Part shown: piece after piece, positions 1-31,646 of the stretch
How positions within the stretch are numbered: position 1 is the first letter of the stretch
How the letters are laid out: every line of letters starts with the position of its first letter
IMG/VR virus record: IMGVR_UViG_3300017750_000053
Span: 1-31,646 of that record
Length of the DNA: 31,646 nt
From: a virus
Direction: 5' to 3' (one strand)
Program-made: the position numbers and the translations under genes
The notes under the pieces: generated by a model
The model's database searches: none
Seen by the model: the letters and a program-made list of their open reading frames with translations, nothing else
What the model was told of the DNA's origin: nothing

Positions 1-26
1 ACATTCATATCTTTTGGTATGTCTAA
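1..26 (+). CDS. 3' end of an upstream gene (partial, tentative)
   Basis: Reading the third frame from base 3 gives seven codons and a TAA at 24-26, which would overlap the next start at 19 by 8 nt. Such overlaps are common in this window, so this may be the tail of an upstream gene. Only about seven residues are visible and nothing can be said about function. Confidence 0.25.
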
Positions 27-249
27 AAAGAAGTCGTATTACAAAGATAAAATAGAAGTTGATGTTTCTTTTGATGGCTACTTACCGCCAAGTGAAGAAG
101 ACGGTAGAGATACGTTTGAATTTGAAGACAAGTTTAAAGTGTCATACAAGCTCACTGAAAAAATTAGGTTGTATAATGTAGGCGAAATATCCAAACTTCA
201 AGGCAAAGAATTTTATAAAGCTAAAATAGGAATTGAGGTAAAAATATGA
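19..249 (+). CDS. hypothetical protein, 76 aa
   Basis: A small charged protein with many Lys, Glu and Asp residues, predicted to be soluble, and not recognised. The chosen ATG has no convincing ribosome binding site, and the frame is open to the left edge of the window, so the true start may lie upstream and the gene may be 5' truncated here. Its TGA overlaps the ATG of the next gene in an ATGA arrangement, which suggests translational coupling with the membrane-anchored coiled-coil protein downstream. Confidence 0.55.
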   Translation: MSKKKSYYKDKIEVDVSFDGYLPPSEEDGRDTFEFEDKFKVSYKLTEKIRLYNVGEISKLQGKEFYKAKIGIEVKI

Positions 250-779
250 AGCAAGCAATAGCAATAGCTGCATGCGGTTTATTTTGCTTTACATCAGGGT
301 TGTATCTTGGTGTTCAAAAAGCAAACGATCGTGTAGCAGAATTAGGTGAACAATATAAAAAGACTGATGAAAGAGTCGCTGTGTTCACTGATCTAAGTGA
401 TCCAAAAACAATACAGAGTTATGTCAGTCAGTTAAGAAAAATACTAGATGATATTACATTCTTAGGTAAACTTATAGAGTCTGGTCAGGTTGCAGATGAA
501 GCATTGGCTGAGATGAAAAGAGGCATAGACACTAAACTAAATAGAATGGTAACGATTGATGAATTCGCATCATCAGTCAACTTAACACAATCACGAATGG
601 CACAAATCGGTGGAGATCTAGATGATCTATACATGATGACAGAAGACATAGATGATAAAGCAGATAAGTCTAATAAGAAGATTAATAAACAATTAAATAC
701 TATTCAAAAAGAATTAGATGATGTCAAAGATCTACTTAAGACTTTTAATAAAAAGAAATTCTTTCACACACACAAATGA
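246..779 (+). CDS. membrane-anchored coiled-coil protein, 177 aa
   Basis: Residues 3-22 form one hydrophobic segment (a signal anchor, or a signal peptide with no clear cleavage site). The rest is highly charged and helical, with long heptad-like stretches, especially residues 125-170, rich in Asp, Lys, Leu and Ile. The topology fits one membrane anchor with a long coiled coil on one side. The start has a GAGGT site and overlaps the previous stop (ATGA). No enzyme motif is seen. Neighbouring genes also encode membrane proteins, so the group may act at the host inner membrane, but this is inference from topology. Function is unknown. Confidence 0.7.
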   Translation: MKQAIAIAACGLFCFTSGLYLGVQKANDRVAELGEQYKKTDERVAVFTDLSDPKTIQSYVSQLRKILDDITFLGKLIESGQVADEALAEMKRGIDTKLNRMVTIDEFASSVNLTQSRMAQIGGDLDDLYMMTEDIDDKADKSNKKINKQLNTIQKELDDVKDLLKTFNKKKFFHTHK

Positions 780-784
780 GGGAG
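778..784 (+). promoter_or_regulatory. ribosome binding site that sets the start at 791
   Basis: GAGGGAG lies 6 nt before the ATG at 791. This makes 791 a better start than the in-frame ATG at 776, which overlaps the upstream stop. Confidence 0.6.
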
Positions 785-790
785 CCAAGT

Positions 791-961
791 ATGAAATCAC
801 TATGGGCTGCAATAAAAGATTTATTTACTACTATCTATCAAGCATTAAATGCTGATCAAGAAAAAATGGATCGTTTAAAAGAAGAACATTTAAAAGCTAA
901 TCAAGTTGAAGATGAATACTATCCTGAAAGAAAGGATGATGAGGATATAATAGGAATATGA
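791..961 (+). CDS. small acidic helical protein, 56 aa
   Basis: The N-terminal half is an amphipathic helix (LWAAIKDLFTTIYQAL) and the C-terminal half is strongly charged (Glu, Lys, Asp), ending in DDEDIIGI. It is not recognised. An in-frame ATG at 776 would add five residues, but the Shine-Dalgarno at 778-784 favours 791. Its stop overlaps the next ATG (ATGA), so it is co-translated with the membrane protein that follows. Confidence 0.55.
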   Translation: MKSLWAAIKDLFTTIYQALNADQEKMDRLKEEHLKANQVEDEYYPERKDDEDIIGI

Positions 962-1317
962 ATCAAATTACAGTATTAATAATTTATCTAGTTGTTGCGA
1001 ATGTATTTGCTTGGTTTCAAATACAGGGACAATTTCTTGAAGGAAAATTAGGCCAATGGCTTAACAACGACATAGTAGTAGTGCTGCTCGGAATACCGAT
1101 CGGTTGGCTATTGTGGAAAGCAGCATCATTATCATACTTAATTTTTGGTGGTGTATGGAATATAAGAATGATTGGTTTTGGTTTAGGAACAGTTATATTT
1201 GGCATTATGACATGGTTAATACTAAACGAAATACCGGCATGGCACACAATAATTTCTATAATATTAGCAATTGCAATAATACTGCTACAATTTTCAAACT
1301 TAAACATAAAGGTATAA
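958..1317 (+). CDS. polytopic membrane protein, 119 aa
   Basis: Four hydrophobic segments are visible: about residues 4-20, 40-66, 72-90 and 95-113. Between the second and third lies FGGVWNIRMIGFGLGT, and after it MTWLILNEIPAWHT. The FGG.WN.R..GF pattern resembles small conserved membrane proteins of T4-like marine phages, but I cannot name a function. It overlaps the upstream gene by 4 nt and is followed 2 nt later by the next gene. It presumably sits in the host inner membrane. Confidence 0.65.
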   Translation: MNQITVLIIYLVVANVFAWFQIQGQFLEGKLGQWLNNDIVVVLLGIPIGWLLWKAASLSYLIFGGVWNIRMIGFGLGTVIFGIMTWLILNEIPAWHTIISIILAIAIILLQFSNLNIKV

Positions 1318-1319
1318 AA

Positions 1320-1604
1320 ATGGAATACAATCAACTATCAGGATATGATCAGTACATTCTACTGACGAACCAGACAAAAGGAATCGGCGCAAATGTTGCG
1401 GCTTACAATCAATTCGCAGAAGTTCTAAAATTCTTAGAAAGCTGTGCGAAGTCTGACAATACTGTTGTTCACATAAAAGACAAAGTAATTACAAAGCCGT
1501 TCAACAGGACACAATCACAACAAATTCTAGATGCCATAGGAAGAAATAAATGGGATAATAGAATTAAAGAATGTGCAAAAGCTATTGGAGCAGAATTAAG
1601 GTAA
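1320..1604 (+). CDS. hypothetical protein, 94 aa
   Basis: The frame is open further upstream, but the ATG at 1320 has an AAAGG site at the right distance and directly follows the previous stop, so I take it as the start. The product is a soluble, mixed alpha/beta protein of unremarkable composition with no recognised motif. The stretch WDNRIKECAKAIGAEL near the end looks helical. Function unknown. Confidence 0.6.
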   Translation: MEYNQLSGYDQYILLTNQTKGIGANVAAYNQFAEVLKFLESCAKSDNTVVHIKDKVITKPFNRTQSQQILDAIGRNKWDNRIKECAKAIGAELR

Positions 1605-1651
1605 GTCAAAATGACATACAAAAAAATAAGTTATAAAAAAAGGATGACAAT

Positions 1652-1735
1652 ATGACATACGGTGAAGTCTGGCATAGTTTTTTCTCTATAATATATGGGT
1701 ACGCTAATCAATTAGGTACTCGAGTTAGTTCATAA
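1652..1735 (+). CDS. possible micro-ORF, 27 aa
   Basis: ATG at 1652 is preceded by AAAGGA with 8 nt spacing and gives 27 codons ending in TAA before the Hsp20 gene. A 14-codon ORF that also begins MTY starts at 1611. The 27-residue peptide is aromatic-rich and could be a membrane-seeking peptide or a leader. With so few codons this is tentative. Confidence 0.3.
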   Translation: MTYGEVWHSFFSIIYGYANQLGTRVSS

Positions 1736-1757
1736 GAATAACATAAGGAGAAAAACA

Positions 1758-2207
1758 ATGAGCTTAATAATAAAAAGAGATGACTTTCTAACACCATTTG
1801 ACAGGATGTTTGATAGTATGTTTGAAACAAACTTCCCAGAAGTCGCGCAGACTGTTGGGGTTAATCCATTTTCTGGAACAGCATACCCAAAAGTTAATGT
1901 GTATGAGTACGAAGACAAAGTTGGTGTTGTTGCAGAAATACCTGGAATTGACAAAAAGAATCTAGACGTTGAAGTCGAAGATGGAGTTATGACAATCAAA
2001 GGCAGCAAGCACGGTTTTGATGAAGATGCCGAGGCTACAGTTCTTAGGCGTGAATTAAAGCACTCTGCTTTTGAGAGAAAGTTTACATTAGGTGAATCAC
2101 TAGACGGTGATGATATTACGGCTAATTTCAAAGATGGTATTTTATCCATTGAAATACCGAAGATTGAGCCAGAGCAACCTAAGAAAACTTTTGTTAAAAT
2201 AAGTTAA
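1758..2207 (+). CDS. hsp20: small heat shock protein, Hsp20/alpha-crystallin family
   Basis: An ATP-independent holdase chaperone that binds unfolding proteins. The alpha-crystallin domain runs from about residue 43 to 140. It begins PKVNVYEYEDKVGVVAEIPG and ends with the family hallmark ANFKDGILSIEIPK. The C-terminal IxI-type anchor appears only as VKI at the extreme end. At 149 residues the length is normal for class-A bacterial and phage sHSPs. A strong AAGGAG site precedes the ATG. Hsp20 genes are carried by nearly all T4-like cyanophages and several other marine myoviruses, where they are thought to protect capsid or host proteins during infection. That role is known for the group and not shown by this sequence. 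Confidence 0.95.
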   Translation: MSLIIKRDDFLTPFDRMFDSMFETNFPEVAQTVGVNPFSGTAYPKVNVYEYEDKVGVVAEIPGIDKKNLDVEVEDGVMTIKGSKHGFDEDAEATVLRRELKHSAFERKFTLGESLDGDDITANFKDGILSIEIPKIEPEQPKKTFVKIS

Positions 2208-2211
2208 GGTT

Positions 2212-2304
2212 ATGACGTTGATCTGTGAAGAGGTGATTTTCCGTTTCTTACACTATAAACTAAGGAAAACGGGAATTGTGTGTAGGCTTAGGGTGGCTTC
2301 ATAG
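2212..2304 (+). CDS. possible micro-ORF, 30 aa
   Basis: This ORF fills almost the whole gap after hsp20. Its TAG shares one base with the GTG start of the next gene (TAGTG), the same 1-nt overlap logic used elsewhere in the window. An AAGG sits only 2-3 nt before the ATG, which is tight. The peptide is basic and hydrophobic with no known motif. The same DNA can form an imperfect hairpin (2239-2246 with 2267-2275), so the stretch may be an RNA element instead. Confidence 0.35.
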   Translation: MTLICEEVIFRFLHYKLRKTGIVCRLRVAS

Positions 2305-2489
2305 TGAAACAAATCATCGAAGTTGCGGGGCAGTTGTACCTTGTAAAAGGAAAACAATCTGTCCCCAGCTGTGATGAAAGGGGGACTCAGTTTTGGAAAA
2401 TACAGTGGAATGCTGATACAGTCTTAAGAAATAATAATGAATATTACTTTTGTCAAAACATTCTAGAAGCTGAGTTCGATGATATTTAA
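2304..2489 (+). CDS. hypothetical protein, 61 aa, GTG start
   Basis: The start codon is GTG, with AGGGTGG about 8 nt upstream. No in-frame ATG is available near the N-terminus. The protein has two Cys (SCDERG and YFCQN) and reads like a small beta domain. It is not recognised. It lies 6 nt before the large membrane protein and probably shares its transcript. Confidence 0.5.
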   Translation: MKQIIEVAGQLYLVKGKQSVPSCDERGTQFWKIQWNADTVLRNNNEYYFCQNILEAEFDDI

Positions 2490-2495
2490 TACTAT

Positions 2496-3455
2496 ATGGA
2501 TTTTGTAAACTCAAAATTATTTCCGTACCTAGTCGCGATTAGCGCTGGCGCTGTAGCATTCAGTGCAGCATTTTTCTCTGTGTTCGGATTATCAAAGTTA
2601 TTTGCCGGCGCACAAATGAGTGTTGTTATAATGGCAGGATCACTAGAATTTGCTAAGTTAGTGACAGCCTCATTTCTCTACAGATATTGGAATACAGTAC
2701 CCACGTTCTTAAGAAACTATTTATTAGTCGGCACACTTATTCTTATCGTAATTACTTCAGCAGGTATATTTGGCTATTTGTCAAATGCATATCAGGGAGC
2801 AACTACAACTTTTGAAAAACAGTCTACTGTGCTTATGTTTAAAGAAGACAAGCTAGAACAGTTAAATGAAGATAAAGTTTTTCTAAAAAAAGAGTTAGAA
2901 GACGCTATAGCAGAATTACCTGATAATTACAGGACTGCTAGAAAGAAGTTAAGAGAAGAATACCAGCCACAAATTACTGAAATCAATAAGCAAACACTAG
3001 ATGTTAAACAAGAAATAGGTGATCTAAAGGCACAGTTAGTTGATACAGGTGTTGATGTTGGACCGGCAATCTATTTGGCAAGAGTTTTTAATACTGAAAT
3101 AGACACAGTTGTAAAATTCTTTATATTCATATTAATCTTCGTATTTGATCCGTTAGCTGTATCACTTGTTATTGCTGCAAATATGGCATTTGAATTGTCA
3201 ACAGGTGTTCCAGTTAAGAAAGAGCGCAAGAAGAATAAAAAACGTTGGTGGGAGATGTATAAAGAAAAACAACCAAAAAAAGTTAAGCCACCAAAAGAGG
3301 ACATCCCGTTATACACAGAAGAAGACGAAGAGCGAATGGATATAATCGGTCAGAATGGTAACGAAGGTATTCATTATGAAGCAGAGTTACCAAAGGGTGC
3401 AGTAGATTTACGCGAAATAAATAAGCGTAATGAAGAAAAAATTAAAAATAATTAA
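2496..3455 (+). CDS. four-helix membrane protein with long coiled coil, 319 aa
   Basis: Transmembrane segments are visible at about residues 9-35, 43-64, 73-97 and 203-231. Between the third and fourth is a charged coiled-coil region (103-185, many Lys, Glu, Leu heptads). After the fourth comes a Lys/Arg-rich tail (237-270) and an acidic end. With four spanning segments the coiled coil and the tail lie on opposite sides of the third-to-fourth pair's topology, most simply with the basic tail in the cytoplasm. No Shine-Dalgarno precedes the ATG. Similar membrane/coiled-coil proteins occur in T4-like marine phages without assigned function. It could be an inner-membrane remodelling or exclusion protein, but nothing in the sequence proves that. 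Confidence 0.7.
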   Translation: MDFVNSKLFPYLVAISAGAVAFSAAFFSVFGLSKLFAGAQMSVVIMAGSLEFAKLVTASFLYRYWNTVPTFLRNYLLVGTLILIVITSAGIFGYLSNAYQGATTTFEKQSTVLMFKEDKLEQLNEDKVFLKKELEDAIAELPDNYRTARKKLREEYQPQITEINKQTLDVKQEIGDLKAQLVDTGVDVGPAIYLARVFNTEIDTVVKFFIFILIFVFDPLAVSLVIAANMAFELSTGVPVKKERKKNKKRWWEMYKEKQPKKVKPPKEDIPLYTEEDEERMDIIGQNGNEGIHYEAELPKGAVDLREINKRNEEKIKNN

Positions 3456-3507
3456 AAAAAAGCCTTTACTTTGTCGCGAAAAAGGCTTAAGTTATAGCAT
3501 AACAAAT
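3455..3507 (+). promoter_or_regulatory. 53-nt intergenic repeat, copy 1; likely promoter
   Basis: This block matches 7226-7278 at about 43 of 53 positions without gaps, including the shared GCCTTTACTTTGTC and CATAACAAAT. TTGTCG (3471-3476) and TATAGC (3493-3498) are spaced 16 nt apart, close to sigma70 -35/-10 boxes. The ATG of the next gene follows 12 nt after the block. In this copy AAGCCTTT (3460-3467) and AAAGGCTT (3481-3488) form a perfect 8-bp stem with a 13-nt loop. Copy 2 breaks one pair of this stem, so the conserved part is better read as a promoter than a terminator. Confidence 0.6.
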
Positions 3508-3518
3508 AAGAGGTTACA

Positions 3519-3830
3519 ATGAAAGAAGAACTTTTCGATAACAAAACAATGTTAGACAATCAACAAACAGATGAACAAATTGGTTTCATAGACTACATGA
3601 AAGATTTAGGCTTCATCGATAAAGATAGGAACGTATCAGAATTAGGTGCTGTATATGAAGAAAATGATTTTGAAATACATGTTCATCACATATATGATAA
3701 CACAGAAAATAGTGTTAATCAAGGTGAGATATATGTAGATTTTGGTGCTGAGGATTATACAGATAATCATGATGATCTTTACACATCTATTTTAATGAAC
3801 TGTGAATTTAACTCACAATATTCTTTATAA
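3519..3830 (+). CDS. hypothetical acidic protein, 103 aa
   Basis: A soluble and very acidic protein (many Asp, Glu and Asn), predicted to be alpha/beta, with an NxY-rich C-terminal half. No known motif is seen. It has an AGAGG site and is the first gene after the repeat-type promoter, so it is probably among the first products of this transcript. Small acidic phage proteins made early often bind host enzymes or mimic DNA, but that is only a general possibility here. Confidence 0.6.
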   Translation: MKEELFDNKTMLDNQQTDEQIGFIDYMKDLGFIDKDRNVSELGAVYEENDFEIHVHHIYDNTENSVNQGEIYVDFGAEDYTDNHDDLYTSILMNCEFNSQYSL

Positions 3831-3844
3831 GGAGAAAATAATAT

Positions 3845-4321
3845 ATGAATGAAACATTCAAGAAAAATGGTGGCTACTTCATAGATGGGGTGGCATACAT
3901 GGACTGTAGAGAAACAGGAGAACCTGTTGCTAATGTAAGCACAAATATTAAATCTGTATTGTGTAGTACTGCAGTGATGCGTTTATGTTTAAGCTTGATG
4001 ACAGAAAACGAAAGAGAAAAACTATTCGGAAAAGGCAGTGGAACTTCTAAATCTACTGGACGTCCACGTGGATGGAGATGGATGAAGGAATTTGTGGACA
4101 GTGAGGGCAACGTCTACCACAAGGGTGTGGAGCAGCCTAAACTTAAAGGTAAGAGACAAGTCACTGACGTTGGTGCTATTAAAAAAGACAGACTAGCAGC
4201 AAAAGAAGTTAAAAGAAAAAAAGAAACTAAGAAGCTTATTAAGATGGCAGCAGAAAAGAAAGAACTTAAGAAGGCAATTGAAGCTCAAAAAGATTTCTTG
4301 AATCATAAGGCAGGTAAGTAA
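3845..4321 (+). CDS. hypothetical basic protein with GRPRGW motif, 158 aa
   Basis: Two parts are visible. Residues 1-105 look folded and contain GRPRGWRWMKEFVDSEGNVYHKG near 77-99. The GRPRGW core resembles an AT-hook-type minor-groove motif, but the family reading is uncertain. Residues 115-158 are a Lys-rich helical tail with few hydrophobic residues. The pattern suggests a nucleic-acid-binding protein. AAGGAG precedes the ATG, and the TAA shares one base with the next ATG. Confidence 0.6.
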   Translation: MNETFKKNGGYFIDGVAYMDCRETGEPVANVSTNIKSVLCSTAVMRLCLSLMTENEREKLFGKGSGTSKSTGRPRGWRWMKEFVDSEGNVYHKGVEQPKLKGKRQVTDVGAIKKDRLAAKEVKRKKETKKLIKMAAEKKELKKAIEAQKDFLNHKAGK

Positions 4322-4503
4322 TGGATAGAAAAACACAGTTAAAAAATCAAAATGACTTTTCAATATATGGAGTATTTAGATTCACAGCATATCTGTTATC
4401 ATCGATAGCATTGTATATGGGTAACCTACAAGTAGCTGGAATAGCATTAGGGTTTGGAGCAACACTGGGTTTTATAAGAAGGATTGCGAGGATCTGGGAA
4501 TAA
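4321..4503 (+). CDS. small membrane protein, 60 aa
   Basis: Residues 15-54 are mainly hydrophobic and fit two short transmembrane helices (about 16-33 and 36-52) joined by a tight turn, followed by Arg-Arg and Arg near the end. The basic N-terminus and C-terminus would both lie in the cytoplasm. It overlaps its neighbours by 1 nt on both sides. Function unknown. Confidence 0.55.
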   Translation: MDRKTQLKNQNDFSIYGVFRFTAYLLSSIALYMGNLQVAGIALGFGATLGFIRRIARIWE

Positions 4504-4682
4504 TGACTAAAACACAATGGTTAGAAGAAAAAGTTATGTGTGATCTATATGGTAGACCATTAAATCTATCTGATGTTCCAATGACAATAATGACAAGAAA
4601 AGAGGCCTTGATAAAACAAGGTGGAGACACAAAATCAATCAATCAGTTATATAAGGAGTCAATCAATGGCAAAGAAAAGTAA
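4503..4682 (+). CDS. hypothetical protein, 59 aa
   Basis: Starts on the A of the preceding TAA (TAATG) and ends inside the next gene, overlapping it by 17 nt. It begins MTKTQWLEEKVMCDLYGRPL and is a soluble small protein without known motif. The tight packing on both sides supports it as a real gene in spite of its size. Confidence 0.5.
   Translation: MTKTQWLEEKVMCDLYGRPLNLSDVPMTIMTRKEALIKQGGDTKSINQLYKESINGKEK
4653..4658 (+). promoter_or_regulatory. ribosome binding site that sets the start at 4666
   Basis: AAGGAG lies 7 nt before the ATG at 4666. The in-frame GTG at 4621 has no comparable site, so the shorter product is preferred. Confidence 0.65.
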
Positions 4683-4824
4683 ACAGTTTTCAGACTACAA
4701 GCCGTACACATATCTTGAAGGTGTAGGTAAAGATGCAGTACCGGTGAAGTTCGTCGCAAAGAACGATGAAGATGCACAGTTATACATAAAAAAAGTAGGG
4801 GCGACATCTTGGAAAAAGTCATAG
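4666..4824 (+). CDS. hypothetical protein, 52 aa
   Basis: Begins MAKKSKQFSDYKPYTYLEG after a good AAGGAG site. The fold is likely a small beta domain ending in GATSWKKS. Its last 16 nt overlap the peptide deformylase gene. Not recognised. Confidence 0.55.
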   Translation: MAKKSKQFSDYKPYTYLEGVGKDAVPVKFVAKNDEDAQLYIKKVGATSWKKS

Positions 4825-5456
4825 ACTGTAATAAGCATGACAATCCTGTTATACGTAAGCAATTAAAGGAGGTCACCGTTGAAGAAGGAATGGCTATCGC
4901 AACGAAACTATTTCAGATACTTAACAAAAGAAAAGACGGTATTGGGTTGGCAGCTAATCAAGTGGGAATTGATGCACAAGTGGCCGTTGTCAATGTTCGT
5001 GAGCCTTTGGTATTCATCAATCCGAAGATTATATCAAAGGAAAATGAGATTAATTATTATGAAGGTTGTCTATCTTACCCTGGCAAAAGAGTACGAACCA
5101 GACGATACGAAACAGTAGAAGTTAGCTCAGATACTGTTGAAGGCACGATGATATTTAGTGGCGTAGACACAGGAGAATCTGGAAAAGGAAGCTGGGAAAC
5201 AGATGATAAAAAGCAAGACAGAGCATTAAGGACATTAGAAGCAGTCTGCGTACAGCATGAGATTGATCATTTAAACGGAGTAATTTGTATGGATAGAAAA
5301 ATAGATGCTACTGTTAAGAGAACAGAAAAGAAAATTGGTCGTAATAGATTGGTTACAATTAAAAAAGGTGATGCTGTAAGAGTGATGAAATATAAACGAG
5401 CACAAACGTTTTTAAATGACGGATATGAAATTGATTGGGACAGGACAGCTATATGA
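4809..5456 (+). CDS. def: peptide deformylase
   Basis: Removes the formyl group from the N-terminal Met of new proteins. All three family motifs are intact: GIGLAANQVG (residues 44-53, Gln51), EGCLSYPG (85-92, metal ligand Cys87) and QHEIDHLNG (149-157, metal ligands His150 and His154, catalytic Glu151). The start is TTG, preceded by GTAGGGG. It is preferred because motif 1 then lies about 45 residues in, as in other deformylases; the first ATG (residue 28) would remove the N-terminal part of the fold. Two oddities are an insertion of about 15-20 residues between motifs 2 and 3 (GVDTGESGKGSWETDDKK) and a C-terminal extension of about 50 residues, whereas many phage deformylases are shortened at this end. 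Marine T4-like phages commonly carry this gene. Confidence 0.95.
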   Translation: MEKVIDCNKHDNPVIRKQLKEVTVEEGMAIATKLFQILNKRKDGIGLAANQVGIDAQVAVVNVREPLVFINPKIISKENEINYYEGCLSYPGKRVRTRRYETVEVSSDTVEGTMIFSGVDTGESGKGSWETDDKKQDRALRTLEAVCVQHEIDHLNGVICMDRKIDATVKRTEKKIGRNRLVTIKKGDAVRVMKYKRAQTFLNDGYEIDWDRTAI

Positions 5457-5584
5457 AAAAACCAATTGATGTAGTTAAAGAATTAGTAGAGGAAAATCCT
5501 AACAATATGCAATTAGGAGAATTAGTCAGGCAATACATAATGGAACTTATTAGGAGAGAGAAAAATAATGACAAGCTGGGATAA
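5453..5584 (+). CDS. hypothetical protein, 43 aa
   Basis: Its ATG overlaps the deformylase TGA (ATGA) and its end overlaps the next gene by 17 nt. The product MKKPIDVVKELVEENPNNMQ... is a short helical protein with alternating Leu/Val and charged residues, perhaps a two-helix hairpin. No motif is known. Confidence 0.5.
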   Translation: MKKPIDVVKELVEENPNNMQLGELVRQYIMELIRREKNNDKLG

Positions 5585-5705
5585 AGTAGAAAAAAGAAAA
5601 AGCCCTATATCATTTACAAAACAAGATGAAATTATGGAGTATTTAAAGATTGCTGTGTGTGTTTTTCTTGCTGGTGTTTACTGTTATTTTATGATTTGGG
5701 GTTAA
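5568..5705 (+). CDS. single-pass membrane mini-protein, 45 aa
   Basis: A charged N-terminal half is followed by one hydrophobic segment at residues 26-44 (IAVCVFLAGVYCYFMIW). TAGGAGAG lies upstream. Such mini-proteins may insert in the inner membrane, but no role such as holin or antiholin can be assigned. Confidence 0.5.
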   Translation: MTSWDKVEKRKSPISFTKQDEIMEYLKIAVCVFLAGVYCYFMIWG

Positions 5706-5706
5706 T

Positions 5707-5880
5707 ATGAAAAAGAAGATAGAATTGACAATTGATAAAAAAGTGATAGAAGACGTCTTAGAAGAGTTTTCAAAAACACAAACAAACTTAGAATCTATTG
5801 CAGCTAGACAAGTGATAGCAGAAAAAATTGAAGAAGCTTTATTAATTAAGGGACTTCGCCACGATACTTATTGGAAATAA
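5707..5880 (+). CDS. hypothetical helical protein, 57 aa
   Basis: A Lys/Glu-rich, probably all-helical protein starting MKKKIELTIDKKVIEDVLEE. It follows the previous stop by 1 nt and continues the tight gene train. Not recognised. Confidence 0.5.
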   Translation: MKKKIELTIDKKVIEDVLEEFSKTQTNLESIAARQVIAEKIEEALLIKGLRHDTYWK

Positions 5881-5887
5881 GAAAAAT

Positions 5888-6328
5888 ATGAAATTTACAA
5901 CTGTAATAAAAAATAAATCATTTTGGTTTGTTAAGAAGCAATTTACGACTAAAGACGGAAAACTCTTAAAATACTTAACTCCGTTAGGTTGCGAGGTAGT
6001 GCATCACAGAGGCCTTAGACGAGGAGCAATAACTAAAATATTAATGTTATCTAGACTGATAACGTTTAAAGTTGTTACATACACCACAGATATGAATAAA
6101 CTTTATTTCAATGACATTCTAAAAGAAGGAAACTTTTTTGGAATAAAATTCTGGTCTCACAGACATAAGATAGAAAAGCATGGTCCAACGCAGGATGATA
6201 CTATTATTGTTGATGAGCTAGAATTTACTACAAAAAATAAAGCTTTGGACTTGCTTTATAAAGCAATAATAACACTATACTTTTTAAATAGAAAGTTTAG
6301 ATACAAGTTATTCTTTACACTTAATTAA
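5888..6328 (+). CDS. SRPBCC-fold (Bet v1/START-like) protein, 146 aa
   Basis: The second half follows the pattern of small SRPBCC ligand-binding proteins: FGIKFWSHRHKIEKHG (about residues 84-99, matching the usual W-x-H-x-H-x-x), TIIVDELEF (105-113, the core strand that reads 'T.v.D.v.Y' in the family), then a long C-terminal helix with LDLLY and FRYKLFF (the usual F.yR...L). The first half is shorter and more basic than in cellular members. Members bind hydrophobic ligands in a large cavity. The phage role and ligand are unknown. The call rests on motif spacing and not on a search. Confidence 0.5.
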   Translation: MKFTTVIKNKSFWFVKKQFTTKDGKLLKYLTPLGCEVVHHRGLRRGAITKILMLSRLITFKVVTYTTDMNKLYFNDILKEGNFFGIKFWSHRHKIEKHGPTQDDTIIVDELEFTTKNKALDLLYKAIITLYFLNRKFRYKLFFTLN

Positions 6329-6335
6329 GGAGATT

Positions 6336-6566
6336 ATGATGAATAAGTCTTGGCCTGAAGAGAGGTCTGAAATAGCAATATGGTTGTCTGGTTTTTTAGG
6401 CATTTATAAAAAATGGGTGGATAAAATACTTGACAATGACGATCACGATGTAACAAAAATAAAAATAATAGAGTTGTTAGAAGAATGGATAAGCAAGCTT
6501 GAGGAGATGAAGCTACAAATAATTAAGATGCCGGACACACCAAAGCGACAAGAGGAAGATATTTAA
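6336..6566 (+). CDS. hypothetical protein, 76 aa
   Basis: AAGGAG stands just before the double ATG. The product is helical (WPEERSEIAIWLSGFLGIYKKWVDKIL and a second Leu/Glu-rich helix), with four Trp residues spread over the first 60 residues. A helical hairpin is likely. No family recognised. Confidence 0.55.
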   Translation: MMNKSWPEERSEIAIWLSGFLGIYKKWVDKILDNDDHDVTKIKIIELLEEWISKLEEMKLQIIKMPDTPKRQEEDI

Positions 6567-6815
6567 ATGTATGAGAATCAAGACATGATAGATCAATCAG
6601 CACCAATATTAGACTTTGAAACATTACAGTATGAGCTGTCAAAGGTTTGGAAAGTTCTACCTGCGCTTATGCCCAAATCAGAGTACATCAATCAGGATAT
6701 TAATGAGTGTGTACAGGAAATATTTGAGCATATGATTTATGATTACTGGAAGGAAGTTAACAATAAGCGTGGCAAAAAAGCAGAGATGTTAAATTATAAA
6801 TTAGGTGAAGCATGA
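6567..6815 (+). CDS. hypothetical acidic protein, 82 aa
   Basis: Starts one base after the previous stop with an AGAGGAAG site and ends in an ATGA overlap with the next gene. It is acidic and helical (ILDFETLQYELSKVWKVLPAL ...). No motif recognised. Confidence 0.55.
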   Translation: MYENQDMIDQSAPILDFETLQYELSKVWKVLPALMPKSEYINQDINECVQEIFEHMIYDYWKEVNNKRGKKAEMLNYKLGEA

Positions 6816-7072
6816 GAATTAATTTATTATACAATGTTGATAAAAATTCAACAACAATAAGCAGCCTAAATTTACCTGAATATCCATACTTAGTAGGGAA
6901 CAGACAGGAGTCCTATATTATGAAACGTGAAGAAATAATATTACGTCTTGAAGCTGCAATCTATGAAAAAGACTGGGCAGCTGTTGAATTACTATTAGAA
7001 GATCTACAAATTGATGATGAAAATTTAGATCAGGGTTATGACCAATTCGTTGATTCAGATGAATGGGAGTAG
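6812..7072 (+). CDS. hypothetical acidic protein, 86 aa (alternative start at 6920)
   Basis: The ATGA overlap with the upstream gene supports the start at 6812. An in-frame ATG at 6920, with AGGAG 9 nt before it, would give a 50-residue acidic helical protein beginning MKREEIILRLEAAIYEKDW. The first 36 residues look less like a folded domain than the rest, so the shorter product, or both, may be made. The C-terminus is strongly acidic (DENLDQGYDQFVDSDEWE). Function unknown. Confidence 0.5.
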   Translation: MRINLLYNVDKNSTTISSLNLPEYPYLVGNRQESYIMKREEIILRLEAAIYEKDWAAVELLLEDLQIDDENLDQGYDQFVDSDEWE

Positions 7073-7074
7073 TT

Positions 7075-7209
7075 ATGAAAAAAGTCTACAAACCAAAGAT
7101 GTCTGACTTTCCAATACCAGCGACAAAAGTACACAAAACAAAAAAGAAGAAATCTAGACAACAGGAAAAAATAGAATTGTCAAAGAAATACAGTCTAGAT
7201 ATTGACTAA
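7075..7209 (+). CDS. basic mini-protein, 44 aa
   Basis: Starts 2 nt after the previous stop with a GGGAG site. Very Lys-rich (KTKKKKSRQQEK in the middle), predicted disordered or helical, so it may bind nucleic acid. It ends just before the second copy of the 53-nt element and closes this gene group. Confidence 0.5.
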   Translation: MKKVYKPKMSDFPIPATKVHKTKKKKSRQQEKIELSKKYSLDID

Positions 7210-7233
7210 AAAAAGCAAAAAAAGCAAAAAAAG
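7209..7233 (+). repeat. three tandem AAAAAAAGC units
   Basis: After the TAA at 7207-7209 the heptamer of A followed by GC occurs three times in a row, the last running into copy 2 of the 53-nt element. The first copy of the element has just one such unit. The A-tracts could act as an UP-type element for the promoter or could be slippage-derived. Confidence 0.6.
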
Positions 7234-7278
7234 CCTTTACTTTGTCCTAAAAAAGGGTTAGATTTATACATAACAAAT
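7226..7278 (+). promoter_or_regulatory. 53-nt intergenic repeat, copy 2; likely promoter
   Basis: Matches 3455-3507. TTGTCC (7242-7247) and TATACA (7265-7270) are 17 nt apart, a good sigma70-like spacing. The hairpin of copy 1 is broken here (AAAGGGTT in place of AAAGGCTT). The block ends 17 nt before the ATG of the 3D-domain gene, so a leader would be very short. Confidence 0.6.
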
Positions 7279-7295
7279 TAAAGGAGAGCACAAAG

Positions 7296-7811
7296 ATGCA
7301 GAACTTAAGCAAATATCTAATATTAATTGCGTTTATAACTACGATAAACGGCTATGTCGCCACTCGTTTTATGAAGGCAAATAAAGAAACATATCATGAA
7401 CACTATGAGTTTCTTGCAAGTCAAAACAAAGGTCTGTCTGACAGGCTCTCTGAGTTTTATCAACACGGAATTAAAGTTGATGTAACAATGTATCAACCAA
7501 ATGAGATTCAATGTGATGACACACCAGACATAACAGCTGATGGAACTAGAATAAGAATACATCACGCATCTAGATATAAATTTGTTGCACTATCACGTAA
7601 TTTACTAACACGTTGGGGAGGCCCATTTAATTACGGTGACTTTGTATTATTAAAAGGAACAGACGGAAAAGACGGTGTTTATCAAGTTAGAGATACGATG
7701 AATCCTAAATGGGTAAATGTAGTTGATATATTAGAATCAGAACATGTCAAGCCGTACAAATTTACAAACGTAGATATTTTTAAATTAAATTGGACTAAGG
7801 AGAACGCATGA
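7296..7811 (+). CDS. membrane-anchored 3D-domain (double-psi barrel) protein
   Basis: Residues 5-25 form a signal anchor. After a short linker comes a domain at about 62-147 with the pattern of the 3D domain (three aspartates, as in YuiC and the MltA C-terminal region): TPDITADGTRIRIHHAS, VALSRNLLTRWGGPFNYGDFV and GVYQVRDTMNPKWVNVVDI. The candidate aspartates are Asp82, Asp115 and Asp133. Family members are linked to cell-wall cleavage (lytic transglycosylase or RlpA-like activity). The anchor would place it in the periplasm, where it could weaken the wall. It overlaps the next gene by 4 nt. The gp5-like hub protein in this window lacks lysozyme, which makes a separate wall-active protein plausible but unproven. 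Confidence 0.65.
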   Translation: MQNLSKYLILIAFITTINGYVATRFMKANKETYHEHYEFLASQNKGLSDRLSEFYQHGIKVDVTMYQPNEIQCDDTPDITADGTRIRIHHASRYKFVALSRNLLTRWGGPFNYGDFVLLKGTDGKDGVYQVRDTMNPKWVNVVDILESEHVKPYKFTNVDIFKLNWTKENA

Positions 7812-8560
7812 GACCAAACGCAGATCAGATACAAGAGAATTGGTCTGAACTAAACAAAGTTATAGAGACTCACTTTACAGGTGAACGTCTAGAAAAAATA
7901 AAGTTACTTCACAAACATTTCGAAGAAAGAATGATAATGGCACCAGCCTCAGGGAGAGCTTGGTATCACAACGCATTTCCAGGAGGTTACGTAGCGCACA
8001 TTCTTAATATAATACAGTGGTCGTTAAGTTACTATGAGCTATTCAAAGCACAGGGTATGCACGTTGATGATATATCAGCTGAGTCCGTTGTATTTGCAGC
8101 TATGTTCCATGACCTTGGAAAGATTGGAAATATGGACGATGATTATTATTCTGCAAACACAGATGAATGGCGTGCAAAGAAGTTACAAGAATATTATAAC
8201 CACAATCCCGCAATACACTATATGACAGTTACTGATAGAGCAATATGGATACTAAACCAGTTTGGTATTACAATGTCAGAATCAGAATACTTAGGTGTTA
8301 GACTTGCAGATGGGCTGTATAACGAACAAAATACATCTTACTTTATGGAAGGTGCAGAATGGAAAGCAATGAAAACTAATTTGCCTCACATTATACACTT
8401 TGCAGATTGCTCTGCTGCTAGGCAAGAGAAAGAAACTTTTATGTTATCAGGTGAATCTCGTATAGACTTTCCAAAGTATATGAAAGGTGAATCTCAAGAA
8501 GAAGAACTAGTAAAAAATCTAGATGTTAGCAAACTAAAGGGGTTATTTGAAAATGATTGA
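7808..8560 (+). CDS. HD-domain phosphohydrolase, 250 aa
   Basis: The metal-binding HD set is complete in order: His64 (GGYVAH), His101-Asp102 (FHDLGK) and Asp200 (HFADCSAAR). These enzymes hydrolyse phosphate esters of nucleotides or nucleic acids. An HD protein of this size, with the N-terminal helical region and the FHDLGKIG motif, is found in many T4-like marine phages, with substrate unproven. An AAGGAG site and ATGA overlap tie it to the 3D protein, and it overlaps the next gene by 8 nt. It might act on cyclic or signalling nucleotides in host control, or on dNTPs; the sequence does not decide. Confidence 0.85.
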   Translation: MRPNADQIQENWSELNKVIETHFTGERLEKIKLLHKHFEERMIMAPASGRAWYHNAFPGGYVAHILNIIQWSLSYYELFKAQGMHVDDISAESVVFAAMFHDLGKIGNMDDDYYSANTDEWRAKKLQEYYNHNPAIHYMTVTDRAIWILNQFGITMSESEYLGVRLADGLYNEQNTSYFMEGAEWKAMKTNLPHIIHFADCSAARQEKETFMLSGESRIDFPKYMKGESQEEELVKNLDVSKLKGLFEND

Positions 8561-8813
8561 GACAATAGCACTAGTATTTTTTGGTATAGTATCAATAGTA
8601 CAATTGTATGTAATAATAAATTTGTACAATAAAGTTGATTTCTTAGAACAAGTTTTAGATGGAACTTACACAACAATCCGTGATACAATACAAAACATGC
8701 AAGAGATCGATACATTGGGCTCTTTCGAGTCTGATGATGAAACAGGAACAACATTCGAAATGTTAAAAAAAGAAGTAGATAATTTAGACAACTTATTAGA
8801 AGGAAAAAAATAA
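8553..8813 (+). CDS. single-pass membrane protein, 86 aa
   Basis: Residues 3-27 form one transmembrane helix (ETIALVFFGIVSIVQLYVII), followed by an acidic, partly coiled-coil cytoplasmic part ending in a Lys pair. The ATG at 8553 is preferred over the TTG two codons earlier. AAAGGGG lies 10 nt upstream. Its stop shares one base with the sigma factor ATG. Role unknown. Confidence 0.6.
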   Translation: MIETIALVFFGIVSIVQLYVIINLYNKVDFLEQVLDGTYTTIRDTIQNMQEIDTLGSFESDDETGTTFEMLKKEVDNLDNLLEGKK

Positions 8814-9529
8814 TGCCACGTAAAAAATCAAAAACAAGAATGTATTTTCATGAAGGAACTGAGCAAGGAATTGTCGATTACAATGCTACAGATGACTGGA
8901 GAGAAAAGAATGCTATATACAATGAACATCTTAGACAACCGTTTGAAAAACTTGTAGAAAATATAATTCACACTTTTAAATTTTATCACTTTGATGTTCC
9001 TACAGAAACAGTAAAACATGAAGTTATATCTTTTATGATTACACGTTTGGACAAATATAAACAGGGTAAAGGAAAAGCATTTAGCTATTTTAGTGTTGTA
9101 GTTAAAAACTGGCTGATTTGCCATAATAACGCAAATTATAAAAAGATGAAAACACACACTGATGTGATTGACTTAAAACATAAAGATGTAAAGAAAGTTG
9201 TATACGAAGAAAAAGATATAGAGAAAAGAGAAGGCAGCATGTTTTATAACTCTGTTATTGATTATTGGAAAACAAATACAGAAACAGTTTTTAAGAAACA
9301 AAGAGATATTGATATTGCATATTCTATAATTGATCTTATGGACCGTGTAGAAAGTATTGAGATCTTTAATAAAAAAGCGCTCTACATTCTTTTAAGAGAA
9401 ATATCAGGTGCACAGACACAGCACATAACAAAAGTTCTTAATGTAATGAGAAATCATTTTAAAACATTAAACACACAATGGGAACAGAGTGGTTATATTT
9501 CAGCATCAGGATCTTCTAGGGCTTATTAA
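8813..9529 (+). CDS. 55: late-transcription sigma factor, T4 gp55-like
   Basis: Directs host RNA polymerase to late promoters, in T4 together with gp33 and the sliding clamp. The N-terminal part fits the region-2-like core of gp55 from marine T4-like phages: PFEKLVENIIHTFKFYHFD (43-61), then KHEVISFMITRLDKYKQGKGKAFSYFSVVVKNWLICHNN (68-106), the helix pair that recognises the -10-like late box. The remainder (to 238) is longer than T4 gp55 (185 aa), with a C-terminal helical part TQHITKVLNVMRNHFKTL. It lies just before the structural operons, whose gaps hold a repeated ATATTTATA box. The call rests on motifs recalled, not on a search. Confidence 0.8.
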   Translation: MPRKKSKTRMYFHEGTEQGIVDYNATDDWREKNAIYNEHLRQPFEKLVENIIHTFKFYHFDVPTETVKHEVISFMITRLDKYKQGKGKAFSYFSVVVKNWLICHNNANYKKMKTHTDVIDLKHKDVKKVVYEEKDIEKREGSMFYNSVIDYWKTNTETVFKKQRDIDIAYSIIDLMDRVESIEIFNKKALYILLREISGAQTQHITKVLNVMRNHFKTLNTQWEQSGYISASGSSRAY

Positions 9530-10230
9530 TGTCTCTTCTAAGAATAAAGCATAATAAAAACGAAGAAGAATTTGATCCGTTTGAAGATTATAATAGACCT
9601 GATGAGTGGGAAAATGACACTAGGTTAGATGATCTAGATTGGATTTCAAGATATGAACATGAAGCTAAAATATTAGAATATAGAATTAATGAACATAAAG
9701 TAAAAACTATATTAGAAATTGGAAGTGGGCCAGGAGGACTATGTAAGCACCTAGATGACTTAGGCGCATTAGATGGTATAACATACCACATGATTGATAA
9801 AAAGAACGCTAAAAAATCACACGACAAGAGAGGGTGGCCTGGTGAAATATTTGTTAAAGATCTTAGAGAAGGTGTTAGCTCTGATGGATTATTGGAAAGT
9901 TATGATTTAATAATTTGTAATGATGTCCTAGAACACTTACCCAATCCTACAAAAGTTATACAAGATCTATATCATCTAAACACAGATAAATTATGGATAA
10001 GCATACCAAATTGGAGAATGGGACATCAATTCTTTTATAGAGGTTTATTTGACTATGATAATTTTCTTTATTTTATGAGAATTCATAGATACACAGGTGT
10101 TGCAATTAATGATTCACCGTTAAAAACACCGATGTATGCAAAACTCGAGAGTGAGGAATTATTACCTGATAAATTCGTTAGGAGCTGGAATTGGTATCTG
10201 TTATTTGATAAGATGGTTCCAAATAACTAA
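9529..10230 (+). CDS. class I SAM-dependent methyltransferase
   Basis: SAM-binding motif I is ILEIGSGPGG (residues 61-70). Asp90 ends the second strand (YHMID) and would contact the ribose. The motif IV strand is YDLIICNDVLEHLPNP (125-140), typical of small-molecule or protein methyltransferases of the Methyltransf_11/23 type. The DNA-MTase motifs (DPPY, NPPY) are absent. The C-terminal third is aromatic (WRMGHQFFYRGLFDYDNFLYFMRIHRY) and may form the substrate lid. The substrate is unknown. It is the last gene before the baseplate operon and starts on the stop of the sigma gene (TAATG). Confidence 0.85.
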   Translation: MSLLRIKHNKNEEEFDPFEDYNRPDEWENDTRLDDLDWISRYEHEAKILEYRINEHKVKTILEIGSGPGGLCKHLDDLGALDGITYHMIDKKNAKKSHDKRGWPGEIFVKDLREGVSSDGLLESYDLIICNDVLEHLPNPTKVIQDLYHLNTDKLWISIPNWRMGHQFFYRGLFDYDNFLYFMRIHRYTGVAINDSPLKTPMYAKLESEELLPDKFVRSWNWYLLFDKMVPNN

Positions 10231-10254
10231 ATAAATATAATACTGTATTTCTCT

Positions 10255-10263
10255 ATATTTATA
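10255..10263 (+). promoter_or_regulatory. putative late promoter box ATATTTATA (copy 1)
   Basis: Ends 17 nt before the ATG of the first baseplate-operon gene. It is the same 9-mer found before three other structural genes and the reverse complement of TATAAATAT, the core of the T4 late box. Confidence 0.5.
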
Positions 10264-10280
10264 ATCAAAAGGCTAGTTTT

Positions 10281-10658
10281 ATGTCTAACGATTATGAAAT
10301 ATATGAAGGTATGAATCTTTCAGATCTCTTTAAGAAGATCGATAACAATACCAAAAGAAACAAAGTACAGATAGAGAGTTTAATACAAGAGCTCATGGTG
10401 TTTATAAAAGATCCCAATACTGCAATTCAATTGTTTCCTATGATCAGTGATTTTACAGAAGCTAATATAAGAAATGATGAGCTTCTAGTAAAGCTCGCCG
10501 CAGTTGTGCAACGCGTTATGTCTGTTGAAGGCAAGTCTGATTCTACAGAATTTGGTCTTTCTGATGAAGAGAAGAAGGGTATTCTAGACAGAATAAGCAA
10601 AGCGACAGAAACAATACAAAATGAGGTAGATGATATAAACCTACAAATACAGGAGTAG
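10281..10658 (+). CDS. conserved small structural-region protein, 125 aa
   Basis: A helical protein, with a likely coiled coil at the C-terminus (KKGILDRISKATETIQNEVDDIN). The middle reads IQLFPMISDFTEANIRNDELLVKLAAVVQRV. It is the first gene after the late-type box and 3 nt before the gp5-like gene, so it may be a hub chaperone or a small tail component. I recognise it only as a protein common near gp5 in marine T4-like phages. Confidence 0.55.
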   Translation: MSNDYEIYEGMNLSDLFKKIDNNTKRNKVQIESLIQELMVFIKDPNTAIQLFPMISDFTEANIRNDELLVKLAAVVQRVMSVEGKSDSTEFGLSDEEKKGILDRISKATETIQNEVDDINLQIQE

Positions 10659-10661
10659 TAA

Positions 10662-11870
10662 ATGTCTAGTAATACTGTCGAACGTTACGGCGGAATCTGG
10701 ATAGATAAAGTCAATAAACTCAATCCTGTGGAATTCTCCGATGATCTTGTTACCGAGAAGCGTGCAAGAGATATTGGTTTAGACCTAGTTGATAAACTAA
10801 AGACTGCATCAATTCAAATCATTTCAGCTGAGGTGACAGGTGTAATATACAACGAGAAAGATGTCGAGAAAAATGCAGGCGTCAATGATCGTCATATCGG
10901 GTGTATTCAAGTACAATGCTATCCAGGGTTTGATCTACCGACTGATTGGATTTATCCGTTAGAAGCTAACATTAAAAAATATCCCGTTTACGGTGAGATG
11001 GTTGCAATCATATGTTTAGGAGACATCGCATATTATTTCAATCCTATCAATGTAAGAAGATCATCTAATCATAATTCAGTAGTCGGCGCAACAGATGTTG
11101 GTGGTAAAAGACGTAAACACGACAGTAAAGATTATAAAGAAAAATTAAAGGGATTTAAGCCTGAGCCAACAAGACCTACAAGACAGATTGCTGGAGATAT
11201 TGTACTAGATGGTAGAGAGAGACAATCAATAAAATTAGGTAAAAACGATAATGTAGAGGCGAAGTCCGGACCAATAATAAAATTAAGAATAGCAAATACC
11301 GATACTGATGATGAAAAGATAGACGCACCAAAGCCAGAAAATATTGTAAATGATGCAGGATCAATTTATATTTTAGAAAAAGAAGAAATTAGACTAACTC
11401 CTGCAAGGAATGTAAACAGTGAAATAACACCATCGACACACACTGGTAAACAAATATTAATAGACTCTGATAAATTAGTTTTCAATACAAAAGAAGGCAA
11501 CAACAATAATGTAGGAATATATTCTGGATATAATTTAAATTTAATATCTAAAAATGATTCTCATATTATAGGTAAAAGAGTTTATGTTGGTGCAGAACCA
11601 GAAGCTGTAGGCGTTCAGCCAGTTGTTTTAGGTGATGCACTAGTTGACCTACTATTTTATATGGCACAAGCTTTAGAATCTGCAGGAACTGATTTACAGT
11701 CTGGAACAGGAATAAGTCCGTTGGCAGGTGCGCCTAGTATTGATCCTCTAAAACAAAAGGCTGGTGCTTCAATGAGTTCTTTGTTCGGATCAGGAGGAAA
11801 ATTTAGTAAACAAAATTTAAAAGAAGCTTTATTAAGCAAACACGTTTATGTGTCTAAACAAGGGAAATAA
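10662..11870 (+). CDS. 5: baseplate central spike/hub protein, gp5-like OB-fold
   Basis: In T4, gp5 forms the membrane-piercing spike: OB-fold, lysozyme, then triple beta-helix. Here residues about 50-130 fit the OB-fold (HIGCIQVQCYPGFD, then KKYPVYGEMVAIICLGDIAYYFNPIN), followed by AGDIVLDGRERQSIKLG and SGPIIKLRI, patterns typical of the shortened gp5 of marine T4-like phages. No lysozyme catalytic region (Glu-x8-Asp/Cys) is present. Residues about 235-320 are beta-rich repeats (GSIYILEKEEIRLTPA, KQILIDSDKLVFNTKEG) fit for the spike. The C-terminus (SKQNLKEALLSKHVYVSKQGK) is helical. The protein overlaps its downstream neighbour by 1 nt. The lack of lysozyme is a known feature of this phage group. 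Confidence 0.65.
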   Translation: MSSNTVERYGGIWIDKVNKLNPVEFSDDLVTEKRARDIGLDLVDKLKTASIQIISAEVTGVIYNEKDVEKNAGVNDRHIGCIQVQCYPGFDLPTDWIYPLEANIKKYPVYGEMVAIICLGDIAYYFNPINVRRSSNHNSVVGATDVGGKRRKHDSKDYKEKLKGFKPEPTRPTRQIAGDIVLDGRERQSIKLGKNDNVEAKSGPIIKLRIANTDTDDEKIDAPKPENIVNDAGSIYILEKEEIRLTPARNVNSEITPSTHTGKQILIDSDKLVFNTKEGNNNNVGIYSGYNLNLISKNDSHIIGKRVYVGAEPEAVGVQPVVLGDALVDLLFYMAQALESAGTDLQSGTGISPLAGAPSIDPLKQKAGASMSSLFGSGGKFSKQNLKEALLSKHVYVSKQGK

Positions 11871-13393
11871 TGTTAGATTGTAATAATATAACTAGTCTTA
11901 GAAGGACACTTTCTGGTGGTGCAAAACTTCTTATGGGAGATCAAATATTAATTGGTTGCGCTGTAAAAGTTTCTAACAACTTCATAAAAGAACCTATAAC
12001 TGAAGAAGAAGAAAAACAAAACAAAGCTGTTGCTGAGATTTTTGATATTCCTCAAAATCAATTAGAAATGGATCCTCTTGTGACAACACCAATTGGAACA
12101 AAATTAAATGCTCCTGAGCCGTTTTTTATAACTGAACCAGGTTGGGAAGTTTGTGAAGGATCAACTGTAGAAGTTATACATGCAGGTTATGGTGGTGAGG
12201 TTAGGCTTTTTGGAGCTGACGCTGATTTGTTACAAGGTGACTTAATTGTCAATGGTACAATTATTGGACCTGATGGCACTGTTTATGAAGCACCGTTCAC
12301 AATCCCAGGGCCGGGATTTAAAGTTGGGCCTGATGGTGCTGTAATATCACCTGCTGGTGGAGGTGAAGAAGACTACTGTAGTTTACAAGAGCTAGCAGGA
12401 AATGTTAGGTCTGACACAAAAAGAGTAATAGATCTGGACATAGACTTTGACCTGGACTTAGACATTCCTGGTTTAGATATGACTTGGTGGGTTCCTATAC
12501 AAGAAAAAATTAATGAAGTAACACAACTACAAACTAAACTTGTAGGAAAAGTACAAATGCTAGCAGACAAAGCAAAGTATGATCCAAAAGGAGATGTTTG
12601 TAAGTACAGACCAGAAGCACAAAAACTATTACAGCTTATAAGAGATATACAAAGAATATTATCACAAATAAGAAAAGTAGTACAAGCTGTAAGGACTGCT
12701 GTTAACACTGTAAAAAGAATTATAAGAATAATTGAAAGTATATTTATGGTTGGCAAGGCAGTCAAGCTAGCACTAGTATACATGATGATAAAACAAATGG
12801 TTTTAGGTTTGGCACAAATGATAGATACACTTGCAAGATCAATATTAGACGCAAACAGAGTTTTGCCCACATTAATAGCAACACTATCAGCAATGATACA
12901 GGCATGCGCTAATCAGAGAGGTTTGGAAGATGGCTTATCAAAAGAAGATTGTGAAGCATTAGGCGGCACTTGGATAGAAGGTAAGAGAAAAGGTGACATG
13001 GGTGATGGAAGTGCTGGTAGATATGGAGATGAGTTAGACGCAGAAGTTTCGAAACTAAATGATGATTTAGACCTATATTTAAAACCAGGACTAGCTTTAA
13101 GTCCTGGAGATTTAATTACTGGTGGATGTGTAGAGTTTGAAAACCAAAAAGTATATGTTGGAGCTATTCCGCCAGAAGTTGAACAAGAAGAAGATCACAC
13201 ATATCAAGTGGAATCTTTTGAAATACCAGGCGAAGGTTGGAAAGTTTGTAGTGAAGGAGCATCAGGTCAGTCTGAAAATGCTACAATTTCTGAACAAGAA
13301 ATGAGAGCAATACTTGATGCACAAATAGTTGATATATCTGCATGCTTGACAAGAATAGAAGATATTCAAGCAACTGCAGATTTTATAGAGTAA
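11870..13393 (+). CDS. baseplate-region protein with three internal repeats, 507 aa
   Basis: I do not recognise this protein. It shows three degenerate copies of a beta module with the pattern GD.I..G..V followed by F.I..PGW.V...G: residues 23-100 (LLMGDQILIGCAVKV; FFITEPGWEVCEGS), 123-158 (GDLIVNGTIIGPDG; FTIPGPGFKVGPDG) and 413-465 (GDLITGGCVEFENQ; FEIPGEGWKVCSEG). Between copies 2 and 3 lies a run of alternating Asp and Leu (DLDIDFDLDLDI, 188-199) and a long helical region (about 208-350) with amphipathic and hydrophobic segments, including 292-325. It contains paired Cys residues. Its place between the hub and the wedge genes suggests a hub- or tail-tube-associated component. Confidence 0.6.
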   Translation: MLDCNNITSLRRTLSGGAKLLMGDQILIGCAVKVSNNFIKEPITEEEEKQNKAVAEIFDIPQNQLEMDPLVTTPIGTKLNAPEPFFITEPGWEVCEGSTVEVIHAGYGGEVRLFGADADLLQGDLIVNGTIIGPDGTVYEAPFTIPGPGFKVGPDGAVISPAGGGEEDYCSLQELAGNVRSDTKRVIDLDIDFDLDLDIPGLDMTWWVPIQEKINEVTQLQTKLVGKVQMLADKAKYDPKGDVCKYRPEAQKLLQLIRDIQRILSQIRKVVQAVRTAVNTVKRIIRIIESIFMVGKAVKLALVYMMIKQMVLGLAQMIDTLARSILDANRVLPTLIATLSAMIQACANQRGLEDGLSKEDCEALGGTWIEGKRKGDMGDGSAGRYGDELDAEVSKLNDDLDLYLKPGLALSPGDLITGGCVEFENQKVYVGAIPPEVEQEEDHTYQVESFEIPGEGWKVCSEGASGQSENATISEQEMRAILDAQIVDISACLTRIEDIQATADFIE

Positions 13394-13410
13394 AAATAAA
13401 GGTAATAAAA

Positions 13411-13857
13411 ATGAAGTCAAATACAATAACAGCACTTAAAAAGATAATAAAGGAAACAGTTGAAAAAGAAGTAGCAAGACAAATAAACATAGTTGTGAAA
13501 GAATTAGTTACTCCAACACAACCAGTAAATAGTCAAACTACAACACCTGAATTGGCAGCCTTAGAAAATACTGAGGCGAATATCCCTTCATATATGAAAG
13601 AGCCAAGAGAGGAAAGGCAACTTGCAAAAGATCCTGTATTGAATAAGATTTTAAATGAGACTCAAGGTGGAATTGGTCGTGAGTCAATGCCAACTATGGG
13701 TGGTGGCGCATACACTTCAGATAGAATGGGAGAAATAGCAGGAGGTGTGCCAATGCAGCCAACTGCTGATACACCAGACTTTATGAAGAAGGCAATGAGT
13801 GGACATTCAGCAAAAGTTGTTAAAGCTATAGAGAGTAAACATGGCACTAAGTCTTAA
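13411..13857 (+). CDS. hypothetical structural-region protein, 148 aa
   Basis: The frame is open upstream to 13342, but ATG 13411 with an AAAGG site is the natural start after the previous stop. Residues 1-33 form a basic amphipathic helix (ALKKIIKETVEKEVARQINIVVKELV). The rest is low-complexity and probably extended, with two related short motifs, IPSYMKEP (about 58-65) and TPDFMKKAMSGHSAKVVKAIES (about 120-141). P-x-[FY]-M-K segments of this kind appear in small T4-like marine phage proteins of unknown role and could be docking peptides. Confidence 0.55.
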   Translation: MKSNTITALKKIIKETVEKEVARQINIVVKELVTPTQPVNSQTTTPELAALENTEANIPSYMKEPREERQLAKDPVLNKILNETQGGIGRESMPTMGGGAYTSDRMGEIAGGVPMQPTADTPDFMKKAMSGHSAKVVKAIESKHGTKS

Positions 13858-14290
13858 AAGATTAATTTTTAATTTAGCCAATATAAAGCACGAGCATACA
13901 AATCAGAATAAATTTCTGAAGACTAAGGCTAAAATAAAAGAAATGCGTAGTAATATTAAAGAAGCAACAAAAGATGCAAAAGCTATACATGATTATGTTG
14001 AGAAAGCTGAAGTTTCATTTGGGAGTGGTGGTGGACCACCTATTTTAGAGAAAAAATCATTTGTCTTTATGGCAGACTATGTTGCAAGACTTCAACAGAC
14101 ACCTAATCTAATAGAAAGAGATAATTTAGTTAAACAAATGAAAAATGATTTAGAGTTAGGGTTGTCAACTTCTTCAGCTGGAAGATATTTAACTACACGG
14201 GGTAGGTCTCGTGAGTTAAGAGGAAAGTTTAGAGAACTTAGCGGTGATCTTTTAAAAGCATTATTAAACCCTAAAGGAAGATTAAAATAA
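13841..14290 (+). CDS. hypothetical structural-region protein, 149 aa
   Basis: Starts 17 nt inside the preceding gene and ends on the A of the gp25 ATG. It is basic and mainly helical: residues 1-58 are Lys-rich, a GSGGGPP linker follows near 61-67, and a second helical domain ends SRELRGKFRELSGDLLKALLNP. The position just before gp25 could suit a wedge or assembly protein (gp53 is a T4 wedge protein near this set), but I see no motif that supports naming it. Confidence 0.55.
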   Translation: MALSLKRLIFNLANIKHEHTNQNKFLKTKAKIKEMRSNIKEATKDAKAIHDYVEKAEVSFGSGGGPPILEKKSFVFMADYVARLQQTPNLIERDNLVKQMKNDLELGLSTSSAGRYLTTRGRSRELRGKFRELSGDLLKALLNPKGRLK

Positions 14291-14727
14291 TGGCACTAGA
14301 AAATCCAAGAAACGCAGCTGTAAGAACACGTGATAAAGATCCGGATACATTTATCGGTGTATCTCTTCCATTTTCTCGCGGCAAGAACGGTTGGTTTAGA
14401 TCTACAAAAAGTTTAAGTGACCAAACAAAATCAAATTTAAAGAATTTATTATTAACTGTAAAGGGTGAAAGAGTTAATCAGCCTGAATTAGGGTGTGATT
14501 TATTTAATGTTTTATTCGAACCGATGGATGACTCGTTAAGTGTAAAAATAGACACATCAATTAGAGAGGCAGTCACAAAATGGTTGCCGCACGTAATAAT
14601 AAAAAATATAAGTGTAGACCTTAGAGAGAATGAAAATCTTGTAAACGTTAGTTTAACATTTTCTACATCCGTAGATCCCGGAGCAACAGATTCTATTACA
14701 CTAAATTTAGCTAGAGCCGGAGAATAA
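14290..14727 (+). CDS. 25: baseplate wedge protein gp25 (GPW/gp25 family)
   Basis: Forms part of the inner baseplate and initiates sheath assembly in T4. At 145 residues the length is typical (132 in T4). The hallmark is the strand-turn segment GERVNQPELGCDLFNVLFEP (58-77), with the highly conserved Glu/Pro end of the gp25/GPW family. Before it, SLSDQTKSNLKNLLLTVKGE forms the family helix. After it comes a helix (VKIDTSIREAVTKWLPHV) and a three-stranded sheet. It abuts gp6 downstream with a 1-nt gap, as expected for proteins that meet in the wedge. Confidence 0.93.
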   Translation: MALENPRNAAVRTRDKDPDTFIGVSLPFSRGKNGWFRSTKSLSDQTKSNLKNLLLTVKGERVNQPELGCDLFNVLFEPMDDSLSVKIDTSIREAVTKWLPHVIIKNISVDLRENENLVNVSLTFSTSVDPGATDSITLNLARAGE

Positions 14728-14728
14728 A

Positions 14729-16726
14729 ATGGCTATCGATCAACAAAGACCAAAAGATATTAATTTTCTAAACAAAGATTTTACAGGATTACGAAGTGAT
14801 CTTATTGAGTATGCTAAAACATACTTTCCTGCATCATACTCAGACTTTAATGAAACTAGTCCTGGAATGATGTTTATCGAAATGGCTGCTTATGTAGGTG
14901 ACATACTTTCATTTTATATCGATGAACAATTTCGTGAATCTTTATTGGCTTATGCAGAAGAAAGAAAAACTGTCTTCGATATAGCACAATCATACGGATA
15001 TAGACCAAAAATTTCTACACCTTCAAATGTTACAGTTGATTTCTTTCAAACAGTACCAGCTACAGGAACTGGTGATACAGTAGTACCAGACTTTAGATAC
15101 GGTCACAGAATCAAAGAAGGAACTGTCATAGCTTCAGACCAATATAGTAAAACATTTAGAACAGTTAGTGAAGTTGATTTTAGTACATCAGGCTCATTGG
15201 ACCCTGTTGTTGTGGAACCTTATGAAATTGACGGAACAATAACAAAATATCTCTTAAAGAAACAAGCAAGAGCTGTTAGCGGTGAAGTTATAACAGAAAC
15301 TTTTACATTCGGTTCAGCTAAAGCTTATGATATGGTCACGCTGGCAAATAAAAATGTATTAGAAATAATATCTGTAACTGATGGCGGTGCTAGTAAGTGG
15401 TATCAAGTTGAGTCACTTGCACAAGATTTAGTTTATCAAGAAGTTAGAAATGATGCTGAATTCGATCCTAATTTGGCAGCTTTTAATGACACTACACCTT
15501 ACATGATTAAATTGTTAAGGACAAAAAAGAGATATAAGTCTTACATAAAATCAGATGGATCATATCAGCTAAGATTCGGATCAGGAACTGCAACAGAAAA
15601 TGATGAAGAAGTGATACCTAATCCTTCAACAGTCGGAAATTCAAATGTTAATTCTGACTTTTTAAATTCTAATTCTGCATTAGATCCTGCTAACTTTTTG
15701 GAGACAGCTGTTTATGGTGTTGCACCAGCAAACACGACACTTACAATAAAGTATTCTGTTGGTGGTGGCGTTGATGATAATGTTCCTTCAAACAGTATTA
15801 ATTCTTTAAGGAGCATAACTTCAGAAATAAACAATACAGGATTAGACGCTACCTTGGTAGAAGAATCACAAGCATCAATATCTGTTAACAATCCTGGACC
15901 TGCTACAGGCGGAAAAGGTTCAGAAACAATAGATGAAATAAAAGAAAATGTAAAACAGTTTTTTCAAGCTCAATCAAGAGCAGTAACAAAACAAGATTAT
16001 ATTACAAGAATTTATAGCTTACCTGCAAAATATGGTAATGTTGCAAAAGTTTACATCACACAAGATGATCAATTAAATTCAGGTGAAGGTGTAATACAAG
16101 GTGATGTTATTACGCCAGAAACTTTACAGACAGAATTTATTGACAAAGGCGAATCATTGAAAGTTTCTGATTTAGAAGTTAGAGTCCCTAATCCTATGGC
16201 ATTAAACTTTTATGTTTTAGGGTATGATAACAACAAAAAACTTGTAAACGTAAATCAAGCGACAAAAAGAAATTTAAAAACTTATATGGGACAGTACAGA
16301 ATATTAACTGATGCTATAAACTTAAAAAATGCTTATGTGATTAATATAGGTGTTAGATTCACAATATACGCAAAAAGAGGATATAACAAAGAAGAAGTAA
16401 TTTTTAAATGCATACAGAAAGTTAAAGAATATTTTAATGTTGATAAGTGGCAAATAAACCAACCAATAATGCTTTCTGATGTTGCTTATCAGGTGTCGCT
16501 TGTAGACGGTGTAAATAGTGTTGTGCCTCCTGTTGCTGATAATCCTGATGGTAATTTAATAGTTATAACAAATAAGTTTGAAACTGCTAGCGGATATAGC
16601 GGCAATATTTTTGACATATCAACAGCAATAAAAAGTGGAGTAGTTTATCCTTCATTAGATCCTTCAATCTTTGAAGTAAAATTTCCAGATATTGATATTA
16701 TTGGTAAGTGTTTAGGAGACTATTAA
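14729..16726 (+). CDS. 6: baseplate wedge protein gp6 (baseplate J-like)
   Basis: gp6 forms the ring that holds the baseplate wedges. The N-terminal region has the family signature DFNETSPGMMFIEMAAYVGDILSFY (about 45-69) followed by the helix with FRESLLAYAEERKTVFDIAQSYGYRP. The baseplate J-like part lies around 390-450, with IDEIKENVKQFFQAQSRAVTKQDYI and a Tyr-Gly-Asn-Val turn. The C-terminal part (about 520-640) is the alpha/beta dimerisation region (KKLVNVNQATKRNLKTYM...). The length of 665 is close to T4 gp6 (660). It shares one base with the next gene. Confidence 0.93.
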   Translation: MAIDQQRPKDINFLNKDFTGLRSDLIEYAKTYFPASYSDFNETSPGMMFIEMAAYVGDILSFYIDEQFRESLLAYAEERKTVFDIAQSYGYRPKISTPSNVTVDFFQTVPATGTGDTVVPDFRYGHRIKEGTVIASDQYSKTFRTVSEVDFSTSGSLDPVVVEPYEIDGTITKYLLKKQARAVSGEVITETFTFGSAKAYDMVTLANKNVLEIISVTDGGASKWYQVESLAQDLVYQEVRNDAEFDPNLAAFNDTTPYMIKLLRTKKRYKSYIKSDGSYQLRFGSGTATENDEEVIPNPSTVGNSNVNSDFLNSNSALDPANFLETAVYGVAPANTTLTIKYSVGGGVDDNVPSNSINSLRSITSEINNTGLDATLVEESQASISVNNPGPATGGKGSETIDEIKENVKQFFQAQSRAVTKQDYITRIYSLPAKYGNVAKVYITQDDQLNSGEGVIQGDVITPETLQTEFIDKGESLKVSDLEVRVPNPMALNFYVLGYDNNKKLVNVNQATKRNLKTYMGQYRILTDAINLKNAYVINIGVRFTIYAKRGYNKEEVIFKCIQKVKEYFNVDKWQINQPIMLSDVAYQVSLVDGVNSVVPPVADNPDGNLIVITNKFETASGYSGNIFDISTAIKSGVVYPSLDPSIFEVKFPDIDIIGKCLGDY

Positions 16727-17832
16727 TGGCACATCTTTTTAGAACACCAAATAAAGATGCAATACTTAGAAGAGGCGCATCAATTATAGGAACATCAAGC
16801 GCTCAAAATTTCGGTGGTGATGAAATATTAGAAGTAGGTAAAAGCTTTCAAGCAGGTGGAACATCTGTAAGCGCTATTCAAAGAGCAATTATAAAATTCG
16901 ACATAACAGACTATTCTGCATCACAGGCAGATGAATCAATTGGTACAGATGTAAAATACTATTTAAATCTTTATGATGCTGGTTCTTTTGAATTAACAAG
17001 AGACAATAACAACATTGAAGTTTATGTTGTGTCACAAAGTTGGACAGAAGGCGACGGCAAATTATCAGATGATCCAGCAATAGAAGAAGGCACTAGTTGG
17101 AGATACAGGACAGGTGTTTCGGAATCTTTAGAGTGGTCAGCTACAAATTCAGAGTGGGGTGGATCATATGTCTCTAGCTCAAACTATTCTGCATCATTTA
17201 GTTTTTCAAAATCAGGATCTGATGCAAGAGTTGATGTTACAGACATTGTAAAAACTCTAATTGCAGGAAGCGCCTCCAACGAAGGCTTCTTAATAAAGAG
17301 AACAACAGATATAGAAAACTCTACAGCAAATTTCGGTACATTAAAGTTTTTCTCTAGTGACTCTCATACAATATTTAAACCAACACTTGAAGCTGTTTGG
17401 GACGACGCATCTTGGACAACCGGCTCACTTTCACCACTTGACTTAGATGAATTAGGAAATTTAGATGTTTATATGAATAGTTTTAGAAGAGAATATAAAT
17501 TAGGAACTGTATCTAAAATAAGAGTTAAGGGCAGAGAAAAATATCCTGCTAGAACTTTTGGAACATCGTCAGCTTATTTAGACTGCGCTTACTTTCCATC
17601 TGCATCTAGTTTTTATTCTATAGTTGATTCTAAAAATCATCACACTATTATTCCTTTTGGAAGTGGTTCAAAATTAAGCTGTGATGGAACTAGTAATTTT
17701 TTCAAATTAACAACTACTGGGTTAGAACCAGAAAGATATTATAATGTATTATTTATGGTAGAAAGCGGAAGCGGTATAACAAAAACAACACAATTTATAG
17801 ATAATGACGACCAGTTTAAGGTGGTAGAATAA
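16726..17832 (+). CDS. DNRLRE-domain-like fibre or decoration protein, 368 aa
   Basis: The N-terminal two thirds follow the DNRLRE pattern of beta-sandwich adhesion modules: KDAILRRGASIIGTSSAQNFGGDEILEVG (10-38), AIIKFDI (about 54-60), VYVVSQSWTEGDGKLSDDPA with GTSWRYRTG, DARVDVTDIVKTLIAG, NEGFLIKRT and LKFFSSDSHTIFKPTLEAVW. A second, smaller beta region follows from about 265. Such modules are common on cell-surface and phage receptor-binding proteins. The start is ATG 16726 with TAGGAG upstream; earlier in-frame codons are inside gp6. It lies between gp6 and the giant baseplate protein, so it likely decorates the baseplate rim. The exact partner is unknown. Confidence 0.7.
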   Translation: MAHLFRTPNKDAILRRGASIIGTSSAQNFGGDEILEVGKSFQAGGTSVSAIQRAIIKFDITDYSASQADESIGTDVKYYLNLYDAGSFELTRDNNNIEVYVVSQSWTEGDGKLSDDPAIEEGTSWRYRTGVSESLEWSATNSEWGGSYVSSSNYSASFSFSKSGSDARVDVTDIVKTLIAGSASNEGFLIKRTTDIENSTANFGTLKFFSSDSHTIFKPTLEAVWDDASWTTGSLSPLDLDELGNLDVYMNSFRREYKLGTVSKIRVKGREKYPARTFGTSSAYLDCAYFPSASSFYSIVDSKNHHTIIPFGSGSKLSCDGTSNFFKLTTTGLEPERYYNVLFMVESGSGITKTTQFIDNDDQFKVVE

Positions 17833-18155
17833 TGCCATATAATGAAGAAGAGCTAAAAGATAATATCTACTATCAGTCTTTAAAACAAAGAGATGAAGAT
17901 GCCTATAACAGAAAATATCATAAAACACATGATACTTTTATGGCTAGAGAGGCAGAATTTGAGCCTAATGAAACCAAGCGGTTAAAGATCTCTTTAAGAG
18001 ATAAAGCTGACATAGTCAAACTATATGAAGATCCACAGACAGGTGAATCATATCCTAGTCCTTGCCAAAAACTTTATATTAGACTGTATCAGAGAAGATA
18101 CAGGACACAAGAAGATACTCTCGATTATATCGATAGAGAATTTACGGAGTTGTAA
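17832..18155 (+). CDS. hypothetical baseplate-region protein, 107 aa
   Basis: Charged and helical with many Tyr, Glu and Arg residues (YYQSLKQRDEDAYNRKYHK; LYIRLYQRRYRTQEDTLDY). Starts on the last base of the preceding stop with an AAGGTGG site, and the giant gene follows with no gap. It may be a small adaptor or chaperone for one of its large neighbours. Not recognised. Confidence 0.6.
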   Translation: MPYNEEELKDNIYYQSLKQRDEDAYNRKYHKTHDTFMAREAEFEPNETKRLKISLRDKADIVKLYEDPQTGESYPSPCQKLYIRLYQRRYRTQEDTLDYIDREFTEL

Positions 18156-21100
18156 ATGCCAATTGATCCAAAACTTAGGAGAGGTCAATTACTTCCTAAA
18201 AAGGTAGCAGATTTTGTAACCTTGCCAGAAGGAAATGACTGGATCCCATTTAGAGACAGTGAAAGATACCCACAGTTTGAGACTGAAGGTTATGCATCTG
18301 TAAAATGGCCAGAAACCAATTTTGGTGCAGGTCAAAATGATTATGTAAGAGTAAATGTATTTGGTGAAGATGGATCACTAATAACAACTAGTTACTTAAA
18401 TCATAATGAATTCGACACAAATCAGGACAATGATTTACAATACCCTACTGTTGAGCTGGACACAGGAAAACTTTTACGTGACCTTGGATTTAGAAGAGGT
18501 AGATTTCGTGTACAATTCTCTTTTTATAGAAACATGTTTGGAAGCCCATTTCCTCTTCTTGTTAATAATGATGAAAAGATTTATTTAGGTGGATTCGAAG
18601 AAAATGAATTAGGAAAAATATCTGCATTAGATCCACATATTGGTTCTGATACAAATATTGGAGACAGATTATATCCAAAAGAAGACAAAGCAACATTAGT
18701 AAAAATATCTTCTGACAGAACAGAAATAGTATTATCACCTCCTTTTATAAATGATACAGAATATCTAGAAAAATTTAGAATAGCCGCATATACTTGTTTA
18801 AATGATTTTGCAGATGTTGGGCAAATAGCAATCTTTAGTGATGGTGAAGATTCCAATAGGATAACATTACAAGGCTATGACACTGTTCCTAAGTCTTATA
18901 TTAACGGGATGATAAGAATCAACAATGCTTACTTTTTAGGAAATAGAGTAACACCTGCGATAGCAGCAGAATATGTTGTTGAACCTTCTTTGACAACTGT
19001 TGACAAGACACAGAATTTATTACAAGGTAGGTTTCTAGATAGTGACTATCAATGGAGACCACATAGTGTTTATAAGGGTGGTGTAAATTCTATATCGATA
19101 GAAAATCCAAAACTTATGAAAGTAGATACTGTAATAGAACAATCTCCAGTTGGAAATCAATGTGTAAGATTAGAATACCAAACTACTGAGTCTGAAAATC
19201 CTAATTCAGCAAATAGATCTTTTGGTTTGTCTCCTTTGTTAAAAATTTACAGGCCAATTGACGGCGAAGAAATGACATTTAGTGTTTATGTCAAAGCAGA
19301 CACTGCAGCAATTGGTTCAAAAGTTAGCTTATTAGCTCATGCAGGACCTTGGAGTCAAGAAGGAACAACAAAGCACTCACAAAAAGTAGAGATGACAGGC
19401 AAATGGCAAAGAATTACATTAACTTTTATATTAAGAAATGTAGGTGAAGAAAATGATTTAATTCACTTAAGAGCAACACACTTTCCAGATGGTGCATATG
19501 ATACACAAAATGAAACAACAATAGTTGGTTTAGGGTATTTATACGCAGGAGCTCAGCTAGAATTAGGAAGTTCTGTAAGTGATTTTACAAGAAATGAAGA
19601 TGAGTCTTCTGAAACTATAGAAATAGCAGAAGCAGGAACAATTACTTTTTCTGACCCTGATGATTCTGACTCTACTAAAAGAAGAATCTTAACAGCTGTA
19701 CTAAATAATACTGATGATCCTTTTGAAAGAAAAATGATCGGCAGTAAAATAATCATAAATGATGGTATTGCAGTAGATGACTTTTCTTCTCAACTAACGG
19801 TTGTTGATACAGATCATAGAGAAGTACGAAAATTATTTGTTGTTCCTGATGAGGAACGCTCTATACCTGGTTCCTATATTGGAAGTACAGAGTATAAAGG
19901 CATAACAATTGAGTGGGACAAATCTTTAAACGAAGCAATATGGATTCTTGGTGAAAGATACGGTGATAGAATATGGTCTTCTGGATGGAGTGCAGCACCT
20001 TATGACCAGAAATGGAGTGAGGTTGGAACAGCACATATTGGTTACCACGCACAGTGGAGATACGGTGGTGTTGAGGGTGAGAATGCACCTTGTATGTATT
20101 TCCCAGATTTAAATTACCAAGAAGAAATTTTAGAGGCTAGAAAGCAAGCTTTTATCGCAGCAGCAAATGCAGAGACAGGTTATTATGTAAGTAGAGATGA
20201 AGATGATCCTAGAATATCAGGACAATATTATGATAAAGAGTGGTGGAAACACAGGTATCAAGCAATCGCAACTAATAGAGGCGGTGTATCTGGATCATCT
20301 AGCACAATAGGTCCATTGGCGCGTTATGGCGCAAAACCAGGAGACACTGTAAGAATATCTTGGCAACAAAAATCTAGACCTGCAGCACCTAATTTTGATG
20401 AAGGTGGTAGAAAAGGAGCGATGGTAAGGTTATACCACTGGTACAAGAACGTATATGAAGCACCTCCAGCTCCTGTCGTATCAGCGTTTGAGGTTAGACA
20501 AGAACAAATACAAATGATGAAACCGATCCCGTCATTTAGGCAGACAGATCAAGATGGTACACAACTTCTTGTTAAGGTCGACGGAACAAATGCTCCTGAC
20601 ACTAAATTTAATAATAAGACAATATCTGAAGAAGTATTTTATTTGAGAAAAATAGAATTAAATGGATTTGAAAGCAGAGATGCAATAGGTGTATTTACAC
20701 CAGGTGCAGGATTTAAAACATATAGACTTAACGGTGGATCGAGTGAAGAGGTAACTAGCGACGGTATTAATACACTAACGAATAACACTAATACAGTATG
20801 GTTCGGAAAAAATGATGAATTAGCTGCAAAGCTTAGTGTTTCAAACGGTTTATTATTTTCAAAACAAGTTGAAGATGTATCTGGCATTTTAGATGCAGCA
20901 GATGTTGTTCCTACAAATGAGCTTGAAACACCTGCTAACGCAGCTGTACTACCACCTGATATAGCACAAGGACTTACACGTGGAAAAGCAATCGGTGCAA
21001 TGTATAAGCCAACACAAAATCTTTTTGAGCTAGGATATAGACAATATCCAGAATTAGATCTTGGAAGAATTCCTACAGAGCCTAAACCTACATCACCGCC

Positions 21101-24100
21101 TGCAGGTGATTGGCAAGATAATTACGACATCTCCATAAAACAATTTAATATATTTGTATCAAGTACTGACTGGGAATTTAACGTTAACGCCGGAAGATGG
21201 AGAATTAAAAGAGATTTAAGAATTAACGGATGGGAATGGAATAATGAAACTGGTGAGTGGTATAACACTACATCTTCACCAGGTAGAGGCTTTATATTAC
21301 CTGCAATACAGACACTAGATGGGGACTTATATTTTTCAGAGGCTCTTGGATGGCTATGGACAGGAGTTGATTGGATTTCATGTTTAGATTTATGTAGAGA
21401 GACACCCTTCTTAGCACTAACAACGAATGATTCTCTAGAGACATATAATAAAAGAGCAACTACATATATTGACACAGTAAATGATTATGAAGTAATATCA
21501 TTTTACAATACAGGTGAACAATATTACCCATCTTACGATCTTATAAAAAATAGTAAAACACTTTCATCAAATGGTAAATTCCAATGGAAGGGAATATTAG
21601 GTTGGCAGTTTCAAGGTGATGGTGATGTGAGTTCTGATGGTAATAGTGCAACAACACTTCAGTGGACAGATGTTGCTTCAAGAAATATAGATGGCTCTAC
21701 ATCAGAAAGATTTAATAAGTACGTTGAGTGTTTTGAGCTTGATGAATGGGAAGAAGCACACGCTGATTTTGTAATACCTACTGATAATAGTTTTGGGTTG
21801 TATACAAATTCATCGATTTATGTTGTTGGCAACAGAGGTGGTTTTGGAGAGCTATGGGTTGACAAAGTTAGGATTGATATATTGTTAACTTCTAATGAAA
21901 GAGTAAAAGTTGATCAAACTGCAAAATTTGCTCCGCTCTCACTTACAATACAAGATGTGTTAGGAAATAATCAACTATTAGTTGAAGAAGAATATGATGA
22001 AGCTGCAAATGTTCAAGGTGGAATACAATCAAATCTTGCAGTAAACAAATACAGCGTATTTGGATCAGGATTCCAGATCGGATTCTTGGAAGCACCAGAA
22101 GATATATCACAAGTAATGGGAAGATACGAAGGAAAAATATTAGATGTTGATGGAAACACACTCATCGTAAACACATCGTACAGGGAGTATGGTGGTACAA
22201 TAGGCGCTGTTAGTGGAAGTGAAGACTCTCCAGACTTAAGTTTACCGTTCGAACAATACTTTATAAGATACAGGATAAAAGACGCAGATAACTTATACAC
22301 AAGAGTTGTTTTTGGGCCTGAAAGAGAAAGCTTAGTTATTAATTTTAAGCCACTCAATGTAACAAATTACCCAGGATCAATAGCATATAAGCTACTAGAT
22401 CCGCTGCCAGATTCAGTACAACAATTTGACACTGCGTATATTGTTAATGAAGTTACACCTGACTTATTTGAAGGTGTTGATTTAATTCCTTTTATTGATG
22501 AAGTATTACCTGAGACAGTTCTAAAAGCACCAAAGCTTGATGAGGCAGAACCTCTAATAAGAAGAAGAGAGACAGAGTATAGAAGTCACACAGACTTAGT
22601 TGGTGTTGAATTAGACACTAGAAAACAACTTGAAGATAAAATATTTAGTGGTAGCTTATTAGATGTTAGTGTTAATGTCGACTATAATCACTTTCAAAAT
22701 TTTTCACACTTTGGATCTGTTGAAAAGAGAATAAGAAATTTTAAAGATAAATTGACATCAATAGAATTAAACACACAAAAAAGTCAATCACTAGGCGGAA
22801 CAGGCGAACCGTACATTACAGGACAGGTATCAGGTGAATATGTTTCTGGTTCTGCTGATCAGCAAGAACATTGGGATTTAGAAAAGAGAAAAATTATAAA
22901 CGGCTTTGATGATTTTGAAAATTTTATGTATTTTAAATCTTCATCTTATATATCTTCATCTAATGGTATAGATTATGATAATGCTGCACCGAAATCAAGT
23001 GGAGATGGAACACTTACTTCTCCTTACCAGCTATATTCTGTTTCTAGCTCTAATTTTACTTCATGGTTTGATAATCAAATAGTCTCATCATCAACATATG
23101 ATAATACTAACATGAATAGGCTAGTTAATTTAACACCTGCTCATATTTCTTATGATGCTGATAATGAATCATTTGTCAGATTTATGGACATGATGGGTCA
23201 CCATTATGATGTAATTTGGACACACATCAAAGCTATGACTGATAGTCATGACAGGTCTGAAGACATAACAAAAGGCATATCTGCAGAATTAGTAAAACCT
23301 ATTGCAGAATCACTTGGCTTCAAAATGCAAGAAGGAAAAGATTTAGTTAGACTTCCTGAATACCAACTAGGGCTTCAGGAGTCAGGTTCAAATACAGGTG
23401 TTTTTAATATAAGATTCTCTAAGAAGTCTCAACAGGATATATCTAGAGAAATATGGAACAGATTACTATCAAGCATGCCTTATTTATTAAAAACAAAAGG
23501 TACAAAGCAAGGACTAAAAGGATTAATAGCAGCATACGGTATTCCAACATCTATATTAAGAATACAAGAGTACGGTGGTCCTAAAATCGAAGGTGGTACA
23601 CCTGAATTTGAGATTAAACAAAAGTATACGTATGCATTGCATTTAAAAGGTGCACAACAATTAGCAGCACCGTGGTACAGATCTCCGGAGACGCAAAGAG
23701 TTAACGATACAATAGAATTTAGATTTAAAACAGGTGTTGAACAAGACACATTAATTGCTTCTAAAAATAATACTACAAATCATATTGAGTCTGCAATCTA
23801 TATAAAAAATATTGACGGTCAAGATACAAAAGGTAAATTATCTTTCGCATTAAGTGGTAGTGAAGGTTTCTTTTCTGCAAGCTTAGACTCACTGCCAATG
23901 TATAATGATGAATATTGGTCTGTGATGATTAGAAGAAGGGCAGGTGAATCTGGCTTTACAAGCAGTTACGACGGAATGCAAATGACATCTGAAACTAGCT
24001 CTTTAACACAGAGTTTTGACATTTTTGCAGGTTACTATGACTCAGGTGTAGATGAAATTATTACAAAAGCATCTGCTAGTATTGATGTATCAGGATCAAG

Positions 24101-25748
24101 TGCACTCTTAAGCTGGTATGCTTCCAGCTCTACAGGCGATAATTATTGGCATATAGGTGGTAGAAAACAATCTTCAGAAGAGACAGCGTTATATGGATCA
24201 CAGTACACTGGCTCTATTATGGAATGGAGATACTGGCAAACACCGTTAACAGAATCAGCTTTCTTTAATCATGTATCTGCTCCAAAAGCAGTAAATGGTA
24301 ATCATCCAAGCTCATCATTTTATGATATGAATTTAAGACTTTCTATGGATGATAAAATTAATCTGAACTCTTCGCCAAACGGCATAAAAGATTATTCACT
24401 AACAGGCGGTCAACTTTATGCTACAGGATCAGGATTTGCAGATGAAATAAACTTTGAATCTGTTTCTGATAGACAAAAAGCTTTTACACCTTCAATAGGT
24501 CTTAATAAGACAAGTAATAAAATTAGAATAGAAGATGCAAAATTAAAGTTTCCTGATGGTGCTGATCCAGTATTAAGCACAACTGAAAGAGTAGAATTAA
24601 GCTCATATGATACAGCACCACTTGATAGTAATAAATTAGGAATATTCTTTGCACCATCAGATGTAATAAACGAAGATATAATTTTATCATTAGCAGACTT
24701 AGACTTTGGTTCTTATCTAGGAGATCCAAGAGATATGTATGCTGAACGTTATGATCACGGAAAATTAGATAGGATAGCAGATACATACTGGCAAAAATGG
24801 ACAACAAAATTTAATTTCTGGAATTATTTAAAACTTATAAAATATTATGATTTAAGTTTATTTGATCACTTAAGAAATATGTCACCTGCACGTGCTAAGA
24901 AAAATATAGGTATATTAATTGAACCTACAATCTTAGAGAGACCAAAAGTAATAGTTGGTAATAGACCATTCTTAGAAGATAAAACTTTTGATTCTAAACT
25001 TGACGTTATGGCACATTATTCTCAGAGTGGTGACAATGAATTTAGAAAAGGAAATATAACATATACTATAGCACACGAATTGACATCTTCAAATGATTAT
25101 TTTATAGCAAATCCGATAACGGGAACTTATGCACTTAAGAATGAATTTACTTCTAGCTTTGAAGAAAAAAGAGGAAAAATAGACACAATAGATTTTAGAG
25201 GCTATACAGGGTCTAGAGATGACCAACTAGTTGAACACACTTGGTCATTTTTAAATGAAGTTAGTACTAGTGCTGCAAAAAGTGATTATGGTACAGTTAG
25301 CTCATCACAAAGTCCTTACATATTAGATCAACTTAGATCTTTTGGAAGCAATCCGCTGATAGACCCATTGGAAAGAGACTATGCAAATACAGACAATAAA
25401 GTTCACACCGGTGGTGGATCAGATGTATTTTTTGAAATTTTACAACCAACAGCAACAGGCTCGGTGCTATCACATTTTAATAATGATAAAATATATCACT
25501 ACAGTTCTTCTGTAAGTAAATCGTTAGGTTTATATTATTCACAGTCTTTAGAAGTGAGTGATATTGATTCACTATTTACAACACATACAGGACTATTCAA
25601 TTTAGCTTATGGCGGCTGTCAAGAAGACGGATTAACTGTACCTGAAGGAAATGAGGTTGCGGTTGAAATATTAGAGGTTAATCCTTACGCTGTAACAACA
25701 ACTACATCGGGCGATTCGTTCGTTGATGTACAACTAGACAATGAATAG
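18156..25748 (+). CDS. giant modular baseplate/tail protein, 2530 aa
   Basis: Several modules are visible. Residues about 286-475 fit a carbohydrate-binding beta sandwich (MTFSVYVKADTAAIG, GKWQRITLTFIL, GYLYAGAQLELGS). Two Trp-rich stretches lie at about 588-660 and 1000-1075 (WRIKRDLRINGWEWN, EALGWLWTGVDW). Around 1668-1808 is a conserved tail-protein segment: FVRFMDMMGHHYDVIWTHI, then LLSSMPYLLKTKGTKQGLKG and YGIPTSILRIQEYGG, reminiscent of the 'small helical plus KGT' core of P2 gpI-like tail proteins. A LamG/concanavalin-type domain covers about 1821-2038 (TIEFRFKTG, YWSVMIRRR, YWHIGGRK, GSIMEWRYWQTPL). The position after gp6 is that of T4 gp7, a large peripheral wedge protein, though at 1032 aa T4 gp7 is far shorter. 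It probably connects the wedge with receptor-binding functions. No frameshift is seen over 7.6 kb. Confidence 0.75.
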   Translation: MPIDPKLRRGQLLPKKVADFVTLPEGNDWIPFRDSERYPQFETEGYASVKWPETNFGAGQNDYVRVNVFGEDGSLITTSYLNHNEFDTNQDNDLQYPTVELDTGKLLRDLGFRRGRFRVQFSFYRNMFGSPFPLLVNNDEKIYLGGFEENELGKISALDPHIGSDTNIGDRLYPKEDKATLVKISSDRTEIVLSPPFINDTEYLEKFRIAAYTCLNDFADVGQIAIFSDGEDSNRITLQGYDTVPKSYINGMIRINNAYFLGNRVTPAIAAEYVVEPSLTTVDKTQNLLQGRFLDSDYQWRPHSVYKGGVNSISIENPKLMKVDTVIEQSPVGNQCVRLEYQTTESENPNSANRSFGLSPLLKIYRPIDGEEMTFSVYVKADTAAIGSKVSLLAHAGPWSQEGTTKHSQKVEMTGKWQRITLTFILRNVGEENDLIHLRATHFPDGAYDTQNETTIVGLGYLYAGAQLELGSSVSDFTRNEDESSETIEIAEAGTITFSDPDDSDSTKRRILTAVLNNTDDPFERKMIGSKIIINDGIAVDDFSSQLTVVDTDHREVRKLFVVPDEERSIPGSYIGSTEYKGITIEWDKSLNEAIWILGERYGDRIWSSGWSAAPYDQKWSEVGTAHIGYHAQWRYGGVEGENAPCMYFPDLNYQEEILEARKQAFIAAANAETGYYVSRDEDDPRISGQYYDKEWWKHRYQAIATNRGGVSGSSSTIGPLARYGAKPGDTVRISWQQKSRPAAPNFDEGGRKGAMVRLYHWYKNVYEAPPAPVVSAFEVRQEQIQMMKPIPSFRQTDQDGTQLLVKVDGTNAPDTKFNNKTISEEVFYLRKIELNGFESRDAIGVFTPGAGFKTYRLNGGSSEEVTSDGINTLTNNTNTVWFGKNDELAAKLSVSNGLLFSKQVEDVSGILDAADVVPTNELETPANAAVLPPDIAQGLTRGKAIGAMYKPTQNLFELGYRQYPELDLGRIPTEPKPTSPPAGDWQDNYDISIKQFNIFVSSTDWEFNVNAGRWRIKRDLRINGWEWNNETGEWYNTTSSPGRGFILPAIQTLDGDLYFSEALGWLWTGVDWISCLDLCRETPFLALTTNDSLETYNKRATTYIDTVNDYEVISFYNTGEQYYPSYDLIKNSKTLSSNGKFQWKGILGWQFQGDGDVSSDGNSATTLQWTDVASRNIDGSTSERFNKYVECFELDEWEEAHADFVIPTDNSFGLYTNSSIYVVGNRGGFGELWVDKVRIDILLTSNERVKVDQTAKFAPLSLTIQDVLGNNQLLVEEEYDEAANVQGGIQSNLAVNKYSVFGSGFQIGFLEAPEDISQVMGRYEGKILDVDGNTLIVNTSYREYGGTIGAVSGSEDSPDLSLPFEQYFIRYRIKDADNLYTRVVFGPERESLVINFKPLNVTNYPGSIAYKLLDPLPDSVQQFDTAYIVNEVTPDLFEGVDLIPFIDEVLPETVLKAPKLDEAEPLIRRRETEYRSHTDLVGVELDTRKQLEDKIFSGSLLDVSVNVDYNHFQNFSHFGSVEKRIRNFKDKLTSIELNTQKSQSLGGTGEPYITGQVSGEYVSGSADQQEHWDLEKRKIINGFDDFENFMYFKSSSYISSSNGIDYDNAAPKSSGDGTLTSPYQLYSVSSSNFTSWFDNQIVSSSTYDNTNMNRLVNLTPAHISYDADNESFVRFMDMMGHHYDVIWTHIKAMTDSHDRSEDITKGISAELVKPIAESLGFKMQEGKDLVRLPEYQLGLQESGSNTGVFNIRFSKKSQQDISREIWNRLLSSMPYLLKTKGTKQGLKGLIAAYGIPTSILRIQEYGGPKIEGGTPEFEIKQKYTYALHLKGAQQLAAPWYRSPETQRVNDTIEFRFKTGVEQDTLIASKNNTTNHIESAIYIKNIDGQDTKGKLSFALSGSEGFFSASLDSLPMYNDEYWSVMIRRRAGESGFTSSYDGMQMTSETSSLTQSFDIFAGYYDSGVDEIITKASASIDVSGSSALLSWYASSSTGDNYWHIGGRKQSSEETALYGSQYTGSIMEWRYWQTPLTESAFFNHVSAPKAVNGNHPSSSFYDMNLRLSMDDKINLNSSPNGIKDYSLTGGQLYATGSGFADEINFESVSDRQKAFTPSIGLNKTSNKIRIEDAKLKFPDGADPVLSTTERVELSSYDTAPLDSNKLGIFFAPSDVINEDIILSLADLDFGSYLGDPRDMYAERYDHGKLDRIADTYWQKWTTKFNFWNYLKLIKYYDLSLFDHLRNMSPARAKKNIGILIEPTILERPKVIVGNRPFLEDKTFDSKLDVMAHYSQSGDNEFRKGNITYTIAHELTSSNDYFIANPITGTYALKNEFTSSFEEKRGKIDTIDFRGYTGSRDDQLVEHTWSFLNEVSTSAAKSDYGTVSSSQSPYILDQLRSFGSNPLIDPLERDYANTDNKVHTGGGSDVFFEILQPTATGSVLSHFNNDKIYHYSSSVSKSLGLYYSQSLEVSDIDSLFTTHTGLFNLAYGGCQEDGLTVPEGNEVAVEILEVNPYAVTTTTSGDSFVDVQLDNE

Positions 25749-25770
25749 TACACTTTTTTGAAAGAAAACA

Positions 25771-25779
25771 ATATTTATT
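25771..25779 (+). promoter_or_regulatory. putative late promoter box ATATTTATT (copy 2)
   Basis: The 66-nt gap after the giant gene holds this 9-mer 35 nt before the next ATG. It differs in the last base from the other three copies. Confidence 0.4.
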
Positions 25780-25814
25780 AAAAAAGTTCTACACATCTTT
25801 ATGGAGAAAAAATA

Positions 25815-26486
25815 ATGGGATACTTGAATAATGCGTCAACAGTTTTAGACGCAGTCTTAACAAAAAAAGGTAGAGAACTTCTCTCAAGAGGTGAGCAAGC
25901 TTTTAATGTAACAAAGTTTGCACTTTCTGATGATGAAGTCGATTACAGCTTATGGAATGTAGCACATCCTCTAGGCACTGACTACTATGGTACAGTAATA
26001 GAAAATTTACCTCTATTAGAGCCAACAGTAGATCCAGACACGACTATGAGATATAAGCTAATAACAAGAGCTGACAATCCGAACAAACTACCGTCAATTG
26101 CTAGCTTGTCAAATACGACTGTTAACTGGCAGGAAACACAATCAGGAACTGCACAAACTATAATACCAGATTTAACAAATTTAGGTGGCATGGAACAAGG
26201 TCAGTACATGTTTACAATACTAAACTCATCAATCGCTTATCTTTCAACAGCAGGAACAGAAGCTGTCGGGACAGGTGGTATTGATTATGTTTCTAGTGTT
26301 GATTCTATAAGTCAGACAGTAACAGGAACTCAAGTTGATATAAGAGCTAAATCAGTTCCTAACAACACTCTTTCAGGAGCATCTGCAGGACAACCTGATC
26401 CTACTACTACAGTTGTTGTTACAAGCCTTATGCATGGTGCATCTGCTGCTTTTACATTGACTGTTAAGTACTTACAACAAACTTAA
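25815..26486 (+). CDS. virion-type protein, paralogue of the next gene, 223 aa
   Basis: The first 85 residues share a clear pattern with the next gene: NNASTVLDAVLTKKGRELLS, FNVTKFALSDDEVDYSLWN, YYGTVIENLPLLEP and YKLITR. The rest is beta-rich and Ser/Thr/Gly-rich with many small residues (about 90-223), like fibre or decoration proteins. A GGAG site precedes the ATG. No enzyme motif is seen. Its place in the structural region suggests a virion protein. Confidence 0.65.
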   Translation: MGYLNNASTVLDAVLTKKGRELLSRGEQAFNVTKFALSDDEVDYSLWNVAHPLGTDYYGTVIENLPLLEPTVDPDTTMRYKLITRADNPNKLPSIASLSNTTVNWQETQSGTAQTIIPDLTNLGGMEQGQYMFTILNSSIAYLSTAGTEAVGTGGIDYVSSVDSISQTVTGTQVDIRAKSVPNNTLSGASAGQPDPTTTVVVTSLMHGASAAFTLTVKYLQQT

Positions 26487-26503
26487 TAAGTCGGGAGTAA
26501 CAT

Positions 26504-26953
26504 ATGTCTTTTTTAGACAAATCATCGTTAATAGTTGATGCTGTAATAACAAAATTAGGTAGAGAAAAACTATCACAAAATGATTTTGTAATTGCTAAGT
26601 TTGCTTTAGGTGACGATGAAGTTGATTATAGGCTTTATAATGAATCGAACACTCAAGGTCCCAATAATTATGGAATCATTATAGAAAATATGCCTGTACA
26701 TCAGGCGTTCTTAACAACTGACTTGGCTTTAAAATACAAGCTAGTTACTCAAGATGTTGGATCACTTATCACACCAGAAATTGATGATTCACTTCCAGCA
26801 GAAATAGAGTTGTCAGGTGAGGGAAATATGGCAGTATTGAACCCTTCAGTAGTTGGTGGATTAGGTGATGAGGAATTTATATATGAATTACAAGATAACC
26901 AAGACGTAGTATTAGTTGAAGGTGATCTTAATGCAGAATTAGGAGGAGGTTAA
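26504..26953 (+). CDS. virion-type protein, paralogue of the preceding gene, 149 aa
   Basis: The N-terminal 85 residues match the preceding protein: DKSSLIVDAVITKLGREKLS, VIAKFALGDDEVDYRLYN, NYGIIIENMPVHQA and YKLVTQ. The two proteins then diverge, this one ending in an acidic, short beta part. The pair most likely came from a tandem duplication followed by different C-terminal growth. A GGGAG site precedes the start. Confidence 0.65.
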   Translation: MSFLDKSSLIVDAVITKLGREKLSQNDFVIAKFALGDDEVDYRLYNESNTQGPNNYGIIIENMPVHQAFLTTDLALKYKLVTQDVGSLITPEIDDSLPAEIELSGEGNMAVLNPSVVGGLGDEEFIYELQDNQDVVLVEGDLNAELGGG

Positions 26954-26954
26954 A

Positions 26955-27833
26955 ATGGCAGATAGAACAATGTCAGCTGAAGACTTATTGGCAATGGGCT
27001 ACACACGTGAAAACGTGGAAATGATGATGGAGAGAGAAGCTGAAAGAGCGCAAGAAGTAAGAAATGTTGTCGCTCCTGCTCCAGCACCTGCCCCGGCACC
27101 TTCTACACAAGCTACAGGATATGGCGCACTAAATGGACCGCCACCAGGCTTTTCAGCATATGATGTGCCAACAACAGCACCAGCTCCGGCTGTGCCAAGG
27201 CAGCAAAGAGTATCTGAAGTAGATATAGAAAGAAGTAGAATACAAGCTGAAGAAGAAGCACTAGTTCTAGGATTTAGACAAGATGAAATACATCAAATGC
27301 CAGATGGTTTATACATGGCAGGTCCTAATCATCAAGCATATCAAGCAGCATTAAGGTCTAATCAAATAAGACAAGAACAGAGAAATGTAGTAGATGCTAG
27401 AGATGCTAGATCAACAAGAGACATAGCAATAGAAACACTTGCAAGAGACGGTTCAACCAGAGGTAGAGCTGTTGTTGTAACAGGTAGAAGTGCAACATTA
27501 TTAGCGAGGGAAGTTTCATCTGCGACATCCGTAGAAATTTTAGTTACTGGAGTTGAGTCTGGTGCACAAAAAAGAATTACCGTTAATATTACACCTGGTG
27601 AAAGTGTTATAAACACACCAGTTAATGGAAATAGAAGTCCTATTTCAAGTAGAGCAAGAACAAGGGTTAGTTCAGAAGATAGAGCAAATGTGAGACCTGG
27701 TGTTCGTGAAAGAACACAAAGGGCAGTTGCAAATGTTAGAACACAAGAGACAGCTAGAAGTGTAGTACAAAGAGCTGTTCGTGACGGCAGAGCTATATCA
27801 GCAGAATCACTTGCAAGAGAACTTAGTAGATAA
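26955..27833 (+). CDS. hypothetical protein with Pro-Ala linker and Arg-rich tail, 292 aa
   Basis: Three parts are visible. Residues 1-32 form a helical unit (SAEDLLAMGYTRENVEMMM) that resembles a UBA-like three-helix start. Residues 38-90 are Pro/Ala/Gly-rich and look like a flexible linker (APAPAPAPAP). Residues 90-292 are strongly charged with many Arg, Ala, Val, Ser and a short beta part at about 170-215. The C-terminal Arg-rich helices (RAVANVRTQETARSVVQRAVRDGR) suggest binding to nucleic acid or to an acidic surface. A ribosome binding site AGGAGG precedes it. I do not recognise a family. Confidence 0.55.
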   Translation: MADRTMSAEDLLAMGYTRENVEMMMEREAERAQEVRNVVAPAPAPAPAPSTQATGYGALNGPPPGFSAYDVPTTAPAPAVPRQQRVSEVDIERSRIQAEEEALVLGFRQDEIHQMPDGLYMAGPNHQAYQAALRSNQIRQEQRNVVDARDARSTRDIAIETLARDGSTRGRAVVVTGRSATLLAREVSSATSVEILVTGVESGAQKRITVNITPGESVINTPVNGNRSPISSRARTRVSSEDRANVRPGVRERTQRAVANVRTQETARSVVQRAVRDGRAISAESLARELSR

Positions 27834-27863
27834 AATAAAATTTTATGAAAAACAAAAAGGTTG

Positions 27864-27872
27864 ATATTTATA
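27864..27872 (+). promoter_or_regulatory. putative late promoter box ATATTTATA (copy 3)
   Basis: In the 56-nt gap before the gene at 27890, 17 nt before its ATG, the same spacing as copy 1. Confidence 0.5.
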
Positions 27873-27889
27873 AACACAGGAGTTAAATA

Positions 27890-28936
27890 ATGTCAGTATT
27901 TCAAAACTTTGATACAGAAAACGATATAAAAACAGGACAGATAAGCGTAGTCTCATCTGGGATGTGGTCTGGTGGTGTTGGAACACTAACAAACTTTTAC
28001 ACATCTTCAACACAAACAGGAAGTACTGGTGAACATTACTTTGACATTTACAACGGTGTCGTAGGAACAAATGCCACTGCTTCAGTACAATTCTCACTTG
28101 CTTTTGGAAGTTATGGTGGAAGTGGTTCACTATCAGGTGATAATGATAATGCAGCTTCAAAAGCAATCTATAGACAATTAAGAAATTTATTATTACCACA
28201 AGGCACTGAAAAATTCCAAGCAGGTGCTTATCAAGGTGGTGGAACAGATGCAGATACTGATACAATATTCGCAGTCAGTTTAAACAGAGGAAGACTAAAA
28301 GAAAAGATGGATCCAGGTAACTGGGAACTTAGGCTTTCAGGATCTACAGGTAAGGTATTACATCTTATAGATGACAGTGGTGCTACTAACGATCCTAATG
28401 TAAGAAACACTGCTAGAGAATTTAATATTGTATCTGGTTCTATTTCTTCTGGTAATGCAGTTATTGGTGGTGCATCAACAGCATCATTTGGAAAATTCTA
28501 TCCTGAATCAGGATTATTAATTTTAGATGCTACACTATTATTAGATGATGCTAACGGTATCCCAATGACTGGTTATAATACCGCATCAAATGTTAACGGT
28601 AATAATAACCAAGCATTTTATAATGCAATCGCAGGTAACAGTGAAAACACAGCTACTGGCTACTTTGCAGCAAGGCGTGAAGAACAAATTAAGTCTACAC
28701 ACTATTTCTGTAGAGTAAGACATAATCAATATAACCACAGTCAAAATCCTACATATACGACAGGAGATGCTGGCGACTTAACGATACCTTCGTTTAGAAA
28801 TGATCCTAAGTCTTACATAACTACAGTAGGTTTGTATAACAGCGCAAATGAATTATTAGCAGTTGCAAAACTATCAAAACCTGTATTAAAGTCGACTAGT
28901 AGAGAGGCATTAATTAAAGTAAGATTAGACTTCTAA
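27890..28936 (+). CDS. virion-type protein with shared C-terminal module, 348 aa
   Basis: A beta-rich, Ser/Gly/Thr/Asn-rich protein, as in phage fibres or decoration proteins, with no transmembrane segment. The end (about 300-348) reads SYITTVGLYNSANELLAVAKLSKPV then ALIKVRLDF, and this module recurs at the end of the next gene product. A middle part has aromatic-rich strands (THYFCRVRHNQYNHSQNP). A strong intrinsic terminator follows. Function unknown; most likely a tail or capsid accessory protein. Confidence 0.65.
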   Translation: MSVFQNFDTENDIKTGQISVVSSGMWSGGVGTLTNFYTSSTQTGSTGEHYFDIYNGVVGTNATASVQFSLAFGSYGGSGSLSGDNDNAASKAIYRQLRNLLLPQGTEKFQAGAYQGGGTDADTDTIFAVSLNRGRLKEKMDPGNWELRLSGSTGKVLHLIDDSGATNDPNVRNTAREFNIVSGSISSGNAVIGGASTASFGKFYPESGLLILDATLLLDDANGIPMTGYNTASNVNGNNNQAFYNAIAGNSENTATGYFAARREEQIKSTHYFCRVRHNQYNHSQNPTYTTGDAGDLTIPSFRNDPKSYITTVGLYNSANELLAVAKLSKPVLKSTSREALIKVRLDF

Positions 28937-28958
28937 AGAAGTATTTTAACATATAACT

Positions 28959-28985
28959 AAGCCCTGCAAGTCCAGGGCTTTTTTA
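28959..28985 (+). terminator. intrinsic (Rho-independent) terminator
   Basis: AAGCCCTG (28959-28966) pairs with CAGGGCTT (28973-28980) around a 6-nt loop, and T-run TTTTTT with more T and A follows at once. It is the best terminator in the window and lies 22 nt after the stop codon. A new late-type box follows, at 29010. Confidence 0.92.
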
Positions 28986-29009
28986 TTTGAAAACTAAAGA
29001 TGTTATTGT

Positions 29010-29018
29010 ATATTTATA
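29010..29018 (+). promoter_or_regulatory. putative late promoter box ATATTTATA (copy 4)
   Basis: Lies between the terminator and the ATG at 29038 (19 nt before it), so it sits where a new transcript must begin. Confidence 0.55.
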
Positions 29019-29037
29019 GAAAACATAGGTGCACTAA

Positions 29038-30183
29038 ATGTTTAGAGATATAGATCCAGATGACAAGAGAGTGACTCCGATAAAAGTACATAAGAGATTT
29101 ATGGCACAAAAATTCGGAGCAACAGATAACACACAGTATTTAGGTGTTATGTCAACTCAAGGCACTAGGGCAACAAGAGCTCAATTACACCAATTTTCTA
29201 CAGGTTCTCTATCAGAGTCCGGGCCACAATTTTCTTTAGTTTCTGGTGGTGTTACGTATACAAAATATGGTTATCTTATCTGGCATGAAGTATACAATAT
29301 GTTTTTTAGATATGCAATCACTGGAAGTGATAAAAGTACTACATCTCCTCAACCTCAATTTGTATTTGATAAATATCATAGGCCGTGGGGAAGAGGAAGA
29401 ATACAGTCATCAAGCAATACAGTGCCAGACTATCAAACACTAAAAATTAGAACATACCACGATCAGTTTAATGTTTTTAGCATACCACAAAGATTATATG
29501 GTGAAGGTATAAAGACAGGTTCTATAGAAATAACAGACTACTCTACAAATGGTGTAATATCAATTAAAGATGATGGCTACGGTAATTTATATGATACAGA
29601 CTTTGAAACAAATTATTTAAGCGGTAGTCCTGAGGCTGTTAACGGATCTGGCTCTGCAATAGGTGTTGTAAATTACGATTTAGGTTTAGTAATAGTAACT
29701 GATACAGGAAGTTATGGAACTGTAGGGCAGGGATCTGGTGCCAACGGTTGGAAGCTTGAATGGGATTCAACAAAGACAATACAAGAATATGAATTTGGAT
29801 GTATTATACCACCAAACACATTTAATAGAACTAGAAACATAAGTATAACACCTGGTAGAAGTGGTAGCATGAATATTAATTCAACCGTTGTTACACAAGA
29901 CGATTATTATTGGAAAGGTAATAGCTATGTAACGCAATCTGCAATACAAAAACTTAGAGCAATATTGCCAAGTCCTGCAGAAAGTGCGTACAATACAACA
30001 AGCGCTTACGAGGCAGCAACAGATGTAGAATCTTTTGCAACTCATTCATTTTTTGCTCCTTATATCACATCAATTGGCTTGTATAACGATTTAAATGAAT
30101 TATTGGCAGTTGCTAAAGTTTCCCGGCCAATTAGAAATGACCCGGAATTAGCTTTATCATTTGTTGTAAGATTTGATATTTAA
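29038..30183 (+). CDS. virion-type protein with shared C-terminal module, 381 aa
   Basis: A beta-rich protein with many Thr, Ser, Gly and Tyr residues. The last 40 residues (YITSIGLYNDLNELLAVAKVSRPI ... SFVVRFDI) match the end of the preceding gene product. The N-terminal half is different (KRFMAQKFGATDNTQYLG...). A structural role is inferred from context. It is the first gene after the strong terminator and the late-type box. Confidence 0.65.
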   Translation: MFRDIDPDDKRVTPIKVHKRFMAQKFGATDNTQYLGVMSTQGTRATRAQLHQFSTGSLSESGPQFSLVSGGVTYTKYGYLIWHEVYNMFFRYAITGSDKSTTSPQPQFVFDKYHRPWGRGRIQSSSNTVPDYQTLKIRTYHDQFNVFSIPQRLYGEGIKTGSIEITDYSTNGVISIKDDGYGNLYDTDFETNYLSGSPEAVNGSGSAIGVVNYDLGLVIVTDTGSYGTVGQGSGANGWKLEWDSTKTIQEYEFGCIIPPNTFNRTRNISITPGRSGSMNINSTVVTQDDYYWKGNSYVTQSAIQKLRAILPSPAESAYNTTSAYEAATDVESFATHSFFAPYITSIGLYNDLNELLAVAKVSRPIRNDPELALSFVVRFDI

Positions 30184-30198
30184 TAATAGGAGAATGTA

Positions 30199-30372
30199 AT
30201 GGAAAGTATTTATAACGAAATTAAAGATTTGTGGGATGTGTTTGAAGAGAACCATGCAACACATTCAGAAAAAGGTAATAAAGCTGCAGGAGGAAGAGCA
30301 AGAAAAGCTATCGGTGAAATTAAAAAGCTGGTAACTGAGTATAGAAGAGCTTCAGTAGCTAAGGGTAAGTAA
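30199..30372 (+). CDS. histone H1-like (Hc1-type) mini-protein, 57 aa
   Basis: Sequence features: MESIYNEIKDLWDVFEENHA at the start, then KGNKAAGGRARKAIGEIKKL (about 25-44) and VTEYRRASVAKGK. The segment K-G-N-K-A-A-G-x-R-x-R-K followed by a Lys-rich helix is the signature of bacterial histone H1-like proteins (Hc1-type), known from Bacteroidota, Chlamydiae and some others. Members bind and compact DNA. The host-range hint is weak. AGGAG stands upstream. In a late region such a protein might help pack or organise DNA, which is inference. The gene was found by direct reading as it is short. Confidence 0.6.
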   Translation: MESIYNEIKDLWDVFEENHATHSEKGNKAAGGRARKAIGEIKKLVTEYRRASVAKGK

Positions 30373-30386
30373 TTAGGAGAAAAAAG

Positions 30387-31646
30387 ATGTTAAAGAAAAT
30401 TATCATAGGTTTATTAATGACATCATCTTTGTTTAGCCAGGTAAGTGATAACAACTTTTTTGTAAACTTTTTTAAGTATTCAACAGCTTATGCTAGTTTT
30501 AGTTTAAATGCTCCAAGATACCAAGATGATAGATTTGCAATTGTAGGTGGTTTATCTACAGGCGATTTAGTATTTGAAAGGTCTGAAAGAGAGTTAAAAC
30601 CTGACTTTCAAAAATCTTTTGGTATTAGAAAAATTGGCAGATTTAAATATGAACCTAAAAGAGGTGTTAGAAACGCAGGAAAAGGCGGAGAGTGGTATGA
30701 TGGATCAGAACAAAATGCTAACGAAAGTGCTACATTTGGACCTGTTAAAGGTTGGGAATATTTAGTTAAGTGGTCAGAAGGTAGACAATGGGGCAATGAA
30801 TACTTAAATCAAGAATATTGGTTAAGGTATGTTGGTTCGTGGTACGTTGCTAAAGTAGCTTGGACTGAATTAGGTTTAGAAGAAATAAACTACGGTTCTG
30901 CAGACTTTAGATTAAAAGCAAATGCTATGGACAATAAATTTAGCTTTAGCGCAGGAGTAAAACACAGACAACACCCAGTATATGGATTTGATGCTGCAAT
31001 TTTAGACACTACTTGGTATAGAGGACAATGGTGGAATTTTGCTGAAGATGCATTTGGAATCGATGATAATATGTGGTTTGATCCAACAATGCAAGATGAA
31101 GATGGTAACTGGTTAAAACAACAACTATACGAATATGATCCTGCTACAGGTGATTTGAGACCAATTGAAGGCGGTGGACCATTTTGGAATGAAGGTGGTG
31201 AATATTGGGGACACGATTGGTTATGGAGAGATGATAATGGTCGCATCTTCGCATATACAGATAGAGAATATTTTCTTTATCATTTTCCAGGTATGTTAGA
31301 AGAATACATTGGTGGAGTCAAGAAAGATTTAGGATTTCAGCGCGAAACATCTATAGTTTTAGGTGCTGACTTTTATCATTATGGTGATAGCTGGTGGCTA
31401 CATGCTTGGGGTAATTGGATGCCGTATCACTATGGACATGATACATATTCTTATCACAATGCAGATGCTTATGCACAACACAAAGAAGATAAAAAGAAGC
31501 CACACGAATTTATGTTTATGGATCCAATGTGGATGCAATGGCATGATTACGATTTTGGTGCGATATTTGGTGTTAAGATAAAGGACAATCTTGGAGTTTT
31601 CGCAGAAGGCAAATATTTATATTATTGGGAACGTCCTGCTTATGAT
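30387..31646 (+). CDS. secreted, outer-membrane-barrel-like protein (3' truncated by window)
   Basis: Starts at an ATG with TTAGGAG upstream. Residues 1-18 form a signal peptide (MLKKIIIGLLMTSSLFSQ, cut expected near Ser/Gln). The mature part is very rich in Trp, Tyr, Phe, Gly, Asp and Asn, with alternating-residue strands (DNKFSFSAGVKH; ETSIVLGADFYHYGDSWWLHAWGNWM; DYDFGAIFGVKIKDNLGVFAEGKYLYYW) separated by polar loops, as in beta-barrel outer membrane proteins. No stop occurs in 420 codons to the window end, so the protein is at least 420 aa. A signal peptide in a phage late gene is unusual and means a product made in the infected cell and sent to the envelope. Function unknown. Confidence 0.7.
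   Translation, partial: MLKKIIIGLLMTSSLFSQVSDNNFFVNFFKYSTAYASFSLNAPRYQDDRFAIVGGLSTGDLVFERSERELKPDFQKSFGIRKIGRFKYEPKRGVRNAGKGGEWYDGSEQNANESATFGPVKGWEYLVKWSEGRQWGNEYLNQEYWLRYVGSWYVAKVAWTELGLEEINYGSADFRLKANAMDNKFSFSAGVKHRQHPVYGFDAAILDTTWYRGQWWNFAEDAFGIDDNMWFDPTMQDEDGNWLKQQLYEYDPATGDLRPIEGGGPFWNEGGEYWGHDWLWRDDNGRIFAYTDREYFLYHFPGMLEEYIGGVKKDLGFQRETSIVLGADFYHYGDSWWLHAWGNWMPYHYGHDTYSYHNADAYAQHKEDKKKPHEFMFMDPMWMQWHDYDFGAIFGVKIKDNLGVFAEGKYLYYWERPAYD

Follow-up and report, generated by a model that had tools for sequence, protein, structure and literature searches.

A conserved, predicted outer-membrane β-barrel and its gene module in large, mostly marine phages

A gene that runs off the end of a 31,646-bp IMG/VR virus record (the window, meaning the whole stretch of DNA analyzed here) very probably encodes a β-barrel protein directed to the outer membrane of the host. 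It is a coding gene whose product has a signal-like N-terminus and a computed barrel fold, and it belongs to a conserved family with a conserved module of genes downstream. Our preferred reading, which we hold with middling confidence, is that the product is an outer-membrane protein specific to phages that acts within an envelope module, most likely as a ligand-specific channel or receptor. A first-pass annotation had proposed a late phage gene for a secreted outer-membrane barrel, of undescribed function, for the infected cell. All of this stands apart from "late", which can only be surmised.

The gene and its envelope signals

The gene and its nearest surroundings are as follows.

30199..30372, + strand: small gene directly upstream, 57 aa, with a histone H1-like Hc1 domain (Pfam PF07432, E = 2.7e-16)
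30375..30379, + strand: Shine-Dalgarno AGGAG, read from the sequence
30387..31646, + strand: predicted outer-membrane β-barrel gene, 420 codons present, the last ~12 codons and the stop lying past the contig end
30387..30440, + strand: predicted Sec-type signal peptide, residues 1-18 (MLKKIIIGLLMTSSLFSQ), from the hydropathy maximum and family alignment, with an approximate cleavage point

The frame starts with an ATG at 30387 and is open through the final base, 31646, so that the location, strand, frame and length of at least 420 residues first annotated agree with both the sequence and its relatives. Several relatives are full-length (L005:10001-11296 is one), and those with more sequence give a complete protein of about 432 residues; the window copy is therefore short by only about 12 (…IKLGINYQWMGF). 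Against its two nearest relatives, each about 95% identical, the gene has dN/dS values of 0.071 and 0.068, indicating strong purifying selection. These low values, together with hundreds of relatives, show that the ORF is not a chance frame.

The protein begins M-L-K-K, and residues 5-15 are its most hydrophobic 11-residue stretch. The signal stretch ends in SLFSQ, with FGQ or FAE in relatives, and the complete relatives inspected open with positively charged residues, after which comes a brief hydrophobic run closing in FSQ, FGQ, FAE or similar. Hydropathy and family alignment thus bear out the signal peptide noted at first pass and give the protein the N-terminal Sec signal of outer-membrane barrels. 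Elsewhere no stretch of 19 residues reaches the hydrophobicity of a membrane helix, and the mature part has no Cys. The aromatic content, 20.2% (W 5.5%), is the highest among window ORFs above 140 aa, the others having 2.4-15.1%. The C-terminal aromatic signature for BAM was read from relatives, the window copy being cut before that point; they usually end in NYQWMGF, NYQFVGW or NYQFVGF, while a few finish in L or LN or carry 2-4 extra residues.

Searches of Pfam, NCBIfam, PHROG and PDB sequences with the barrel protein returned no matches, and the porin family models of Pfam and NCBIfam did not match it either. One of ten family members had a sub-threshold barrel match (TIGR04219, E = 0.07). 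No family or database match describes a role for the protein, in keeping with the undescribed function proposed earlier.

Predicted structure

A first AlphaFold2 model, from 22 close sequences, was too poor for use (pLDDT 42). A second subfamily of the barrel protein was found at 44-50% identity. With 66 diverse mature sequences, AlphaFold2 gave a model with 12 long barrel-type strands (pLDDT 69.5, pTM 0.63), so that structure prediction, a check suggested at first pass, yields a 12-strand barrel of medium confidence. The model was built on L214, a relative 95% identical to the window protein, and maps onto the window gene as follows.

30483..30977, + strand: predicted barrel strands 1-7 and their loops (residues 33-197), L214 model
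30978..31334, + strand: ~119-residue insert separating strands 7 and 8 (residues 198-316), with helices and a conserved beginning, from the L214 model and family profile; probably extracellular by strand parity
31335..31646, + strand: predicted strands 8-11 and the start of strand 12 (residues 317-420), L214 model
31437-31526, + strand: putative outer loop after strand 9, L214 model

Foldseek found 104 PDB matches at E ≤ 0.001, and the best 50 are all outer-membrane barrels. The best are BcsC (7e-7), FapF (2e-6) and NanC (4e-6, TM 0.63 by target), with NalP, OmpG and EspP also among the matches; the modest TM-scores are attributable to the large loops. The long antiparallel strands are even in number, as in outer-membrane barrels, and the PDB matches suggest with medium confidence that the 12 strands close. 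In a library of viral structures the best match was an unnamed viral protein, A0A516LKJ4 (25% identity, E = 1.6e-22), after which come mostly phage proteins with outer-membrane barrel annotations; among the matches with a name at E ≤ 0.001, most are labelled outer-membrane proteins. Signal, model and fold matches together support the first-pass claim that the infected cell carries the protein in its outer membrane.

The aromatic β-strand pattern reported with that claim fared less evenly. The aromatic content is high, but the pattern is not visible in the single sequence, which has 11 alternating segments against 11.3 expected, not above shuffles. On the family profile alternation does appear, with scores of 0.45 on the model strands, 0.25 in shuffles and 0.15 on segments outside strands (p < 0.001).

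Two known classes of barrel do not fit. The protein has no Plug match in Pfam and, with about 430 aa and 12 strands, is not a TonB-dependent receptor. Strand 1 begins about 13 residues into the mature protein and there is no passenger, which sets it apart from autotransporters.

Distribution and virus lineage

To date the family is one of uncultured viruses: at least 579 IMG/VR stretches encode relatives, and it was not found among INPHARED phages. The carriers are large and mostly marine, with T4-like myovirus contigs of up to 216 kb. Two pattern scans of 84,980 species genomes, which reach only relatives that share the conserved peptides, turned up no host homologue. Among 13 large contigs (77-216 kb), picked for carrying the barrel gene, each has one full or partial copy and one has an extra fragment.

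The window's virus is itself a myovirus, as judged from a baseplate wedge-like gene.

14729..16726, + strand: baseplate wedge-like protein, by tblastn to Flavobacterium phage immuto and Microcystis phage Mel-JY01

The T4-like assignment rests on the baseplate wedge, gp32 and a family B DNA polymerase, whose nearest cultured counterpart is that of Microcystis phage Mel-JY01 (44%). A 120-kb contig had no terminal repeats when checked as a complete genome. The C-terminal part of a second barrel copy lies at its far end, suggesting tandem copies as in L059, where two barrel genes, one per subfamily, stand in tandem (10001-12557). In L034 a second-subfamily frame is broken at a short repeated stretch (10560-10660), either a pseudogene or an assembly error.

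The signal endings FSQ, FGQ and FAQ, a TonB receptor of the CarboxypepD type and a weak sorting-tail match beside a barrel-like gene of another phage, L329, point to a putative host of the Bacteroidota/Marinimicrobia type. One contig encodes a phage tmRNA with the tag GDSQPSYAYAA (L320:5845-6248, - strand) together with tRNA-Cys and tRNA-Ala.

Upstream genes

In most loci the barrel gene is preceded by a gene for a giant protein and by two probable fibre genes that are paralogues. The pair in the window is as follows.

27890..28936, + strand: paralogue of the 29038..30183 gene
29038..30183, + strand: probable fibre/adhesin-type gene, syntenic upstream in most relatives, its function by position only

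The Hc1-like gene sits between these fibre-like genes and the barrel gene. In L319 the giant protein (4505-9445, - strand), the positional equivalent of window 18156-25748, has a Hint/Vint domain (PF14623, E = 1.6e-16).

Such neighbors would suit a virion component, a fibre or adhesin encoded beside the tail genes, as in the window, and in most relatives, the barrel gene comes straight after baseplate-like and probable fibre genes. We regard this as very improbable. The signal peptide, the outer-membrane barrel fold and the C-terminal F/W are not those of a tail fibre or virion adhesin, which would have a fibre fold and no signal peptide; the AlphaFold2 model and the Foldseek matches to outer-membrane barrels give no support to that fold, which was one of the outcomes that would have told against the first-pass reading. 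In L054, L075, L086 and L090, moreover, the gene lies away from tail genes, with PhoH- and UvsE-like genes (identified by eye) close by. Since the upstream neighbors vary in this way, the barrel gene and those downstream appear to move as a unit.

The same variation bears on timing. The position after baseplate-like and probable fibre genes is what would make the gene late, but other contigs differ and a T4-type late promoter is absent upstream of it in the window and present at only 2 of 98 loci.

The downstream module and possible functions

The genes that follow the barrel gene form a conserved block. All 48 loci with enough sequence encode a membrane protein of about 200 aa and a secreted thioredoxin-like protein (PF00085, E = 1.8e-6), and 41 of the 48 have a lipoprotein-type gene. 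A Popeye/cNMP-binding membrane protein is often found as well; that of L082 (13114-13767) matches PF04831 (E = 1e-14) and PF00027 (E = 4e-14). The ~200-aa membrane protein had been considered MshEN/PilB-like, for which Pfam gives no support. Type IV pilin-like genes are present in 25 loci, up to four in a row. Four tandem pilin/pseudopilin-like genes are found at L054:15343-17411, L043:13399-15352, L075:16864-18850 and L090:13058-14965.

The pilins raise the possibility that the barrel is a conduit for export or display, working with phage pilins and secreted proteins or in the manner of CsgGF, for transport across the outer membrane or release. Four tandem pilin-like genes lie downstream in many of the 25 pilin-bearing loci, N_methyl domains score over the cut-off in 8 of the 13 large contigs, and several top Foldseek matches (BcsC, FapF) are exporters of polysaccharide or amyloid. 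The marine phage Melnitz, furthermore, encodes CsgGF (PMC9004378). We nevertheless think a conduit unlikely. A pilus would not fit through a monomeric barrel of 12 strands, and many barrel-bearing loci have no pilin block. The virus contigs encode no pilus-assembly ATPase over the family cut-off, only sub-threshold matches of P-loop type, so the phage pilins would depend on host machinery.

A second possibility is superinfection exclusion, in which the barrel would replace, mask or block a host receptor and rival phages would fail to adsorb. The Lc porin of phage PA-2 is a precedent, although T4-like lytic phages usually achieve exclusion by other means. The outer-membrane location given by the AlphaFold2 model and Foldseek suits such a role, as does the lipoprotein-type gene after the barrel gene in most loci; T5 Llp excludes at the envelope by blocking FhuA (PMC9586334). 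Conservation in the family is harder to reconcile with it. With a periplasmic C-terminus, strand parity would have the large insert and the strand-9 loop face outward, and large portions of these predicted outward regions are conserved rather than diversified. The first 31 positions of the insert match the barrel in conservation, 31 positions out of the full 119 scarcely vary, and the insert as a whole is not hypervariable; variation is seen in the middle of the insert and in the strand-9 loop. The conserved start of the insert, its near-invariant positions and a dN/dS of 0.07 fit a fixed ligand better than a surface in an arms race. On balance exclusion seems improbable, if worth weighing.

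Ligand binding or uptake, our preferred reading, is ranked first on these conserved outward parts and on the company the barrel keeps. A Plug domain or TonB-dependent receptor is encoded in 5 of the 13 large contigs, which suggests that these viruses make a habit of bringing outer-membrane transporters with them. One such receptor (L324:10270-13056, - strand) has 929 aa with Plug and CarboxypepD-like domains.

We infer a route. The host Sec system would export the protein and its signal would then be removed. In the infected cell's outer membrane the host BAM machinery would fold the protein into a 12-stranded barrel, leaving the conserved ~119-residue insert and the loop after strand 9 exposed outside. 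There it could act as a ligand-specific channel or receptor, altering uptake or surface display by the cell to the benefit of the phage. It would be one part of a phage envelope module with the lipoprotein, the membrane protein, the secreted thioredoxin-like protein and, often, the type IV pilins. The module could instead serve surface display or export.

Comparison with known systems

Few families are known in which phages bring their own outer-membrane proteins. Lc of phage PA-2, NmpC and Lom of λ are phage or prophage barrels put into the host envelope, and in this the present protein resembles them. Lc and NmpC are 16-strand general porins and Lom is an 8-strand OmpX-type barrel, all from known families and temperate phages. 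Unlike them, the protein described here has 12 predicted strands and a large insert, matches no family and is carried on T4-like myovirus contigs. CsgG is a nonameric pore of 4-stranded subunits, whereas ours is of the monomer type, with 12 strands, and matches no family. The CsgG/CsgF pore of Melnitz (PMC9004378) is similar in being an outer-membrane pore from a marine T4-like phage. The megaphage Mar_Mega_1 carries a SusC/TonB-dependent receptor (PMC9723777) and is likewise a large uncultured marine phage with an outer-membrane transporter. Such receptors have 22 strands and a plug, and the relatives here carry one as a separate gene (L324). NanC, FapF and the NalP translocator share the 12 strands and the overall barrel by Foldseek, but identity is 5-8%, the phage protein has neither a Pfam match nor a passenger domain, and the ~119-residue insert is particular to it.

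With CsgGF, SusC and Llp as precedents, the family is not a new category. Its members are strongly conserved, occur commonly in ocean virus collections and resemble no named family. An unmatched conserved barrel next to conserved secreted and membrane genes indicates that these viruses probably rebuild the host surface, and suggests that a lineage of large, mostly marine phages reprograms it during infection. The gene is a concrete handle on uptake, exclusion or export.

Cysteine-rich micropeptides

Of 98 distinct contexts, 26 have Cys-rich micropeptides directly beside the barrel gene, and both subfamilies are represented. The peptides have 11-43 aa, roughly 30-60% Cys, and their own Shine-Dalgarno (MCDCCDCCNCCCK and MLNACKNPDCKCENCNCKNCDC are examples), and the Cys are often preserved through TGT/TGC changes. 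That count comes from a wider search beside the barrel gene than our scan for short ORFs in which Cys made up at least 40%. The scan gave 16 in the loci covered, none of them more than about 110 bp from the barrel gene, versus 7 on reversed sequences; position relative to the gene was determined for the forward 16. Sites include L054:9917, L075:9937, L012:9937, L037:9928, L093:11313 and L261; in L076 the micropeptide is just 3' of the barrel gene. None was seen beside the gene in the window, where the Hc1-like gene is upstream and the downstream side is off the contig.

By their sequences the micropeptides are candidates for metallothionein-like or Cys-codon leader peptides. The family also has four invariant His, and strand parity puts three of these close to the outer mouth. 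Taken with the adjoining peptides, these His raise the idea, which we consider quite doubtful, that the barrel handles a metal or metal-ligand together with phage metallothionein-like micropeptides. If so, the phage would bind or import a scarce metal and retain it inside the cell to serve its own replication.

Related micropeptides in other phages lie beside IscU/IscA-like genes (L345 and L346, named by eye), and in L329 one adjoins a different barrel-like gene. There the micropeptide follows a secreted 284-aa protein (8197-9048), PorV-like by eye and without a Pfam match. The same contig encodes a secreted 986-aa protein (5228-8185) with a weak, below cut-off match to Por_Secre_tail (E = 0.0025).
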